The notes beneath the pieces were generated by a model that did not search any database, had not been told where the DNA came from, and saw nothing but the letters and a program-made list of their open reading frames with translations. Positions 1 through 64,000 of a stretch of 64,000 nucleotides of DNA are shown in pieces (positions within the stretch are counted from its first letter, which is position 1; each line of letters opens with the position of its first letter). This DNA is from Limnohabitans planktonicus II-D5 (GTDB lineage: Bacteria > Pseudomonadota > Gammaproteobacteria > Burkholderiales > Burkholderiaceae_C), in the NCBI RefSeq assembly GCF_001270065.2, contig NZ_LFYT02000004.1, positions 124,001-188,000 of the forward strand, in the 5' to 3' direction. The position numbers and the translations under genes are program-made.

Positions 1-236
1 CCGCCTTGCGTGGCGAAGTGGCCCATCAAGATGAACAGGGGAATCACCGACAGGTCGTAGTTGGCCAATCGGGCGAAAGCCAGGTTGTTCAAGAAATTCA
101 AAAAGGGCTGAATGCCGGTCTGCAAGATGAACCCCGCAGTGCCTGCCAGGAACATCGCTCCCGCGATGGGCACACGCACCACCATGAGCAGCAGCATGAT
201 GCCGAAAATCATCAAGGCCAATTGAATGGGGGTCAT
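1..236 (-). CDS. dctM: TRAP transporter large membrane subunit DctM (N-terminal part only)
   Basis: This is the first 78 or so residues of a DctM-type large permease of a TRAP transporter; the rest lies beyond the left edge. The visible protein starts MTPIQLALMIFGIML and carries one hydrophobic helix, the VRVPIAGAMFLAG stretch and the NYDLSVIPLFILMG motif, all typical of DctM near the N-terminus. The ATG overlaps the stop codon of dctQ (ATGA), so the two are translationally coupled. DctM forms the transport channel and uses the sodium or proton gradient to import a carboxylate delivered by DctP. The substrate cannot be told from this fragment. Confidence 0.9.
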   Translation of the reverse strand, partial: MTPIQLALMIFGIMLLLMVVRVPIAGAMFLAGTAGFILQTGIQPFLNFLNNLAFARLANYDLSVIPLFILMGHFATQG

Positions 237-721
237 GCTGTGGCTTCCTCGTTGTGGTCAATTTGGGAGCGCGCTTGCATGAGCGCAATCAGTGCCGTGA
301 TGCCAAATGGAATGCACATGCTGGTGAAGACAATCCAGTCAGGAAAGCCCAGCAGCATGGAGGCACCCATGGTTTCTTTGGCATTGATGGCGGCAGCGCC
401 ACAGCGCCAGGACAGCAAACCAAAAATCAGGGTCATCAGGACATCGCCCATGCGGTCAAGCCTGTTGACCATGCCTTCGCTGCATTTAGCGGTGAAAAAG
501 TCCACGATGATGTTTTCACGTTTGAGTTGGCACAAGGGCATGAAAAGCGCAATGGCTGCGCCCGCGCCCACGCCGGTCAACTCGAAGTCACCAATCAAGG
601 CAGAGTCAAAAAAATTGCGGCCAATCAGGCTGTAGCAGGTCATGAGCATCAAGCCGGTCATGACCAGTCCGCCCAAGATGCTGCAGAGTCGGGCGATCGG
701 CTCTAGTAAGTTTGAAAACAT
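233..721 (-). CDS. dctQ: TRAP transporter small membrane subunit DctQ
   Basis: A 162-residue protein with four predicted membrane helices, the usual size and layout of DctQ. The motif LMLMTCYSLIGRNFF in helix 1 and GDFELTGVGAGAAIALFMPLCQ in helix 2, split here by the short loop around DFELTG, are characteristic of the family. It partners DctM in the inner membrane and helps the binding protein dock. The gene sits between dctP (139 bp upstream, with a hairpin in the gap) and dctM (4-bp overlap). The start is the ATG at 721. Confidence 0.92.
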   Translation of the reverse strand: MFSNLLEPIARLCSILGGLVMTGLMLMTCYSLIGRNFFDSALIGDFELTGVGAGAAIALFMPLCQLKRENIIVDFFTAKCSEGMVNRLDRMGDVLMTLIFGLLSWRCGAAAINAKETMGASMLLGFPDWIVFTSMCIPFGITALIALMQARSQIDHNEEATA

Positions 722-810
722 GGTTAAAGGTCCGCGTTGCGGAAATGTGGAAAAAGTGCTGGCAGTCGCGGTGGCGGCCGCAAGGCGCGGTCAAATTAAG
801 GCTTCTGTCA

Positions 811-840
811 AAAACCAAGAGCAGGGATGGCCCTGCTCTT
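811..840 (-). terminator. Stem-loop between dctP and dctQ
   Basis: A perfect 10-bp stem (AAGAGCAGGG / CCCTGCTCTT, 817-840) with a 4-base loop, followed on the minus strand by GG and five T. It lies 20 bases after the dctP stop. Such a hairpin would end part of the transcription or protect the dctP mRNA, giving more binding protein than permease. Confidence 0.7.
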
Positions 841-860
841 GTGGACTTAGGAAAAACAGA

Positions 861-1892
861 TTATTTGGTGTACTGCTTGATCAAGTCTGTAGCCGATTGC
901 AGCATGCCTTTGCCGTCCATGCCTTTGCCGGTCATCTCGGTCACCCAAGCATCGTCCAGAGAGTCGGTGGCTTTTTTCCACTTTTCCAGCTCAGCTTTCG
1001 GAATGATGCTGATTTTCTGGTTGGCAGAGGCTTCAAAGACTTTCTTGCCAACAGCGTCGTGACCCGCTTGGGTTTTGCCCAAGAAAGCTGAGAACTCGCG
1101 GCCAGAGTTTTTGTCGATCACAGCCTTCAGGTCTGCAGGCAGCGAGTCGTATTTGGCTTTGTTCATGGGCACCACAAACACCGTGGTGTACAGGGCGTTG
1201 TAGCTGCGGTCGGTTTCGGCGGTGAAGTTGGTCAATTCGTTGACCTTCAGGCTAGGCGCAACTTCGTAAGGGATCACGGCACCGTCGATCACGCCTTTGG
1301 ACAAGGCTTCGGGGACTTGGGGCACAGGCATGGCCACAGGCGTGGCACCCATCATCGCGACCATCTTGTTGACTTGGCGTGTCGGGGCGCGCACTTTCAG
1401 GCCCTTCAAGTCGGCCATGGTGGTCACGGCTTTGTTCTTGGTGTAAATGTTGCCTGGGCCGTGCACGTGAACGGCCAACATTTTGACGTCTTTGAAGTCA
1501 TCCTGGGCATACTTTTGAGCGTAATCCCAAGCGGCGCGGCTGGTGGCTTCAGCATTGGTCATCATGAAGGGCAATTCAAACACTTCGAGTTTGGCCAATT
1601 TTGGGGTGAAAGCCTGCAAAGTCCAAGCCACATCGACCACCCCGTCACGGGCTTGTTCATACAGCTGAACAGGTGTGCCGCCCAGTTGCATGGCCGGGAA
1701 AATTTCGCACTTCAGGCGGTCTTTGGAGTCACGGGCAATGTTCTTGCACCATTCGGCCAGCATGGTGGTGTGCTGGATGGTTTGAGGGCTCAAAAAGTGG
1801 TGAACTTTGAGTGTGATGGTCTGGGCGTGAGCGCCAAAACCAACGGCCATCAGGCCTGCGGCCAAGGCCGTTTGTTGCAAGAACTTCTTCAT
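861..1892 (-). CDS. dctP: TRAP transporter periplasmic binding protein DctP
   Basis: A 343-residue extracytoplasmic binding protein. Residues 1-24 are a Sec signal peptide ending AHAQ. The family signature around 'KGLKVRAPTRQVNKMVAMMGATP' (about 160-185, quoted in part: LKGLKVRAPTRQ) includes the conserved Arg that binds the substrate carboxylate. 'EQARDGVVDVAW' and 'PQVPEALSKGVIDGAV' are also typical DctP segments. The ATG at 1892 is preceded by GGAGAC at good spacing. It heads the dctPQM operon, and a TetR-type operator lies in its likely promoter. The ligand is an organic acid, not identifiable from sequence alone. Confidence 0.93.
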   Translation of the reverse strand: MKKFLQQTALAAGLMAVGFGAHAQTITLKVHHFLSPQTIQHTTMLAEWCKNIARDSKDRLKCEIFPAMQLGGTPVQLYEQARDGVVDVAWTLQAFTPKLAKLEVFELPFMMTNAEATSRAAWDYAQKYAQDDFKDVKMLAVHVHGPGNIYTKNKAVTTMADLKGLKVRAPTRQVNKMVAMMGATPVAMPVPQVPEALSKGVIDGAVIPYEVAPSLKVNELTNFTAETDRSYNALYTTVFVVPMNKAKYDSLPADLKAVIDKNSGREFSAFLGKTQAGHDAVGKKVFEASANQKISIIPKAELEKWKKATDSLDDAWVTEMTGKGMDGKGMLQSATDLIKQYTK

Positions 1893-1924
1893 CGACTTGT
1901 CTCCATCGTGGGTTGAAAAACGAA

Positions 1925-1952
1925 ATGATAAACCAACCGATCGGTCGGTTAA
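1925..1952 (-). promoter_or_regulatory. Putative dctPQM promoter containing a TetR-type operator
   Basis: Positions 1931-1950 read AACCAACCGATCGGTCGGTT, a 20-bp palindrome with one mismatched pair, built on the ACCGACCGATCGGTCGGT pattern bound by many TetR-family repressors. On the minus strand it fills the 16-bp gap between a possible -35 (TTAACC, 1952-1947) and -10 (TATCAT, 1930-1925) about 33 bases before the dctP start. A repressor bound here would block the promoter. No TetR gene lies next to it. The palindrome is directly visible; the promoter elements are inferred. Confidence 0.6.
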
Positions 1953-2146
1953 TGAAAAAATGGCTCAAGTGGAGCTTTGCTTGGGGAACCCTAAAGCCCT
2001 CAGAGCTGCAATGTATATGATTTATGTTGCAACCTGGACCGGCGTTTTTGCGGGTTAACCCTTTGTTCTGGGGCGATGTTCACGTTTGTTAATTGAAAAA
2101 AAGTGCTTTTTTGATCCGTCATACGGCGTTTTGCCATTCGTGCAGG

Positions 2147-2842
2147 TCAGGAAATTTTTATTTGCAAGCTGCCCAATCCCGCCACTTGGCCCACCAGCAC
2201 ATCGCCTGCCACCACGGCGGCCACGCCTTCTGGTGTGCCGGTGTAAATCAGGTCACCGGGCTGCAGTTCCCACGCAGCCGACAGGTGTTCAATGGTTTCA
2301 GCCACGTTCCAAATCAGTTTGGCCACATTGCTGCGCTGGCGATCGGCCCCGTTGACCTGAAGGCTGATCTCGGCGTTGTTCACATCACCGGCCTGGGCGA
2401 TGGGGGTGATGGGGCCGATGGGGGCCGAATGGTCAAAGGCTTTGCCAATGCACCAAGGGCGGCCTTGTTTTTTCATCTCGTTTTGCAGGTCTCTGCGGGT
2501 CATGTCCAAGCCCACGGCGTAGCCGTAGATGTGCTTGGCCGCATCGACCGCCGAAATGTTGCGCCCACCTTGGCCAATGGCCACCACCAGCTCAATTTCA
2601 TGGTGTAGGTTGCCTGTCAGGCTGGGGTAGGGCATTTGACCGGTTTGCCCAGCATCCACCACCACCAGCGTGTCTGCAGGTTTGAGAAAAAAGAAAGGGG
2701 CTTCGCGGCCGGTGAAGCCCATTTCCTTGGCGTGTTCTTCATAGTTGCGGCCCACGCAATAAATTCGGTGAACCGGAAAACGATCTGGCTGGCCCACAAC
2801 GGGGACGCATACAACAGGCGTGGGTGGGAACACAAAACTCAT
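2147..2842 (-). CDS. Fumarylacetoacetate hydrolase (FAH) family protein, possibly fumarylpyruvate hydrolase
   Basis: A 231-residue single-domain FAH-family enzyme. The N-terminal part has YCVGRNYEEHAKEMG, the centre has FLKPADTL and the metal-binding 'NLHHEIELVVAIG' (E-x-E), and the C-terminal half has DMTRRDLQ, 'GKAFDHSAPIGP' and 'GDLIYTGTPEGVAAV'. These are the standard FAH motifs for a divalent metal and a 2,4-diketo acid. The length fits fumarylpyruvate hydrolase (NagK) of gentisate breakdown, oxaloacetate decarboxylase-type relatives and similar short members. It is divergent from a MarR regulator 127 bp away, which may control it. The exact substrate is not settled. Confidence 0.88.
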   Translation of the reverse strand: MSFVFPPTPVVCVPVVGQPDRFPVHRIYCVGRNYEEHAKEMGFTGREAPFFFLKPADTLVVVDAGQTGQMPYPSLTGNLHHEIELVVAIGQGGRNISAVDAAKHIYGYAVGLDMTRRDLQNEMKKQGRPWCIGKAFDHSAPIGPITPIAQAGDVNNAEISLQVNGADRQRSNVAKLIWNVAETIEHLSAAWELQPGDLIYTGTPEGVAAVVAGDVLVGQVAGLGSLQIKIS

Positions 2843-2969
2843 GGCCGACTTTCAGAGGATGAAGCTCAGATATTAAGCCCAGAATTTCCATTCATTACAC
2901 TCTTGGCTGGTTTCGGGTCTGCTTTGTTGATCCGTGAAAACCCTTGGTTTGAACAGAGAGTGAACAGCG

Positions 2970-3407
2970 ATGACAACGCGCCTTGATGTAGCTGCAGCCC
3001 CTGGGCATTTGATTCGCCGCGCGCATCAAATTGCTGTGGCTTTTTTTTCCGAGCATCTGGCGTTGGCAGATGTCACGCCGGTGCAATTTGCGATTTTGAG
3101 TGCAGTGCTGGATGCGCCGGGAATCGACCAGATTTCCTTGGCCAAGCGCGTGGCTTTTGATGCCGCCACATCAGGATCGGTCATCGGTCGTCTGGAAGCC
3201 AAGGGTTGGCTGCGCAGGCAGCCAGATGCTGCAGATCGCCGTCGCAAGTTGCTCGTTGTGACCTCCGAAGGCGAGCAGGCGCTGCACGGCATGCAACAGG
3301 CTGTGGCCCTGGTGCAGGTCCAGATACTGTCACCCCTGTCGCCCGATGAGCAGGCCCGGTTCGTGGATTTGCTGGCCCGCCTGGTGCAAGGCCATGAAGC
3401 CGCATAA
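2970..3407 (+). CDS. MarR-family transcriptional regulator
   Basis: A 145-residue winged-helix regulator. The DNA-binding core runs from about residue 35 to 100, with 'TPVQFAILSAVLDAPG', recognition helix region 'DAATSGSVIGRLEAKGWL' and wing 'RQPDAADRRRKLLVVT' ending in the family DxRxR-like motif. MarR proteins act as dimers and usually release DNA when they bind a phenolic or aromatic acid ligand. It is transcribed away from the FAH-family gene across a 127-bp shared region, the usual layout for a MarR controlling its neighbour. I saw no clean palindrome in that gap. Confidence 0.9.
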   Translation: MTTRLDVAAAPGHLIRRAHQIAVAFFSEHLALADVTPVQFAILSAVLDAPGIDQISLAKRVAFDAATSGSVIGRLEAKGWLRRQPDAADRRRKLLVVTSEGEQALHGMQQAVALVQVQILSPLSPDEQARFVDLLARLVQGHEAA

Positions 3408-3415
3408 GTTTTCTT

Positions 3416-3691
3416 GTAGGTCGCTACTCGAAGAGTCCGACGTTGAATGATCACCGGCTTCGCTTGGCCCTGATAAGGCGATTGATGCAAAAGTGTCGGG
3501 GTCTTCGACCGCCGACCTACGTGGCCGCATCTGCCTTCTTGTAGGTCGGCACTCGAAGAGTCCGACGTTGAATCTTCACCGTCTTCTCGTGGCCCTGATA
3601 AGACGATTGACGCAAAAGTGTCGAGGTCTTCGACCGCCGACCTACCTGGCAGCACAAGCTTTCTTGTAGGTCGGTACTCGAAGAGTCCGAC
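3416..3691. repeat. Tandem array of 105-bp elements with terminal inverted repeats, exact 125-bp period
   Basis: Two full copies (3416-3520 and 3541-3645) and one truncated copy (3666-3691) start exactly 125 bp apart. Each full copy is 105 bp, begins GTAGGTCG and ends CGACCTAC. The first and last 26 bases form an imperfect inverted repeat (GTAGGTCG..ACTCGAAGAG..CCGAC against its mirror GTCGGGGTCTTCGACC..CGACCTAC). Copies 1 and 2 differ by a modest number of substitutions. The 20-bp spacers keep a TTCTTGTAGG lead-in. It fills the gap between the MarR gene and the next gene. It resembles a REP/MITE-like non-coding element; no protein is supported here. Confidence 0.8.
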
Positions 3692-3725
3692 TTCTTTTCA
3701 ATCTGCCGACTTTGTAATGTTCAAT

Positions 3726-4028
3726 TCATGCCGACTGGTAAGTCAATTCGAAGTGTTCAACCTGGGGTGGGCCTGCAAAAAACGGCCCCACGATGGCGCG
3801 CCATTGCTTGAACAGGTCCGATTCGCGAAAGCCCACGGTGTGGTCTTCCAGGGTATCCCAGAAAATTTGCAGCACAAAACGTTCGGGCGTTTCGATGCAG
3901 CGGTTGACTTTGGCGCCACGAAAGCCCTTGGCCTGGCTGGCCACGGTCTTAAGTCCGCGTTCGATGGCTTGTTCAAAGGCGGCTTGTTGACCTGGGTGGA
4001 TGCGGATGTCGGCAAGTTCGAGGATCAT
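3726..4028 (-). CDS. Antibiotic biosynthesis monooxygenase (ABM) fold protein
   Basis: A 100-residue protein of the dimeric alpha/beta-barrel ABM family. It begins MILELADIRIHPGQ, has the usual first strand, then 'FEQAIERGLKTVASQAKGF' as helix 1 and 'ERFVLQIFWDTLEDHTVGFRES' as the central strand and loop with the conserved W and H. Small stand-alone members include quinone and aromatic monooxygenases and many proteins of unknown role. It stands alone between a repeat array and the MATE gene (110 bp upstream on the same strand). No substrate can be inferred. Confidence 0.8.
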   Translation of the reverse strand: MILELADIRIHPGQQAAFEQAIERGLKTVASQAKGFRGAKVNRCIETPERFVLQIFWDTLEDHTVGFRESDLFKQWRAIVGPFFAGPPQVEHFELTYQSA

Positions 4029-4138
4029 GAAAAGGCATTCAGGGTGAATGAAAGAGGCTGTTACCTTAACCGAGAAGTGCGCCGTTGAACGTCATGCGCG
4101 TGTCAACTGCTTGCGTGACATGAGGCCGTGTCGATGGC

Positions 4139-5497
4139 TCAGTGGCTGGGCAGCGTGTGAGGTGCCCGGGTGGCTCGCCAGACCAGCCAGACAAAGAGAG
4201 CCGACACGACCACCAGGGCTGCTGTGCTGGTGATCCAGAAGCTGTCTACGCTGGGACGCGCCTCCAACGAGGCCCAGGCCAAACCCGAGTAGGCCAGTTG
4301 GTAACCGCCATATAACCCGCCGCCCCACAGCAAGGTGGTGTAGATGAGCAGGGGTGCCAGGGTAATCCGGTAGCAGCGCAACAAAAAAGCGCAGACGGCT
4401 TGCACGGCATCGGCGAGGTGATAGATCGCCACCCAGACCAGCCAGAGGCTGGCTGCTTGTGCCACTTCGGGGGTGTTGGTGAACACCTGGGCCAGACTTT
4501 CGCGGCCCAGGAACAGCAGTCCTGCACACAGCAAGGCTGCCGCCACCGCCATGCCCATGCCCAGCCCGGCGGCATGCCGGGCTTTGCCCGGTTGATTTGC
4601 GCCCAGCCAATAACCGGTGCGGGAGCTGCTGGCAATGCCAAGAGCCAGCGGAACCATGTACAGCACGGATGCCACCGTGGCAGCAATTTGGTGACTGGCC
4701 GAAGCCACTGCACCCAGTCGTGCGATGAACAGTGCCATCAGGGTGAAGGAGGTGATTTCCACCATGATGGACAGGCCTGCAGGCACACCCAGTTGCAAAA
4801 AGCGCCGCAAGGTGAGTAAGTGTGGTTTTTCAAGGCGACGCCAGAACCGGTAGGGGGTGTAAATGTCCTGTGTGCGCAGCATCCAAAGCCCGGTGAGCAT
4901 CATCAAGGTGTTGACGATCAGTGTGGCCCAGGCGCAGCCCACCACGCCCAAGCCTGGCAAGCCCGCAGCGCCAAAAGTCAGGCCATAAGACAAGGGCACC
5001 TTGACAAACAATGCGCCTGCTTGCAGCCATGTGACTAGACGTGGGTAGCCCAGGCTCTGGTTGAGGGTGCCATACATGCGAAACAGCTGCGACGGCACCA
5101 GCGCCACGGCCAGAATGCGCAAATAGGCGCGTATGTCCGGCCACAGATGGGCTGGCACATCGGTCAACGACAGCCAGGGGTCAGGGAACCACAGGCCGCA
5201 AAAACCCAAGGCTGTGGCACCTGCACAGATGTACAGCGCTTGCCGAAAGGATCTGCCAATTTCGGCCGGACGCCCGGCACCATGCAGTTCGGCCCAGACG
5301 GGCAGCAGGGCTTGCAGCATGCCGTTGAGGGCCACATAAATGCTGATGTAGATCGACGAGGCCAGTGACAAGATGGCCAGGGCATGGGGGCTGTAGCGAC
5401 CTGCGATCAGTGTGTCGGCCACACCAAAGGACATGACGGCCAGTTGCCCGATCAACACAGTGCCCGCGTGGCGGGCGATGGTGCGCAACTCGGACAT
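4139..5497 (-). CDS. MATE-family multidrug/metabolite efflux transporter
   Basis: A 452-residue inner-membrane protein with about twelve hydrophobic helices in two similar halves. It starts MSELRTIARHAGTVLIGQLA and has the MATE features 'GVADTLIAGRYSPHALAIL' in helix 2 and 'ITSFTLMALFIARLGAVASASHQIA' at the start of the second half (quoted in part: LMALFIARLGAVA). MATE carriers export cations or drugs using a sodium or proton gradient. The gene begins 3 bp after the stop of the upstream membrane-protein gene, so the two form one transcript. The substrate is unknown. Confidence 0.9.
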   Translation of the reverse strand: MSELRTIARHAGTVLIGQLAVMSFGVADTLIAGRYSPHALAILSLASSIYISIYVALNGMLQALLPVWAELHGAGRPAEIGRSFRQALYICAGATALGFCGLWFPDPWLSLTDVPAHLWPDIRAYLRILAVALVPSQLFRMYGTLNQSLGYPRLVTWLQAGALFVKVPLSYGLTFGAAGLPGLGVVGCAWATLIVNTLMMLTGLWMLRTQDIYTPYRFWRRLEKPHLLTLRRFLQLGVPAGLSIMVEITSFTLMALFIARLGAVASASHQIAATVASVLYMVPLALGIASSSRTGYWLGANQPGKARHAAGLGMGMAVAAALLCAGLLFLGRESLAQVFTNTPEVAQAASLWLVWVAIYHLADAVQAVCAFLLRCYRITLAPLLIYTTLLWGGGLYGGYQLAYSGLAWASLEARPSVDSFWITSTAALVVVSALFVWLVWRATRAPHTLPSH

Positions 5498-5500
5498 CGG

Positions 5501-7228
5501 TCAGCGCGATGTTGGGACTGTGGGTGGGGCCGGTACAGGGCCAAAGATCACAAAATTCTCAAATCGGTCGGTCGGTCGCGTGATGCGGGTCTGTTCTGTC
5601 CAGCCCAAAGATTCGATGCGCTGCGACAGCAGGGGCAGGTTTTGCTGGTCCACGATCAGCCAGGCGCAGTCAGGCAGGGGTTTTTCCAAGGGTTTGAGAG
5701 TGACTTTGGCGTGATAAATCAAGCCCGCCCCCTGAGGTTTGGTGATGCCCGCGTATTGATAGCAGGGGCTGGGGCCCGTGACGTCGACGACTTTTTTCAT
5801 GAAAGGCGCGTAGCTGCGGGCATAGTCCAGCAAGGGTAGCCACAAGGTGGTCAGCAACAACCAGCACAACACCGCACCGCTGGCGGGCAGGACCAGGCTT
5901 TTCCAGATGGCCGATCGGTGCGCGCCGGTGCGCCACTTGACCAGACCCGCCCAAGCCAGCGTGGCGAGCAGGGCGAGCGTGAAGGCGGTCGCAGAAAATT
6001 CCGGCACAAACTCAGGCGCCAGGCGCTTCACGTTTGCCGCTGGTTGGGCCGGGAAACCGGTTTGCATGGCCACCCAAACCACCCAGATGGTCAAGGCACA
6101 GATGCTGAAAAAAAGTAAGGTGAACCAGTCGATCAAGGCACTCAGACTGCGTTTGAGTGTGGGTAAGGCAAACGCTGCCAAGGTGGCAATGGCGGGCAGT
6201 GCCACCAGCAGGACACGATCAGAAATACCTGTGAACCAACTCGTTCCAAAGGTGACGATGACAAACCACAGTGGCAAGGCCAGATGCGGGTGCAACCATA
6301 TTTGCGAGAGTTGGCCCCGCCAGCGCCACAAAGACCAGATGGCCAAAGGCCAAGCAGGCCAGGTGAACCATGCCATCAATTGGGCCATGTCGTGAACATT
6401 CAGCAAGGCATGGGGCGCGATGCGCCAGCGCCAAAGGTCCAAAGCCCCAGCCGTGGTAATGCACAGCAAGCCAATCAGTGCCAGCAGCCCCAGATCGAGC
6501 ATGCTCAGCCGCCTGTGTGTCGGATCGGCAGGCATGGCGGTGCTGATCACCGCGCCGCCGACACCCAGCATCAAGGCCATGCTGGGCGCGCCAGACAAGG
6601 TCAGGCCCAACATGCTGGCGGCAATCGCCAGTCTGCCATGCCAACGTTTGCGCCCCAGGTGAGTCAAGCCAAAAAATAAGCCAGCACCAAAGCTCAGTTG
6701 CATCAAAAATGGCGTGGTTTCATGAGAACGGTGGGCTAAACCCAGGCACGCCAACAAGGCCAGCAAGCCCCCGTCAGCCAGGGCGCGGGCATAGTCGGCG
6801 GGTTTGGCTTCGCCGCCAAACGCAAAGGCCACAGGCTGCGCTGCCGGGTGGCGAGCCAGGGCGTAAACGCTGTACCAAGTGGCGACCAGTGTGAGTGCCA
6901 GCATGGTCACAAAGGGCGCTCGGGCAAAGGCTGCCTCCCAGCCTGTAGGTGCCAATTTGATGGCCAGGGCACCCAGCCAGTGGGTCAGCAATGCCAGGTT
7001 GTCATCCACTTGGCCCAGCAAGGTGGGTTTGAGCCAACTGACGATGTCTCCGGGGGTTGGTTGAGCCAGCATCAGCATGTATCCCAAGGCTTCTATATCT
7101 TGAGATTTCCAAGGCCCCCGTCCCCAGAAGCCGGGCAACACATAAGCTGCGCAAAGTAAAAAGAGCGCCCAGCGTGGCAGTCGACGGACTGCGTGTTGAG
7201 AAACGATGGCAGGGGTGGGGTGGTTCAC
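5501..7228 (-). CDS. ArnT-like (GT-C type) integral membrane protein, putative glycosyltransferase
   Basis: A 575-residue protein with about eleven to twelve membrane helices and a C-terminal soluble part of roughly 110 residues. The first periplasmic loop after helix 1 has 'GRGPWKSQDIEALGYM', where the acidic residue is placed like the catalytic Asp/Glu of GT-C transferases such as ArnT (lipid A aminoarabinose transferase). The rest is weakly conserved, so a function in adding sugar to a cell envelope lipid is an inference. The start is a GTG at 7228 (no better ATG follows soon). It is co-transcribed with the MATE gene. Confidence 0.6.
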   Translation of the reverse strand: MNHPTPAIVSQHAVRRLPRWALFLLCAAYVLPGFWGRGPWKSQDIEALGYMLMLAQPTPGDIVSWLKPTLLGQVDDNLALLTHWLGALAIKLAPTGWEAAFARAPFVTMLALTLVATWYSVYALARHPAAQPVAFAFGGEAKPADYARALADGGLLALLACLGLAHRSHETTPFLMQLSFGAGLFFGLTHLGRKRWHGRLAIAASMLGLTLSGAPSMALMLGVGGAVISTAMPADPTHRRLSMLDLGLLALIGLLCITTAGALDLWRWRIAPHALLNVHDMAQLMAWFTWPAWPLAIWSLWRWRGQLSQIWLHPHLALPLWFVIVTFGTSWFTGISDRVLLVALPAIATLAAFALPTLKRSLSALIDWFTLLFFSICALTIWVVWVAMQTGFPAQPAANVKRLAPEFVPEFSATAFTLALLATLAWAGLVKWRTGAHRSAIWKSLVLPASGAVLCWLLLTTLWLPLLDYARSYAPFMKKVVDVTGPSPCYQYAGITKPQGAGLIYHAKVTLKPLEKPLPDCAWLIVDQQNLPLLSQRIESLGWTEQTRITRPTDRFENFVIFGPVPAPPTVPTSR

Positions 7229-7341
7229 GACGTCAGAAGATAGCAGGTTCGGTGCGAGGCGGCTTGCTCAGGGTACATACAGGTGTTGGTGATGCAGCAC
7301 CGATCCTGTTCACAGTGATTCTGGCTGACCCGCAAGCATAG

Positions 7342-7375
7342 AAAAAGGGCAGGCCGGTTGCCCGGGCTGCCCTTT
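7342..7375 (-). terminator. Rho-independent terminator after rpmE2
   Basis: Stem AAAGGGCAG / CTGCCCTTT (7344-7352 with 7367-7375) around a 14-base GC-rich loop. On the minus strand it is followed by a T run, 19 bases past the rpmE2 stop codon. Confidence 0.8.
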
Positions 7376-7394
7376 GGCGTCTGCCAACCACCAA

Positions 7395-7655
7395 TTACTT
7401 GGCAGTGGAAATCTTGCCGAAGCGGTTGCGGAATTTCTCCACGCGGCCACCCATGTTGTCCACCGACTTTTGCGTGCCGGTGTAGAAGGGGTGCGACTCA
7501 CTGGTCGTGTCCAGCTTGTACCAAGGCAACTCGCGGCCGTCTTCCATTTTGATCATCTCTTTGGTGTTGGCGCATGAACGTGTCACGAACTTGAAACCAT
7601 TGGACATGTCTTGGAAGCAAACTTCACGGTAGTTGGGGTGAATGCCGTCTTTCAT
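7395..7655 (-). CDS. rpmE2: 50S ribosomal protein L31 type B
   Basis: An 86-residue ribosomal protein starting [16 protein letters not shown] and containing '[19 protein letters not shown]', '[17 protein letters not shown]', all diagnostic of L31. The zinc-binding CxxC pair of type A L31 is absent, which marks it as the zinc-independent type B (YkgM/RpmE2) paralogue. It binds the 50S subunit at the intersubunit bridge with the 30S head. It lies downstream of rho on the same strand, an arrangement common in betaproteobacteria, and ends at a strong terminator. Confidence 0.95.
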
Positions 7656-7739
7656 GGGGAAATCCTTTTATTTCGCTACGGTAGCCACTCTGCAGCCTAT
7701 CTGAGAGCACTTTCCGCAAAACCTGTCGATTATAGGGTA

Positions 7740-9002
<1,263 letters not shown>

Positions 9003-9231
9003 GGGATTTGGCCTGTGTCCAAACGATCCGTTATGGATGCGTTTTCAGATAACCGGGTGGAAATATTCAGAAGAGAAAAGGGCCCGGGGTTGGGGCTGGT
9101 CTTTCAGTGAGCTAGGCGATATTCCCTGATGAGAATTCCCAGCTGATAAATTATGACAGATTTTCATGTGAGCGCTGATTGATCGCTTGTCACGGGTGCA
9201 AGGTACTTTGAATGAGTTCATTTTCGATCAA

Positions 9232-9569
9232 TCAAAAAAAGACCCAACATGCATTCATGTCGTGGCCACTGGCCAATATGGAATGGCTGCTGAGCACCAG
9301 ATGGCAGTCCATCAGGTTCTGGCGGCGTGAATACCCAGGGTGAATGCGTGCCCCAATTTGTTGCAGCATCACATCAGGCAAATTGGCTTGATGGATGCGC
9401 ACTTGGAACTGGCCAGTTGTTCACGCTGCAGTGCCCAGTCTTGTTGCGCTTGGGCGTATTCATCCATCTCCTGGTGGTTCTGCTGCACATCTCGAGAGTG
9501 AAAACCTGGGTGGATCAGGGTTTACCACTGGTGCATTTGAACGATTGGTACAGACCCGGGGTCGTTCAT
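9232..9569 (-). pseudogene. Probable decayed gene, unknown function
   Basis: The 656-bp stretch 9003-9658 has no intact gene, but the minus strand shows a broken reading frame. It starts at an ATG (9569), reads MNDPGSVPIVQMHQW, meets a TAA (9524-9522), continues in the same frame with LIHPGFHSRDVQQNHQEMDE and WALQREQL, then shifts frame near 9405-9420 and goes on with QVRIHQANLPDVMLQQIGAR and IHPGYSRRQNLMDCHLVLSS to a TGA at 9234-9232. The two halves have ordinary protein-like composition and share an IHPG[FY] motif. I do not recognise the family. It could also be chance; the evidence is the continuity of coding-like sequence across one stop and one shift. Confidence 0.35.
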
Positions 9570-9658
9570 GTGTTGGATAGGAAAGCGATACGCAGCTGCT
9601 TAAAGTTCGACGCAGCCTGCAGCTTTGCATGGCCAGTTCAACCACAAAGAGGAAGACC

Positions 9659-10939
9659 ATGAAAAACCAACGTCCAGCATTGAACCGCCGAAGCCTCGGC
9701 TTGTCCTTCATCGCCGCAGCGGCTTTGGCCAGCGCGGCTGGTGCATGGGCACAGGCCAAGCCCATTGTCATTGGATTGCCTATTGCGCAAAGCGGCCCTG
9801 CGGGTGTCGCCGACCACGCTGATTACCTCAATGGTGCCAAGCTCGCTGCCAAAGAAATCAACGCCGCTGGGGGCGTGAATGGGCGAAAAATTGAACTGAA
9901 GGTGTTTGACATTGACATCATGACACCCGAAGGCACGCAGGCCACGTTCCGCAAAATGGTCGATGCCAAGGTCCATGCGATCGCCTCGCCCTTTGTCCTG
10001 ATTCCAACGCCTGCCATGGAAGCGGTGGCGCGTTACAAGGCACCGTATTTGCACGGCAACACACAGGAAGCATCGCTCGATTTGGTCAAAGCCAACCCGA
10101 GCAAATTCAGTCACATTTTCCAGATTGACCCGCCTGAGACCTTCTACGGTGCGGGCTTTCCGGCCTTTTTGGAGCAACTGCAAGCCAGTGGTGCGTGGAA
10201 GCCGATCAACAACAAGGTCCACATCATCCGCGAGCAAATTGCTTACACCCAAACCATCTCCAAAGCGACTGAGGCTGCGCTCAAATCCAGCAAGTTTGAG
10301 TTGGCCAAAGTCACCGACATCCAGTTTCCCGTCCAAGACTGGGGTCCGGTGCTGCAAGACATCCGCAAAACCGGTGCAGGCGTGGTGATGGTCAACCATT
10401 GGGTGGCCGCAGAATTGGCCGCATTTGCCAAGCAGTTTGCTGCCAACCCTTTGCCCGGCGCCTTGGTTTATTTGCAATACGGCCCATCGCAGCCTGAATT
10501 CCTGAATTTGGCGGGCAAAGCTGCAGAGGGCTTTGTGTGGGGCACGGTGTATGGCGCTTACGCCGACAAGCAAGGCCAGGCCTTCCGAGATGCTTACCGA
10601 AAGGAATACTTGGCTTCAGGGGGGGTGATGGGCTTGGTCTACACCGGCGGTGGTTATGACACCGTCAAAATTTTGGCCCAGAACTGGAAAACAGCCGATC
10701 CGGAAAAATTTGACGAGGTCAATGCAGGTTTGCGCAAACTGAGCTACCGGGGTGTGAATGGCTTTTACAGCTTCAACAACCCCCAGCAAGCGCCCAAGCA
10801 CTACCCACTGGAAGTGAAAAACATTGAGCAAGGCATGGCCCACCTTTTTGTGCAGGTGCAAAACGGCCAACACCAAATCATTTCACCCAACGTCTTGAAA
10901 GAGGCCACGTTCAAGCCCGCACCCTGGATGGCCAAATAA
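9659..10939 (+). CDS. ABC transporter periplasmic binding protein, branched-chain amino acid/amide type
   Basis: A 426-residue type I periplasmic binding protein (LivK/AmiC-like). A signal peptide ends about residue 31 (SAAGAWAQA). The mature part opens with 'KPIVIGLPIAQSGPAGVADH', the usual first strand of this family, and has the 'INAAGGVNGRKIELKVFD' motif. The ATG at 9659 is chosen because it follows AGAGGAAG; the in-frame ATG at 9629 lacks a site. It heads an operon with two ATPases and two permeases that runs into the dimethylformamidase-like genes. By context it should capture an amide or amine-related substrate rather than leucine. Confidence 0.9.
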   Translation: MKNQRPALNRRSLGLSFIAAAALASAAGAWAQAKPIVIGLPIAQSGPAGVADHADYLNGAKLAAKEINAAGGVNGRKIELKVFDIDIMTPEGTQATFRKMVDAKVHAIASPFVLIPTPAMEAVARYKAPYLHGNTQEASLDLVKANPSKFSHIFQIDPPETFYGAGFPAFLEQLQASGAWKPINNKVHIIREQIAYTQTISKATEAALKSSKFELAKVTDIQFPVQDWGPVLQDIRKTGAGVVMVNHWVAAELAAFAKQFAANPLPGALVYLQYGPSQPEFLNLAGKAAEGFVWGTVYGAYADKQGQAFRDAYRKEYLASGGVMGLVYTGGGYDTVKILAQNWKTADPEKFDEVNAGLRKLSYRGVNGFYSFNNPQQAPKHYPLEVKNIEQGMAHLFVQVQNGQHQIISPNVLKEATFKPAPWMAK

Positions 10940-10956
10940 ACATCCAGACCGCGTGC

Positions 10957-10987
10957 CCACAAGCCGTCGTTTTGGCGCGGCTTGTGG
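10957..10987 (+). terminator. Intercistronic stem-loop after the binding-protein gene
   Basis: CCACAAGCCG (10957-10966) pairs perfectly with CGGCTTGTGG (10978-10987) around an 11-base loop. There is no long T run after it, so it more likely stabilises or attenuates the transcript than stops it. This would favour the binding protein over the ATPases and permeases. Confidence 0.6.
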
Positions 10988-11028
10988 TGTTGATTTGATT
11001 CATTCACCACCCCCGATTGGGATTGGCC

Positions 11029-11748
11029 ATGCTTTTTTCTTGTGACAACATCCACATGCACTTTGGTGCACGCCCGGTCTTGCAGGGCATTTCTTTGGGT
11101 GTCCACGCTGGTGAGGTGCTGGGGATCGTCGGCCCCAATGGCGCTGGCAAAACCACTTTGCTTGAGATTTTGTCGGGGCGCACAAAACCCACCCAGGGCC
11201 GCGTGCTCTTCGAAGGCCAAGATGTGACCGCCATGCCCTTGCACCAACGCGCCCGTTGTGGCCTGGCACGGACCTACCAGTCGCCAGTAGTGCCTGAGCA
11301 GTTGAGCGTTGACCAGGTGCTCAAGGCTGCACGTCAAGCCTTCACGCCTTACCTCACCTCGCACCATGCGCAATGGGCTTGCGACCAAGTGGGGCTCGCG
11401 GTCAACCCGGCGCAAATGGCAGGTTCACTTGAAACACTGAACCGCCGCAAGTTGCTGTTGGCGTGCTTGCTGATGCGCAAGCCCAAGGTCTTGTTGATGG
11501 ACGAACCTGCGGCCGGTTTGCTGGGCGCGGAGGTGGACGAGATAGACAGCATCTTGCGCTACTTGGCGCAGCAAATGGGCGTGGGCATCATTTTGGTTGA
11601 GCACCGTTTGGAGCTCATGACGGCCATCGCGCAAAGGGTGGTCGTGCTCGATGGCGGGGAGCTGATTGCCGAAGACAAACCTCACCGGGTGTTTGACCAC
11701 CCGAGGGTGAGGGCTGCATATTTTGAGACAGCGCAGGAGGCCGCATGA
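11029..11748 (+). CDS. ABC transporter ATP-binding protein (LivG type)
   Basis: A 239-residue ATPase. Walker A is GPNGAGKTT (about residues 36-44), Walker B is KVLLMDEPAAG and the switch His lies in 'IILVEHRLELM'. The usual LSGGQ signature is altered to ETLNRRKLLLACL, so the canonical Gly-Gly is missing, which is unusual but its position is right. The ATG at 11029 is preferred to an upstream in-frame TTG. It overlaps the next ATPase gene by 4 bp. It powers import through the LivH/LivM-like permeases from the cytoplasmic side. Confidence 0.88.
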   Translation: MLFSCDNIHMHFGARPVLQGISLGVHAGEVLGIVGPNGAGKTTLLEILSGRTKPTQGRVLFEGQDVTAMPLHQRARCGLARTYQSPVVPEQLSVDQVLKAARQAFTPYLTSHHAQWACDQVGLAVNPAQMAGSLETLNRRKLLLACLLMRKPKVLLMDEPAAGLLGAEVDEIDSILRYLAQQMGVGIILVEHRLELMTAIAQRVVVLDGGELIAEDKPHRVFDHPRVRAAYFETAQEAA

Positions 11749-12437
11749 CCGCTCCGAGTACCGAAGTCTTGAGGGTCACGCGCTTGTCTGCCGGGTATGG
11801 ACCGCTGACGGTTTTGCACGATTTGGATTTCACCGTCCATGCCGGAGAGCGCATTGGTTTGGTGGGGCTCAATGGCCACGGCAAGTCCACATTGTTCCGT
11901 GCCATCTCAGGCCTGACCGATTGGCAAAGGGGCTCGATCCAGTTGAGCGGCCATGAAATAGGCGGCACCCGCAGCCAAGGCGCTGGCCGCAACACCCACC
12001 GCATTGTGCGTTTGGGCCTGGCCCACATGCCGCAAGGCGATGCGATTTTTCCGGGGCTGAGTGTGGCCCAGCACCTCGATTGCGGGGCCTACACACGGCA
12101 GGCCTGGCGTGAGCGGATGCAAAGGCGCGATGCTGTTTTGAAAATTTTCCCGCCTTTGTCCAAGTTGTTGGACGCCCCTGTGGGCAAGCTATCCGGGGGC
12201 GAGCGTCGCATGGTGTCGCTGGCGCGTGGACTGATGGTCGATGCTGTGCTTTACCTGGTCGATGAGCCTTCTTTGGGCTTGGCTCCCAAAATCAGTCGGG
12301 GGGTGATGGACGCGTTGATGCGGGTGGATTTGCGGGGTGGTGCCATGGTCATTGCAGAACAAAACATGTCCTTGCTTGAAGGCCGTTGCAACCGGATCCT
12401 GGGCATGCACGCGGGCCAACTGAAAGGGAGTGCCTGA
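11745..12437 (+). CDS. ABC transporter ATP-binding protein (LivF type)
   Basis: A 230-residue ATPase with Walker A GLNGHGKST (about 42-50), signature LSGGERRMVSLARGL, Walker B AVLYLVDEPSLGLAP and switch His replaced by Gln in 'AMVIAEQNMSLLEG', which is normal for LivF (EQN). It starts at ATG 11745 overlapping the previous stop, and its own stop overlaps the next start by one base. LivF and LivG pair as the two nucleotide-binding subunits of the importer. Confidence 0.92.
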   Translation: MTAPSTEVLRVTRLSAGYGPLTVLHDLDFTVHAGERIGLVGLNGHGKSTLFRAISGLTDWQRGSIQLSGHEIGGTRSQGAGRNTHRIVRLGLAHMPQGDAIFPGLSVAQHLDCGAYTRQAWRERMQRRDAVLKIFPPLSKLLDAPVGKLSGGERRMVSLARGLMVDAVLYLVDEPSLGLAPKISRGVMDALMRVDLRGGAMVIAEQNMSLLEGRCNRILGMHAGQLKGSA

Positions 12438-13324
12438 TGGCTGATTTTGAGTTGTCGTTTGTGTTGCTGTCGGCGCTGACCCTGGCCTCCATTTATGGGT
12501 TGTTGGCGGTCGGCGTGTCCATCATTTGGTCGAGTCTGGGCATGCTCAACATGGCCCATGGCCTGACCTTCACCGTGGCCGGTTACGGCGCGGTGTTGGC
12601 CGCCACGCACCTGAGCGAGCATGGCGCAGTCGTCTTGCTGGCGGGCATGGGCAGTGGCATGTTGTGTGGCATGTTCATCAGTGCGGTGGCCTTTATTCCT
12701 TTGCATGACAAACCTAACTTTGTGGTGCGCAGTCTGATTGCCACATTGGCGCTCAGCCTCTTGGGCACTCAAGCCATGCTGTGGCTGTTTGGACCCAGCG
12801 CCAAAAGCCTGCCGCCTTTGTTTGGCAGCGAAGTGATCTCGGTTTTGGGCATGAAGCTGTTGCCCGACAAGTTGGGGGCCATTGTGGTGTCTTTGGTCTT
12901 GATGCTGGCCACTTTGGTGTGGATGAAGCGCAGCCGCACCGGCTTGGAGATCCGCGCCATGATGCAAAACCCTGAAGGTGCCTCTTTGGTGGGCATTGGT
13001 GTGCGCAGCACCGCCATGGCGGTGATGGCCGTGACCGGGGCCTTGGCAGGCCTGGCCGCCGTATTGCTGTCTCAAACTTATTTTGTCAGCCCGTTTTCGG
13101 GCACCACACCGCTGATCAAGGGTTTGATTGTGGCTTTGTGTGGTGGCCTGGGCAGCATCCCAGGGGCATTGCTGGCGGCCGCCTTGATGGGCACCCTGGA
13201 GGCCTTCACCGGTGCATTGCTGGGGGGGCAGTATGTGCTCATGACCCAATTTATGTTCGTGATTGCAGTCCTCATCGTCAGGCCGCGGGGCATTGCAGGC
13301 ATGTTGGACCAAACGCGTGAATGA
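12437..13324 (+). CDS. Branched-chain-type ABC transporter permease (LivH type)
   Basis: A 295-residue membrane protein with about eight helices. It has the family features 'LLAVGVSIIWSSLGMLNMAHG' (quoted in part) near the N-terminus, RTGLEIRAMMQNPEGASLVGI in the cytoplasmic loop that contacts the ATPase (short form: RTGLEIRAMMQNPEGA), and 'LIVALCGGLGSIPGALL'. The ATG at 12437 follows GGGAGTGCCT and shares one base with the livF stop. It forms the transmembrane channel with the LivM-like half. Confidence 0.92.
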   Translation: MADFELSFVLLSALTLASIYGLLAVGVSIIWSSLGMLNMAHGLTFTVAGYGAVLAATHLSEHGAVVLLAGMGSGMLCGMFISAVAFIPLHDKPNFVVRSLIATLALSLLGTQAMLWLFGPSAKSLPPLFGSEVISVLGMKLLPDKLGAIVVSLVLMLATLVWMKRSRTGLEIRAMMQNPEGASLVGIGVRSTAMAVMAVTGALAGLAAVLLSQTYFVSPFSGTTPLIKGLIVALCGGLGSIPGALLAAALMGTLEAFTGALLGGQYVLMTQFMFVIAVLIVRPRGIAGMLDQTRE

Positions 13325-14883
13325 CCGATATGGAGTCCACAGTGAATCAATCAAAATCTCCACCCGTGATGTATTTGGTGGGCCGCCGTCGGTGGTGGCC
13401 TGTGCTGGGGGGGCATGGTGCCAAAGTCTGGTCACGCCTGCGTTACCCCTTTACCCGGCGCACGGTGTTGCAGCTCGAAGGTGTGTACAACCCCAAAACC
13501 TTGGCGCGTGAAAAAAAATTCGTCCACAAAGAACCCATTTGGTGGGCTTTGGGTTTGTTGGCTTTGGCCATCATCCCGCCGCTGGCGGGCATAGGGCTGG
13601 ACAGCAACAGCTTGCTGTCGGCGGCAGCGATTTTTTTGTTGTATGCCGCCATCAACATCGTGTGGACCTTGATCATCGGCACGGCGGGCATCTTCTCCTT
13701 GGCCACCTTGGCCGTGGTCGGGTCTGCGGCCTACGCCGGGGCCTGGTTGTCCATCACCTTCGGTTTGCCCTGGTGGGGCATGATTGGCGTAGGGGGTGTG
13801 GTGGGCTTGCTGGCCGGCGTGGTCATTGCCATCCCCGCCACCCGCCTGGAAGGCTTTTACTACGCCTTGCTCACCTTGGGGCTGGTGGAGTTGTGCCGGG
13901 TCTCGGTGGTGCAATCCAAAGCCCTGGGTTCAGCCACTGGGGGCTTGTACGGTGCCGACTCTTATGTGCCCGACAGCTTCAGTGAAATGGGCGAATTGAT
14001 GCTCAATTACTACGCTTGCTTTGCGGTGATGCTGCTGGCCTTGTTGTTGTATCGGGTCGTCAATGGCCAACGCCTGGGGCGCTTGCTGCGTGCCGCGCCC
14101 GAGAAGCAAGAGGCCTTTGCCCAGGCCATTGGCATTGACTTTTTGCGCGCGCGCATTGAGGTGTTTTTGATCTCGTCGACCGCGTTGGGCTTGATTGGCG
14201 GTTTTTACGCCAGCCATTTCAAAGGGGCGTCGCCTTCTTTGTTTGGCATGGACAACCTCTTGCTGCTCTTGGCCATGATCGTGATCGGAGGCTTGGGCAC
14301 TGCCCAAGGGGCTGTGGTGGGCACTTTGCTGGTGGTGGGCATTGACAAACTTTTTGTGGATCTGGGGCCCATGCGCCTGGCCTTGATTGGCCTGTTGATG
14401 CTGAGCACAGTGTTGTTCACACGCAATGGCCTGTTTGGCATGAAAGCCCAATTTGAAGCCTGGCGCGACCGCATTCGCAGCCAGGCCCGTGCCAGCCGTT
14501 CTGAACATGGAGGAGAAGTGATGCCTGAAGAAGCCGTGGACATTCTTGACAAAAACGACATCGCCCATCGGCGCTTTGACAAGCGCACTCGCGATGCCCT
14601 CAAACCCTTGGTGACGCCTGAGGTTTTGGAAGAGCACCGCTTGTGCCCCCGGGGCCAACACAGCGACGCTCTGATGCGCTTGCTCAACTACTTCCGGGTG
14701 GCCGGTTTGGAAGACAAGTACGCGCTGTTGGCCGAGGTGCCTTTTCAACGCTACAAGATCATTGCCATCTCGGGTGTGCGGGGCGTGCCGCCCCGCATGG
14801 TGGATGACAAAACCTATGGCAGCGTTGACGAGGCCTACCACGCGGTCTTTCTCAAACGTTGTCAAGACCTGCTTGAATCCTGA
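13321..14883 (+). CDS. LivM-type permease with in-frame C-terminal dimethylformamidase small-subunit domain
   Basis: A 520-residue open frame. Residues 1-70 are an unusual cytoplasmic N-terminus; about 71-385 are the LivM permease with 'IFSLATLAVVGSAAYAGAWL' and the ATPase-contact loop 'RLLRAAPEKQEAFAQAIGID'. From residue 401 the chain continues without a stop into about 120 residues resembling the small (alpha) subunit of N,N-dimethylformamidase: 'TPEVLEEHRLCPRG', 'LNYFRVAGLEDKY', 'YKIIAISGVRG', 'DEAYHAVFLKRCQDLL'. A strong internal ribosome site precedes Met401, so both a fusion and a separate small subunit may be made. It overlaps livH by 4 bp (ATGA). Either a real fusion or loss of the livM stop would explain it. 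Confidence 0.85.
   Translation: MTDMESTVNQSKSPPVMYLVGRRRWWPVLGGHGAKVWSRLRYPFTRRTVLQLEGVYNPKTLAREKKFVHKEPIWWALGLLALAIIPPLAGIGLDSNSLLSAAAIFLLYAAINIVWTLIIGTAGIFSLATLAVVGSAAYAGAWLSITFGLPWWGMIGVGGVVGLLAGVVIAIPATRLEGFYYALLTLGLVELCRVSVVQSKALGSATGGLYGADSYVPDSFSEMGELMLNYYACFAVMLLALLLYRVVNGQRLGRLLRAAPEKQEAFAQAIGIDFLRARIEVFLISSTALGLIGGFYASHFKGASPSLFGMDNLLLLLAMIVIGGLGTAQGAVVGTLLVVGIDKLFVDLGPMRLALIGLLMLSTVLFTRNGLFGMKAQFEAWRDRIRSQARASRSEHGGEVMPEEAVDILDKNDIAHRRFDKRTRDALKPLVTPEVLEEHRLCPRGQHSDALMRLLNYFRVAGLEDKYALLAEVPFQRYKIIAISGVRGVPPRMVDDKTYGSVDEAYHAVFLKRCQDLLES
14521..14883 (+). CDS. dmfA1: N,N-dimethylformamidase small subunit, internal start within the livM frame
   Basis: Starting at ATG 14521 (MPEEAVDILDKNDIAHRRFD) this gives a 120-residue protein, close to the size of the dimethylformamidase alpha subunit. 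GGAGGAG stands 6 bases before this ATG, a near-ideal ribosome binding site in the middle of the livM frame. The motifs EEHRLCPRG, NYFR, YKIIAI and EAYHAVFLKR match my memory of the Paracoccus small subunit. It lies 22 bp before the large-subunit gene, the normal dmfA1-dmfA2 order. The small subunit packs on the large one and is needed for the active complex. Whether it is made separately, as a fusion, or both is open. Confidence 0.65.
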   Translation: MPEEAVDILDKNDIAHRRFDKRTRDALKPLVTPEVLEEHRLCPRGQHSDALMRLLNYFRVAGLEDKYALLAEVPFQRYKIIAISGVRGVPPRMVDDKTYGSVDEAYHAVFLKRCQDLLES

Positions 14884-14905
14884 TCCTTTTTTCGAAAGCA
14901 TTTCC

Positions 14906-17239
14906 ATGGCGCAAATTCGCATCCACGGTTACACCGACCAACTCTCTGTCAAAGCAGGCCACAGCGTCACAGCACACATCAGCGCCGAAGGCGTGAACCA
15001 GGTTCAAGCCCAGTTGGTCAAACTCATCCACGGTGATGAAAACCCTGAAGGCCCGGGCTTCATCGAGCAAGAAATCGATTCACCCATCAACCAGGCCTGG
15101 CCCGTGACGCGCCAGTACATTCAGGCGGGCAATTTTTTGCGTGTCGATGACCCGCAGGGCCGACTGAACTCAACGGGCGCCATGACCTTGCACGCCTTCG
15201 TCTATGCCACCATTCCCCAAGTGGGGCGTCAGGTGATCTTGGGCAATTGGGACATTGACCGCCAATCGGGTTTTGCTTTGGGCATCAACACCCAAGGGCT
15301 GCTGGAGTTTTGGCTGGGCGATGGCGCGCAAGTCGATGCGGTGGTGGCTGAGGTGCCCTTGATGGCCAAAATTTGGTATTTTGTGGCCGCCACTTACGAC
15401 CCCGCCAGTGGACTGGCGACGGTGCACCAAGAAGCCGTGCTCAACCGTTACAACTCGCTGTTGTCCAAAATTGTGCCGCTGGACTACCGCTCACACGTGC
15501 AAACGCGCATGCGGGTCAAACCCGCGGTCGGCACCTCATTTCTGATTGCAGGCGCACACGACCGCAACCCCAGCCGCGGCGATTTTGTCGCCCAGTGTTT
15601 CAACGGCAAGATCGACCGTCCCGGCATCATGAAAGGGGTGGCCGATGAAGCTGTCATGGCCCAATTGCGCAGCGGTCAAGCCTCGCACCACGATCTGACT
15701 TTGGCCTACTGGGACACCAGTGCCGGCTATACCGACCATGGCATAGGTGACACCGTCTATGACCAAGGCCCCTATTTGCTGCACGCGCAAGGGGTCAATT
15801 GCCCTGTGCGGGGGCAAACCGGTTGGAACTGGAACGGCCGCAATGACTGCTACCGCTTGGCTTTCCATGAATATGGCGGCGTCGAGTTTCACGACGACGC
15901 CATGACCGACTGCCAATGGGCCCCGACCCTGACCCTGGATGTGCCGGTCGATCTGAAAAGCGGTGTCTATGCCATCCGCTTGCGCCCCACGGCACAAGAC
16001 AATCACCCCGAGGCGGGTGCCATGGCCGAGGAGTACTTGCCGATTTTTGTCCGGGCGGCCCAGCCCAAAGCCGCATTGGCCATGTTGATGCCCACGGCCA
16101 GTTACATGGCTTATGCCAATGCGCAGCTGACTTTCGAAATCCCGGTGGCGCAGTCCATCACTGCCTGTGTGCCGATTTTTCAAGCCATCGACATTGACTA
16201 TTACAAAAACGGACTCCAATTTGGCCTGTCCACTTACGACGCTCACCGCAGCGGTCATGGTGTTTGCTACACCTCGCGCCGGCGCCCCATCATCAACATG
16301 CGACCCAAGTGCCGCATGCCCGGCGTGGCTTGGCCTTGGCAGTTTCCGGCAGATTTGTCGGTCATTGCCTGGCTGGAAAAAATGGGCTATGACTACGAAG
16401 TGGTGACCGACGAGGACCTGCACCATGAAGGTGCCGATGCGCTCAAGCCCTACAAAGCCGTGATCAACGGCACCCACGCCGAGTATTACTCCGAGCCCAT
16501 GTTGGACGCGACAGAAGACTACTTGGCCGAAGGTGGTCGCATCCTGTATTTGTCGGGCAATGGCTACTACTGGGTGGTGGGCTTCAAGCCGGACATGCCT
16601 TGGGTGATGGAGGTGCGCAAACTCGAAGCCGGTTCGCGCGCTTGGCAGGCCAGACCGGGCGAGCACTACCTGGCCACAACCGGTGAGCGCAGCGGTTTGT
16701 GGCGACACCGAAACCGTGCACCCCAAAAACTGGTGGGCACGGGTTTCGCTTCCGAGGGCATGGACGAGTCGGTGCCGTTTCGCCGCATGCCAGACAGTTA
16801 CCACAAGAGCGTGTCCTGGATTTTTGAGGGCGTCACCGAGGAGGTGTTTGGTGACTTTGGCTTGGCAGGCCATGGTGCGGCCGGGGTTGAAATCGACCGG
16901 TACGACTTGACCTTGGGCACGCCCCCTCACGCCCGCATCTTGGCCACCAGCGAAGGGTTTTCAGACAACTACCCGTTGGTGCAAGAAGAGATCATGTACA
17001 ACCATCCGGGCATGGGCGGGACGCAAAACCCAAGTGTGCGCAGTGACATCGTGTATTTCACCACCCCGAACAACGGGGCCGTGTTTTCACCCAGTTCCAT
17101 CGCTTGGGGGCAGGCGCTGCCGTGTCGCGATTTTGACAACCCGGTGTCCACCATCATGAAAAACGTGGTGGATGCTTTTATCCAAGAAGGTGAGCTGCCG
17201 GGAATGGCCTTTTGCGCCGAAGAAAAGCAATGGCGTTGA
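14906..17239 (+). CDS. dmfA2: N,N-dimethylformamidase large subunit-like amidohydrolase
   Basis: A 777-residue protein (known large subunits are about 760). Residues 80-245 form a LamG-like lectin-fold domain ('GAMTLHAFVYATIP', 'FNGKIDRPGIM'), and about 385-760 the catalytic amidotransferase-like domain. Dimethylformamidase hydrolyses N,N-dimethylformamide to formate and dimethylamine with a mononuclear iron held by two Tyr and one Glu. Candidates here are Tyr400 in MPTASYMAYAN, Tyr444 in LSTYDAH and Glu526 in NGTHAEYYSE; their spacing agrees with the ligands I recall for the Paracoccus enzyme (399, 440, 521). The ATG at 14906 is used. Import genes upstream and a LuxR regulator downstream support an amide-degrading role; the natural amide may differ from DMF. 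Confidence 0.85.
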   Translation: MAQIRIHGYTDQLSVKAGHSVTAHISAEGVNQVQAQLVKLIHGDENPEGPGFIEQEIDSPINQAWPVTRQYIQAGNFLRVDDPQGRLNSTGAMTLHAFVYATIPQVGRQVILGNWDIDRQSGFALGINTQGLLEFWLGDGAQVDAVVAEVPLMAKIWYFVAATYDPASGLATVHQEAVLNRYNSLLSKIVPLDYRSHVQTRMRVKPAVGTSFLIAGAHDRNPSRGDFVAQCFNGKIDRPGIMKGVADEAVMAQLRSGQASHHDLTLAYWDTSAGYTDHGIGDTVYDQGPYLLHAQGVNCPVRGQTGWNWNGRNDCYRLAFHEYGGVEFHDDAMTDCQWAPTLTLDVPVDLKSGVYAIRLRPTAQDNHPEAGAMAEEYLPIFVRAAQPKAALAMLMPTASYMAYANAQLTFEIPVAQSITACVPIFQAIDIDYYKNGLQFGLSTYDAHRSGHGVCYTSRRRPIINMRPKCRMPGVAWPWQFPADLSVIAWLEKMGYDYEVVTDEDLHHEGADALKPYKAVINGTHAEYYSEPMLDATEDYLAEGGRILYLSGNGYYWVVGFKPDMPWVMEVRKLEAGSRAWQARPGEHYLATTGERSGLWRHRNRAPQKLVGTGFASEGMDESVPFRRMPDSYHKSVSWIFEGVTEEVFGDFGLAGHGAAGVEIDRYDLTLGTPPHARILATSEGFSDNYPLVQEEIMYNHPGMGGTQNPSVRSDIVYFTTPNNGAVFSPSSIAWGQALPCRDFDNPVSTIMKNVVDAFIQEGELPGMAFCAEEKQWR

Positions 17240-17344
17240 CGTGGCCTTGGGGCCATCGAACACCTGTGATTCGGAACTTCCCTGATAGACGAGAGGGCTT
17301 AAACCTTGTTCAATGAAGCGATTCGCACCTCCAATCGCTTGCCG

Positions 17345-18391
17345 ATGAACACAGAAACCTTTGGGCAAACGCTGTTTGATTTGTACCAACTCTCTCGACA
17401 CTCACCCATGCCAGACTTCCAACGTCTGGCTTTGGACACCATCAGCAACCGTTTTGACTTTGACTCCGCCTGGTGGGGCATGGCCTCTCAACCCCCGCAA
17501 GGCGAGATGGAAATCCACGTGTCCTTGCCCTACCGATTGCCCAGCTTCTACCCGGGACTGTGGGATGAGATCAAGCAAGAAGACACCATTGTCTCGGCCG
17601 TCATGGAAAAGCCCGGTGTTTGCGTGAACTTTGGGCGCAAGTCGCTCAACGCCTCCCCCGGCTTGGCCTCCTTGATGGCCCGCTTTGGCATCACCAGTTG
17701 CTTGTGCGTGGTCACCTTGTTGCCCGAACTCAACCTCATGGCGTTTTTGTCCCTGTACCGGGTGGAGGGTAAACCGGCCTTTTCTGAGACTGAGCGTCGT
17801 TACACCCAATTGCTCATGCCGCATTTGACGGCCGCCTTGTCGTCCAATTGGCTGCTCCATTTAGAACGTGTGCGGGCCAACAACGCGACAGGCAGCGCTT
17901 CCCTGGGGGTGGTCGACAGCCGCGGCATGTTGTATGTGGCCGACCAAAACCTCATATCGATGATGCGTGTCGAATGGCCCCAATGGCAGGGCCCTCTGTT
18001 GCCCGATGCCATGGTCAAGCAGCTTCGCGCTGGAGCGCCTTACCGGGGCAAGCGCCTGAGTATGCGCACGCACCCTGTGGGTGATTTGTGGCTGATCGAC
18101 CTGCGCTTGGTCACCGTTGGTGGCCACCTGTCGCCCCGTGAATTGGAAATCGCCCAGATGTTTTCCACAGGCGCGAGTTACAAAGAAATCGCGCGTGATT
18201 TGGGCATTGCCCCCACCACAGCCCGCCACCATTTGCGAGAGATTTACCGAAAGCTCGGTGTGTCTGACAAAGCGGCATTGGCGCACAGGTTATTGGCTCA
18301 AAACGACTCCGAAATCGTTCTGGACGGGCACAGCCATTTTGAAGAGTTACCGGGCGCATCGTCGGCCTTTGGTGATGTCAAGCCGGTCTGA
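17345..18391 (+). CDS. LuxR-family transcriptional regulator
   Basis: A 348-residue regulator. Residues 1-260 have no recognised domain but look like a sensor. The C-terminal LuxR helix-turn-helix covers about 265-325: 'HLSPRELEIAQMFSTGASYK', 'EIARDLGIAPTTARHHLREI', 'YRKLGVSDKAALAHRLL'. Paracoccus dmf genes are controlled by a LuxR-type protein, DmfR, which supports a matching job here. It lies 105 bp after the large subunit gene and is followed by a terminator. ATG 17345 is preferred to an in-frame TTG at 17306. Confidence 0.88.
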   Translation: MNTETFGQTLFDLYQLSRHSPMPDFQRLALDTISNRFDFDSAWWGMASQPPQGEMEIHVSLPYRLPSFYPGLWDEIKQEDTIVSAVMEKPGVCVNFGRKSLNASPGLASLMARFGITSCLCVVTLLPELNLMAFLSLYRVEGKPAFSETERRYTQLLMPHLTAALSSNWLLHLERVRANNATGSASLGVVDSRGMLYVADQNLISMMRVEWPQWQGPLLPDAMVKQLRAGAPYRGKRLSMRTHPVGDLWLIDLRLVTVGGHLSPRELEIAQMFSTGASYKEIARDLGIAPTTARHHLREIYRKLGVSDKAALAHRLLAQNDSEIVLDGHSHFEELPGASSAFGDVKPV

Positions 18392-18448
18392 GGATCTGCC
18401 CATGGTGGACAGGCGCATCAGGCCCAGTTTTTCCCCTCAAAACAACCC

Positions 18449-18473
18449 AGCCCGTTTGCATGCGGGCTTTTTT
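18449..18473 (+). terminator. Rho-independent terminator after the LuxR gene
   Basis: AGCCCG (18449-18454) pairs with CGGGCT (18463-18468), followed by six T in all. It lies about 60 bases after the LuxR stop and separates the importer/amidase block from the P450 block. Confidence 0.75.
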
Positions 18474-18607
18474 CATCGTGTTCTTTTTTTGTTTCAACAT
18501 CTCAGCTGTGTCAATGGGCTCGTTCATTTGTTCGGGGGTGAAAACCCCGGGTGGATTGATGCTCAAAGTTGATACTGGTGTGAGATCCTTTTGCTTAGCA
18601 TGAGGCC

Positions 18608-19348
18608 ATGCCTGAAAAAACCCAATTTACGCCGCGCTTGGCGGTTTTGCTGACCAACGACGACACGTCTGCATTTGCCATGGATTTTCCCAATGATGGG
18701 CAAAAAGTGGTTCAGCTGCTGCAACCCTTGCGTCCCCACTGGCAGTTTGACGTGGTTCCTGTCAAGGACGGTGTCTTTCCTTCGCAAGCCTATGACGGCT
18801 ATGTCATGACCGGAAGCCCGGCTTCGGTCAATGATTCCAGCTTGCCTTGGATGGCCCCCTTGCTGGATTTCATTCGCCAGTTGGACGCCGAACAGAAACC
18901 CCTGATCGGCTTGTGCTTTGGCCACCAGGCGGTGGCCAAAGCCTTGGGCGGCGAGGTGGCGCGTCACAGCGCGGGTTGGGGCTTGGGCACTGCGCCCACG
19001 CACTGGACCACCACGGCAGAGTGGATGCAACCCAGCCAAGCCACCACCACCTTGATGGCCGCGCACAATGAGCAAGTCACCCGCATGCCTGAAGGCTCGG
19101 TGTGTCTGGGTGGCAGTGACTTTTGCCCCATCGGCTCGATGCACATCGGCCAGCACATCTGGACCACCCAGTTTCACCCCGAAATGCCTTTGGTTTTCAT
19201 GCAAGCCGTCTTGGCGCATTTGGCCGACAAACTTGATGCGCCGACCATGGAGAAAGCCCACGCCAGTTTGGCCAATCGCGCCGATGCGCCCTTGTTTGGG
19301 CAATGGATGGTGCAGTTTTTTGAAGCCTGTTTTGAAAGAAAGTTATGA
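18608..19348 (+). CDS. Class I glutamine amidotransferase-like protein
   Basis: A 246-residue protein of the GuaA/GATase-1 fold. The nucleophile Cys is in LIGLCFGHQAVAKALGG (about residue 103), the catalytic His-Glu in 'TTQFHPEMPL' (about 195-197), and 'YVMTGSPASVND' is the oxyanion-side strand. Proteins of this kind either supply ammonia from glutamine or cleave gamma-glutamyl amides. Next to a glutamine-synthetase-like ligase, a gamma-glutamyl hydrolase role like that of PuuD in putrescine breakdown is attractive, though PuuD belongs to a different branch (peptidase C26). It overlaps the P450 gene by 4 bp. Confidence 0.82.
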   Translation: MPEKTQFTPRLAVLLTNDDTSAFAMDFPNDGQKVVQLLQPLRPHWQFDVVPVKDGVFPSQAYDGYVMTGSPASVNDSSLPWMAPLLDFIRQLDAEQKPLIGLCFGHQAVAKALGGEVARHSAGWGLGTAPTHWTTTAEWMQPSQATTTLMAAHNEQVTRMPEGSVCLGGSDFCPIGSMHIGQHIWTTQFHPEMPLVFMQAVLAHLADKLDAPTMEKAHASLANRADAPLFGQWMVQFFEACFERKL

Positions 19349-20610
19349 CGGTTTGGAACCCTAGCGACGACGGCCATGCCGACCTGTCGGACCACGACAG
19401 CTATGTGAACGGCACGCCGCACAACACCTTCAAGCGCCTGCGCGATGAAGACCCTATGGCCTGGTGTAACTGGGCCGATGGCAAAGGCTTTTGGTCGGTC
19501 ACGCGGCATGCCGACATTCTGGAGCTCAACCGCAACCACCAGCGCCTGTCCTCGGCCCAAGGCATCCGCATGGAAGACCAGTCGCACGATGAGTACATGG
19601 CGCGGCGCACCTTTCAGGAAACCGATCCGCCCGAGCACACCCGCACCCGCATGCTGGTGGCCAAGGCCTTTTCCAAGCCCATGATGGCGCTGTACGAAGA
19701 GCAGATCCGAGAACTCTGCGTGGGCATCCTCGACCAGGCCCTGGCGCTGGGCGAGTTTGACGCCACGCACCAGATCGCCCGCCAGCTGCCCATGCGCATG
19801 CTCGGGCGCATCGCGGGCCTGCCCGAGGAGGACCTGGACTGGCTGGTGGACAAGGGCGACGCGCTCATGGCCAACACCGACAGCGATTTCACCACCCATG
19901 TGGTCGACAAGATGGACACTGAGGCCTACCGCTTCATGCCGTTTCGCTCGCCCGCCGGGGCTGACCTGTTCGACTACGCTGCCCAGATGATGGAACGCAA
20001 GCGCGCAGCGGGCGACACCAGCGGCGTGCTGCACCTGATCACCCAGCCCGACGCCCAGGGCAATGTGATCAGCGACACCGAATTTCGCAACTTCTTTTGC
20101 CTGCTGGTGGCGGCGGGCAACGACACCACACGTTATTCGATCGCTGCCGCCTTGCATGCGCTGGCCAACCAGCCTGGCCTGATGGCGCAGCTCAAGGCGG
20201 TGCAGGGCGAGGCCGCCTGGGAGGGCGTGTCCGACGAGTTCATCCGCTGGGCCTCACCCGCCACGCACTTTCGCCGCACCGCGACCGAGGACTTCGAGTA
20301 CCACGGCAAGGCAGTGAAGGCGGGCGACAAGGTGCTGCTCTGGTTCATCTCGGGCAACCGCGATGAGCGCGCTTTTGACCGGCCGTTCACGGTCGACCTG
20401 AATCGGGGCGTGAACCGCCACCTGTCGTTCGGGCAGGGCGGTGCGCATGCCTGTCTGGGCATGTGGCTGGCGCGGCTGGAATTGCGCGTTTTGCTGCAGG
20501 AGCTGATCAAGCGGGTGGACCGCATCGAGCAGACGGGTGAGCACGCCTTTTTGCGATCCAACTTTGTCTCCGGTATCAAACGCTTGCCCGTGCGCATGCA
20601 CTTAATCTGA
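19345..20610 (+). CDS. Cytochrome P450
   Basis: A complete 421-residue soluble bacterial P450. The heme-binding loop is FGQGGAHACLG (362-372) with Cys370 as thiolate ligand; the oxygen-activation motif AGNDTT is at 257-262, and the ExxR motif is EFIR at 298-301. 'DPPEHTRTRMLVAKAFS' near residue 95 is also typical. It receives electrons from a 2Fe-2S ferredoxin and FAD reductase, both encoded close by (class I system). With a glutamine-synthetase-like gene beside it, the set recalls the mycobacterial clusters for piperidine, pyrrolidine and morpholine (pip/mor), where a P450 hydroxylates next to the amine nitrogen. The substrate here is inferred, not shown. Confidence 0.93.
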   Translation: MTVWNPSDDGHADLSDHDSYVNGTPHNTFKRLRDEDPMAWCNWADGKGFWSVTRHADILELNRNHQRLSSAQGIRMEDQSHDEYMARRTFQETDPPEHTRTRMLVAKAFSKPMMALYEEQIRELCVGILDQALALGEFDATHQIARQLPMRMLGRIAGLPEEDLDWLVDKGDALMANTDSDFTTHVVDKMDTEAYRFMPFRSPAGADLFDYAAQMMERKRAAGDTSGVLHLITQPDAQGNVISDTEFRNFFCLLVAAGNDTTRYSIAAALHALANQPGLMAQLKAVQGEAAWEGVSDEFIRWASPATHFRRTATEDFEYHGKAVKAGDKVLLWFISGNRDERAFDRPFTVDLNRGVNRHLSFGQGGAHACLGMWLARLELRVLLQELIKRVDRIEQTGEHAFLRSNFVSGIKRLPVRMHLI

Positions 20611-20621
20611 AAGGAACCACC

Positions 20622-21914
20622 ATGTCAAATGTTCAAGAACGCCTGCGGGTGCTGTATTGCGACCACCTGGCCATTGCGCGGGGCAAATACGTCACGCTCA
20701 AACCCGGTCAGGGCGGTGGTGCCCGTTTTTGCCGAGGCACCTTTGGCGTCACTTACGAAAAAGAGCTGATCCCGGCCCCGGGCGCGATGGTCATGGAAGG
20801 CCTGCCCGACATGGAGGCGGCCTACACCGCCGAAGACATCCGCCAGGGCTGGCAGCCGTTCACCCAGGTGGCCATTGGCGATCTGAAAGCCAACGACGGC
20901 ACGCCCCTGCCCATGTGCGGGCGCAGTGCCTTGAAGCGCGCCGTGGCCGACTGGCAGGCCATGGGTTACGACCCGATGGTGGGCATTGAGCTCGAAGCCT
21001 TTGCCTTCCAGATCGAGCCTGACGGCTCGCTCAAACCCTACGACACGCCTGCGGCCCATGTGTATTCCACAGGCCCATTTTCCGACCCGAGGGGCTTCAC
21101 CGACGCCCTGTGGGAAAAGGCCTCGGCAGCGGGCTTTCGCATCGACAGCATGAACACCGAATACGACGCGCCGCAGTTCGAATTCACGCTGACCTACGAC
21201 CGTGCCGTGAAGGCGGTGGACGACATCTTCTTGTTCCGCCTCTTGGCACGCGAAGTCGCTTTCCAGCACGGCATCGTGCTGACCTTCATGCCCAAGCCCA
21301 TACTCACGGTGGGAGGCAGCGGGGTGCACATCAACTTCAGCCTGCGTGATGGTCAAGGCCACAACGCGATCTCGGGCGGCCATGACGCGAGCCAGTTCAA
21401 CGCGCTCACCCTGGGCTGCACCGCCGGGCTGATGCACCACCACCAGGCCTTGGCGGGCCTGCTGGCACCCAGCGCCAATTCATACAAGCGCCTGCAACCG
21501 GCCAGCCTGTCTGGCTTTTGGAAAAACTGGGCCGTGGACCACCGGGGCGTCACGGTGCGTCTGTCGGCAGAAAGTGGTTCGGGCGCACGCATTGAGCACC
21601 GCATGGGTGACGCCGCCGCCAACCCCTACACCCACACCGCCGCAGTCTTGCAGGCGGCGCGTCTGGGTGTGGTCAATGGCTATGCGTTGCAGCCAGCCGA
21701 GACGGGTGACTGTTTGGAAAACAAAGATGCCACCGAAAGCGTGTCGGAAACCTTGTCGGGTGCGCTGGATGCGCTCGAAGCTGACACCGTCTTGAGTCAG
21801 GCTCTGGGCCAAGGCTTGGTGGACAACCATGTGGGGATCAAGCGCCACGAAATTGAACGCACCGCAGCCCTGGAGGGTGATGCGCTGCGGGATTACTACA
21901 TCCGTTACATCTGA
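20622..21914 (+). CDS. Glutamine-synthetase-like gamma-glutamyl ligase (GlnA type III / PuuA-GMAS group)
   Basis: A 430-residue protein with the glutamine synthetase catalytic domain: metal ligands in 'GIELEAFAF', the ATP/metal loop 'VGGSGVHINFSL', 'SANSYKRLQP', and 'ARIEHRMGDAAANPY'. It is shorter than GlnA and lacks the adenylylation loop of the housekeeping enzyme. Relatives ligate glutamate to amines: PuuA with putrescine, GMAS with methylamine. The neighbours (P450, aldehyde dehydrogenase, aminotransferase, amidotransferase, permease) point to an amine substrate. A good site (GAAAGGAACC) precedes the ATG, 11 bp after the P450 gene. Confidence 0.87.
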   Translation: MSNVQERLRVLYCDHLAIARGKYVTLKPGQGGGARFCRGTFGVTYEKELIPAPGAMVMEGLPDMEAAYTAEDIRQGWQPFTQVAIGDLKANDGTPLPMCGRSALKRAVADWQAMGYDPMVGIELEAFAFQIEPDGSLKPYDTPAAHVYSTGPFSDPRGFTDALWEKASAAGFRIDSMNTEYDAPQFEFTLTYDRAVKAVDDIFLFRLLAREVAFQHGIVLTFMPKPILTVGGSGVHINFSLRDGQGHNAISGGHDASQFNALTLGCTAGLMHHHQALAGLLAPSANSYKRLQPASLSGFWKNWAVDHRGVTVRLSAESGSGARIEHRMGDAAANPYTHTAAVLQAARLGVVNGYALQPAETGDCLENKDATESVSETLSGALDALEADTVLSQALGQGLVDNHVGIKRHEIERTAALEGDALRDYYIRYI

Positions 21915-21924
21915 AGGACAGCAC

Positions 21925-23217
21925 ATGCAAGCCTGGGAGGCCTTGGGACCTGACGCCACGGTGGTGGTGGTCGGGGGTGGTCATGCCGGTGCGGCCGTGG
22001 TCTCGCAGTTGCGCAGTCAAGGCTTTGCCGGGCAGTTGGTGCTCATTTCTGCCGAAAATGGCTTGCCTTACCACCGGCCGCCCTTGTCTAAAAAGGCCTT
22101 GCTGGAGGGGGCGGACATGGCTTCAATGAGCCTGCGTCCCGAGTCCTGGTACGTGAGCAACCGGGTGACCCGCTATGCCTCTACCACGGTCACCGGTATT
22201 GACCGCGCTGCCCGTCGTGTGCACTTGCAATCGGCATCAGCCCCCGAGGTCATGGCCTATGACGCACTCATTTTGGCCACTGGCGCGGCACCTCGGCCAT
22301 GGACCGATCCAGTCACAGGCGGCGACGCTTTGGGTCTGGCCGATGGTGTTCATGTGCTGCGCGATGCGGAGGACGCGCAGGCCTTGCGCGCTGCGTTGCT
22401 GGCCAGTGGCCATCTTGTCATCGTCGGCGGCGGCTACATCGGTCTGGAAGTGGCAGCCACGGCCAGGGCCTTGGGGTGCGCGGTGTGCATCGTGGAGCAA
22501 GCGCCGCGCATTTTGCAGCGCGTGGCACCTCAGGCCACCAGTCAGCTGCTGCGTCAGCTGCACCAATCCCATGGGGTGCAGCTGTTTGAAGGTGCCCAGG
22601 TCGTAGCGCTGCAGCGCGAAGGACAAAAAATCAGCAGCGTACGCATCCAAACCGCCGAAGGCGAGTTGCGCGATCTTCAGGCCGACTTGCTGCTGGCCGG
22701 TATTGGTGCGGTACCCCGTGACGATTTGGCCAAAGCCTGTGGTTTGGAGGTGGGCAATGGCATTGTGGTCAATGCCCAAGGCCAAACCCAAGACCCCGCC
22801 ATTTGGGCCGTGGGGGATGTGGCCAGACACCGGGACCAATCGATCCGCATCGAGTCGGTAGGCAACGCCAACCACCAAGCCGCCTTGGTGGCTGCGGCAT
22901 TGATGGCCCGACCAGAACCACTGCCTTTTGTGCCCTGGTTTTGGTCCGACCAATACGGTGGGCGTTTGCAAATTGCAGGCTTATGGACAACGGCAGACCG
23001 TTGGGTGGAGCGCCAAGAGGGTGCGCAGGGGCGCAGCATTTGGTCTTACCAAGGCACGCGGCTGGTTGCGGTCGATGCGTGGCAAGCCCCTTTAGCCTAT
23101 GTCTTGGGCAAGAAATGGTTGGAAACCGGCCAATATCCTCCTGCCGAATGGTTGGCCCATCAGGACCAAAACTTAAAGGACTGGGTGCCTCAAGCCCCCA
23201 GTGTCGTGTCGCCATGA
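21925..23217 (+). CDS. FAD-dependent ferredoxin reductase (putidaredoxin reductase type)
   Basis: A 430-residue flavoprotein. The FAD-binding Rossmann motif is VVVVGGGHAGAAVVSQL (about residues 12-28), the ATGAAPRPW segment follows, the NADH site is 'LVIVGGGYIGLEVAATAR' (about 165-182), and 'DPAIWAVGDVARH' is the second FAD contact. It passes electrons from NAD(P)H to the ferredoxin and so to the P450. The ATG at 21925 follows GAAGGAC, 10 bp after the previous gene, which is why this start is chosen over a longer frame reaching into it. Confidence 0.92.
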   Translation: MQAWEALGPDATVVVVGGGHAGAAVVSQLRSQGFAGQLVLISAENGLPYHRPPLSKKALLEGADMASMSLRPESWYVSNRVTRYASTTVTGIDRAARRVHLQSASAPEVMAYDALILATGAAPRPWTDPVTGGDALGLADGVHVLRDAEDAQALRAALLASGHLVIVGGGYIGLEVAATARALGCAVCIVEQAPRILQRVAPQATSQLLRQLHQSHGVQLFEGAQVVALQREGQKISSVRIQTAEGELRDLQADLLLAGIGAVPRDDLAKACGLEVGNGIVVNAQGQTQDPAIWAVGDVARHRDQSIRIESVGNANHQAALVAAALMARPEPLPFVPWFWSDQYGGRLQIAGLWTTADRWVERQEGAQGRSIWSYQGTRLVAVDAWQAPLAYVLGKKWLETGQYPPAEWLAHQDQNLKDWVPQAPSVVSP

Positions 23218-23296
23218 TGTTGAGTGAGCGCGACAAGCATTTTTTTCGATGGGCTGAATCCAGCCCCATGTTTTTAACTTTGAAAGAGAGCACACC

Positions 23297-23611
23297 ATGC
23301 CTAAAGTGCACTGGATTTTGCCCAATGGTGACCGCGTCAGCGACGATGTCAACGAAAACAGCAACCTGATGGATGCGGCCCAGATGAATGGCATTGCCGG
23401 CATCGATGGCGAATGCGGCGGTTGCTTGTCTTGCGCCACCTGCCATGTGGTGGTGGATGACGCTTGGCTGGCCCTGTGCCCCCCCATGGGCGAGGTGGAG
23501 AACGCCATGCTGGACATCGTCAGCTCACCCCGCCAAAGCGGCAGCCGCTTGAGCTGCCAATTGGCCGCATCGCCCGTCCTCGATGGCATCGTGCTTCATG
23601 TTCCTCAATGA
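23297..23611 (+). CDS. 2Fe-2S ferredoxin, putidaredoxin/adrenodoxin type
   Basis: A 104-residue ferredoxin. The cluster loop ECGGCLSCATCHVVV gives the C-x5-C-x2-C pattern, and the fourth ligand is in 'SGSRLSCQLAAS'. An additional Cys sits inside the loop (CGGC) where putidaredoxin has Ser. 'MCPPMGEVENAMLD'-like text, here LCPPMGEVENAML, matches the helix that docks to the reductase and P450. It carries single electrons between the flavoprotein and the P450 encoded upstream. 79 bp separate it from the reductase gene. Confidence 0.93.
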   Translation: MPKVHWILPNGDRVSDDVNENSNLMDAAQMNGIAGIDGECGGCLSCATCHVVVDDAWLALCPPMGEVENAMLDIVSSPRQSGSRLSCQLAASPVLDGIVLHVPQ

Positions 23612-23619
23612 GCTGACGC

Positions 23620-25095
23620 ATGTCTGATCACCAACTCCAGCGCAACCAACTCGGTGTCGCGTCCATTGTGTTTTTTGTCGTCGCCGCTGCAGCCCCGCTC
23701 TTGGGGATGACCGGCGCTGCGCCCATGGCCATTGTGTTGGGCAATGGGGCCGGTGTGCCCGGATCGTATTTGCTGGTGGGCTTGACCTTGCTGTTGTTCA
23801 GTGTGGGTTACTGCGCCATGAGCCGTCGCGTGACCAATTCGGGCGCATTTTTTGCCTACATTGGCAGCGGCTTGGGTTTGTCCGTCGGTTTGGGGGCGGC
23901 CTTGGTGTCAGTCTTGGCCTACGCTGCCATCCAATTGGCCATTTATGGGTTTTGGGGTGGGCTCTTGGCCATGCAATGGGGTGTGCTGCCTTGGTGGGGC
24001 TGGTCTGGCTTGGCCTGGTGCTTGGTGACGATTTTGTCCATGCGCCAAGTCGAGGTGGGGGCCCGCTTGTTGGGCGTTTTGCTGCTCATGGAGATGGCCT
24101 GTCTGCTCGTCACCGCTGTGGCCATCTTGTTGCACGGTGGTCCAGAGGGATTGTCTTGGGGTGCGGCTTTTTCGCCTGAAAATGTGTTGTCGGGAGGGTT
24201 GTCAGGCTCTGCAGGCGTGTCTTTGGCTTTTGCTTTGGCTTCGTTCATTGGCTTTGAAGCCACGGCCATTTATGGCGAAGAGTCAATTGACCCCAAAACC
24301 ACGGTGCCTCGCGCGACATACTGGGCCGTTGCCTTGATCACGGTGTTTTTCGCGCTGACCTCGTTTGCCATCGTCACCGGTCTGGGCGCTTCCCAAGTGG
24401 TGGATGAGGTGGTCAAGCGCACCACAGTGAATGGTCAGGCCTTGGCCGACCCTGCGGCGGTGTTGTTGTCCTTGGCCAGTGAATTCGTCGGTCCTTGGAT
24501 GGCCAGTGCGATGGCGCTTTTGGTCATCACCAGCTTGTTTGCCGGATTGCTGGCGTTTCAAAATTCGGCGGCGCGCTACTTGTTTGCATTGTCTCGGGGT
24601 GGCGCATTGCCTGCTTCGCTGGCCCAGGTCAATCGCCAAGGTGCGCCGTTCAAGGCGTCGGCTTGTGTCAGCGTGCTCACGGCCTTGGTCATGTCGGCCT
24701 TTGCCGTGTCCGGCTTGGATCCCATTGTTCAGCTGTTCGCTTGGTGCAGTGGCGTGGCGGTGGTCGCGATTTTGATGATCGAGGTCTTGGTTTCGTTGGG
24801 CGTTTGGGCCTATTTCAGACGCTCGCACGAGAAGGTGGGTGCCTGGGCCAGCACCATTGCACCTTTGGCCTCGGCCGTGCTGTTGAGTCTGGGTTTGTAT
24901 TTGCTGCTGTCGCGCTTTGGCTTGCTCACCGGCTTGGTGATGACGGGGGTAGACCCCGCCGCTACAGCATGGGGACTGAGCCCCCTGGGTTGGTTGCTGG
25001 CCTTGTTGCCCGCTTTGGTCGGGGTTGTGGGCTGGGCCACGGCACACTGGCGTCCCTTGGGCAGCAAGCAATTGCTCAAAGACATCCTTTCCTGA
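23620..25095 (+). CDS. APC-family amino acid/amine permease
   Basis: A 491-residue inner-membrane carrier with about twelve helices. It opens with 'LGVASIVFFVVAAAAPLLGM' and has 'ASFIGFEATAIYGEES' in helix 6, the mark of the amino acid-polyamine-organocation superfamily. It is probably a proton-coupled importer of an amino acid, amine or gamma-glutamyl compound, as PuuP is in the putrescine pathway. It follows the ferredoxin gene by 8 bp, so it belongs to the P450 operon. Confidence 0.88.
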   Translation: MSDHQLQRNQLGVASIVFFVVAAAAPLLGMTGAAPMAIVLGNGAGVPGSYLLVGLTLLLFSVGYCAMSRRVTNSGAFFAYIGSGLGLSVGLGAALVSVLAYAAIQLAIYGFWGGLLAMQWGVLPWWGWSGLAWCLVTILSMRQVEVGARLLGVLLLMEMACLLVTAVAILLHGGPEGLSWGAAFSPENVLSGGLSGSAGVSLAFALASFIGFEATAIYGEESIDPKTTVPRATYWAVALITVFFALTSFAIVTGLGASQVVDEVVKRTTVNGQALADPAAVLLSLASEFVGPWMASAMALLVITSLFAGLLAFQNSAARYLFALSRGGALPASLAQVNRQGAPFKASACVSVLTALVMSAFAVSGLDPIVQLFAWCSGVAVVAILMIEVLVSLGVWAYFRRSHEKVGAWASTIAPLASAVLLSLGLYLLLSRFGLLTGLVMTGVDPAATAWGLSPLGWLLALLPALVGVVGWATAHWRPLGSKQLLKDILS

Positions 25096-25111
25096 ATTAC
25101 AAAGGTCATCC

Positions 25112-26596
25112 ATGAAACAAGAACACATCGACGCACTGCGTCACCAAACCATCCCTGATCAGGGCTTGCTGATCGACGGGCAGTGGGCAGCTGCAGCATC
25201 TGGCCAGGCCTTGCCCGTGGTGTCGCCCATCGATGGGCAGCAGCTGTGCACCATCGCAGCTGCCGGGGCTGTGGATGTCGACCGCGCCGTGCAGGCAGCC
25301 CGCCGCAGCTTTGAGCAAGGCGTGTGGTCACGCATGGCGCCAGCCGAACGCAAGAAAATTCTGCACCGCATTGCTGACCGCATTGAGGCCCACCACGCCG
25401 AACTGGCGGTGCTGGGCGTGCGCGACAACGGCACCGAGATTGCCATGGCCTGGAAGGCCGAGCCCGGCAGCGCGGCGGGCACCTTTCGCTATTACGCTGA
25501 GTGTGTGGACAAGATCAACGGCGAGATCGCCCCAACGCCAGAAGGCACACTGGGCTTGATCCACAAGGAGGCGGTCGGCGTGGTGGGGGCCATCGTGCCC
25601 TGGAACTTTCCGCTGATGATCGGTGCCTGGAAGATCGCGCCGGCCTTGGCGGCAGGCAATTCGGTGGTGCTCAAACCTTCTGAAGACGCCTCGCTGTCTT
25701 TGCTGCGCCTGGCGCAGCTGTGCTTGGATGCGGGCTTGCCTGCGGGTGTGCTCAATGTCGTCACCGGCTCCGGCGCGGAAGCGGGCGAGGCGCTGGCGCG
25801 GCACATGGATGTGGACATCCTGACCTTCACCGGCTCCGGCCCGGTGGGGCGCATGTTGCTCAAGGCCTCGGCCGAGTCCAACCTCAAGCGGGTGTACCTG
25901 GAGCTGGGTGGCAAGTCGCCCAATGTGGTGTTTGAGGATGCGCCCGATCTGGCACAAGCGGCCAAGGTCTCGGCCATGGGCATCTTCCGCAACAGCGGGC
26001 AGGTGTGTGTGGCGGGCTCGCGCCTTCTGGTGCAGCGCTCGGTACACGATGAATTTGTGGATCGGCTGCAAAACATCGCATCCAGCCTGCGCGTGGGTGA
26101 TCCGCTGGATGTGACGATGGACATTGGCGCAGTCAGCAGCGCCCGCCAGCTGACCCGCAACCAGAGCATGCTGGCCCGTGCTTTAGAGCAGGGCGCTCGT
26201 TTGCGCACCGGCGGTCAGGTGATTGCGCCTGTGCCCGGTGGCCAGTTCATGAGCCCCGCCGTGCTGGATGGCGTTCAGCCCGAGATGGAAATCGCCCGGC
26301 AGGAGGTCTTTGGACCGGTGCTGGCCGTCATGCCGTTTGATGATGAGGCCCATGCTGTGCGCCTGGCCAATGGCACCGAATATGGGCTGGCCGCAGGGGT
26401 GTGGACCGGCAGTCTGTCTCGTGCCCATCGCATGGTGCGCGCCATCAAGGCCGGGCTGGTGCACGTCAATACCTATGGCGGCCCCGACATCACCGTGCCG
26501 CTGGGCGGCGTGCGGCAGTCGGGCAATGGGCACGACAAGTCGATGCATGCCCTGGACAAATACCTGGACCTGAAAACGGCCTGGATTCAGCTTTGA
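25112..26596 (+). CDS. Aldehyde dehydrogenase, gamma-aminobutyraldehyde/PuuC-like group
   Basis: A complete 494-residue NAD(P)-dependent aldehyde dehydrogenase. Key sites are 'PWNFPLMIGAWKIAPALAAG' (cofactor region, about 160-180), general base Glu in LELGGKSPN (about 265) and nucleophile Cys in 'FRNSGQVCVAGSR' (about 300). It oxidises an aldehyde to the acid. Between an amine-handling P450 block and an omega-aminotransferase, the likely substrate is an omega-aminoaldehyde or its gamma-glutamyl form. ATG 25112 is 16 bp after the permease gene with AAAGG before it. Confidence 0.92.
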   Translation: MKQEHIDALRHQTIPDQGLLIDGQWAAAASGQALPVVSPIDGQQLCTIAAAGAVDVDRAVQAARRSFEQGVWSRMAPAERKKILHRIADRIEAHHAELAVLGVRDNGTEIAMAWKAEPGSAAGTFRYYAECVDKINGEIAPTPEGTLGLIHKEAVGVVGAIVPWNFPLMIGAWKIAPALAAGNSVVLKPSEDASLSLLRLAQLCLDAGLPAGVLNVVTGSGAEAGEALARHMDVDILTFTGSGPVGRMLLKASAESNLKRVYLELGGKSPNVVFEDAPDLAQAAKVSAMGIFRNSGQVCVAGSRLLVQRSVHDEFVDRLQNIASSLRVGDPLDVTMDIGAVSSARQLTRNQSMLARALEQGARLRTGGQVIAPVPGGQFMSPAVLDGVQPEMEIARQEVFGPVLAVMPFDDEAHAVRLANGTEYGLAAGVWTGSLSRAHRMVRAIKAGLVHVNTYGGPDITVPLGGVRQSGNGHDKSMHALDKYLDLKTAWIQL

Positions 26597-26614
26597 TTTT
26601 TGAAAGTAAATGAC

Positions 26615-27979
26615 ATGAACAACGACCAACTCAAGGCGGACAACGCCCAATATCTGTGGCACCCCATGGCCCACCCGGGCGCGATGAAGAAATCCACACC
26701 CGACATCATCGCCAAAGGCGAGGGCTGCTGGATCTGGGACGTGGACGGCCACAAGATGCTCGACGGCGTGGGGGGGCTGTGGGCCTGCAACCTGGGCCAC
26801 AGCAACAAACCTGTGCGTGACGCCATCGTGGCGCAGATGGACGAGCTGCCCTTTTACAACGTGTTTCGCGGCACCACCCATGTGCGGGCGATCGAGTTGT
26901 CCAAACGCCTGGTGCAGATGATGGAACCTGAGGGCGTGGCCACGGTGATGTTTTCCACCGGCGGATCGGACGCGGTGGAGGGCGCGCTGAAAGTAGCGCG
27001 TCAGTACTGGAAGCTCAAAGGCCAGGCCGACCGCTTCAAGTTCATCAGCCTGCGCCAGGGCTACCACGGCGTGCACTTTGGCGGCATGAGCGTGAACGGC
27101 AACACCAATTTCCGCCGCGCTTACGAGCCGCTGCTGCCCGGGTGCTTTCACGTCGACACGCCCTGGGCTTACCACAACCCCTACACCGATGACCCGATTC
27201 GCCTGGGCGAAATTTGTGCCGAAATGCTCGAGCGCGAAATCGTGTTCCAGGGCCCGGACACGGTGGCGGCTTTCATTGCCGAGCCGGTGCAGGGCGCGGG
27301 TGGCGTGATCGTGCCGCCGCCCAATTACTGGCCGCTGGTGCGCCAGATTTGCGACAAGTACGGTGTGCTCTTGATCGCCGACGAGGTGGTGACCGGCTTT
27401 GGCCGCAGCGGCGAAATGTTTGGCACGCGCCTGTGGGGCGTGAACGCCGACATGTGGTGCTTGGCCAAGGGCATTTCTTCGGGCTACATCCCGCTCGGGG
27501 CCACGGCCATCAACCGCCGTATTGCCGAGGTGTTTGACGCCGACACCACGGGCGCCGCCTCGGTCTCGCACGGCTACACCTACAGCGCGCACCCGATCGC
27601 GGCTGCGGCGGCGCTGGCCACACTCGACCAGATCGAGGCGCTGGACATCCCCGGCCACGCCGCCCGCGTGGGCGAGCACCTGCAGACCCGTTTGCGCAAA
27701 TTGGTCGACACCTGCGCCTTTGTGGGCGATGTGCGCGGTGTGGGCCTGATGCTGGGCATCGAGATGGTGAGCGACAAGGCCAAACGCACGCCCATGACCC
27801 GCACCAGTGACATCCCGGCGCGGGTGGCCAAGGCCGCCTACAAGGCAGGTTTGATGGTGCGCATCTCCGGCCCCAACCTGATCCTGTCGCCGCCGCTGAT
27901 CATCACCCGCGAGCAGGTGGACTTGATGTGCGACGTGCTCGAAGGCGCGTTTGCCGCTGTGCAGGAGGGTCGCGCATGA
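26615..27979 (+). CDS. Class III PLP aminotransferase (omega-amino acid:pyruvate/GABA type)
   Basis: A 454-residue aminotransferase of fold type I. The N-terminal 'YLWHPMAHPGAM' with 'GVGGLWACNLGHS' is typical of omega-transaminases; 'STGGSDAVEGALKVAR' binds the PLP phosphate, 'LLIADEVVTGFGRSGEMF' holds the Asp that contacts the pyridine nitrogen, and the Schiff-base Lys is in LAKGISSGYIPLGA (about 285). It should move the amino group from an omega-amino acid or diamine to pyruvate or 2-oxoglutarate. It starts 18 bp after the aldehyde dehydrogenase and overlaps the next gene by 4 bp. Confidence 0.93.
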   Translation: MNNDQLKADNAQYLWHPMAHPGAMKKSTPDIIAKGEGCWIWDVDGHKMLDGVGGLWACNLGHSNKPVRDAIVAQMDELPFYNVFRGTTHVRAIELSKRLVQMMEPEGVATVMFSTGGSDAVEGALKVARQYWKLKGQADRFKFISLRQGYHGVHFGGMSVNGNTNFRRAYEPLLPGCFHVDTPWAYHNPYTDDPIRLGEICAEMLEREIVFQGPDTVAAFIAEPVQGAGGVIVPPPNYWPLVRQICDKYGVLLIADEVVTGFGRSGEMFGTRLWGVNADMWCLAKGISSGYIPLGATAINRRIAEVFDADTTGAASVSHGYTYSAHPIAAAAALATLDQIEALDIPGHAARVGEHLQTRLRKLVDTCAFVGDVRGVGLMLGIEMVSDKAKRTPMTRTSDIPARVAKAAYKAGLMVRISGPNLILSPPLIITREQVDLMCDVLEGAFAAVQEGRA

Positions 27980-29235
27980 AGAGCCCGGTCATTCTGATCG
28001 TCGGTACCGTCGACACCAAGAGCGACGAGATCGGCTTCATGCGCGAGCAGGTGCAGGCCGCAGGCGGCCAGGCACTGATCATGGACGTGGGCGTGCTGGC
28101 CAAAGGCCGGGTGATCCCGGACATCGCCAACACCGATGTGGCTGCGGCTGCGGAAGTGACGCTGCAGCAGGTCATGGACAGTGGCGACGAAAACAGTGCC
28201 ATGGCCTTGATGGCCCTGGGTGCAAGTCGCTTGGCGGTGCAACTCCAAACCACGGGACGCATTGACGGCTTGCTGGTGCTGGGCGGCACCATGGGCACCG
28301 ATCTGGCGCTCGATGTCGCCAGGAGTTTGCCGCTGGGCGTGCCCAAAGTGGTGCTGTCCACCGTGGCGTTTTCGCCCCTGTTGCCACCTGAGCGCATGCC
28401 GCCCGATTTGATGATGGTGCTGTGGGCGGGCGGCCTTTACGGCCTCAACAGCCTGTGCCAGTCGGCCCTGGCCCAAGCCGCAGGCGCGGTGGTGGGCGCG
28501 TGCCGTGTGGCGCGGGTGCCGCGCTTTGACCGGCCGGTGGTGGGCATGACGTCTTTGGGCTCTAGCTGCCTGAAATACATGGTGCAACTGCAGCCCGAAC
28601 TGGACAAGCGCGGGTTTGATTTGGCCGTGTTTCACACCACGGGCATGGGGGGCCGGGCGTTTGAATCGCTGGCAGCACAAGGGCAGTTCGCCTGCGTGAT
28701 GGACTTCAGCCTGCAGGAAATGGTCAACCAGATGGGCGGCTCGGTGGTCAGTGCAGGCCCCGACCGCCTGATGGGCGCAGGCCTCAAAAGCGTGCCGATG
28801 ATCGTCGCGCCGGGGGCCACCGATTTGGTGGATTACCCCGCCTGGGGCCAGATGCCCGAGCGCTTTGCCGGGCGACCCTCGCACGACCACAACCGCCTGA
28901 TCGCCTCGGTGGGCATCGACGCCGACATGCGCCGTGAATTCGCCCGCGAGCTGGCCAGCCGCTTGCGTCAGGCCCAAGGCCCGGTGCACCTGGTGTTGCC
29001 TTTGCAAGGCATTCAAGAGTGGGACCGGGCCGGTGCACCGCTGCACGATCCAGAAGGTCTGGCGGCGATGATGGACGAAATGGCGCGCTGCGATTGGGGC
29101 ACAGCCGAGGTCTCGCGCATCGACGCGCACATCAACGATGCTGCGTTTGTGCAGCAGGTGCTTGGAGTGTTTGACGACTGGCTGGCCCAAGGGCTGGTGG
29201 AGCCTGCTGCGGGCATGAAAGCGACCCATGTCTGA
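27976..29235 (+). CDS. Tm-1-like ATP-binding domain protein (UPF0261)
   Basis: A 419-residue protein of the UPF0261 family, related to the plant virus-resistance protein Tm-1. It begins 'MKSPVILIVGTVDTKSDEIG', the nucleotide-binding N-terminal motif, and has 'VGMTSLGSSCLKYM' and 'VFHTTGMGGRAFESL' in the second half. Bacterial members are of unknown activity and often sit in catabolic operons. The start at 27976 overlaps the aminotransferase stop (ATGA) and the end overlaps the HAD gene by 8 bp, so it is coupled to both. Confidence 0.85.
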   Translation: MKSPVILIVGTVDTKSDEIGFMREQVQAAGGQALIMDVGVLAKGRVIPDIANTDVAAAAEVTLQQVMDSGDENSAMALMALGASRLAVQLQTTGRIDGLLVLGGTMGTDLALDVARSLPLGVPKVVLSTVAFSPLLPPERMPPDLMMVLWAGGLYGLNSLCQSALAQAAGAVVGACRVARVPRFDRPVVGMTSLGSSCLKYMVQLQPELDKRGFDLAVFHTTGMGGRAFESLAAQGQFACVMDFSLQEMVNQMGGSVVSAGPDRLMGAGLKSVPMIVAPGATDLVDYPAWGQMPERFAGRPSHDHNRLIASVGIDADMRREFARELASRLRQAQGPVHLVLPLQGIQEWDRAGAPLHDPEGLAAMMDEMARCDWGTAEVSRIDAHINDAAFVQQVLGVFDDWLAQGLVEPAAGMKATHV

Positions 29236-29896
29236 TGCGCTGAGACCCGAAGACAAGGCCCTGATTCTGGACTTTGGTGGTGTCATCAGTCGCACCCTGT
29301 TTGAAACCCACGCCTTGAGTGAAGCCGCTTTGGGCCTGGCCGCCGGCACGCTCACTTGGCAAGGCCCGTTTGCACCTGAAACCGATGCGCTGTGGCAAGC
29401 CATGCAGGCCGATCAGATCAGTGAACGCGATTACTGGATGCAACGCACCCGCGAGGTCGGTCGCTTGTTGGGTGAAGACTGGACCGAGATGCAAACCTTT
29501 GTGCAGCGCGCTCGGGGGGCTGATGTGGCGGCTGTGATCCGGCCTGAGGCGGTAGCGGCCATCCAACAGGCCAAGGCGCTGGGCTATAAGCTGGGCATTT
29601 TGTCCAATGAGCTGGATCTGTTTTATGGGGCTGATTTTCGCGAGCGTTTGCCCTTGCTCCAGCAGTTTGATGTGATCGTGGATGCCACTTACACCCAGAT
29701 CCTCAAGCCCGATCCGCGCGCTTACCAGGCGTGTTTGCAGGCTTTGGGGGTGCAGGCCAAGCACGGGGTATTTGTGGACGACCAGCTGCGCAACGTGTTG
29801 GGGGCTCAGCGCTGCGGCTTGCCCGTGGTGCATCTGGATGTTTGCCAACCGGGTGCCGGTTTTGCAAAAGCCCTGCAGATGCTGGCAGCGTTGTGA
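29228..29896 (+). CDS. HAD-family hydrolase
   Basis: A 222-residue haloacid-dehalogenase superfamily protein. Motif I is ILDFGGVISRTLFET (nucleophile Asp about residue 15; the second Asp of DxD is replaced by Gly), motif II 'LGILSNELDLFYG', motif III Lys in 'TQILKPDPRAYQ' and motif IV 'GVFVDDQLRNVLGA'. This FGGV variant is common in the epoxide-hydrolase N-terminal-like HAD subgroup. It probably removes phosphate from, or hydrolyses, a small metabolite of the pathway. It overlaps the preceding gene by 8 bp. Confidence 0.85.
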   Translation: MSDALRPEDKALILDFGGVISRTLFETHALSEAALGLAAGTLTWQGPFAPETDALWQAMQADQISERDYWMQRTREVGRLLGEDWTEMQTFVQRARGADVAAVIRPEAVAAIQQAKALGYKLGILSNELDLFYGADFRERLPLLQQFDVIVDATYTQILKPDPRAYQACLQALGVQAKHGVFVDDQLRNVLGAQRCGLPVVHLDVCQPGAGFAKALQMLAAL

Positions 29897-30062
29897 TGCG
29901 CGGTTTGGGCCTTTGGCCAATGGCATAGCGGGGTCAGAACAGGGCATGAACTGGGTGAATTGACGGGGGGTGGGGCTGGAATCGAACGTGACACCCCCGG
30001 TGCACGTCCGTGTTTGCAAAAACTTTATGATGCCGCTTCCAAACAAAACCCGGAGACACGAC

Positions 30063-31058
30063 ATGAACGACTTGAACCCCTGGGGCCAACGCCGCGATTT
30101 CTTGAAGGCCATGGCCGCTGTGACGGGCTCACTGCCTGTGTGGGCCCAGGCCCAAAGCAGCTGGCCTTCCAAACCGGTGACCATGGTGGTGCCCTTTCCG
30201 GCAGGCGGCGGAACCGATGCCTTCGCCAGGCCCCTGTCGGCCCAGTTTGCCAAGCTGACCGGCAAGCAGCTCATCATTGACAACCGTGGAGGTGCCGGGG
30301 GCACACTGGGGGCTGGCGTGGCCGCCAAATCAGCGCCCGATGGCTACAACCTGTTCATGGGCGCGGTACACCACACGATCGCCCCCAGCATGTACCCCAA
30401 GCTGGACTACGACCTGGAGCGTGACCTGATTCCCTTGATTTTGGTGGCCAACGTGCCCCAGGTCCTGGTGGTCAATCCCAAAAAAGTGCAGGCGGCCGAC
30501 TTCAAGGCCTTCCTGGAGATGGTCAAAAAGAACCCCGGACGCCTGAATTACGGCTCTGCCGGGGGCGGCACCTCGCACCATCTGGCCGGCGAGTTGTTCA
30601 AGCTGCAGACCCAAACTTTCATCACTCACATTCCCTACCGGGGTGCTGGCCCAGCCCTGCAAGACCTGATTGCGGGCAACGTGGACATGATGTTTGATGG
30701 CCTGGGCTCGTCGGCGGCCCACATCAAGGGCGGCCGCATCAAGGCCCTGATGGTCTCGGGAGCCAAACGCAATGCGGCATTCCCTGACGTGCCTTGCTCG
30801 GCCGAGTTGGGTTTGCCCGATTACACCGTCTCCACCTGGTACGGTGTGTGGGCACCCAAGGGCACGCCCGCAGATGCCCAAGCCCGCGCCATTGAAGAAA
30901 TCCGCCGAGCCTGCCAAACCGACGAGGCCAAAGCCGTCTGGGCCAACCAGGGGGCGGAATTCCCCAACCTGACCACAGCCCAGTTCGATGGCTTCATCAA
31001 GAAAGAGCTGACCAAGTGGGCTCAGGTGGTCAAGGCTTCGGGGGCCAAGCTCGATTGA
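30063..31058 (+). CDS. Bug/TctC-family tripartite tricarboxylate binding protein
   Basis: A 331-residue periplasmic binding protein of the Bug family, which is greatly expanded in Burkholderiales. The N-terminus 'RRDFLKAMAAVTGSLPVWAQ' looks like a Tat signal with Arg-Arg. The mature part begins 'WPSKPVTMVVPFPAGGGTDAFAR' (in part), the Bug hallmark, with 'IDNRGGAGGTLGAG' and 'GYNLFMG'. Such proteins bind carboxylates or amides; many have no partner permease nearby, as here. The ATG at 30063 gives a full-length protein with a proper signal. It is 166 bp after the HAD gene. Confidence 0.9.
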   Translation: MNDLNPWGQRRDFLKAMAAVTGSLPVWAQAQSSWPSKPVTMVVPFPAGGGTDAFARPLSAQFAKLTGKQLIIDNRGGAGGTLGAGVAAKSAPDGYNLFMGAVHHTIAPSMYPKLDYDLERDLIPLILVANVPQVLVVNPKKVQAADFKAFLEMVKKNPGRLNYGSAGGGTSHHLAGELFKLQTQTFITHIPYRGAGPALQDLIAGNVDMMFDGLGSSAAHIKGGRIKALMVSGAKRNAAFPDVPCSAELGLPDYTVSTWYGVWAPKGTPADAQARAIEEIRRACQTDEAKAVWANQGAEFPNLTTAQFDGFIKKELTKWAQVVKASGAKLD

Positions 31059-31079
31059 GTCTGGCACTGGATGTTCAAC

Positions 31080-31102
31080 GGGCCTGTGATCGGGCCCTTT
31101 TT
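31080..31102 (+). terminator. Weak terminator between the Bug gene and the acyl-CoA ligase gene
   Basis: GGGCC (31080-31084) pairs with GGCCC (31093-31097) over an 8-base loop, followed by five T. It lies 21 bases after the Bug stop codon. Confidence 0.6.
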
Positions 31103-31134
31103 CATGCCTTCTTTCACGTTGCGATTTTGAAACC

Positions 31135-32697
31135 ATGACCCACAACAACCTGTTTTCGGCCCTGCGGGCTGCATTTCCTGCCGATTTGACTGCAGTGGCG
31201 GTCGAGACCGACGAAGGCCTGCGTTACAGCTGGCACGACCTGGACCGCGCCACGGCCATGATGGCCAATTTGCTGCAATCACTGGATTTGCCCGAAGGCA
31301 GCCGGGTGGCGGTGCAGGTCGAAAAGTCGGTCGAGGCCATGATGCTGTATTTGGCGACGCTGCGCGCTGGGTATGTGTTCTTGCCCCTGAACACGGCCTA
31401 CCAAAGTGCCGAGATCGAATACTTCATTGGCAATGCCGAGCCTGCTGTGGTGGTGTGCAGTCCGGCCAATTTTGGTTGGGTCAGCAAGATCGCCTTCAAG
31501 GCGGGAACGCAGCATGTGTTCACGCTGGGCGATGACCGCACGGGCAGCTTGCTTGAGCGGTCCGCGCACCACAGTGACCAGCACACGCCCTTGCCGCGCC
31601 AGGCCGATGACCTGGCCGCCATCCTCTACACCAGCGGCACCACCGGCCGCAGCAAGGGTGCCATGCTCACCCACGGCAACATGCTGAGCAATGCGCTCAC
31701 GCTCAAGGATTACTGGGGCTGGACATCAACCGGGGGGGCTGATGGCCGTGGCGATGTGCTCATTCACGCCTTGCCCATTTTCCATGTGCATGGCCTGTTT
31801 GTGGCCATCCACGGCGCCTTGATCAACGGCAGCAAGATGATCTGGATGGCCAAGTTCGACCCCAAGCGCGCGATTGCCCACATGGCCAAAGCCACCGTCT
31901 TCATGGGGGTGCCCACGCTGTATGTGCGCATGCTGACCGAGCCGTCACTGAACAAAGAGGCCGTCAAGCACATGCGCCTGTTCATCGCAGGCTCTGCGCC
32001 CTTGTTGATTGAGACCTTCACTGAATGGCAAGAGCGCACGGGCCACACGATTTTGGAGCGTTATGGCATGAGCGAGACCGCCATGCTGACCTCCAACCCC
32101 TATGCTGCCGATGCGCGCTACGCCGGGCAAAGCGAGCGGCGCGGCGGCACAGTGGGCTTTCCCTTGCCGGGTGTGTCGCTGCGTGTTCGAGGGGATGATG
32201 GACATGATCTGCCTGTGGGCGAGATTGGTGGCATCCAGGTCAAAGGCCCCAATGTGTTCAAAGGCTACTGGCGCATGCCCGAAAAAACAGCCGAAGAGTT
32301 CACAGCAGACGGGTTCTTCAAGACCGGCGATGTGGGCCAGGTCGATGAACGTGGCTATGTGACCATCGTGGGCCGCAGCAAAGACCTGATCATCAGCGGT
32401 GGCTACAACGTCTACCCCGCAGAGATCGAGGGCTACATCAACGAGATGCCCGGCGTGGCCGAAAGCGCCGTCATCGGTGTGCCCCATTCCGATTTTGGCG
32501 AGGTGGGCGTGGCGGTGGTCATTGCCAAACCAGGTGCCAACTTGAAGCCGGAAGCCATCGTGGCCGATCTCAAAGCCAAACTGGCGAACTTCAAGATTCC
32601 CAAGCGCTGTTTTGTGCTGGCCGAGTTGCCGCGCAACACCATGGGCAAAGTGCAAAAAAACCTGTTGCGCGATCAGTACAAGGGCTTGTTCGTTTGA
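31135..32697 (+). CDS. matB: Malonyl-CoA synthetase-like acyl-CoA ligase
   Basis: A 520-residue ANL-superfamily enzyme. The P-loop is ILYTSGTTGRSKGAMLTHGN (about 162-181), 'ERYGMSETAMLTSNPY' is the acyl-binding/adenylation motif, 'FFKTGDVGQVDERGYVTIVG' the hinge region (in part), and the C-terminal catalytic Lys is in 'RNTMGKVQKNLLR'. The GMSETxML text and the length match malonyl-CoA synthetases (MatB), which activate malonate with ATP and CoA; methylmalonate is sometimes used. It ends the plus-strand catabolic region at a strong terminator. Confidence 0.83.
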   Translation: MTHNNLFSALRAAFPADLTAVAVETDEGLRYSWHDLDRATAMMANLLQSLDLPEGSRVAVQVEKSVEAMMLYLATLRAGYVFLPLNTAYQSAEIEYFIGNAEPAVVVCSPANFGWVSKIAFKAGTQHVFTLGDDRTGSLLERSAHHSDQHTPLPRQADDLAAILYTSGTTGRSKGAMLTHGNMLSNALTLKDYWGWTSTGGADGRGDVLIHALPIFHVHGLFVAIHGALINGSKMIWMAKFDPKRAIAHMAKATVFMGVPTLYVRMLTEPSLNKEAVKHMRLFIAGSAPLLIETFTEWQERTGHTILERYGMSETAMLTSNPYAADARYAGQSERRGGTVGFPLPGVSLRVRGDDGHDLPVGEIGGIQVKGPNVFKGYWRMPEKTAEEFTADGFFKTGDVGQVDERGYVTIVGRSKDLIISGGYNVYPAEIEGYINEMPGVAESAVIGVPHSDFGEVGVAVVIAKPGANLKPEAIVADLKAKLANFKIPKRCFVLAELPRNTMGKVQKNLLRDQYKGLFV

Positions 32698-32721
32698 CAG
32701 CAGTTGGCTGTGATCTCATAC

Positions 32722-32751
32722 AAAAAAAGACCGCCTCGGCGGTCTTTTTTT
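32722..32751 (+). terminator. Strong bidirectional rho-independent terminator
   Basis: GACCGCC / GGCGGTC with a 2-4 base loop, flanked by seven A on the left and eight T on the right. It works in both directions and so also serves the convergent gene on the minus strand at 32797. Confidence 0.9.
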
Positions 32752-32796
32752 GCGGCATGCGCAGTGCCCGACATGGGCGCCCAACTTGCCGTGTCG

Positions 32797-34107
32797 TCAT
32801 TTCAGATAAGCGTTTTTTTCCTGGATGCGCTGGATGTATTGTCCGGCTTGCTCGGGCGTCATTTCCTGATTGAGCACTTTGACGTTCGCGTACCAAAGCT
32901 CTTCTTCCATAGAGGGCCAGACGCGGTTGAGTTTTTCAGCGTTGATCCGGATGGTGTCGTCGCATTCCTTGCGCCAATTCATCATTTCCTGACCCAAAGG
33001 GTCATTGACAGCGACATGGTGTTTGGACATTGAGAAAAAGCCGCTCAAGGTGTCTGTCATCAACTGTGCGAATTCAGCGGAGGCCAGCCATTCAATGAAT
33101 TTTCTGGCCGCTTCAGGGTGCCGGGTGTTTTTGTTGATGCCAATGCCGAAATCGGGGTGGACCGACAGGTGGCATTGCTGGTTTTTGTTTTCGACGGGGG
33201 GTTTGAACACGCCCATATCAATTTGTTTTTTATAGGCAAAGCTGGTGCTGCGCAAAAAATCGATGTCCCATGAACCTGTGGGGTAAATCGCGGCGTTGCC
33301 CGTGGCAAACAAAACCTGCATGTCGCTGTTGGACATTTCCCGTTGCTTGGGATGCATATAGGGCTTGAATTGGCTCATCATGCGCCAGACTTTGAGGAAT
33401 TCGGGGTCTGTGAATTTCTTGGTTCCGTTGAGCAGGCCCAGGCGTGCTTTTTCCCCACCCCAGAAGTTGGGGCCCATGCCTGTAAAAATCACCTGTGTGG
33501 ATTCCCACATATCGGCCGTACCCAGAGCCAAAGGGGTGGTTTGTCCTGCATTGGCCACTTTTTTCAGCCTGTCCATGAATTCGGTCAGGGTCTGTGGTGG
33601 TTCGAGTTGAAGCTGCCGGAAGATCTGTTTGTTGTAGAAAATTCCGTGGATGACATAGGCCACGGGCAAGCAATAAGTTGTTTTGCCATCGTCTGTTGTC
33701 CAGGCGCGACGTGAATCGGCGCTGAAGTTTTCCAACTCTTTCTCGGTCAAGGCTTGCAGAAAACCCTTGTCGTTCAATCGCAAGCCACCATCAAAGGGGC
33801 GACAAAAAACAACATCGCCAGCAACGCGGGTTGAAAGGCGTGAGTACAGCCGTCCGTCATAGAGCAGGGCTTCTTCCGGCGCGAATTTCAGACGGATGCC
33901 GGGGTGTTTGCGCTGGAATGCGGGAATGATCACCCGATCCCAGAAGATTTGGTCGTCTTTGCGCCAGCTTTCGATGACCAACTCTTGCGCATTCAAGGTG
34001 GAGCTGAATGAAAGCATCCAACATGCAAGCACCAGCATCGGCAGCAAGACCCGGCGCAGGGCAGCCACGATGGCGGCGAGTGCTGGTTGAAATCTGAAAG
34101 TAAACAC
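32797..34107 (-). CDS. ABC-type carbohydrate (UgpB-like) periplasmic binding protein, orphan
   Basis: A 436-residue extracellular solute-binding protein of family 1. The N-terminus has a long hydrophobic signal ending about residue 40 (STLNAQ). 'SWRKDDQIFWDRVIIPAFQR', 'GIRLKFAPEE', 'GIFYNKQIFRQLQLEPPQTL' and 'NAAIYPTGSWDIDFL' are typical of sugar-binding relatives of UgpB and MalE. No permease or ATPase lies nearby, so it either works with components elsewhere or has a sensory role. It is convergent with the acyl-CoA ligase gene. Confidence 0.85.
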   Translation of the reverse strand: MFTFRFQPALAAIVAALRRVLLPMLVLACWMLSFSSTLNAQELVIESWRKDDQIFWDRVIIPAFQRKHPGIRLKFAPEEALLYDGRLYSRLSTRVAGDVVFCRPFDGGLRLNDKGFLQALTEKELENFSADSRRAWTTDDGKTTYCLPVAYVIHGIFYNKQIFRQLQLEPPQTLTEFMDRLKKVANAGQTTPLALGTADMWESTQVIFTGMGPNFWGGEKARLGLLNGTKKFTDPEFLKVWRMMSQFKPYMHPKQREMSNSDMQVLFATGNAAIYPTGSWDIDFLRSTSFAYKKQIDMGVFKPPVENKNQQCHLSVHPDFGIGINKNTRHPEAARKFIEWLASAEFAQLMTDTLSGFFSMSKHHVAVNDPLGQEMMNWRKECDDTIRINAEKLNRVWPSMEEELWYANVKVLNQEMTPEQAGQYIQRIQEKNAYLK

Positions 34108-34200
34108 GTCATCCCCATTTTTTGAGTGGGCACTATTGTAGTATTTGAAGACGTGTTCGGATTCTCTTTTAACGTGTTGTTGAGCCTCCGTGCGCGGCCT

Positions 34201-34644
34201 TCAGCGCAGCACCAGCACGGGAATGTGCGAGTGGGTCAGCACTTGCTGGGTTTCGCTGCCCAGCAACAAGCGCTTGATGCCTTTGCGGCCGTGCGAGGCC
34301 ATCACAATCAGGTCGGCTTTGTGTTTTTTGGCCGTTGCAATGATGGCGTCCGAAACCACGTCCGATTTCACGGTGACCGTTTTGACGCTCACACCTTTGG
34401 TTTTGGCAAGCTTTTGCACCCCATCCAAGTTGCTTTGGGCGGATTCTGTCCATTGTTTTTCGACGCGCGAAATTTCTTCCGCCGACAAGGGAATGCTGCC
34501 CTCGAAATAGGCCTGCGGGTAACGGGGAACGATTTTCACCGCCACCAGTTCAGCGCCACAGGTGGCGGCCAGTTGAATCGCGCTGGTCACGGCTTTTTTG
34601 GACAATGTGGAGCCATCGGTGGCCACCAGGATGCGTTCGTACAT
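34201..34644 (-). CDS. Universal stress protein, UspA family
   Basis: A 147-residue single-domain protein starting MYERILVATDGSTLSKKAV. The nucleotide-binding signature G-2x-G-9x-G-[ST] is visible near the end as 'MASHGRKGIKRLLLGSETQQVL'. These small cytoplasmic proteins help cells survive energy or oxygen limitation. It is divergent from ccoI, and the FNR-type box in the shared gap suggests induction at low oxygen. Confidence 0.93.
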   Translation of the reverse strand: MYERILVATDGSTLSKKAVTSAIQLAATCGAELVAVKIVPRYPQAYFEGSIPLSAEEISRVEKQWTESAQSNLDGVQKLAKTKGVSVKTVTVKSDVVSDAIIATAKKHKADLIVMASHGRKGIKRLLLGSETQQVLTHSHIPVLVLR

Positions 34645-34702
34645 AAGGATGCTCCTCAGCGTGTTGAAAGCTTCAGCTTAAAACGCATGCATACGTTTGT
34701 GC

Positions 34703-34716
34703 TTGATGCATGTCAA
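34703..34716. promoter_or_regulatory. FNR-type box between usp and ccoI
   Basis: TTGATGCATGTCAA differs from the FNR/ANR consensus TTGAT-N4-ATCAA at one base. It is 35 bases before the ccoI start and 59 before the usp start on the other strand, so it may serve either gene. An fnr gene is in the window at 42727-43449. Confidence 0.7.
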
Positions 34717-34750
34717 GCTTTGTGTCGGGCCTTTGGCTTATCTTCATGGC

Positions 34751-37105
34751 ATGACTCCTGTCAATGTTTTGCCATCTCCTGTTCGCAGGGTTTCTGCCAC
34801 AGCGCTGACAACGCCAGACATGGAGAATGCGCTTCGCCACAAGTTGCTGGATGACCCGCAAGAGTGGGCCAGCTTCAGCTTGCCGGAAAAAGCCCAACCC
34901 GGTTGCTGGAGTTCGAGCGTGGTGTTTGAGGGCATGCATTGCGCTGCTTGTGCCATCACGCTGGAAGATGCTTTGCGCGCCGTGCCGGGGGTCGAGTCTG
35001 TGCAAATCAGTGGGGCCAGCCATCGTGGCCGCATTGTCTGGTCACCAGATCGGACGCTGCCTTCTGAATGGATGCAATCGGTTGAGCATTTGGGCTACAA
35101 GGCGATCCCGGCCAATGACGCCCACGCCCATGAGCGGCGCAGGCTGGAAGCCCGGCGCATGCTGTGGCGACTGGCGGTGGCTGCGCTGTGCATGATGCAG
35201 GTGATGATGTATGCCACGCCGGCTTATGTGTCCGAGCCAGGAGACATCACGCCCGAGATGCTGCATCTGCTGCGCTGGGCGTCCTGGGTCTTGTCCTTGC
35301 CGGTGGTGTTTTTTTCTTGCACCCCATTTTTTCGCAGTGCCTGGCGAGACCTGCTGCAGCGCCAGGTGAGCATGGATTTGCCGGTGGCCTTGGGCATGGC
35401 GGTGACTTTTGTGGTCAGCAGCCTGGGTACCTTTGAGCCGCAGGGTCCCTTCGGAGCAGAGGTCTATTTCGATTCCCTGACCATGTTCGTGTTTTTCCTG
35501 CTCATGGGCCGCTGGCTGGAGTTGCGTTTGCGTGACCGCACGGCGGGTGCCTTGGAAGCAGTGCTCAACCGCTTGCCCGGCAGCGTGCGCAAGCGCCTGC
35601 CCGATGGCCAATGGGAGGTCTTGTCCATTCGCCGTCTGGGGGTGGGTGATGTGATTGAAGTCTTGCCTGGTGAGGCCCTGGCCGGAGATGGCTTGGTGGT
35701 GGCAGGGCAGACCCAGGTCGATGAGGCTTTGCTGACGGGGGAATCCCGGCCCTTGAGCCGACAGCCTGGGGACCGCGTGATTGCGGGCAGTCATAACCTG
35801 AGCGGCACCATCGAGGTGCGCATTGAACAAGTGGGTGCATCAACCCGGTATGCCCAAATCGTCGCTTTGATGGAGGGGGCCTCGGTCTCCAAGCCGTCCA
35901 TGGCTTTGTTGGTCGATCGTTGGGTCAGGCCTTTTTTGGTGGCGGTGCTGTTGGCGTCTTTGGCGGCGGCCATGTATGGGTGGTCGTCGGGACCCGCGCA
36001 TGCCCTGATGGTGGCGGTGGCCGTGCTGATCGTGACGTGTCCCTGCGCCTTGTCCCTGGCCACACCTGCAGCGATGCTGGCCTCGGCCGGTGCTTTGGCG
36101 CGCAGTGGCGTGTTGGTGCGTCGTCTGGAGGCTTTGCAGAATCTGGCCGCCGTGGACACCGTGATTTTTGACAAGACCGGTACCTTGACGCGGGATGCCT
36201 TTGAGGTGTCCGAGATCCACACCCGCGCAGGGGTCAGCGGTGCACAAGCGCTCCAATGGGCATCGTCCTTGGCGCGCCATTCCTTGCATCCGGTCTCGCG
36301 TGCCTTGTGGTCGCAGGCGCGCAGCAGGGCTCAGGCCTTGGGTCAATGGCCTGAACTGGAGGCCCTCGTGTCGCAAGATGTGTCCGAAGTGTCGGGCTCG
36401 GGTGTGCAAGGTGTCCTGCGCCTTGCAGGTCAGCCGGATCGGGCCTTGCGTTTGGGCTCGGCCGTGTTTTGTGCAGCGCCTGCATTCGGGGGGCACCGAT
36501 TACAAGTCAGTCTGGCCGATGCTGCTGGTTGGATGGCCACTTTTGAGCTGGTCGAAGAAGTGCGTCCCGAAGCGGCGCAGGTTGTGGCGCAATTGAAGCG
36601 TCTGGGCCTTCAAGTTCGCATCTTGTCCGGTGATGCCCAAAGCGCCGTGGACCCGATAGCGCAAATGGTGGGCATCACCGAAGGGCAGGGCGCGTGCAGT
36701 CCGCAGGACAAACTGCAAGCGGTACAGACCCTGCAGGTGCAAGGTCATCGCGTGCTCATGGTTGGAGATGGCTTGAACGATGGCCCCGTGTTGGCCGGTG
36801 CAGATGTGTCATTCGCTTTGGGGCAAGCGGTGCCTTTGGCGCAATCCAAGGCGGATTTTGTGTTGATGGGCAGTCAGCTGGATGTGTTGGTGCCCACCTT
36901 TTTACGCAGTCGACAGACGCTGCACATTGTCAAGCAAAACCTCATGTGGGCGGCGGTCTACAACGCCGCTTGCATTCCTTTGGCGATGCTGGGCTACTTG
37001 CCTGCCTGGGCTGCCGGTCTGGGCATGGCCCTGAGTTCTTTGTTGGTGGTCCTCAATGCTTTGCGTCTGGCGAAGGCCTTGGTGCCCGGTACCTTGAAAG
37101 TTTGA
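34751..37105 (+). CDS. ccoI: Copper-transporting P-type ATPase CcoI/FixI for cbb3 oxidase assembly
   Basis: A 784-residue P1B-type ATPase. The N-terminal metal-binding domain has GMHCAAC (about residue 63). Eight membrane helices are expected, with 'VTCPCALSLATPAAM' (CPC) as the membrane copper site, TGES in the actuator domain, the phosphorylated Asp in DKTGTLT and 'VGDGLNDGPVLAGADV' in the hinge. CcoI moves copper across the inner membrane for insertion into CcoN. It stands just upstream of ccoS and ccoN. ATG 34751 is chosen; the longer frame upstream would run through the FNR box. Confidence 0.93.
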   Translation: MTPVNVLPSPVRRVSATALTTPDMENALRHKLLDDPQEWASFSLPEKAQPGCWSSSVVFEGMHCAACAITLEDALRAVPGVESVQISGASHRGRIVWSPDRTLPSEWMQSVEHLGYKAIPANDAHAHERRRLEARRMLWRLAVAALCMMQVMMYATPAYVSEPGDITPEMLHLLRWASWVLSLPVVFFSCTPFFRSAWRDLLQRQVSMDLPVALGMAVTFVVSSLGTFEPQGPFGAEVYFDSLTMFVFFLLMGRWLELRLRDRTAGALEAVLNRLPGSVRKRLPDGQWEVLSIRRLGVGDVIEVLPGEALAGDGLVVAGQTQVDEALLTGESRPLSRQPGDRVIAGSHNLSGTIEVRIEQVGASTRYAQIVALMEGASVSKPSMALLVDRWVRPFLVAVLLASLAAAMYGWSSGPAHALMVAVAVLIVTCPCALSLATPAAMLASAGALARSGVLVRRLEALQNLAAVDTVIFDKTGTLTRDAFEVSEIHTRAGVSGAQALQWASSLARHSLHPVSRALWSQARSRAQALGQWPELEALVSQDVSEVSGSGVQGVLRLAGQPDRALRLGSAVFCAAPAFGGHRLQVSLADAAGWMATFELVEEVRPEAAQVVAQLKRLGLQVRILSGDAQSAVDPIAQMVGITEGQGACSPQDKLQAVQTLQVQGHRVLMVGDGLNDGPVLAGADVSFALGQAVPLAQSKADFVLMGSQLDVLVPTFLRSRQTLHIVKQNLMWAAVYNAACIPLAMLGYLPAWAAGLGMALSSLLVVLNALRLAKALVPGTLKV

Positions 37106-37115
37106 GTCAACGCCC

Positions 37116-37253
37116 ATGGACATCCTTTATTTGCTGATCCCCCTGTCGGTTGGTTTGATTTTTTTCATCCTGGCGGGCCTGTGGTGGGCCATCCACCGGG
37201 GTCAATTTGAGGACATTGAGGCCGAAGGCGAGCGCATTTTGCGCAACGATTGA
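37116..37253 (+). CDS. ccoS: cbb3 oxidase maturation protein CcoS
   Basis: A 45-residue protein, MDILYLLIPLSVGLIFFILA then a Trp-Trp pair and an acidic tail ending ERILRND. One membrane helix followed by 'WWAIHRGQFEDIEAEGERI' (in part) is the full CcoS signature. It is needed to insert heme and copper into CcoN. It begins 10 bp after ccoI; its stop overlaps the FNR box for ccoN. Confidence 0.92.
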   Translation: MDILYLLIPLSVGLIFFILAGLWWAIHRGQFEDIEAEGERILRND

Positions 37254-37263
37254 TGTTGATCAA
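37250..37263 (+). promoter_or_regulatory. Consensus FNR box upstream of ccoN
   Basis: TTGATGTTGATCAA is a perfect TTGAT-N4-ATCAA FNR/ANR site. It begins inside the last codons of ccoS and lies 60 bases before the ccoN start, so ccoNOQP can be induced at low oxygen independently of ccoIS. Confidence 0.88.
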
Positions 37264-37323
37264 GTGCCGTGGGTATACACCCGGGCAAACTGGCCAGGAA
37301 GTATTTAAAAAGATGAGGTGAAA

Positions 37324-38760
37324 ATGAAATTTGCCAATATGCAGGCAACTTCGTACAACGACACCGTTGTCCGGCAGTTCGCCATCATGACCGTGGTCTG
37401 GGGCGTGGTGGGCATGCTGGTGGGCGTGATCATCGCGGCCCAGCTGACCTGGCCCGAGTTGAACCTGGGCATTCCATGGCTCAGCTATGGGCGCTTGCGT
37501 CCGCTGCACACCAATGCGGTGATTTTTGCGTTTGGTGGATGCGGCTTGTTCGCGGCCGCTTATTACGTCGTGCAGCGCACCTGCAACGTCCGCTTGTTCG
37601 GTGACAAACTGGCTGCGTTCACCTTCTGGGGCTGGCAGTTGGTCATCTTGCTGGCGGCCATCACCTTGCCTTTGGGTTACACCAGCGGCAAGGAATACGC
37701 CGAACTTGAATGGCCCATTGACATCCTGATCACCCTGGTCTGGGTTTCGTTTGCCATTGTGTTTTTTGGCACCTTGGGCACCCGCAAGGTGCGTCACATC
37801 TACGTGGCCAACTGGTTCTTTGGTGCCTTCATCATTGCCGTGGCCTTGTTGCATTTGGTCAACAGCGCGGCGCTGCCCGTGGGCATGATGAAGTCCTACT
37901 CGGCCTATGCAGGTGTGCAGGACGCCATGGTGCAGTGGTGGTACGGCCACAACGCTGTGGGCTTCTTCCTGACTGCAGGTTTCCTGGGCATGATGTATTA
38001 CTTCATCCCCAAGCAGGCAGAGCGCCCGGTGTACTCATATCGCCTGTCGATCGTGCACTTCTGGGCCCTGATCTTCACTTACATGTGGGCCGGTCCTCAC
38101 CACCTGCACTACACCGCCTTGCCTGACTGGACCCAGTCCATCGGCATGGTCTTCTCGCTGATTTTGTTGGCACCCAGCTGGGGCGGCATGATCAACGGCA
38201 TCATGACCTTGTCTGGCGCGTGGCACAAACTGCGTGACGACCCGATCCTGCGTTTTTTGATCGTGTCTCTGTCTTTCTATGGCATGTCGACCTTCGAAGG
38301 CCCGATGATGTCCATCAAGACCGTCAACGCCTTGAGCCACTACACCGACTGGACCGTGGGCCACGTCCACTCAGGTGCTTTGGGTTGGGTGGGTCTGGTC
38401 ACCATGGGCTCCATGTATTACTTGATTCCCCGCCTGTTTGGCCAAAAACAGATGTACAGCGTCAAGGCCATTGAGGTTCACTTCTGGACCGCCACCATTG
38501 GCATCGTGATCTATATCGCAGCCATGTGGATTGCCGGTGTGATGCAGGGGCTGATGTGGCGCGCCGTCAACGCCGACGGCACCTTGACCTACACCTTCGT
38601 AGAGTCGGTGAAAGCCACCTTCCCGTTCTATGTGTTGCGTCTGGTGGGCGGCTTGCTGTACCTGGGCGGCATGTGTGTGATGTTGTGGAACGTGTTCAAG
38701 ACGGCAACGCAAGGGCGTTCCGTTGAAGTCCAGATTCCTGGCCTGACCGCTCACGCCTGA
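37324..38760 (+). CDS. ccoN: Cytochrome c oxidase cbb3-type, subunit I (CcoN)
   Basis: A 478-residue heme-copper oxidase core subunit with about twelve helices. Heme and copper ligands are visible: His in [14 protein letters not shown], the CuB region [11 protein letters not shown] with the Tyr of MMYYFIPKQ, the His pair in [15 protein letters not shown], and the heme b/b3 ligands in [14 protein letters not shown]. It reduces oxygen to water at the low-oxygen-affinity end of respiration and pumps protons. The ATG at 37324 follows GATGAGGTG; an in-frame GTG lies 6 bases earlier. Confidence 0.97.
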
Positions 38761-38773
38761 GGAGAAATAAAAC

Positions 38774-39400
38774 ATGGCTGAAAACCAAAAATCGGGTGGT
38801 CTCTCTCACGAAAAAATCGAGACCAATAACTTTTTGATGATCGTGTTGATCCTCATCGTGTTGTTGGTGGGGGGCATGGTCGAAATCGTGCCGCTGTTCT
38901 TCCAGAAATCCACCACGCAACCGGTGGCAGGCCTCAAGCCTTACACCGCGCTGCAGGTGGCAGGCCGCGATGTGTATGTGCGCGAGGGTTGCTACAACTG
39001 CCACTCGCAAATGATCCGCCCTTTCCGTGCAGAGACGCTGCGTTACGGTTCTTATTCCGTGGCGGGTGAGTTTGTCTATGACCACCCCTTCCAATGGGGC
39101 TCCAAGCGCACCGGTCCGGATCTGGCCCGCGTGGGTGGTCGTTACAGCGATGAATGGCACCGCATCCACCTGAACAACCCGCGTGACGTGGTGCCCGAAT
39201 CGAACATGCCTGCCTATTCGTGGCTCGAGAAGAACCCTGTGGACGGTGCCAGCTTGCCTGCGCACATGAAAGGTCTGCGCACACTGGGTGCGCCTTACAG
39301 CGACGAAGAAATTGCCAAGGCCTCAGACGAGGTCAAAGGCAAGACTGAACTGGATGCTGTGATTGCCTACCTGCAAGGTATGGGCATCCACCGCAAGTAA
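38774..39400 (+). CDS. ccoO: Cytochrome c oxidase cbb3-type, subunit II (CcoO)
   Basis: A 208-residue membrane-anchored monoheme cytochrome c. One N-terminal helix (about 20-45) leads to a periplasmic domain with heme motif CYNCH in '[18 protein letters not shown]', and the sixth ligand Met in '[11 protein letters not shown]'. It passes electrons from CcoP to CcoN. It starts 13 bp after ccoN with a GGAGAAA site. Confidence 0.97.
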
Positions 39401-39413
39401 AGGGAGCACAACC

Positions 39414-39554
39414 ATGGACATCAACCTACTGCGTTCGATCGTGACTGTGCTCACTTTTGCCATCTTCCTGGGCATCATCTGGTGGGCCATGTCAGGCCGC
39501 AACCAAGCCAACTTTGACGAGGCTGCGCAACTGCCGTTTCGTCAGGATGACTGA
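39414..39554 (+). CDS. ccoQ: Cytochrome c oxidase cbb3-type, subunit IV (CcoQ)
   Basis: A 46-residue protein: MDINLLRSIVTVLTFAIFLG, then IIWWAMSGRNQANFDEAAQL. One helix followed by a short cytoplasmic tail ending LPFRQDD is typical of CcoQ, which stabilises the complex and the CcoP contact. It lies between ccoO (13 bp) and ccoP (36 bp). The ATG follows AGGGAGC. Confidence 0.95.
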   Translation: MDINLLRSIVTVLTFAIFLGIIWWAMSGRNQANFDEAAQLPFRQDD

Positions 39555-39590
39555 ACTGTCCTCAGCACATCACCCATCAAAGGAATCGAC

Positions 39591-40508
39591 ATGAGTGACT
39601 TCACCAGCAATTTCTGGCACCTGTATGTGGCTGGCATCACGCTCGTCAGCATCATCGCCTGTCTGATCCTGCTCTGGTTCAGCGGCAAAGCCAAGGCCAT
39701 GACGGCCAACGACAACACCACAGGTCACGTCTGGGATGGCGACCTGCGTGAAATGAACAACCCGCTGCCGCGTTGGTGGGTGGGCTTGTTCGTCATCACC
39801 ATTGTGTTTTCGCTGGTTTATTTGGCCATGTACCCCGGCCTGGGCAATTTGGCTGGCAAGTTTGGCTGGACATCTGCGGGTCAGTATGACGCTGAAGTGG
39901 CCAAAGCCAACGCCGTAGTGGCCCCTTTGTACGCCAAGTTTTTGGGCATGCCCCCGGAAGATGTGTCCAAAGACCCACAGGCCATGGCCATGGGCGAGCG
40001 CTTGTTCATGAACAATTGTGCGCAGTGCCACGGCTCTGATGCACGCGGGAGCAAAGGCTTCCCGAACCTGGCGGATGGCGACTGGTTGTACGGTGGCACA
40101 CCCGACATCATCAAGACCACCTTGGTCCAGGGCCGAAACGGCAACATGCCGCCCATGGCCGCTGCTGTGGGTTCGCCCGATGATGTGCGCAACTTGGCCC
40201 ACTATGTACTCAGCCTGTCGGGCAGCCCACACGATTCCTTGCGTGCTTCATTAGGCAAGTCCAAATTTGGTGCTTGCGCGGCTTGCCACGGCATGGACGG
40301 CAAGGGCAACCACGCCCTGGGTGCCCCCAACCTGACAGACGATATCTGGCTTCATGGCTGGGGTGAAAACGCCATCGTCAACATGATCAACAACGGCAAA
40401 GTCAACCAGATGCCTGCACAGGCCTCCAAGCTGACTGAAGGCCAGATCCATGTGCTGGCATCCTATGTCTGGGGCCTGTCCAACAAGACAGCCACCGCAG
40501 CCAAATAA
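39591..40508 (+). CDS. ccoP: Cytochrome c oxidase cbb3-type, subunit III (CcoP)
   Basis: A 305-residue diheme cytochrome c. Two helices lie near the N-terminus, with the conserved 'VWDGDLREMNNPLPRWW' between them. Two heme sites follow: CAQCH (about residue 142) and CAACH (about residue 228). It accepts electrons from soluble cytochromes c. It is the last gene of the ccoNOQP operon. Confidence 0.97.
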   Translation: MSDFTSNFWHLYVAGITLVSIIACLILLWFSGKAKAMTANDNTTGHVWDGDLREMNNPLPRWWVGLFVITIVFSLVYLAMYPGLGNLAGKFGWTSAGQYDAEVAKANAVVAPLYAKFLGMPPEDVSKDPQAMAMGERLFMNNCAQCHGSDARGSKGFPNLADGDWLYGGTPDIIKTTLVQGRNGNMPPMAAAVGSPDDVRNLAHYVLSLSGSPHDSLRASLGKSKFGACAACHGMDGKGNHALGAPNLTDDIWLHGWGENAIVNMINNGKVNQMPAQASKLTEGQIHVLASYVWGLSNKTATAAK

Positions 40509-40565
40509 GGTCGTTCATCCATCATTGACCGATTCAGGACATCCCATTGAGGGCGTCCTGCTCTT

Positions 40566-42047
40566 TTGAAAGCCCGTGTTTTGGACTCCCAAGAAAATCC
40601 CTCAAGAAAGTTCGTGCCCATCGTGCCGGTGGCAGTTGCTGCGAATTCTGAGGATGATGCGCAGATGGTGTCGCTGTATGCGGCGACGCAAAAAATTTAC
40701 CCGCGCAGTGTGCAAGGCATATTTGCCAAATGGCGCTGGTTCATGGTGGTCCTGACGCAGTTGGTTTTTTATGGCTTGCCTTGGCTTGAATGGGGTCAAC
40801 GCCAGGCAGTACTGTTTGATCTGGGGGCCCGCCGTTTTTATATTTTCGGACTGGTGCTGTATCCACAGGACTTCATTTACCTGACCGCGATCCTGGTGAT
40901 CTCGGCGTTTTCCTTGTTCCTGTTCACGGCCATTGCAGGACGCTTGTGGTGCGGCTATGCCTGCCCTCAGACGGTCTACAGCGAGATTTTCATGTGGGTG
41001 GAGCGCAAGATCGAAGGTGATCGCAGTGCCCGTATCCGGATGGATGGCGAAAAAATGTCGCTCGAAAAGCTGTTCAAGAAAGTCTACAAACACATTTTCT
41101 GGCTGACCATCGCCATGTGGACCGGCTTCACCTTTGTGGGTTACTTCACCCCCATCAAGGACTTGGGCATGGAGTTCCTCATGGGCGAAATGAGCTCCTG
41201 GGAGGTGTTTTGGGTGTTCTTTTATGCATTTGCCACTTATGGCAATGCCGGGTTCATGCGCGAGCAGGTCTGCAAATACATGTGTCCCTATGCGCGCGTC
41301 CAAAGCGCCATGTTCGACAAAGACACCCTGATCGTGACTTATGACGCAGAGCGTGGTGAGCCCCGTGGTGCCCGTTCCAAAAAAGCCGACCCTGCAGCGC
41401 TGGGCTTGGGCGCGTGTGTGGACTGCAGTCTGTGTGTGCAGGTGTGCCCCACCGGCATCGACATCCGCAAAGGCCTGCAATACGAATGCATTGGCTGCGG
41501 TGCCTGTGCCGACGTGTGCGACACCGTCATGGACAAAGTGGGCTATCCGCGCGGCCTGGTCAAATATTCGACCGAGCACGCCATTAAATATGGCTGGACC
41601 CAAGAGCAGACTTTGCGCCATGTTTTCCGGCCCCGAGTGGTTGGGTACATCACCATTTTGTTGGTCGTGGTTGCGGCCTTGTTGACCAGTTTGGGCTTGC
41701 GCAAGCCGTTCAAGGTGGACGTGGAGCGTGACCGTGCCTCGCTGGCCCGCATTGTGGCAGGCGGAAAAATTGAAAACGTGTACCGCTTGCAAATCATGAA
41801 TGCCGCCGAGAAGGCCATGAATTTTGATCTGTCGGTGGACGGTTTGCCTGACATCAGTTTGCAACTCGAAGGCGCTGCGCGGGTTGAAGCCACCGAGTCA
41901 CGCTGGATTTCGGTGCGCGTTCAACTGCCCTACGCTGCAGCAGCACCGGGCGCTCACCCCATTCAGTTCAAGATTCGTGCCATCGATGTGGGCGGCCATG
42001 TGCAGTCCGAGTTGACTGAAAAATCTGTTTTCCTCGTGCCGCGTTGA
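40566..42047 (+). CDS. ccoG: CcoG/FixG-type ferredoxin-like copper reductase for cbb3 assembly
   Basis: A 493-residue membrane protein with about five helices and two 4Fe-4S motifs, CVDCSLCVQVCPTG and CIGCGACADVCDTVMD, and a C-terminal periplasmic Ig-like domain ('FDLSVDGLPDISLQLEG'). 'WCGYACPQTVYSEIFMWVER' and 'EQVCKYMCPYARVQSAMFDK' are diagnostic of FixG/RdxA. CcoG is known to reduce copper for the cbb3 centre. The start is uncertain: a TTG at 40566 gives the usual N-terminus, since the first ATG (40665) would cut into the conserved VSLYAATQKIYPRS region. Confidence 0.93.
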   Translation: MKARVLDSQENPSRKFVPIVPVAVAANSEDDAQMVSLYAATQKIYPRSVQGIFAKWRWFMVVLTQLVFYGLPWLEWGQRQAVLFDLGARRFYIFGLVLYPQDFIYLTAILVISAFSLFLFTAIAGRLWCGYACPQTVYSEIFMWVERKIEGDRSARIRMDGEKMSLEKLFKKVYKHIFWLTIAMWTGFTFVGYFTPIKDLGMEFLMGEMSSWEVFWVFFYAFATYGNAGFMREQVCKYMCPYARVQSAMFDKDTLIVTYDAERGEPRGARSKKADPAALGLGACVDCSLCVQVCPTGIDIRKGLQYECIGCGACADVCDTVMDKVGYPRGLVKYSTEHAIKYGWTQEQTLRHVFRPRVVGYITILLVVVAALLTSLGLRKPFKVDVERDRASLARIVAGGKIENVYRLQIMNAAEKAMNFDLSVDGLPDISLQLEGAARVEATESRWISVRVQLPYAAAAPGAHPIQFKIRAIDVGGHVQSELTEKSVFLVPR

Positions 42048-42070
42048 GCACATCACACAGGGTCTTCACC

Positions 42071-42334
42071 ATGCCTTCACATTCTTCACTGTCTTTGCAA
42101 GATCGCCCTTGGTGGACGCACGGTCATGTCTGGTTGATCATTTCCGGCCCTTTGCTTGTGGTGATCGCGAGTTTTGTGACTTTTTATTTGGCTGCGAACG
42201 GACAAGATCCCGTCTTGTCGACACAAGAGGTCAGCACCCAGAGTCAGGGCGATGGCATCACTTTGGCTCCTGCGGTTCAGGCCCGTAACCACGCGGCCAC
42301 GGGCGAGTTGCCTGAGCACAAATCCAATAAATAA
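42071..42334 (+). CDS. ccoH: FixH-family small membrane protein
   Basis: An 87-residue protein with one helix. 'DRPWWTHGHVWLIISGPLLV' followed by 'IASFVTFYLAANGQDPV' matches the short betaproteobacterial FixH-like proteins found after ccoG. CcoH/FixH helps assemble cbb3 oxidase. It lies 23 bp after ccoG. ATG 42071 is preferred to a longer GTG frame. Confidence 0.82.
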   Translation: MPSHSSLSLQDRPWWTHGHVWLIISGPLLVVIASFVTFYLAANGQDPVLSTQEVSTQSQGDGITLAPAVQARNHAATGELPEHKSNK

Positions 42335-42363
42335 GCCCCTCGGTGCCATCAAGGAGATGAAGC

Positions 42364-42657
42364 ATGAAAGCGCAAAGAATGATGTGGATTGCCTGGCCCG
42401 CTTTTTTGGTGGCTGGATTGCTCGAGTTGATAATTTTTGGTCTCGTGGACCCACAAGATTTGCAGTGGTTTGGTCATCCCTTGGCGCTGTCCAGGCAGGG
42501 GGTTTACACCTTGGCTTTTTTTGTCTTTTGGGCACTGACCATGGTGTCCAGCGGTTTGACCATGCTGTTGTCCATTTCACCCTTGGAGGTCAACAGTTGC
42601 CCTGTGCCTAAATCCGCGCAACCACAAGATGGTGCGCGTGACCACAACTGCTGCTGA
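42364..42657 (+). CDS. Small conserved-looking membrane protein with a C-terminal Cys pair
   Basis: A 97-residue protein with two hydrophobic helices ('WPAFLVAGLLELIIFGLV' and 'TLAFFVFWALTMVSSGLTML'). The tail ends DHNCC, with another Cys at NSCPVP, so it has three Cys near the membrane. A clean AAGGAGATG site precedes the ATG, 29 bp after fixH, so it belongs to the ccoG operon. I do not recognise a named family. A role in metal handling or cbb3 assembly is only suggested by position. Confidence 0.75.
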   Translation: MKAQRMMWIAWPAFLVAGLLELIIFGLVDPQDLQWFGHPLALSRQGVYTLAFFVFWALTMVSSGLTMLLSISPLEVNSCPVPKSAQPQDGARDHNCC

Positions 42658-42726
42658 CATGGAAAAAGAGGCTTGAGTCCCTTTGTTCGCATGCATCATT
42701 TGAGAGGGCGCGAACCCTTGGCGATT

Positions 42727-43449
42727 TCAATGGCAATGGGCGGGGTTGTTGACCAAGCGCTGCAAGCCTTCCTTGTCCAGAATGCGCACATGCCGCTGCT
42801 TGACTTCTACGGTGCCTTCATCCACAAACTTTGAAAAAGTTCGGCTGACCGTTTCCAGCTTGAGACCCAGATAACTGCCGATTTCTTCTCGGGTCATGCG
42901 CAACACCAATTCGGACTGAGAGAACCCCCGGGCATGTAAGCGCTGAACCAGGTTCAACAAAAAGGCGGCCAAACGTTCTTCAGCCCGCATGCTGCCCAAA
43001 AGCAGCATCACGCCGTGTTCGCGCACGATTTCTCGGCTCATGATCTTGTGAACATGGTGTTGCAAGGCGGTCACTTCACGAGAAATTTCTTCGATCCGGT
43101 CAAAGGGCATCACGCATACTTCAGCGTCTTCCAGTGCCACGGCATCGCAGCTGTGTTGGTCGTTCACGATGCCGTCCAATCCAATGATCTCGCCCGCCAT
43201 CTGAAAACCTGTGACCTGATCGCGTCCATCTTCAGTCGCCAAGCAGGTTTTGAAAAAACCAGTGCGAATGGCATAGAGAGAAGTGAATTTTTCGCCATTG
43301 GTGAACAAGGTATCGCCACGCTTGACCTTGCGTCGCACAGCCACCAGGTCGTCGAGTCGGTTCAAGTCATGGCCGCTCAGGCCTACGGGCATGCACAACT
43401 CGCGCAAGTTGCAATTGGAGCAGGCGACTTTGATGACTTCGGGATTCAT
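42727..43449 (-). CDS. fnr: FNR-type oxygen-sensing transcriptional regulator
   Basis: A 240-residue Crp/Fnr regulator. The N-terminal cluster is ACSNCNLRELC (C-x2-C-x5-C) with a fourth Cys in 'DQHSCDAVAL' (about residue 100), as needed for an oxygen-labile 4Fe-4S cluster. The helix-turn-helix is 'MTREEIGSYLGLKLETVSRT', whose E-x-x-S-R reads the TTGAT half-site. It should activate the cco, hemN and possibly usp genes in this window. It is divergent from hemN across a gap holding an FNR-type box. Confidence 0.96.
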   Translation of the reverse strand: MNPEVIKVACSNCNLRELCMPVGLSGHDLNRLDDLVAVRRKVKRGDTLFTNGEKFTSLYAIRTGFFKTCLATEDGRDQVTGFQMAGEIIGLDGIVNDQHSCDAVALEDAEVCVMPFDRIEEISREVTALQHHVHKIMSREIVREHGVMLLLGSMRAEERLAAFLLNLVQRLHARGFSQSELVLRMTREEIGSYLGLKLETVSRTFSKFVDEGTVEVKQRHVRILDKEGLQRLVNNPAHCH

Positions 43450-43572
43450 GGTTTATCTCGTATTGAGCGGTGGATTTGCCTTGGATCAAGGTTTGAGCTT
43501 AAACCTAAAAATCTTTCAAAATCGGGCGAGTACCTGCTCTGAGTGGAAAATCCTCTAAATCAAGTATTTCCT

Positions 43573-43586
43573 TTGACTTGCGTCAA
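43573..43586. promoter_or_regulatory. FNR-type box between fnr and hemN
   Basis: TTGACTTGCGTCAA is a symmetrical TTGAC-N4-GTCAA variant of the FNR site, 69 bases before the hemN start and 123 before fnr. It may turn on hemN and/or control fnr itself. Confidence 0.75.
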
Positions 43587-43655
43587 AACCAAAGCACCTT
43601 CATCCAGTCACAGTCTCTTCCATCTGTTGAAGACGTTTGTGTGAAGGGACAAGCC

Positions 43656-45038
43656 ATGACTGTCATCACCCCCGAATTGTTGTCCCGTTTTGATGTGCCG
43701 GGGCCTCGCTACACCTCTTATCCGACGGCAGACCGTTTTGTGGAAACCTTTAGCGAAGCTGATTACATCCATGCCTTGACCCACCGCCAATCCGGTTCAG
43801 TGGGCAAGCAGCCGCCTCTGTCGCTGTATGTGCACATTCCTTTTTGTGAGTCTCTTTGCTATTACTGTGCGTGCAACAAAATCATCACCCAACACAAAGC
43901 GCAAGCGACGATTTATTTGCGTTACTTGAATCAAGAGGTGGCGCTGCACACCCGCCATCTGGGACGCGGCCAAGCGGTCAGTCAACTGCATTTGGGGGGC
44001 GGTACGCCCACATTTTTGAGCGATGCCCAGTTGCGCCAACTCATGGCCATGCTGCGAGAACACTTTGCCTTTACCCCCGGCGGTGAATACTCGGTCGAGG
44101 TGGACCCACGCACCGTGGACGAAAGCCGTTTGGCGGTTTTGGCCGAGCTGGGTTTCAATCGCCTGAGTTTTGGCGTCCAGGACTTTGATCCTGATGTGCA
44201 AAAAGCAGTGCACCGCATCCAGCCCGCCGATCAAGTCTTCCAACTCGTGGACGCTGCCCGTCGTCTGGGATTTGAGTCGGTGAATGTGGACCTGATTTAC
44301 GGCTTGCCTTTGCAAACCCCGCAATCATTTGAACGCACCTTGGCACAGGTCAAACAGTTGGGCCCTGACCGCATTGCGCTGTATGCCTACGCGCACTTGC
44401 CCGAGCGCTTCAAGCCTCAGCGTCGCATCCACGCGCATGAACTGCCATCGGTTGCTGACAAGGTGGCGATGCTGTCGCGCTCGCTCGATGCTTTGACCGA
44501 TGCTGGCTATGTCTACATTGGCATGGACCACTTTGCTTTGCCTGATGACAGCCTGGCTGTGGCCAAGCGGCAAGGTCGTTTGCACCGCAATTTTCAGGGC
44601 TACAGCACGCAAGCCGATAGTGACCTGATTGCCCTGGGCGTGTCATCCATTGGTCGTGTGGGATCGACCTACAGCCAAAACGCCAAGACCATGGCCGAGT
44701 ATGGCGACTTGCTGGATCAAGGCCATTTGCCGGTGGTGCGTGGTTTGTCGCTATCGCGCGATGACCTCATCCGCCGTTCGATCATCATGGCGCTCATGTG
44801 TCAAGGGCATTTGCAATACGAGTCCATCAATTTGGCTTGGCTGATGGAGTTCAAGACCTTGTTTGCCCATGAACTGCATCAGCTGGAAGATATGCAATCG
44901 CAGGGCTTGGTGCAACTCAACGATGGCGGCATTCAAGTCACCGACATGGGCTGGTTTTTTGTGCGCGGCGTGGCCATGGTGTTTGACCGTTATGTGCAAA
45001 AAGACCGAGATCGCAGCCGATTTTCCAAAATCATTTGA
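43656..45038 (+). CDS. hemN: Oxygen-independent coproporphyrinogen III oxidase HemN
   Basis: A 460-residue radical SAM enzyme of normal HemN length. The cluster motif is PFCESLCYYCACN (C-x3-C-x2-C, about residues 62-69); 'LHLGGGTPTFL' binds SAM. It converts coproporphyrinogen III to protoporphyrinogen IX without oxygen, giving heme for the cbb3 oxidase at low oxygen. ATG 43656 follows AAGGGAC; the longer frame would start inside the FNR box. Confidence 0.97.
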   Translation: MTVITPELLSRFDVPGPRYTSYPTADRFVETFSEADYIHALTHRQSGSVGKQPPLSLYVHIPFCESLCYYCACNKIITQHKAQATIYLRYLNQEVALHTRHLGRGQAVSQLHLGGGTPTFLSDAQLRQLMAMLREHFAFTPGGEYSVEVDPRTVDESRLAVLAELGFNRLSFGVQDFDPDVQKAVHRIQPADQVFQLVDAARRLGFESVNVDLIYGLPLQTPQSFERTLAQVKQLGPDRIALYAYAHLPERFKPQRRIHAHELPSVADKVAMLSRSLDALTDAGYVYIGMDHFALPDDSLAVAKRQGRLHRNFQGYSTQADSDLIALGVSSIGRVGSTYSQNAKTMAEYGDLLDQGHLPVVRGLSLSRDDLIRRSIIMALMCQGHLQYESINLAWLMEFKTLFAHELHQLEDMQSQGLVQLNDGGIQVTDMGWFFVRGVAMVFDRYVQKDRDRSRFSKII

Positions 45039-45102
45039 GGCTTGGTTTCCATGTTGGCTGCATCTCAGGCAATGCGGCTCACGATCAACAAGCGGATATT
45101 CC

Positions 45103-45780
45103 ATGCAAAGTTCTTTGGCCATCACGGCCTTGATGATGGGGGTGCTGGGTGGACCGCACTGCATGGCCATGTGTGGCATGGCCTGCGCGGGGCTGGGTCA
45201 GGCGGCGGGCGAGCGCCGCGGCCAGGCCTTGCTGGCCTTTCAGTTGGGGCGCTTGGGGGGCTATTCGTTGTTGGGAGCAGTGGCTGCCGCCAGTGTGCAA
45301 GGGCTGGGCTGGTTGACGACCCAGTTGGCCGCCATTCGCCCGGTTTGGACCTTGCTACACCTGGCCGCCTTCGCTTTGGGCTTGTTGCTGATGCTGCAGG
45401 CACGGCAACCCGTGTGGCTCGATGGCGCGGCACGCCGATTGTGGGCGCGCGTGCGGGCCTTCAACACCCGCTGGGGACGCGCCGCACCCTGGATGGTGGG
45501 CGGGCTGTGGGCCTTGATGCCTTGTGGCTTGCTGTATTCGGCCTTGATGGTCGCAGCATTGACCAGCCAGCCTTTGGAGGGCGCAGCCACCATGGCCTTG
45601 TTTGCGCTGGGCAGCGGCCTCAGCCTGTGGGCGGGTCCCTGGTTATTTTTGCGCATGCAGACCCTGGGTGATGGGGCCTGGGGCATGCGTGCGTCGGGCT
45701 TTGCGCTGTCAGCCATCTCGGCCTGGGCCTTGTGGATGGGACTGGTGCATGACCAGGCCCCTTGGTGCGTTACACACTGA
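45103..45780 (+). CDS. Sulfite exporter TauE/SafE-like (UreH-type) membrane protein near cbb3 genes
   Basis: A 225-residue protein with about six helices. 'MMGVLGGPHCMAMCGMACAG' in the first helix has the C-x3-C pattern next to His and Met that suggests metal handling, and 'WALMPCGLLYSALMVAALTS' repeats the motif in the second half. These are the marks of the cytochrome biogenesis-related SafE/CcoA-adjacent family often found beside cco genes. A role in copper supply or redox is likely but unproved. It starts 64 bp after hemN. Confidence 0.85.
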   Translation: MQSSLAITALMMGVLGGPHCMAMCGMACAGLGQAAGERRGQALLAFQLGRLGGYSLLGAVAAASVQGLGWLTTQLAAIRPVWTLLHLAAFALGLLLMLQARQPVWLDGAARRLWARVRAFNTRWGRAAPWMVGGLWALMPCGLLYSALMVAALTSQPLEGAATMALFALGSGLSLWAGPWLFLRMQTLGDGAWGMRASGFALSAISAWALWMGLVHDQAPWCVTH

Positions 45781-45882
45781 CACCAAAGTGCAGGGCCAAG
45801 GGTGAGTGAGGGCCGCTCCGGCACTCACAATCAGGGCGCTTCGTGCATGCTGTTTTTGCCACCTTCTGCGAAAGACTCCCCC

Positions 45883-46638
45883 ATGAAACTGATTCCAACC
45901 CCCTCGATGGCTTGGGCTCTGATGATCGCGCTGGCGCTGCCTGTTGCATCCGTTCAGGCTCAAAGTATTGCCAGTCCTCCCATTCCTCATGCGACACCAG
46001 CCGCACTCCACCATGACATTTACCAGGTTTTGCATCTGAGTGCTTCGGCCCAGACCGACGTACCGCAAGACTGGCTGGTGGTGAGCCTGTCGGTTCAAAA
46101 AGAGGGCTTGCAAGCTCCGGCAGTTCAACGGCAGCTCAACGCGGTTCTGTCTTCTGCCTTGGCTGTTGCCACCCCGATGGTCAAACCTGGGGCCTTGGAG
46201 GTCAGAACAGGCGAAATGAACGTGTCACCGCGTTATGGGCGAGACGGCAAGATCAACGGTTGGACAGGCTCCGCGCAACTCGTTTTGCAGGGGCGCGATG
46301 TCGAGCAAATCACGACGCTTGCAGGGCGTCTGCAAGAGCTGACGGTGTCGCAGATCGATTGGCTGCTGAGCCCTGAGCAACAAACTGCAGCCCAAGCCCG
46401 CATCCAAGCCGAAGCGGTGGAGCGCTTTCAGAGCAAAGCCCAATCCCTGACAAAGCAGTTCGGCTTTGCGGCCTACACCCTCAGGGAAGTGCGCGTCAGC
46501 GCTCAGGAAGCGGGCGAGGGCGTGGTCATGCCGCGCATGGCCATGGTTGCCATGGACGCTGCGCCTGCACCCCTGCAGACGGTTGCAGGCAAGTCACGCG
46601 TGGTGGTGAACATCTCGGGCAGCATCACCCTGCGTTGA
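45883..46638 (+). CDS. SIMPL-domain (DUF541) periplasmic protein
   Basis: A 251-residue secreted protein. A signal peptide ends about residue 27 (VASVQAQ). The SIMPL domain is visible as 'LHLSASAQTDVPQDWLVVSL', 'VRTGEMNVSPRYGRDGKING' and 'WTGSAQLVLQGRDVEQI'. The family is found in outer membrane or periplasm and linked to oxidative stress, but its activity is unknown. ATG 45883 is preferred because it gives a clean signal peptide. Confidence 0.88.
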   Translation: MKLIPTPSMAWALMIALALPVASVQAQSIASPPIPHATPAALHHDIYQVLHLSASAQTDVPQDWLVVSLSVQKEGLQAPAVQRQLNAVLSSALAVATPMVKPGALEVRTGEMNVSPRYGRDGKINGWTGSAQLVLQGRDVEQITTLAGRLQELTVSQIDWLLSPEQQTAAQARIQAEAVERFQSKAQSLTKQFGFAAYTLREVRVSAQEAGEGVVMPRMAMVAMDAAPAPLQTVAGKSRVVVNISGSITLR

Positions 46639-46680
46639 GTGATCATGCCTGCACACGCCTTGGGTGCGGATTGCTGTAAC

Positions 46681-47496
46681 TCAGGCAGACAGGCCCTTGT
46701 AAAGCATGTAGGCCGCCAAGGTGTACAAGATGCTGGCAAATACGCGCTTGAGTTGTTTGACGGGCAGTTTGTGTGCGGTGGATGCCCCCAGTGGTGCCAT
46801 GGTGACGCTGCACAGCGCAACCACCACCAAGGCGGGCAACCACAGGTAGCCAAAGCTATGGTCAGGCAAGTTTTGCACACGTTGGCCGCTGACAATGTAA
46901 CCCGCCACATTGGCCAGTGCAATCGGAAAACCCAGCGCTGCACTGGTGGCCACTGCGTTGTGAATGGCCACATTGCACCAGGTCATGAACGGCACGCTGA
47001 TGAAGCCGCCACCAGCGCCCACCAAGCCGGAGAGCAGGCCAATCAGGCCACCGATGCCCAACTGACCCGAAAAGCCCGGCATTTGCCGCGTTGGCGCAGG
47101 CTTTTTGTCCAGAAACATCTGGGTCGCAGAAAAACCGACAAATGCCGCAAAAAAAAGTGCCAGCCATGACCCTTTGGCGAAAGCAAAAATAGCCAGACTG
47201 CCAATCAGGCTGCCGATCACGATGCCCGGTGCCAGCCCTTTGACCAGATCCCATCGAACGGCTTTTTTCTGGTGGTGTGCACGTACGCTGGAGACCGAGG
47301 TGAAGATGATGGTGGCCATGGACGTGGCAATCGCCATCTTCACGGCCAGATCAGGACTCACGCCTCGCTGACCGAGCAGATAGGTGATGACCGGCACCAT
47401 GATCAGTCCACCGCCAATGCCAAGCAAGCCCGCCAGAAAGCCGGTGCACAAGCCAAGAACAGACAGTTGGGCCAGAAGCACAGGTTCGATGATCAT
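46681..47496 (-). CDS. TauE/SafE-family anion exporter
   Basis: A 271-residue membrane protein with about eight helices. 'GFLAGLLGIGGGLIMVPVIT' near the N-terminus and 'LSGLVGAGGGFISVPFM' in the second half are the paired TauE motifs. Members export sulfite, sulfoacetate or similar anions. The open frame reaches further upstream, but that part is the 6S RNA gene, so the start is placed at ATG 47496 (MIIEPVLLAQLSVLG), just after the 6S terminator. The gene probably shares transcription read-through from the zap/6S unit. Confidence 0.9.
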   Translation of the reverse strand: MIIEPVLLAQLSVLGLCTGFLAGLLGIGGGLIMVPVITYLLGQRGVSPDLAVKMAIATSMATIIFTSVSSVRAHHQKKAVRWDLVKGLAPGIVIGSLIGSLAIFAFAKGSWLALFFAAFVGFSATQMFLDKKPAPTRQMPGFSGQLGIGGLIGLLSGLVGAGGGFISVPFMTWCNVAIHNAVATSAALGFPIALANVAGYIVSGQRVQNLPDHSFGYLWLPALVVVALCSVTMAPLGASTAHKLPVKQLKRVFASILYTLAAYMLYKGLSA

Positions 47497-47512
47497 GTGG
47501 GGGGGAGGTGTG

Positions 47513-47692
47513 AAAAAGGTGTCTGCGAGTGCCACCGGACCGGCATCCTGAACCGGGGGTTCAGGTGGGCGAGGGCAGACTGGCGTTGGGTTCATCTGAC
47601 GCGAGATGATCACGCTCACCAGCCAATGTTCCAAGCCCGGGCTCTAAGAGCATTGGTTCAAGGAAATATAAAGCCCGGCATGCACCGCAGAC
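47513..47692 (-). ncRNA. ssrS: 6S RNA
   Basis: About 180 nt downstream of zapA, the normal place for 6S RNA in proteobacteria. The ends pair: TGTCTGCG..GTGC near the 5' end with GCAC..CGCAGACA near the 3' end. The 3' half has CCTGAACC/GGTTCAGG, as in E. coli 6S (CTTGAACC/GGTTCAAG), and the central strand has GCTGGTGAGCGTGATC like E. coli GGTTGGTGAGCATGCTC. A -10 (TACAAT, 47704-47699) precedes it and a T run (47517-47513) ends it. 6S RNA binds sigma-70 RNA polymerase in stationary phase. Exact ends are inferred within a few bases. Confidence 0.85.
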
Positions 47693-47744
47693 AGGGCCAT
47701 TGTAGGCGTTTTGTCATTGCGTGCTTGGCCCGGTGTTGCAAGCT

Positions 47745-48071
47745 TCAAATCAACTGACCATCACGCTTAATGACTTGATCAAGGCGCGCCAGCAACTTGG
47801 TCAAACGCTCTTGCGATGGCTGGGGCAGATCGGCAACAGATGCGCTGCTTGAATGAATGCTCGCGACCAGTTCAGCTTGGTCAAAAGCCAGGTTCAAAGC
47901 GGCCAGGACTGCAATGCGGTCGCGTGCCTTGATCTTGCCTGCATCGCGAATTTTGCACATGGCTGCATCCACTTTATGAACGGCAGTCAGCAGGCGCTCT
48001 TGACCATCAGCAGGACAGCCCAAAATGTAACTTTGGCCCATGATCTGGACCTCTAATTGCTCGGTACTCAT
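47745..48071 (-). CDS. zapA: Cell division protein ZapA
   Basis: A 108-residue protein. The N-terminal ZapA strand 'LEVQIMGQSYILGCPADGQE' with the family GxxY..xxC text is followed by 'KARDRIAVLAALNLAFD', then a short coiled coil. ZapA crosslinks FtsZ filaments at the division ring. It overlaps the upstream coiled-coil gene by 4 bp and is followed by 6S RNA. Confidence 0.93.
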   Translation of the reverse strand: MSTEQLEVQIMGQSYILGCPADGQERLLTAVHKVDAAMCKIRDAGKIKARDRIAVLAALNLAFDQAELVASIHSSSASVADLPQPSQERLTKLLARLDQVIKRDGQLI

Positions 48072-48298
48072 GAGGATGTCTCTGAAGAGCTTGTCGCGCT
48101 GGATGTCGGTAAGCGCTCAATCAGCGCGTCGACACGGGCTCTGGCTGCCGCCAATCGTGACTTGAGTTGGTCGCGCTCTTGTGCGAGGGCTAGAACTTGC
48201 TGGGACAACAAGGCGTTGGTCCTTTGCAGCTCTTCGTGACGCAGCAGCAGGTGATCCACACGCTCGGCGATCTGATCGATGGTGTCGGAATGGGCCAT
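48068..48298 (-). CDS. ZapB-like coiled-coil protein
   Basis: A 76-residue protein that is nearly all coiled coil (heptad-like 'QIAERVDHLLLRHEELQRTN', 'LLSQQVLALAQERDQLKSRL') with a Ser/Thr-rich tail. Such proteins (called ZapB-like or TIGR02449) stand before zapA in betaproteobacteria. It is coupled to zapA by an ATGA overlap and probably acts with it at midcell. Confidence 0.85.
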   Translation of the reverse strand: MAHSDTIDQIAERVDHLLLRHEELQRTNALLSQQVLALAQERDQLKSRLAAARARVDALIERLPTSSATSSSETSS

Positions 48299-48405
48299 GG
48301 CAAACGGTGAAAGTGATGGCCCGATTGTAGGCGGTGTACTGGTCTTTGTAGGCTTGAAGACAGTTTGCAGACAGTTTGCCCCATAGAATACAGCCCAGTT
48401 GGTGC

Positions 48406-48615
48406 TCGCGAAGACGGTTCACGGTTCGCAGTTCAACGGGAAGCAGGAGGGAAAAGCCACCACGGCCGACCTAACCTGCGCTGCCCCCGCAACGGTAAGC
48501 AGACGGGTCTTCATTTGCGTGAAGACCTCGCTTTCATCTGATGCCACTGGTCGCCCTGAAACAGGCGACCGGGAAGGTGATGAAGGTCGCATCTGCCAGC
48601 CCGGATACCGGCCAA
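48406..48615 (+). promoter_or_regulatory. Cobalamin riboswitch
   Basis: About 210 nt with the order of elements of a B12 riboswitch: GGTTC stem, CAACGGGAAGCAGG, the core CTGCCCCCGCAACGGTAAGCAG (quoted in part: GCCCCCGCAACGGTAAGC), CCACTGG, CGGGAAGG, and the B12 box region GCATCTGCCAGCCCGGATACCGGCC (in part: GCCAGCCCGGATACC). It lies 86 bases before btuB. Adenosylcobalamin binding would lower expression of btuB and the genes behind it. Confidence 0.93.
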
Positions 48616-48700
48616 CAAGGTGACCTGTCGCAAGACGGGTTGTAAAGCCCATGCACTGTCGGGGAAGGCGGTGAGGGCGTATTTCTGTTGGTGTTGCATC

Positions 48701-50587
48701 ATGAAAAAATCTTTTCGTTTACGTGCGCGTGCTTTTTCGCGTCTTTCAGTCCCAGCGATTTCTGTTTTGTCATTGACCATGACCTCTTGGGCGCAGGCTC
48801 AGACCATTGAAATCAATCCTGTGGTGATTTCTGCGACCAGAGTCGAGCAAAAGCTGTCAAACGTCATTCCTTCTGCGACAGTCATTACCCGCGCGGAAAT
48901 TGAACGTGCGCAAGCCCCCACCTTAGTGGACTTGCTGCAGGGGCAGCCTGGTATTGAAATTGGCCGTAATGGCGGTCCTGGCACGTATTCCTCTATCTTT
49001 ATGCGCGGCCAAAACAGCAACAACGTGGCTGTTTACATTGATGGTGTGCGTGTCCAGACAGACTCAATTGGTGCTTTGAGGTTAGTTGATATGCCACCGA
49101 ATCAAATTGAAAAGGTAGAAATTCTGCGTGGCAATATGGGGGCAGTGTATGGCGATTCTGCTGTGGGCGGTGTGATCAATATCTTCACCCGTGCAGGTGC
49201 CGGCAGCTTCGGTCCAACGGCCTCAGTCTCGTATGGTTCTAGAAATACATCAGACGTTGGGTTAGGCTACAACACCAAAGGCGAAGATTTTCGCTTAGGT
49301 ATATCGGTTCACAAATTTGATACTGACGGTTATTCAGCTATGCAGCACAGTCAGAATCCCACCACAGTCAATCCAGACAAAGATGCTTTTAAACGTCATT
49401 CAATATTTTTGAATGGCGAAAAAATGATTGGTAAAGATTTGGCCATTGGCTTTCAAATAAACAATATTGAAAGTAAGGCTGACTACGATAGCACTTCCAA
49501 TCCTAAATGGGGTCCTGCATCGACCAACGATAAACAAAATAACAAGCAAAATTCATCTGATGTGACTGGCTACAGCAAGTTCAATCTGTCCACGGCTTGG
49601 TCGTCTCGCGTGGGACTTACTGAATCAAAATTTAAAAATAGTGATTTTTATAACGGCGCTGCAAATGGTCAATTTGATGGTGAGCAACGCAACATTCAAT
49701 GGAGTAACGTTTACCGCCTTGGACATGGTAACGTTACGTTTGGTGCTGATGGCACAAACACTAACTTCAAAACGACCACTGAGTACAATCGAAAATCACT
49801 TGGATATTATGCAGGCTACAGCGGTTTGTATGAAAAGCTTGACTACCAAATTAATTTGAGACATGACCAAGTCAAGTCTAAATCCACCTCGACCTCTATC
49901 GACAAGTCAGCAAACACTTGGCTTTTGGGTTTGGGCTATCTGCTAACTGAAAAGTTCAAACTTACGGGTCTTGTATCAACGTCTTTTCGCGCTCCGAACA
50001 CAGCCGAGCTGTTTGATGTTCCTGCGTGGGGGACAACGGGTAATCTCAATTTAAAACCTGAAGAGCACAAGGGTCTCGAGTTGGGAGCCAGTTATGCAAC
50101 AGAGTTGGGCACTTTACGTCTGGTTCGATTTGAAAGTAAAACCACCAATGCGATTGCCTACAAGTCAGGAACGCCTTCCTATGAAAACATTGGCTTAGTT
50201 GAGAACAAGGGGTACGAAACCGGTTTCTCTGGCGTTAGCAATGGTTGGGTGTACAAACTCAGTGCTGTTCACCAAGATCCGATCAACGCCCAAACTGGCG
50301 CTCGACTTGCGCGTCGTGCCCGGGAATACGGCTCGATTTACGTTGGTAAAACTTTGCTCGGTATAGATTGGGGTACTCAAATCGTGGCTTCGGGTAATCG
50401 CGTAGATGAAACAAGATCGTTGGAGTCTTACACATTGGTTCATTTTTCTGCAGCGAAAAAGATGACACCCGAATGGACGGGGCGCATCAAAATTGAGAAT
50501 GCTTTCGACCAAAAATACCAACTAGCATACGGTTATGACACACCTCCCCGTGGCGTGTTTGTGTCTATGCAATACCAGCCTAAGTGA
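48701..50587 (+). CDS. btuB: TonB-dependent cobalamin receptor BtuB
   Basis: A 628-residue outer-membrane receptor. The signal peptide ends about residue 34 (SWAQAQ); the TonB box is NPVVISATR. The plug has 'DLLQGQPGIEIGRNGGPGTY', 'VAVYIDGVRVQTDS' and 'EKVEILRGNMGAVYGDSAVGG' (in part), and the barrel ends in an aromatic-rich strand (MQYQPK). The riboswitch upstream and ABC genes downstream identify B12 as ligand. The gene is visibly more AT-rich than the flanking ones, with many AAT, AAA and TTA codons. ATG 48701 gives the right signal peptide. Confidence 0.93.
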   Translation: MKKSFRLRARAFSRLSVPAISVLSLTMTSWAQAQTIEINPVVISATRVEQKLSNVIPSATVITRAEIERAQAPTLVDLLQGQPGIEIGRNGGPGTYSSIFMRGQNSNNVAVYIDGVRVQTDSIGALRLVDMPPNQIEKVEILRGNMGAVYGDSAVGGVINIFTRAGAGSFGPTASVSYGSRNTSDVGLGYNTKGEDFRLGISVHKFDTDGYSAMQHSQNPTTVNPDKDAFKRHSIFLNGEKMIGKDLAIGFQINNIESKADYDSTSNPKWGPASTNDKQNNKQNSSDVTGYSKFNLSTAWSSRVGLTESKFKNSDFYNGAANGQFDGEQRNIQWSNVYRLGHGNVTFGADGTNTNFKTTTEYNRKSLGYYAGYSGLYEKLDYQINLRHDQVKSKSTSTSIDKSANTWLLGLGYLLTEKFKLTGLVSTSFRAPNTAELFDVPAWGTTGNLNLKPEEHKGLELGASYATELGTLRLVRFESKTTNAIAYKSGTPSYENIGLVENKGYETGFSGVSNGWVYKLSAVHQDPINAQTGARLARRAREYGSIYVGKTLLGIDWGTQIVASGNRVDETRSLESYTLVHFSAAKKMTPEWTGRIKIENAFDQKYQLAYGYDTPPRGVFVSMQYQPK

Positions 50588-50596
50588 ACGTTATTG

Positions 50597-51376
50597 ATGC
50601 GTCTGATGACTTCGTTCTTGCGAATGTTCAGTGTATGGGGCTTTTATCTGTGCGCGGAGGTTGTTGCGTTTACAAACCCCATGCCGCGCATCGTTTCGTT
50701 GGATTTGTGTTCCGACTGGCTACTGGCTCATCACGCGCCGGATAGCCAGTCGATTGTTTTTTCACCCATGGTGCGACGTTACCCTCTGCCAGTTGGTGCG
50801 GTTCAGCGGATGTCGCACGATGGTTCATTGGAGCAGGTGTTGGCACTTAAACCAGACGTAGTGCTTGTCGGTGAATTCAACGCGTTCATGTTGCGAAAGC
50901 GCTTGGCATCGCTAGGTGTTCGAGTGGTGATTACGCCTTTGCCGCAAACGCTGGTCGATTTGGAGTCGCTAGACCACGTTGTTCAAACTGTCCTAGAAAA
51001 ATCTAATGCCCCCAACGGTATTTCTGTTTCACATACAAAGTTGAAACAACCGCATGGTCGATTGCTATTGATAGGTCCGAATGGCGAAGGGATGGGACGC
51101 AAAACCTTTGAAGACAACCTCATTACTCGCGCAGGGTGGGTCAATTACGTTGAGAGCATTGGTCGCGTGAAGCTAGACCTTGAGGCTATTGCCGTCAACC
51201 CGCCCGACGCTCTTGTTTTGTCGGTTCCTCGCCACGCGGCCTTGGCAAATCTATTTGTGCAACACCCGGTGCTCAAGCATGCGATACCGCCAGAAAGGTG
51301 GATCCAGACGGATTATTGGCGCTGGCAATGTCCCGGTCCGTGGATGCACGAACTGATTCAACAACTTCAACCATGA
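50597..51376 (+). CDS. Cobalamin ABC transporter binding protein, first set (BtuF-like)
   Basis: A 259-residue periplasmic binding protein of the helical-backbone (type III) class. The N-terminal helix 'LRMFSVWGFYLCAEVVAFTN' serves as signal; 'PRIVSLDLCSDWLLAHHAPD' and 'LEQVLALKPDVVLVGEFNAF' are typical of BtuF/FecB proteins. It starts 9 bp after btuB and overlaps its permease gene (ATGA). It should bring B12 from BtuB to the inner membrane. Confidence 0.85.
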   Translation: MRLMTSFLRMFSVWGFYLCAEVVAFTNPMPRIVSLDLCSDWLLAHHAPDSQSIVFSPMVRRYPLPVGAVQRMSHDGSLEQVLALKPDVVLVGEFNAFMLRKRLASLGVRVVITPLPQTLVDLESLDHVVQTVLEKSNAPNGISVSHTKLKQPHGRLLLIGPNGEGMGRKTFEDNLITRAGWVNYVESIGRVKLDLEAIAVNPPDALVLSVPRHAALANLFVQHPVLKHAIPPERWIQTDYWRWQCPGPWMHELIQQLQP

Positions 51377-52362
51377 ATGCCTGGCTTAGCCCTCTGCTCG
51401 CGTTACTGCTTTTGCTGTCTGTGAGCGTGTCTTTGACAATTGGGTCGGTGCCACTGGATGTATGGAGTGGTTTGCATGACTGGCTGATTCAAACGCCATC
51501 GCCTGAGGCCATTGTGGTGGGTGAGATTCGTCTGCCCCGTACATTGTTGGCCTTGTTGGTGGGGGCGTCACTAGGCTTAAGTGGCGCTGCGCTGCAGGGC
51601 TTGCTACGCAATCCGTTGGCGGATCCTGGCCTGACTGGGGCTAGCCAAGGTGCCGCCTTGGGTGCGGCGACGGTTTTCTATTTTGGTTTCTTTTCTGCCG
51701 CTGGGGTGCTGGCACCAGCTTTGGCTGGGTTTATGGGTGCGGTCATGGCTATGGTTTTCATGCTGTGGCTTGCTGGTACGGCACAAGCGTCGATGGTTTT
51801 GCTAGCAGGCTTGGCAATTTCCACCATCACTGGTGCATTGTTGGCTACCGTGCTTAACTTTGCGCCCAACCCCTTTGCCATGCAGGAGCTGGTGTTTTGG
51901 TTGTTAGGTTCGGTGTCAGACCGTGGCATGCAGCACGTGTTGCTCTTGTTGCCTTCGGTGGTTTTGGGCCTCGCCTTGCTGTGGCGTGAACGCCCTTTTT
52001 TAGCGGCCATTAGCTTGGGCGAGCAAGTGGCACATAGTTTGGGCTATCGTTTTGCAGTGCATAGCCGTTGGGTCGTGTTAGGCGCCGCACTGTTGGTCGG
52101 CTCGGCGGTCTCGGTTGCGGGGTCGGTTGGTTTTGTGGGTCTTATAGTCCCTCATTTGCTCAGGCGATGGGTGGGACACCGGCCTGATCGCTTGCTGATT
52201 CCCTCTGCACTGTTGGGCGCTTGTTTGGTGTGTGTGGCAGATACACTGGTTCGCCTTTTGCCCAGCGGGCCCGAAATTAAGCTGGGCGTCATAACCGCTC
52301 TGATCGGCTCGCCTTTGTTTATTCGGCTCATCTGGAATGATCGTAAGCAATGGCAGGGCTAA
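51373..52362 (+). CDS. Cobalamin ABC transporter permease, first set (BtuC/FecCD family)
   Basis: A 329-residue permease with about ten helices. 'EIRLPRTLLALLVGASLGLS', 'GAALQGLLRNPLADPGLTGA' and 'SVAGSVGFVGLIVPHLLRRW' are the standard FecCD segments. It starts at ATG 51373 overlapping the binding-protein stop and overlaps the ATPase gene by 13 bp. Confidence 0.92.
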   Translation: MNAWLSPLLALLLLLSVSVSLTIGSVPLDVWSGLHDWLIQTPSPEAIVVGEIRLPRTLLALLVGASLGLSGAALQGLLRNPLADPGLTGASQGAALGAATVFYFGFFSAAGVLAPALAGFMGAVMAMVFMLWLAGTAQASMVLLAGLAISTITGALLATVLNFAPNPFAMQELVFWLLGSVSDRGMQHVLLLLPSVVLGLALLWRERPFLAAISLGEQVAHSLGYRFAVHSRWVVLGAALLVGSAVSVAGSVGFVGLIVPHLLRRWVGHRPDRLLIPSALLGACLVCVADTLVRLLPSGPEIKLGVITALIGSPLFIRLIWNDRKQWQG

Positions 52363-53078
52363 GCATTCTTCAGGCATTGGTACCGGGGCGTTTGCATAAC
52401 GTATCGTTGCAAGCCCATGCTGGTCAAATGTTGGGCCTGATTGGCCCCAATGGTTCTGGTAAATCGAGCTTGCTGCACACCATGGCTGGTTTGCTGCCCA
52501 GCACTGGACAAGTGTGGCTGGGTAAACAAAGACTAGAACATATGCCCCTTGATGATCGGGCGCGCCGCTTGGGGTTGTTGCCCCAGCGCAACCAAAGCGC
52601 ATGGGCTTTGCGCGTCCACGATGTAGTTAGCTTGGGTCGTTTACCTTGGCACGATGACAATCCAGAGGCCATCGACTGGGCGATGCGGCAAGTTGGAGTG
52701 CAGGCTTTCGCCGAAAAGTCTGTTGATCAACTGTCCGGTGGTGAACAGGCTCGCGTTTGGCTTGCCCGAGTGTTGGCGGGTTGCCCCGATGTATTGTTGG
52801 CCGATGAGCCGATGGCCAGTTTGGATTTGCTTTACCAACATCAGATTGCCCAAGCGCTGCAAGCTTATGCGCGGCAAGGTCACACTGTGGTGGTGGCTTT
52901 GCACGATTTGTCGTTAGCCGCTCGTTACTGCGACCAGTTGGCCTTAATGCAAGAGGGCCGCTTGGAGGTGATTGGCAGTGTGCACGAGGTGCTAAATGCC
53001 CAAGTGTTAAGCCGCATCTATGGCGTAGATGTGATGGTTGATTTGGCGGCCCAACCGCCTGTGGTTTTAGCGAGGTGA
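52350..53078 (+). CDS. Cobalamin ABC transporter ATPase, first set (BtuD-like)
   Basis: A 242-residue ATPase with Walker A GPNGSGKSS (about 33-41), signature LSGGEQARVWLAR, Walker B DVLLADEPMASLD and switch His in 'VVVALHDLSLAARY'. It is 4 bp before the adenosyltransferase-like gene. It energises the permease encoded just upstream. Confidence 0.92.
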   Translation: MAGLSILQALVPGRLHNVSLQAHAGQMLGLIGPNGSGKSSLLHTMAGLLPSTGQVWLGKQRLEHMPLDDRARRLGLLPQRNQSAWALRVHDVVSLGRLPWHDDNPEAIDWAMRQVGVQAFAEKSVDQLSGGEQARVWLARVLAGCPDVLLADEPMASLDLLYQHQIAQALQAYARQGHTVVVALHDLSLAARYCDQLALMQEGRLEVIGSVHEVLNAQVLSRIYGVDVMVDLAAQPPVVLAR

Positions 53079-53082
53079 TCAA

Positions 53083-53655
53083 ATGAAACCAACACGCGAT
53101 TTGGACGAGCTGTGTTACAGCTTTATTTACGAGACATCTTGGTTGTGTGATTATGAAGTCGCGACCGATGAGTTGTGCGGCCATGTAGGCATGGCCTGTG
53201 TTGCGCTTGCTCGCGACATGCCGGATCTTGCGGCCGATCTCGACTGGCTTCAACCGCTGGTGTTTCACCTCAATGGTTCAGTGCGGGGGAAAATGGCAGT
53301 GACTGAGGCTGATATCGATCAGCTGAAAGCCTGCTTGCAACGCTATCGTGTAGAAGTGGCGGGTGCAGTTAAAGGCTTTGTTTTGCCACGCGGTGAACCG
53401 CCCATTTCAAACCTGCACTTGGGGAGGTCGGCAGCCAAAAAGGCTATACGTGCATTGGTGAGGGTTGAACAAGAAGGGCGTGAAATTCCATCAATTGTTG
53501 TGCGGTTTTGCAATGTGATTTGCAATGTCTTATTTGCCATAACCTTAGTGATCAATCACCGACGTCAGGTGACAGAAATGCCGTTCGAGAGTCTTTCTTA
53601 CACGATCAAACGACCTAAAACAGTGTATGGCAATGATGCACCCATCCACGAGTGA
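53083..53655 (+). CDS. PduO-like cobalamin adenosyltransferase family protein, divergent N-terminus
   Basis: A 190-residue protein whose last 160 residues follow the PduO-type ATP:cob(I)alamin adenosyltransferase fold: 'VATDELCGHVGMA' where PduO has TVDELNSLIG, 'GFVLPRGEPPISNLHLGRSA' where PduO has FILPGGT..ALHLAR, and 'FCNVICNVLFAITLVINHRR' near the end. The first strand with the ATP-binding T-x-T-G-D-x-G motif is missing and replaced by an unrelated stretch (MKPTRDLDELCYSFIYETSW). It may still bind B12 but its catalysis is doubtful. Position in the B12 locus fits. Confidence 0.75.
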   Translation: MKPTRDLDELCYSFIYETSWLCDYEVATDELCGHVGMACVALARDMPDLAADLDWLQPLVFHLNGSVRGKMAVTEADIDQLKACLQRYRVEVAGAVKGFVLPRGEPPISNLHLGRSAAKKAIRALVRVEQEGREIPSIVVRFCNVICNVLFAITLVINHRRQVTEMPFESLSYTIKRPKTVYGNDAPIHE

Positions 53656-53679
53656 CTCGATTTTGCAAGGATAGGCTAG

Positions 53680-54546
53680 ATGACCACGGTTCACACACTA
53701 CACCGGCTCGCATGTGAGCAAGGGGCCGATACTTACTGCGACCCTGCCACGGGCTATCGGGTCTTCACAGAGCACGCCTTGTTCAAAAAAGGCGACTGCT
53801 GCGGCAATGCCTGTAGACATTGCCCATACGGTCACATCAAGGTCAGCAAACCCGGACACGAGCCGAGCATCAAAAAACCAGTGGTATTGGGTCGGGACCT
53901 GATTGAAGATGCCCAAGATGGCTTGGATGTGCTGTTTTGGTCGGGGGGTAAGGACAGTTTTTTATGTTTGTCGTGCCTGCTTGAAAAGCGCAAAAACGTG
54001 GCATTGCTGACAACTTTTGACACCGTTACTAATCGCGTGCCCATCCAAAACATTCCGATCAAAGACATTGTTCATCAAGCCGCGTATTTGGAGGTCCCTG
54101 TGTGCTTGGTGCCGTTGTCACCTGATGTACGCTACCAAGACGCTGTATCGGCTGGGTTACTGACCCTTGAAGAGCAGCTGGGCTCACGCATCAACCGTAT
54201 CTGTTTTGGAGATTTGCATCTTCAAGACTTGCGTAATTGGCGAGTCAAGGCCTGGCCTCAGTATGAAGTCTTTACTCCGCTCTTTGGGCAACCCTATGCT
54301 GCGTTGTTGGAACTGTTGTGGAAGAGCATCCATCGGTACGATGTCAGTGTCCATTTGTCGACCGAATTGCATTTGCCCGATGCCGTGTTGCCCATTGGCA
54401 CACCCTACGACAAAACGTTGGTTGAGCGCTTACAACGCGCTGGTGTTGACGTCATGTTGGAGCTCGGTGAAGGTCATACGCGCGTGATGCCCCGTGCATC
54501 ACGATCCCTCCAACCTATGTCCATTGAGGACGGAGGCTTGTCATGA
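53680..54546 (+). CDS. DUF5522-DUF71 (COG2102) fusion: Cys-motif domain plus PP-loop ATPase, B12-linked group
   Basis: A 288-residue protein in two parts. Residues 1-65 carry 'KKGDCCGNACRHCPYGHIKV', a small Cys-rich (DUF5522) module that could bind metal. From about 82 the DUF71 PP-loop ATPase begins, with VLFWSGGKDSFLCL as nucleotide motif and 'LEVPVCLVPLSPDVRY', 'SRINRICFGDLHLQDLRNWR'. Eukaryotic relatives amidate diphthamide. A B12-associated bacterial group of this family was predicted from genome context to act in B12 salvage. The gene is coupled to the next BtuF-like gene by ATGA overlap. Confidence 0.82.
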   Translation: MTTVHTLHRLACEQGADTYCDPATGYRVFTEHALFKKGDCCGNACRHCPYGHIKVSKPGHEPSIKKPVVLGRDLIEDAQDGLDVLFWSGGKDSFLCLSCLLEKRKNVALLTTFDTVTNRVPIQNIPIKDIVHQAAYLEVPVCLVPLSPDVRYQDAVSAGLLTLEEQLGSRINRICFGDLHLQDLRNWRVKAWPQYEVFTPLFGQPYAALLELLWKSIHRYDVSVHLSTELHLPDAVLPIGTPYDKTLVERLQRAGVDVMLELGEGHTRVMPRASRSLQPMSIEDGGLS

Positions 54547-55346
54547 TGTCTTACGGCCCCCAACGCATCGTCTGCCTCACCGAAGAGGCCACGGAGTGGC
54601 TGTATCTGCTGGGGCAGGAGCAGCGCATCGTGGGCATCTCGGGCTACACGGTGCGTCCGCGCCGGGCTCGGGAGGAAAAGCCCAAGGTCAGTGCTTTTTT
54701 GAGCGCCAAGATTGACAAGATCCTGGCACTCAAGCCGGATTGTGTTTTTGGGTTTTCCGACCTGCAGGCCGAGATTGCGGCTTTGCTCATCAAGGCCGGC
54801 GTGCAGGTCACCATCTTCAACCAGCGCAGCGTGGACGAGATTTTTTCGATGCTCTACCAGGTGGCGGCCATGGTGGGGCAGGCTGAGCAGGGTTTGCAAA
54901 GGCTTTCGGCCATGCGTGCTGAACTGGACGCCATTGCGCTGAAGGCGGCGAGTTTCAAGCGCAGACCGAAAGTGTTTTTTGAAGAGTGGGACGAGCCGCA
55001 CATCAGCGGCATCCGCTGGGTGTCGGAGTTGATGGGCATCGCAGGCGGTGACGACGTGTTCCCCGAATTGGCTGTGCAAGCGATGGGCAAGGATCGCATC
55101 ATTGCCGACCCGCAGACCATCATTGACCGTGCACCCGACATCATCATCGGCTCATGGTGCGGCAAGAAGTTTCGTTCTGAAAAAGTGGCCGCCCGTGCGG
55201 GTTGGCAAGACGTGCCTGCAGTGCGCAACGGGCAGTTGTTTGAAATCAAGTCGGCCGACATCTTGCAACCCGGTCCTGCGGCGCTGACCGATGGCGTGGC
55301 GCAGTTGCACCGCATCATGAGCCAGTGGGAGGCTCAGCATGCGTGA
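54543..55346 (+). CDS. BtuF-like cobalamin-binding protein without a signal peptide
   Basis: A 267-residue COG0614-type protein. It starts MMSYGPQRIVCLTEEATEWL, already at the first strand of the fold, so no signal or anchor is present. 'KILALKPDCVFGFSDLQAEI', 'FEEWDEPHISGIRWVSELMG' and 'PDIIIGSWCGKKF' match the binding-protein-like group usually annotated as cobalamin-binding. It may act in the cytoplasm, perhaps as a B12 chaperone, or use another export path. It overlaps both neighbours by 4-8 bp. From here on base composition turns GC-rich. Confidence 0.82.
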   Translation: MMSYGPQRIVCLTEEATEWLYLLGQEQRIVGISGYTVRPRRAREEKPKVSAFLSAKIDKILALKPDCVFGFSDLQAEIAALLIKAGVQVTIFNQRSVDEIFSMLYQVAAMVGQAEQGLQRLSAMRAELDAIALKAASFKRRPKVFFEEWDEPHISGIRWVSELMGIAGGDDVFPELAVQAMGKDRIIADPQTIIDRAPDIIIGSWCGKKFRSEKVAARAGWQDVPAVRNGQLFEIKSADILQPGPAALTDGVAQLHRIMSQWEAQHA

Positions 55347-56292
55347 CGGTTGCTTGACAACTGCGCTGAAACAGACCGTGCGCCCAGCCGATGCCGCACA
55401 TCTGAGCCTGCGTTCGCCTTGGGCTCAATCGGTGCTCGTGTTCATGGCCTTGCTGTTGTCGGCCACCTGTGCTTTGGCCGTGACGGTACAAGATGACCGC
55501 CAGCAAAAAATCGAGATGGCCAAACCGCCGCAGCGAATTGTGAGCTTGCTGCCTTCACTGACTGAAACTGTGTGCGCATTGGGTGCCTGCCAGCGTTTAG
55601 TCGGCCTGGACCGTTATTCCAACTGGCCCGCATCCATTGCGCAGTTGCCCCGCGTGGGCGGCGGCCTTGATCCGAACATTGAAAGCATCATCGCGCTCAA
55701 GCCCGACCTGGTGTTGGCGGCGGGCTCGACCCGTGGTGCAGACCGTTTACAAGCCCTGGGCCTGACGGTGTTGCGCCTGGAGCCGCGAACCCATGCCGAC
55801 GCACAGCGTGTGCTGCGCACCGTGGGCGATGCCTTGTGGGTGTCCCCCGCCGAAAGCGAACGCGTTTGGCGCGGGATCGAGGCGGGCGTGCAAGCCGCCT
55901 CCCAATCGCTCAGTCCGCAGGCGCGCCAACAGCGGGTGTATTTTGAAGTCAGCTCTGCCCCATATGGTGCCAGCGAAGCGTCCTTCATTGGTGAAACGCT
56001 CACGCGCATGGGGGTGGGCAACATCCTGCCTGCGGCCATGGGGCCGTTTCCTCTGGTCAATCCCGAGTTTGTGGTGCGCGCTCAGCCTGATGTGATCATG
56101 GCTGGCGACAGCAGCCGCACCAGCATGGCGCAGCGCCCGGGCTGGTCCACTTTGCGCGCCATGCAGGCTCAACGCATTTGCGTGTTCAAACAGGCTGAAT
56201 CCGAAGTGCTGGTGCGTGCGGGTCCGCGCATGGCCGAAGGTGCCAAGCTCATGGCCGATTGCCTGAACAAAGCCGCTGGGGCAGGGCGATGA
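55339..56292 (+). CDS. btuF: Cobalamin ABC transporter binding protein, second set (BtuF)
   Basis: A 317-residue periplasmic binding protein. A long N-terminal region (1-48) contains a signal helix 'SVLVFMALLLSATCALA'. The mature part has 'RIVSLLPSLTETVCALGACQ', 'RLVGLDRYSNWPASI' and 'LPRVGGGLDPNIESIIALKP', a close match to BtuF. It overlaps the previous gene by 8 bp and the permease by 4 bp. Confidence 0.9.
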   Translation: MRDGCLTTALKQTVRPADAAHLSLRSPWAQSVLVFMALLLSATCALAVTVQDDRQQKIEMAKPPQRIVSLLPSLTETVCALGACQRLVGLDRYSNWPASIAQLPRVGGGLDPNIESIIALKPDLVLAAGSTRGADRLQALGLTVLRLEPRTHADAQRVLRTVGDALWVSPAESERVWRGIEAGVQAASQSLSPQARQQRVYFEVSSAPYGASEASFIGETLTRMGVGNILPAAMGPFPLVNPEFVVRAQPDVIMAGDSSRTSMAQRPGWSTLRAMQAQRICVFKQAESEVLVRAGPRMAEGAKLMADCLNKAAGAGR

Positions 56293-57305
56293 GCGATCAG
56301 ACCCGCGCGCACCGCTGGGTTGGGCTGTTGCTCTTGATCGGTGTGACGACGGTGCTGCTGGGCACCGTGGCGGGCAGCCAAGGCTGGCATGCCTGGTGGT
56401 GGTCTCAGGCCGATGAGGTGTCGCGCCAGATTGTGTTGGACATCCGGCTGCCACGCAGTCTGGGGGCCTGGTTGGGCGGTGGCTTGCTGGGCTTGGCTGG
56501 GGCCGTGGCGCAGGGGCTGTTTCGCAACCCTCTGGCCGATCCGTATTTGCTGGGCAGCGCTTCGGGGGCGTCATTGGGTGTGGGCACGTATTTCAGTTTG
56601 TTTGGCGGCAGCGCCTGGGTCATGACCTGGTGGCTGGGTCTGGGCCTCACGGGTGCAGCTTTTGTGGGGGCGGTGCTTGCTGTCATCTTGACTTTGCTCT
56701 TGGCGCGTGGCGTGCAGCAGACCCTGCGCTTGCTGCTGGCCGGTGTGGTGGTGGGTGTTGTGCTGGGTGCCGTCACGTCGATGATGTCTTTGCTGCAGCC
56801 GCAGGTGCTGCAAGCCATGCAAGGCTTCATGCTCGGTTCCACCGCTTTTGTCGGCTGGACGGCTTGCGCCACCATGGCCATGGTGTTGATCCTTTGCGTG
56901 GCCTTGGCCTGGACTTTTGCCCGCGTGCTGGATGCCTTGACACTGGGCGAGTCCACGGCTCAAACGCTGGGTGTGCCGCTGCGTTCAGCCCGACTCGTGT
57001 TGGTGGGCGTGATTTCTCTGGCCACGGGAGCTGCCGTGGCGCACATCGGGCTGGTGGCTTTTGTGGGTTTGGCTGCGCCGCATCTGGTGCGTTCGCTGGT
57101 CCGTTGCACCCATGCTTGGCGCTTGCTGCTGGCCGCGCTCATGGGCGGCGCTTTGTTGTCCTTGGCCGATGTGTTGGCCCGTGTGCTGTTTGCTCCGCAA
57201 GAGTTGCCGGTGGGGGTGCTCACGGCGGTCTTGGGTGGTGGCTATCTGTTGTGGCGCGTGTATCGGGACACGGATCAAAGCTCGGGTGCGGGAGCTGTGC
57301 GATGA
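56289..57305 (+). CDS. btuC: Cobalamin ABC transporter permease, second set (BtuC)
   Basis: A 338-residue FecCD-family permease with about ten helices: 'LDIRLPRSLGAWLGGGLLGL', 'GAVAQGLFRNPLADPYLLGS', 'AHIGLVAFVGLAAPHLVRSL'. The 'NPLADPYLLG' text is typical of BtuC. It starts at 56289 (ATGA overlap with btuF) and overlaps the ATPase gene by 4 bp. Confidence 0.93.
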   Translation: MSDQTRAHRWVGLLLLIGVTTVLLGTVAGSQGWHAWWWSQADEVSRQIVLDIRLPRSLGAWLGGGLLGLAGAVAQGLFRNPLADPYLLGSASGASLGVGTYFSLFGGSAWVMTWWLGLGLTGAAFVGAVLAVILTLLLARGVQQTLRLLLAGVVVGVVLGAVTSMMSLLQPQVLQAMQGFMLGSTAFVGWTACATMAMVLILCVALAWTFARVLDALTLGESTAQTLGVPLRSARLVLVGVISLATGAAVAHIGLVAFVGLAAPHLVRSLVRCTHAWRLLLAALMGGALLSLADVLARVLFAPQELPVGVLTAVLGGGYLLWRVYRDTDQSSGAGAVR

Positions 57306-58066
57306 CCCCCGCCCTGGAAACCCGACAACTGCAGCTTGAACTCGGTGGCCGCACCGTGTTGAACGGCCTGGACCTTCAGATCGCCACGGGTCGCTGGACT
57401 TGCGTTGTCGGACCCAATGGAGCGGGAAAATCCACCTTGCTCAGGGCGCTGGCCGGTTTGTTGCCTTACAGCGGGCAGGTGCTCTGGCAGGGCCAGGCGC
57501 TCGAAGCCATCTCTCGCCGTGACCGTGGTTTGCTGCTGTCCTGGCTGGGCCAAGGCGAGGTGAGCACGCTCGATCTGCGCGTGTGGGACGTGGTCATGCT
57601 CGGCCGACTGCCTCATCAAGGCTGGCTGGGGGCTCCGAGTGAACTGGACCATCAAATGGTCGAAGCAGCCCTGAAAGCCACACAGGCCTGGGATTGGCGC
57701 GAACGCACGCTGGGTGAGCTCTCGGGCGGTGAGCGGCAGCGCGTGCTGCTGGCACGGGCCATGGCGGGCAATGCGCCACTCATGCTGATGGACGAACCAC
57801 TGGCCAACCTCGACCCGCCGCACCAGGTGGACTGGCTGGAGCAGGTGCATTGCCTGATCGCGCAGGGCACCACGGTGGTCAGCGTGCTGCATGAAATCGG
57901 CATGGCGCTGCATGCGCACGAAGTGGTGGTCATGGATGCGGGGCGAGTCGTGCACCATGGTGCTTGCAGCGATACCGACACGCACGCGGCGATCGAATCC
58001 GTGTTTGACCACCGCATCCGCATTTGCGCGCTGGAGGGTCAATGGGTCGTGTTGCCGCGTTTGTGA
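57302..58066 (+). CDS. btuD: Cobalamin ABC transporter ATPase, second set (BtuD)
   Basis: A 254-residue ATPase with Walker A GPNGAGKST (about 36-44), signature LSGGERQRVLLAR, Walker B PLMLMDEPLANLD and switch His in 'VVSVLHEIGMALH'. It completes the second btuFCD set and ends just before a repeat-rich gap. Confidence 0.93.
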   Translation: MTPALETRQLQLELGGRTVLNGLDLQIATGRWTCVVGPNGAGKSTLLRALAGLLPYSGQVLWQGQALEAISRRDRGLLLSWLGQGEVSTLDLRVWDVVMLGRLPHQGWLGAPSELDHQMVEAALKATQAWDWRERTLGELSGGERQRVLLARAMAGNAPLMLMDEPLANLDPPHQVDWLEQVHCLIAQGTTVVSVLHEIGMALHAHEVVVMDAGRVVHHGACSDTDTHAAIESVFDHRIRICALEGQWVVLPRL

Positions 58067-58105
58067 ACTCTTTTTTGCTTCATGCGGACCTGTCTGATCT
58101 TTCAG

Positions 58106-58416
58106 TTCGATCACAGAAGCTGGATTGCCACGCTTCGCTCGCAATGACGAAAATGGGATGCATTTCCACGCATCGCTCGCAACGCCCGATAAAGTATCTT
58201 GTCATTGCGAGGAGCTTGCGACGCGGCAATCCAGTTGGGGTGCTGTAAGAGGCTCAAGCGCTGTTTCGATCACAGAAGCTGGATTGCCACGCTTCGCTCG
58301 CAATGACGAAAATGGGATGCATTTCCGCGCTTCGCTCGCAATGACGGGAATCGGTTGGGGGATTGCCTCACGTCGCTCGCAATGACGGAAATGGGAGGGG
58401 CCACGCTTTGCTCCCC
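58106..58416. repeat. REP-like repeats with a 62-bp direct repeat
   Basis: The 430-bp gap 58067-58496 is filled by short repeats of the GGATTGCCACGCTTCGCTCG / CAATGACG kind, in both orientations. A 62-bp unit starting TTCGATCACAGAAGCTGG and ending GATGCATTTCC occurs at 58106-58167 and again, nearly identical, at 58265-58326. Between them, 58200-58233 holds an inverted partner (GTCATTGCGAGGAGC..GCAATCC). Two shorter units follow. This type of REP/BIME-like repeat is dispersed in many bacterial genomes. No gene is supported in the gap. Confidence 0.8.
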
Positions 58417-58496
58417 ATGACGGAGTCTGGGGCTTGAAGGGGCGAGGGGGCCTGTGATCACGATAATTGCACATGCACACCCATCAGTTCATCCCT

Positions 58497-59996
58497 ATGA
58501 CCTCTCCAAAAAAAGCTGTCTGCATCATGGTGCTGGGCACGTCCAGCGGCGCTGGCAAGAGCTGGCTGACCACGGCGCTGTGCCGCCATTACGCCCGACA
58601 GGGGCTCAAGGTGGCCCCCTTCAAGGCACAAAACATGAGCAACAACGCCCGCGTGGTCGCCAGTGCCAAGGGGCTGGGCGAGATCGGCAGCGCCCAATAC
58701 TTTCAGGCACTGGCCGCCCAAGCTGAACCTGATGTGCGCATGAACCCGCTGCTGCTCAAACCCGAAGCCGACACGCGCAGCCAAGTGGTGTTGCTCGGTC
58801 AGGTGAGTCAAGCCTTGAGTGACACGCCCTGGCGCGGTCGCAGCGAAAAAGTCTGGCCCCAGATTGCTGCCGCACTTGACGAGCTGATCGCCGAAAACGA
58901 TGTGGTCGTGATCGAAGGCGCAGGCTCTCCCGCTGAGATCAACCTCATGGCCAGTGACATCGTCAACCTGCGCGTGGCACGGCATGCGCAGGCCCAATGT
59001 CTGCTCGTGACCGACATCGACAAAGGCGGCGCCTTTGCCCACTTGTATGGCACTTGGGCGCTTTTGCCGCCTGAAGACCAGCAGTGCATCAAAGGTTTTG
59101 TGCTCAACAAGTTCCGGGGCGATGCCAGCTTGCTGGCCCCCGCGCCCGATATGCTGCAAGCCTTGACCGGGGTGCCCACGGTGGCGGTGCTGCCCATGTG
59201 GTGGCAGCACGGTTTGCCCGAAGAAGATGGCGTTTTTGATGACCGCAGCCGCGCCACGGGCGCAGTCACCCAAACCGTCGCGGTGATTGCATATCCCCGT
59301 ATCAGCAATCTGGATGAGTTTCAGTCGCTCAAAAACGTGCCCGGTGTGCGCCTGCTTTGGGCGCGCAGTCCGGCCGATTTGGCGGGCTTGCAAGCCCATG
59401 ATTGGGTGATTCTGCCCGGCAGCAAGCACACCAGCAGTGACCTGGCCTGGCTGCGAGAACAAGGGCTGGATGCGGCCATTGCCGGGCATGCACGGCAGGG
59501 TGGGGCGGTGCTGGGGATATGCGGCGGTCTGCAAATGCTGGGCGAAGCCCTGATCGACACACATGGCATTGATGGCAATGCGCCCGGTTTGGGCTTGCTG
59601 CCTTTGGTGACCCGGTTTGCTCCGGTGAAAACCGTGATGAAAACGCAGGCCCGCTTCGGGCAGTTACGTGGCGCGTGGTCGTCCTTGGGTGGCGTGGAGG
59701 TGTCGGGCTACGAAATACATCACGGCCAGACGCAACTCCACAGCGACATGTTGGGGGCAGGTGCAGCGCTGCACGAAGTCATGCCTGGTCTGGCCTGGCA
59801 AAGTGGCGACGGACAGGTGTTGGGCACTTACCTGCATGGCCTGTTCGAGTGCCCGGCGGTGCTGCAAGCTTTATTTGGCGCGCAGGTGCCCACGCTGGAG
59901 ACGGTGTTTGAGGGCCTGGCCGATTTCATTGCGCAACACATCCCTGCGGACGTGTTGCGACAACTGATGGCACCTGCTCCCTTCAGTGACCGCTGA
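58497..59996 (+). CDS. cobQ: Cobyric acid synthase CobQ/CbiP
   Basis: A 499-residue enzyme in two domains. The N-terminal dethiobiotin-synthetase-like ATPase has GTSSGAGKSWLTTALCRHYA (P-loop), 'FKAQNMSNNARVV' and 'VVVIEGAGSPAEINLM'. The C-terminal glutamine amidotransferase domain has Cys in 'AVLGICGGLQMLGEAL' and His in 'LGTYLHGLFE'. It amidates four side chains of adenosylcobyrinate a,c-diamide. ATG 58497 or the in-frame ATG 58473 could be the start. Its 3' end overlaps the convergent enamidase gene by 14 bp. Confidence 0.94.
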   Translation: MTSPKKAVCIMVLGTSSGAGKSWLTTALCRHYARQGLKVAPFKAQNMSNNARVVASAKGLGEIGSAQYFQALAAQAEPDVRMNPLLLKPEADTRSQVVLLGQVSQALSDTPWRGRSEKVWPQIAAALDELIAENDVVVIEGAGSPAEINLMASDIVNLRVARHAQAQCLLVTDIDKGGAFAHLYGTWALLPPEDQQCIKGFVLNKFRGDASLLAPAPDMLQALTGVPTVAVLPMWWQHGLPEEDGVFDDRSRATGAVTQTVAVIAYPRISNLDEFQSLKNVPGVRLLWARSPADLAGLQAHDWVILPGSKHTSSDLAWLREQGLDAAIAGHARQGGAVLGICGGLQMLGEALIDTHGIDGNAPGLGLLPLVTRFAPVKTVMKTQARFGQLRGAWSSLGGVEVSGYEIHHGQTQLHSDMLGAGAALHEVMPGLAWQSGDGQVLGTYLHGLFECPAVLQALFGAQVPTLETVFEGLADFIAQHIPADVLRQLMAPAPFSDR

Positions 59997-61179
59997 CGAC
60001 CACAGGGATTTCTGTGGCAGGAGGCGTGTTGCGGCTGCGGCCGCAACGCACGATGCCGTCGATCATGACCATGCCAATGCCTGGAATGTCCCCCAACTGA
60101 ACGCTCTCCAGCAAGGTCTTGCCCGCCGTGTGCTGTGCACGGTCCATGAAGACAAAATCGGCGGCACGCCCGACTTCGATCAGGCCGCAGTTGAGCTTGC
60201 GGATGCGTGCCGTGTTGCCGGTGGCAAAACAAAACACCAGCTCGGCAGGGATGTTGGCCAGGCTCGACAGCAGCGACACCATGCGCAGCATGCCCAGCGG
60301 TTGCACACCAGAGCCCGCCGGGCCATCGGTGCCCAAAATGATGCGGTGCGGGCACTTGAGTTCGAGTGCTGCACGCGCCGCCGCAATCGCCACCCGTTCA
60401 TTGCCGTTGTGCACGATCTCGATGGCGCGCGAAGATTTTTCGCACAACTCACAAACGTGGGCTTCGGGCAGCGAGGTATGTCCGCCGTTGATGTGGCCGA
60501 TGACGTCGGCGTCAGCTTCCAGCACCACATCCTTGTCGATCATGCCTGAGCCCGGAATGGAAGGGCCGCCCGTGTGGATCGTGCTCTGGATGCCATGCTT
60601 GCGCGCCCAGGCCACCATTTGCTGGGCCTCATACCCGGCCTTGACGGAACCCAAGCCCACCTCACCCAGCAGCGTCACGCCCGCATCGGCCATGTCCTTG
60701 AAGTCTTGCTCGGTCATGCCTTTTTCGATGATGGGTGCACCCGCAATCACCTTCACGCCACCGGGGCGGAAATTGTCAAAAGCGCGCTGCGCCGTGATGG
60801 CCAGGGCTTTAAGGCCCACGATGTCTTTGGGGCGGCCTGGCAAATGCACTTCACCGGCCGAGACCATGGTGGTCACGCCGCCGTTCATGGTGGAGTCGAT
60901 CCAGCCGATCTGGTTTTGGCGCGGGGTCCAGTCACCAAACACCGGGTGCACATGGCTGTCGATCAGGCCGGGGCAAACGCAGGTCTGGCGTGCGTCGATC
61001 ACGGTTTGCGCGCCTTCCAGATCGCAATCCTTTTCGCGGCCCACGGCGGTGATCAGACCATCGTGGATGACGAGGGTGTCCGCCTGCAAGATGGGCTGGT
61101 CCAGGTCGCCCGAAAGCAACAGGCCGATATTCTTGATAACGACTTTGCCGGATACACCGGAAGTGCTGATGTCTGCCAT
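59983..61179 (-). CDS. Enamidase-like amidohydrolase (6-oxotetrahydronicotinate ring opening)
   Basis: A 398-residue metal-dependent amidohydrolase. The metal site starts with DSHVHP (about residue 72-77); 'TIHTGGPSIPGSGMIDKDVV', 'VIGHINGGHTSLPE', the catalytic-Asp strand 'IILGTDGPAGSGVQPLG' and 'CGRSRNTPPATEIP' at the end match what I recall of enamidase from Eubacterium barkeri along the whole length. That enzyme opens 1,4,5,6-tetrahydro-6-oxonicotinate to 2-formylglutarate and ammonia. The 6-hydroxynicotinate reductase homologue nearby, which makes that substrate, supports the call. ATG 61179 is preferred since the frame before it is not conserved-looking. Confidence 0.82.
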   Translation of the reverse strand: MADISTSGVSGKVVIKNIGLLLSGDLDQPILQADTLVIHDGLITAVGREKDCDLEGAQTVIDARQTCVCPGLIDSHVHPVFGDWTPRQNQIGWIDSTMNGGVTTMVSAGEVHLPGRPKDIVGLKALAITAQRAFDNFRPGGVKVIAGAPIIEKGMTEQDFKDMADAGVTLLGEVGLGSVKAGYEAQQMVAWARKHGIQSTIHTGGPSIPGSGMIDKDVVLEADADVIGHINGGHTSLPEAHVCELCEKSSRAIEIVHNGNERVAIAAARAALELKCPHRIILGTDGPAGSGVQPLGMLRMVSLLSSLANIPAELVFCFATGNTARIRKLNCGLIEVGRAADFVFMDRAQHTAGKTLLESVQLGDIPGIGMVMIDGIVRCGRSRNTPPATEIPVVVSGH

Positions 61180-61192
61180 GTGAAGAGTCTCC

Positions 61193-61894
61193 TTATTGTG
61201 AGGATGAAAGGGGTGGGTTGACCACACGAAACACGGTGTCGATGACAAAGGCTTTCCACTGCGCCACTGCTTGCGGGGCGTCGATGTTTTCGCCCAGAAA
61301 AGCCGACAGCGTGTGGCGGTTGGACATGTAGAAGTAGCCTGTGGCGGCAATCAGCAGGTAGACATCGCGGGCCGATACATCCTGGCGGAACAGGCCTTGC
61401 GATACGCCTGCGCGCAAGATGTCGCCAATCACGGCAATGGCTGGAGAAGAATATTCACGCGCCCGCAGAGATTTGACGATGTGCTTGCCTTTGTGCAGGT
61501 TTTCGGTGTTGAGCAGGGTGACAAATTCCGGATGTGCCCGGTAATAGTCGAGCACGAAGTGAACCACCTGTTCCAGCGCGGCCTTGGGTTGGTTCACATC
61601 AAGAGCCAATTTCGACTCGGCATCGTTCATGCGCCGATAAATCGTCTCGAGCACTTCGATGAATAAGCCTTCCTTGCTGCCGAAGTAGTAATAAATCATG
61701 CGGTCATAAGACTTGGCCTGGCGCGAAATTTTTTCGACACTGCCGCCGTCATAACCATGCTTGGCAAACACCTTGATCGCTGCTCGCAAAATGCTCTCGC
61801 GCGTTTGTTGGGCAGCGTGTTCACGCACCCCCACGGCGCGGCGTGCACCAGGATTTATGGGCGTTGTTTTGGCTGGACGTGCAGTGCTCACCAT
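61193..61894 (-). CDS. TetR-family transcriptional regulator
   Basis: A 233-residue regulator. The N-terminal helix-turn-helix is 'TRESILRAAIKVFAKHGYDG', 'GSVEKISRQAKSYDRMIYYY', FGSKEGLF (about 35-85). It is followed by an all-helical ligand domain. It lies 13 bp upstream of the enamidase gene on the same strand and is divergent from the reductase gene, so it probably represses both through the palindrome at 62083-62100. ATG 61894 is preferred to an upstream GTG. Confidence 0.9.
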   Translation of the reverse strand: MVSTARPAKTTPINPGARRAVGVREHAAQQTRESILRAAIKVFAKHGYDGGSVEKISRQAKSYDRMIYYYFGSKEGLFIEVLETIYRRMNDAESKLALDVNQPKAALEQVVHFVLDYYRAHPEFVTLLNTENLHKGKHIVKSLRAREYSSPAIAVIGDILRAGVSQGLFRQDVSARDVYLLIAATGYFYMSNRHTLSAFLGENIDAPQAVAQWKAFVIDTVFRVVNPPLSSSQ

Positions 61895-62072
61895 GGGTGA
61901 ATCATAGGTGGATGAATGACAAAGGTCTGTGACCACAGGGCGCTTGAAACGCGCACTTCATGAATTGCGCTCATGATCCATTCACATCGGGTTGACCACC
62001 ATGCACGCCTTTCGGGCAAGTGGATGGCAGATGGGAAAAACACGCTTGCACAGCAAAACAGGATGCGCTATA

Positions 62073-62121
62073 TTGATTTTCAATGTAGCAGATGCTACAT
62101 TTTTGTTTGGTGAATGCTACA
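62073..62121 (+). promoter_or_regulatory. Putative promoter and operator for the reductase gene
   Basis: ATGTAGCA-GA-TGCTACAT (62083-62100) is a perfect 18-bp inverted repeat. It overlaps a good sigma-70-like promoter: -35 TTGATT (62073-62078), 17-bp spacer, -10 TACATT (62096-62101). A third TGCTACA half-site is at 62115-62121. The divergent TetR protein is the likely binder. Confidence 0.7.
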
Positions 62122-62179
62122 CAGATTAAAACTGCCGTGCAAGCGCGTGTGCAGACTTTTTTGGGACACGGAATCCTGG

Positions 62180-63772
62180 ATGACTGAACACTCCAAAACC
62201 GATGGACTTCCTGGCCTGCAAGCCCCTGCAATGCCAGCGGTTCTTGAGCGCGCCAAGCCACGCAACGACCGCATGGCTGGTGCCAAAATCGAATGCAATG
62301 CCTGCCCGGTGTTGTGCCAGATTTCCGAGGGGCGACTGGGCGCATGTGACCGCTACGCCAACCGCGACGGGCAACTCTTGCGGGTTGACCCGGTGGTGTT
62401 TCTGCGCCGCACGCTGGCGCAAGATGAACCTCGCTTGGTGCCGTTTGCGCCGAGCGGCGACAGCGATGCACCGCAGTGGAATGGTGATGTGCTGGGCACC
62501 GATCAGGTCTTCGTCACGGGCGTGGGCTCGTCCACCACCTATCCAGACTACAAGCCTGCACCTTTCATCGTGTCTTCTCAGGTGGATGGGGTGGACATGG
62601 TGACCGTGGTCACCGAGGGCATCTTCAGTTATTGCAGCTTCAAGGTGAAGATCGATACGGACCGATTCCTGGGGGCCGAGCAAGCCAATGTGCGCATGAG
62701 TGGCGAGGTGGTGGGGCATGTCAGCACCGCCGAATATGGCTCTCAAATGTTGTCACTGGGTGGGGTGCATCACTTGACCGGTGGCAGCAAAAAAGAAGGC
62801 CGTGTCACCGTGGAGATGATGGAAGCCTTGGGCAACAAGCAGGCTGTCGAGCTGACCATTGATGGCGGCGCGCAACTGGTGATCCAGGCCGGGCGTGCCC
62901 CCATCGTCAATGGCGTGCAGGAGCAACGCATGCGTGTGGGCTGTGGTTCTGCGGTGGTGGGTATTTTTGCCCGGCAGTTTTTGGGTTTGGCCGACGAGGT
63001 GGTGGTGCTCGATGACCACATCACCGGTGTGCTGACCGAGCACCAGGCGGGCCGGTGTCTGGACATGAAGCCCTCGGGCATTGACATGCGGGGGCGCAAA
63101 TCGACGCCGGGGCGGTATTTTCAGGTCGCCAATCCGGGCAATGGCTGGGGCGGCACCGACATTGCCGATCCTTTGTCCATCATCGAAGGCTGGGACGCGC
63201 AGGTGGCCTGGCCGGGCTTGCGCCTGCTCATGACCTCGACCACCGGCGAGCATGCCGCCTGGTATGTGCTCAACGAGCAATTGCAGCCCGTGCCGCAAGA
63301 CATGCCCCAAGCGGTGCGGGCCATTGTGGATCGCATTGGCGAGAACTGCGAGCCCTCGCTGTGCAGCGTGATGTTTCTGGCCGGTGCGGGTGGCAGCTTG
63401 CGGGCCGGCGTCACTGAAAACCCTGTCTTGCTCACCCGCGCCATCAAGCAGGCTTTGGTCAATGTGACGTGTGGCGGTGCGCCCGCATTTGTCTGGCCCG
63501 GTGGGGGTATCACCGTCATGTCCGATGTGCTGCGCATGCCAGATCGCAGCTTTGGCACCGTGCCCACACCCGCCATCATTGCCCCGATTGAATTCAGCAT
63601 GCGCTTGTCTGACTATCAGGCACTGGGCGGGCACATGGCTTATGTGCGTTCGTTGCAAGAGGTCGTGAGCCAGGGTGCCTGGCACAAGGAAGGCGCACCC
63701 ACTGCGCTGCAGTGGCAGGCCCAGCCCGATGCCAACTCCTGGCCGCTCGGGCAAGCCCCGATGCTCGGATGA
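62180..63772 (+). CDS. 6-hydroxynicotinate reductase-like iron-sulfur enzyme
   Basis: A 530-residue protein. Near the N-terminus 'IECNACPVLCQISEGRLGAC' gives C-x2-C-x3-C-x8-C, a likely 4Fe-4S site. The rest has 'VTGVGSSTTYPDYKPAPFIV', 'EGIFSYCSFKVKIDTDRFLG' and 'VWPGGGITVMSDVLRMPD'. This fits the family annotated as 6-hydroxynicotinate reductase, which in E. barkeri uses reduced ferredoxin to make tetrahydro-6-oxonicotinate, the enamidase substrate. The call rests on family memory and the neighbouring enamidase. ATG 62180 is used because an earlier ATG lies on the third operator half-site. Confidence 0.75.
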   Translation: MTEHSKTDGLPGLQAPAMPAVLERAKPRNDRMAGAKIECNACPVLCQISEGRLGACDRYANRDGQLLRVDPVVFLRRTLAQDEPRLVPFAPSGDSDAPQWNGDVLGTDQVFVTGVGSSTTYPDYKPAPFIVSSQVDGVDMVTVVTEGIFSYCSFKVKIDTDRFLGAEQANVRMSGEVVGHVSTAEYGSQMLSLGGVHHLTGGSKKEGRVTVEMMEALGNKQAVELTIDGGAQLVIQAGRAPIVNGVQEQRMRVGCGSAVVGIFARQFLGLADEVVVLDDHITGVLTEHQAGRCLDMKPSGIDMRGRKSTPGRYFQVANPGNGWGGTDIADPLSIIEGWDAQVAWPGLRLLMTSTTGEHAAWYVLNEQLQPVPQDMPQAVRAIVDRIGENCEPSLCSVMFLAGAGGSLRAGVTENPVLLTRAIKQALVNVTCGGAPAFVWPGGGITVMSDVLRMPDRSFGTVPTPAIIAPIEFSMRLSDYQALGGHMAYVRSLQEVVSQGAWHKEGAPTALQWQAQPDANSWPLGQAPMLG

Positions 63773-63782
63773 GGTGCCCAGC

Positions 63783-64000
63783 GTGAGTGCATCCCGTCAC
63801 CTTTTGCCCAATGGCCGCTGGCATTTTCAGCATGGCCCCATGGACATCGTGATCGGCGCTGATCCAGATGTCGGGGCGGGCGCTCAAGTTGCGGTGGACA
63901 GCGCGCATGAAGCAGCCTGGGCGCGCTTTGTGCCCATGCTGGCGCAGTTGATGCAGGAGTGGCCGGCGTTGCGCCTGCCGGTGCAGCCGGGTGCGGTCTG
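63783..64000 (+). CDS. UPF0280 family protein (ApbE-related), N-terminal part
   Basis: The first 72 residues of a protein cut by the right edge. It starts at GTG 63783 (GAGGTG 7 bases earlier), reading VSASRHLLPNGRWHFQHGPM then DIVIGADPD and AHEAAWARFVPMLAQLMQEW. The 'HGPMDIVIGAD' segment is typical of UPF0280. The family is related to the flavin transferase ApbE and is often found next to 6-hydroxynicotinate reductase-like genes. It begins 10 bp after that gene, so they form one operon. Confidence 0.8.
   Translation, partial: MSASRHLLPNGRWHFQHGPMDIVIGADPDVGAGAQVAVDSAHEAAWARFVPMLAQLMQEWPALRLPVQPGAV

Follow-up and report, generated by a model that had tools for sequence, protein, structure and literature searches.

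In the dimethylformamidases (DMFases) described from Paracoccus and Methylobacterium, the small (alpha) subunit DmfA1 and the large (beta) subunit DmfA2 are products of separate genes, with that encoding alpha found directly 5' of that encoding beta (6lvb and related structures; accessible portions of PMC7686228 and PMC4543880). No LivM match was detected in the examined flank of these loci. Permeases of the LivM/UrtC type are, in turn, BPD_transp_2 proteins of HAAT importers, encoded in an operon together with LivH, LivG, LivF and a binding protein. In SulP anion transporters joined to a carbonic anhydrase (PMC6458275, where Felce and Saier (2004) is cited), transporter and cargo enzyme likewise share a single polypeptide; these proteins are not ABC importers, with neither a shared subunit nor an internal start being described in the accessible portion of the account. 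A small complex subunit generated either from inside a larger gene or from a gene of its own is exemplified by Cas11, which, according to the available part of the source, arises from an in-frame internal start in cas8 or cas10 in some types and has a dedicated gene in others (PMC11899642). In the accessible passages on dimethylformamidase, no description of a fusion between DMFase and a permease was found, and in the single searchable paper naming both dimethylformamidase and permease, the permease passages concern TMAO.

Examination of the window, i.e., the entire 64,000-nucleotide stretch of DNA that was analysed, points to another arrangement. Here, a small-amide importer of many soil and water bacteria appears to carry half of an amide-degrading enzyme on its inner end, and the same gene seems to contain a second start signal giving the free enzyme half. 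As in other LivM/UrtC-type systems, a BPD_transp_2 permease is encoded in one operon with a second permease, two ATPases and a binding protein, in the manner of a HAAT importer (Table 1), yet the permease of the window presents both an N-terminal extension and a C-terminal enzyme subunit, such that alpha is the tail of a permease rather than the product of a separate gene. The likeness to Cas11, predicted here from the genes, consists of a conserved Shine-Dalgarno (SD) sequence and start inside a larger frame in some but not all lineages; whereas Cas11 belongs to a CRISPR effector, the larger product in the window is a membrane importer component and the smaller one an enzyme subunit. The order SBP-LivG-LivF-LivH-LivM::alpha was seen in 62 of 74 loci, the remaining 12 having at most 3,687 bases of upstream sequence. 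In the window, the stop codon of livH and the start codon of the fused gene share bases (ATGA), while the coordinates listed for LivH are those of a mechanically defined ORF, the real start of which is perhaps found further downstream.

Table 1. Features of the importer and hydrolase locus, in window coordinates.
Feature	Coordinates	Strand	Basis
Periplasmic SBP of the importer (Peripla_BP_6)	9629..10939	+	Pfam PF13458, 5e-36
LivG-type ATPase	11017..11748	+	Pfam ABC_tran, 2.1e-25; position conserved among loci
LivF-type ATPase	11745..12437	+	Pfam ABC_tran, 4.3e-28; position conserved among loci
LivH-type permease	12386..13324	+	Pfam BPD_transp_2, 2e-33
livM::dmfA1-like fused gene, 520 aa	13321..14883	+	One open frame; fusion conserved in 73/73 loci
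Basic N-terminal extension of the permease	13369..13545	+	Comparison with LivM proteins of the genome; extension profile
Internal SD-like GGAGGAG (codons Gly397-Gly398-Glu399)	14509..14515	+	Duplex energy; GGA use
Internal ATG, predicted start of the free small subunit	14521..14523	+	Alignment column; SD and ATG contrast
DMFase small subunit (alpha), 120 aa; fusion domain and predicted free protein	14521..14883	+	phmmer; Foldseek
DMFase large subunit (beta), iron amidohydrolase, 777 aa	14906..17239	+	6lvb_A, phmmer 1.3e-186

The original prediction held that the livM frame has no stop where the permease should end and instead runs on for 120 codons into a DMFase alpha subunit. Indeed, positions 13321-14883 comprise a single stop-free frame of 520 codons that encodes a LivM-type permease and then alpha, with the three motifs cited as marks of the latter (EEHRLCPRG, NYFR and EAYHAVFLKR) all being found in the translation. 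The BPD_transp_2 match covers residues 99-361 of the fused protein (Pfam, 4.5e-24), with the permease scoring below the curated NCBIfam cut-offs for LivM (68 vs. 366 bits) and UrtC (60.1 vs. 296.2 bits). Matches of the 12 other LivM-like genes of the same genome to the fused permease begin at residue 65 or later, and when a profile of the N-terminal extension was used to search 248 genomes, 14 of the 15 matches lay in alpha-fused frames, with the 15th being weak. The C-terminal 120 residues yielded no Pfam or NCBIfam match at an E value of 0.001 and matched chain 6lvb_B, a DMFase small subunit (phmmer 2.2e-9), to which the AlphaFold model aligned with a TM score of 0.80 (by target length) and an rmsd of 1.7 (Foldseek). 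In this model, the alpha domain is well predicted and the linker spanning residues 397-410, around Met401, is predicted to be disordered.

The alpha region thus has the small subunit fold of the Paracoccus and Methylobacterium enzymes and is encoded beside beta (start at position 14906); it is fused in frame here, with a putative separate polypeptide being predicted from the internal SD and start considered below. In beta, the residues aligned to Paracoccus Tyr399, Tyr440, His519, Glu521 and Asn547 are identical and Phe693 is replaced by Tyr, as read by eye from the alignment with 6lvb_A. Given the roles assigned to these positions in the accessible portion of PMC7686228, the Fe ligands (two Tyr and one Glu) and the catalytic His and Asn of the DMFase large subunit are all retained. 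The substrate is probably of the N-methylformamide type, i.e., an N-methylated formamide.

Inspection of the border between livM and dmfA1 in related genomes, one of the checks proposed together with the prediction, revealed no stop codon, with the frame being open in all 73 homologous loci of a genome scan and the linker being conserved. In profile scans, LivM directly preceded alpha at 17 loci, all of which were fused and some of which are among the 73; of the 71 alpha loci with flanking sequence in those scans, 53 had no LivM match in the flank and one more was a second copy following a fused gene. The border sequence 5'-GTGATG-3' contains, in another frame, TGATG, a common stop-start overlap, as might be expected had a frameshift, an assembly error or a missed stop created the fusion. 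However, the fused loci come from both isolates and MAGs of several classes, being labelled Alpha-, Beta- and Gammaproteobacteria, and 24 of 38 plasmid records annotate the fusion as a single gene, namely, a branched-chain amino acid permease. As the fusion is present in 73 of 73 loci, sequencing error is excluded, and an artefactual origin was rejected as having virtually no likelihood. Across 50 fusions, of which 11 come from loci containing a second alpha gene, 22 alpha positions never vary, and a comparison of five fused with five stand-alone alpha sequences gave 13 invariant positions. The fused alpha, therefore, keeps its conserved residues despite the presence of a free alpha gene, which, together with the 73/73 and 17/17 counts, supports the predicted tethered subunit. 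A Halalkalicoccus protein annotated as an 'inner-membrane translocator' was considered as an archaeal fusion and rejected, being a 180-residue protein without a LivM match.

The GGAGGAG sequence said to stand 6 bases before an in-frame ATG at position 14521 does precede that codon, which is indeed in frame, but at a spacing of 5 bases; a GTG at position 14518, also in frame and immediately 5' of the ATG, offers an alternative start. The duplex energy of this SD with the anti-SD is -9.3. Taken by itself, the SD of the window does not reach significance once codon usage is allowed for (p 0.147 against synonymous recodings), a comparison that is weak for single loci and draws its strength from the whole set, and two other in-frame codons, GTG 13801 and TTG 13807, are also preceded by strong SD-like sequences. 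Across 75 fused genes, a strong SD (energy of -9 or lower) preceded 41 of 55 junction ATGs, as compared to 0 of 839 other in-frame ATGs, 6 of 1,294 other GTGs and 12 of 652 other TTGs. Considered by start codon, a strong SD accompanied an ATG at the site in 27 of 28 loci, a GTG or TTG there in 6 of 8 and an ATG one codon upstream in 14 of 27; it was absent from the single locus with GTG one codon upstream and from all 11 loci lacking a start at the junction. SD and start thus occur together in 47 of the 75 genes, some lineages being without. Use of GGA at the two SD glycines ranked first and second among 27 conserved glycine columns. When all third-base changes were counted, the first SD glycine, with 12 steps, was not the best-conserved column (the lowest having 11) and the second was ordinary; these codon-bias counts come from all rows, since rows selected by SD strength would render them circular. 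The alignment column of the start also contains the Met with which the stand-alone small subunits of Rhodococcus and Caballeronia begin.

A separate alpha gene lies beside the fused one at 18 loci in two clades, and a strong SD was found at none of them (0/18). Conversely, no adjacent alpha gene on the same strand was detected near the 47 strong-SD genes, 36 of which have at least 2,900 bases of downstream sequence; one strong-SD locus (L033) additionally has, on the opposite strand at a distance of 8.9 kb, a divergent alpha-beta set. Because every locus with a separate adjacent alpha gene (18 of 18) lacks the strong SD, a free alpha seems to be wanted in addition to the tethered one. In the tree, the second copies group among fused sequences on long branches, with one starting at the internal Met site. 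At 7 of the 18 loci, another beta gene accompanies the extra alpha, which may be part of a separate enzyme. Nine other loci for which downstream sequence was available, that of Methylobacillus arboreus among them, show no strong SD and no second alpha gene, resemble the no-SD group in duplex energy and retain the ATG in every case (9/9); at these, the free subunit is perhaps not always needed or is made from the weaker site. G779, G923 and G114 are examples of weak-site genomes in which alpha was matched only once. The tree contains four changes in the start, three in the SD and two in the second gene, with a single clade being rejected for the latter. These few changes do not allow covariation to be assessed as independent events, and an independent-pairs comparison of SD and start codon yielded three pairs, hence no power. 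The claim that an internal start gives rise to a free subunit nonetheless gains support at the sequence level from the conservation of SD and start beyond codon usage in a linker predicted to be disordered, from the first-Met coincidence with two stand-alone alphas and from the 18 loci in which a separate alpha gene coincides with lack of the strong SD.

In the model favored here, LivM, the second permease subunit of a HAAT-type ABC importer, would have been remodelled at both ends, gaining a basic extension at its N-terminus and, at its C-terminus, which is assumed to face the cytoplasm, a flexible linker that leads into alpha of a DMFase-type iron amidohydrolase. The tethered alpha would bind beta, encoded just downstream, and so keep the hydrolase where substrate leaves the importer on its inner side; there, the incoming amide, probably an N-methylated formamide, would be hydrolysed to yield formate and an amine. 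A second product, namely, a free 120-residue alpha, would be initiated from a ribosome-binding site in the linker codons; judging by length, the fused and free forms would have masses near 57 and 14 kDa, respectively. A LivH-LivM importer has one LivM only, and would thus bear one tethered alpha; as the enzyme is alpha2beta2 and beta is inactive alone, free alpha would complete it. In two lineages, free alpha would come from its own gene, with the strong internal site being absent. The model as a whole, comprising the importer-tethered hydrolase, the internal start and completion of alpha2beta2 by free alpha, with both proteins being predicted from their genes, is considered likely. That one tethered and one free alpha from a single gene form one alpha2beta2 at the importer exit, with internal start and separate gene being interchangeable, is modestly favored.

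Were only the fusion protein made, with SD-like codons at the junction slowing the ribosome for permease insertion and alpha folding without initiation, an SD-like sequence at a domain border behind a permease would be expected, as would the nine loci lacking both strong SD and second gene. Yet pausing requires no start codon, and a start codon is retained at the site by every one of the 45 loci that lack a second gene and offer 2,900 or more bases of downstream sequence (36 strong, 9 weak). Pausing also accounts neither for the match of the start column to the first Met of two stand-alone alphas nor for an adjacent separate alpha gene appearing solely where a strong SD is absent, rendering this explanation unlikely. 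Both forms could also exist with free alpha being released by a protease acting at the linker, the predicted disorder of which would suit such cleavage; this would leave unexplained the GGA codon bias and the absence of the strong SD where a second alpha gene is found, and is deemed highly improbable. The divergence of the two alphas where both exist, with the second copies on long branches, would fit a regulatory or sensor role for the LivM-borne domain, the enzyme taking up free alpha only. The fused alpha is, however, the more conserved copy, as judged by the invariant positions in the 50 fusions and those common to fused and stand-alone alphas, and most fused loci have no second alpha beside the fused gene, so that a sensor domain appears very unlikely.

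Proposed transport-enzyme metabolons are often deduced from weak interactions. If the tethered-hydrolase model is true, coupling of transporter and enzyme would be covalent, shared by loci assigned to the Alpha-, Beta- and Gammaproteobacteria and easily tested, offering a natural case of cargo passed straight from importer to enzyme, with one gene setting the ratio of membrane-bound to free subunit. Recognition of the fusion also corrects the branched-chain amino acid permease label that it bears in plasmid records. Through its likely cargo, the system is connected with methylotrophy and with the breakdown of formamide-type pollutants. In the flanks of the fused loci, only the smaller gene clusters were used, one giant cluster probably representing out-of-frame ORFs of GC-rich DNA; six of ten cluster representatives were scanned, with two of the other four looking spurious. 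Genes for methylamine dehydrogenase, copper amine oxidase or formaldehyde metabolism were seen to adjoin some of the fused loci.

The original prediction that the livM frame lacks a stop and runs into a dimethylformamidase (DMFase) small subunit was borne out. The fused gene is one uninterrupted frame of 520 codons, with the BPD_transp_2 permease covering residues 99-361 of its product and the C-terminal 120 residues resembling the small (alpha) subunit of Paracoccus DMFase (6lvb_B, 2.2e-9). At E 0.001, the alpha portion was matched by no model in Pfam or NCBIfam. An AlphaFold model of the fused protein (50 sequences; mean pLDDT 79) presents the permease helices, then a helix at residues 371-393, a stretch with pLDDT below 50 (residues 397-410) and a helical domain from residue 408 onward (block means 72-93). 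When the model was examined with Foldseek, comparison with 6lvb_B gave a TM of 0.80 (by target length) and an rmsd of 1.7, and the permease part gave weak matches (E >0.01) to metal-chelate and BtuC-type permeases. Because the internal ATG codes within the low-pLDDT stretch, Met401 is predicted to sit within a disordered linker. Matches of 12 other LivM-like genes of the same genome to the fused permease start no earlier than residue 65. Across 248 genomes from a single alphaproteobacterial family, a profile built on the N-terminal extension gave 15 matches, of which 14 fall in alpha-fused frames and the other is weak (3.1e-4).

Coordinates of the features considered
Feature	Sequence	Coordinates	Strand
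Fused livM-alpha gene	window	13321-14883	+
In-frame GTG/TTG codons with a strong Shine-Dalgarno away from the junction	window	13801 and 13807	+
Internal Shine-Dalgarno, GGAGGAG	window	14509-14515	+
Internal ATG (Met401)	window	14521	+
DMFase small subunit	window	14521-14883	+
Beta gene	window	14906 (start)	
Gene set behind the module	window	17306-27979	
DMFase-like small and large subunit genes beside a primary-amine oxidase gene	L095, Halalkalicoccus jeotgali B3 plasmid	6538-11658	
AAK-1 beta-lactamase resistance prediction	L099	6096-6359	

The LivM/alpha border was next compared in relatives, again upholding the continuous frame. Searching genomes with the small subunit yielded 73 loci, every one of them with an open frame from LivM into alpha (in seven, it reaches back to a contig edge), a count that is biased since the search patterns derived from fused sequences. 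Profile scans without such patterns detected alpha in 8/369, 6/398, 20/248 and 36/385 genomes, the window's own genome being counted in the first two, and 71 loci were taken from these scans, some matches yielding no locus. LivM was directly upstream of alpha in 17 of the 71, and all 17 were fused, part of them being identical with loci of the first scan. One further locus (L134) is a second copy behind a fused gene, and the other 53 showed no LivM match within a flank of ~1.5 kb; beta lies beside alpha in 52 of these. In neither the 71 nor the 73 loci did a lone separate alpha gene follow LivM. In a tree of 97 small subunits, 70 fused alphas, 18 second copies and one stand-alone alpha (Caballeronia, long branch) grouped together with modest support (91/73); the eight remaining stand-alone alphas fell outside.

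The fused gene is preceded by genes for a binding protein, two ATPases and LivH. The order and strand of binding protein, LivG, LivF, LivH and fused gene are kept in 62 of 74 loci, the remaining 12 offering at most 3,687 bases of upstream sequence. Of the 75 fused genes, window counted, 69 are followed by a large-subunit (beta) gene, the other six having at most 136 bases of downstream sequence. The window's beta matches 6lvb_A (1.3e-186) and, in an alignment read by eye, is identical at the positions of Paracoccus Tyr399, Tyr440, His519, Glu521 and Asn547, with Tyr in place of Phe693. In the Paracoccus enzyme, these residues are described as ligating Fe or as having catalytic or pocket roles (PMC7686228).

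As for the predicted internal ribosome site, the GGAGGAG motif is present before the in-frame ATG, at a spacing of five bases and not six. In the window alone, this Shine-Dalgarno (SD) does not stand out significantly against codon use (p 0.147). The comparison covered 75 fused genes, those of the 73 loci plus the window's own and one on a Rhizobium plasmid, a strong SD being defined by a duplex energy of -9 or lower with the 16S rRNA end. Where ATG occupies the internal site, 27 of 28 genes have a strong SD, as do 6 of 8 where GTG or TTG does; with the start placed one codon upstream, the count is 14 of 27 for ATG and 0 of 1 for GTG, and none of the 11 genes that lack a start codon at the junction has one. 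A strong SD precedes 41 of 55 junction ATGs, as compared to 0 of 839 other in-frame ATGs of the same genes; the corresponding controls gave 13/14 versus 6/1,294 for GTG and 4/8 versus 12/652 for TTG. Across 69 aligned fusions, GGA makes up 50% and 29% of codons at the two SD-spelling glycines, the next of the 27 glycine columns conserved at 90% or more reaching 18%. With all rows included, the third base of the first SD glycine underwent two purine/pyrimidine changes across the tree, the lowest number among 25 columns, and 12 third-base changes of any kind (lowest column, 11); the second was ordinary in this respect. The first Met of the stand-alone Rhodococcus and Caballeronia alphas falls in the exact alignment column of the window's internal Met; the Paracoccus, Methylobacterium DM1 and Halalkalicoccus alphas extend further at the N-terminus.

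A separate second alpha gene adjoins the fused gene in 18 loci, between it and beta in 11 and behind beta, before a second beta, in seven. None of these 18 has a strong internal SD, and none of the 47 genes with strong SD and start has an adjacent second alpha gene on that strand, 36 of the 47 offering at least 2,900 bases of downstream sequence; one (L033) does have, at a distance of 8.9 kb and on the opposite strand, a divergent DMFase set. Among loci with at least that much downstream sequence, 36 showed a strong SD and no second gene, 16 a second gene and no strong SD, nine neither and none both (Fisher p 1e-8, kinship ignored). In three genomes with two fused modules (G1087, G946 and G991), the second gene goes with the module that lacks a strong SD and is missing from the strong-SD module, a pattern repeated in G1103, likewise with two fused modules, as far as its contigs allow. 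The second gene changed state twice on the tree, a single origin being rejected (AU p 2.6e-49; 17 of 18 second-gene rows included). Second copies are placed among fused sequences in the small-subunit tree, on longer branches than fused alphas, and, judged by eye, the copy in L078 starts where the internal start lies. The fused alpha is retained in the presence of a second gene; 22 alpha positions are invariant over 50 fusions, 11 of these from second-gene loci.

A LivH-LivM importer contains one LivM per complex. Paracoccus DMFase is reported to be alpha2beta2 or a dimer of that, with beta inactive in the absence of alpha (PMC7686228). Given these three points, a single importer would be well served by one tethered alpha and one free alpha for each enzyme dimer, a stoichiometry that we infer. 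Ribosome pausing at the SD-like junction sequence, release of free alpha by proteolysis and a purely regulatory alpha tail of LivM are less probable alternatives, explaining less of the pattern than an internal start does. Counting against the internal start are the nine loci with neither strong SD nor second gene (even though all nine have ATG at the site), the few independent changes on the tree and the beta of their own that accompanies seven of the 18 second genes.

The single ingredients are already known, including DMFase itself, transporter-enzyme fusion, as in SulP with carbonic anhydrase (PMC6458275), and internal in-frame translation of a small subunit, as in Cas11, encoded separately in other types (PMC11899642). 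Their combination in an ABC importer was not found in the papers searched.

Several annotations deserve comment. The fusion is labeled 'branched-chain amino acid ABC transporter permease' in 24 of 38 plasmid records. The DMFase-like small subunit encoded on the haloarchaeal Halalkalicoccus plasmid (180 aa, with internal insertions) is annotated 'inner-membrane translocator', a name perhaps transferred from fusions. The AAK-1 prediction in L099 coincides with an IS3-like transposase gene and is apparently spurious. Fused genes on contigs labeled Klebsiella pneumoniae, Desulfobacula and Gemmatimonadales (L054, L027 and L059, all MAGs) may reflect either transfer or wrong binning.

Neighboring genes were considered in relation to substrate. 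Methylamine dehydrogenase heavy or light chain genes lie near two loci with scanned ORFs (L018 and L022), and related ORF clusters occur in five to six loci; copper amine oxidase forms a cluster of seven loci, six of the Bradyrhizobium group (one member scanned), and formaldehyde genes were seen on a Rhizobium plasmid. Together with the conserved active site, these neighbors suggest a methylated amine product, and since the product appears methylated, the substrate is likely an N-methylated formamide. The gene set behind the window's module encodes a LuxR regulator, a glutamine-amidotransferase-like protein, a P450, a glutamine-synthetase-like ligase, a ferredoxin reductase, an amino acid permease, a class III aminotransferase and an aldehyde dehydrogenase (PuuC as best model, under the cut-off); these genes resemble a gamma-glutamyl amine route. 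This set is kept in Limnohabitans sp. DM1 as far as the flank reaches; in the closely related L016 and L018, its downstream place is taken by a methylamine-dehydrogenase-type cluster. Ten methylotroph or Roseobacter-type loci (L032, L043, L046, L049, L050, L055, L070, L076, L077 and L080) share an extra binding-protein-like gene upstream on the minus strand (one member scanned), as well as sensor-kinase-like and NarL-like regulator genes, named from reading translations, and these upstream genes may possibly constitute an amide sensor.
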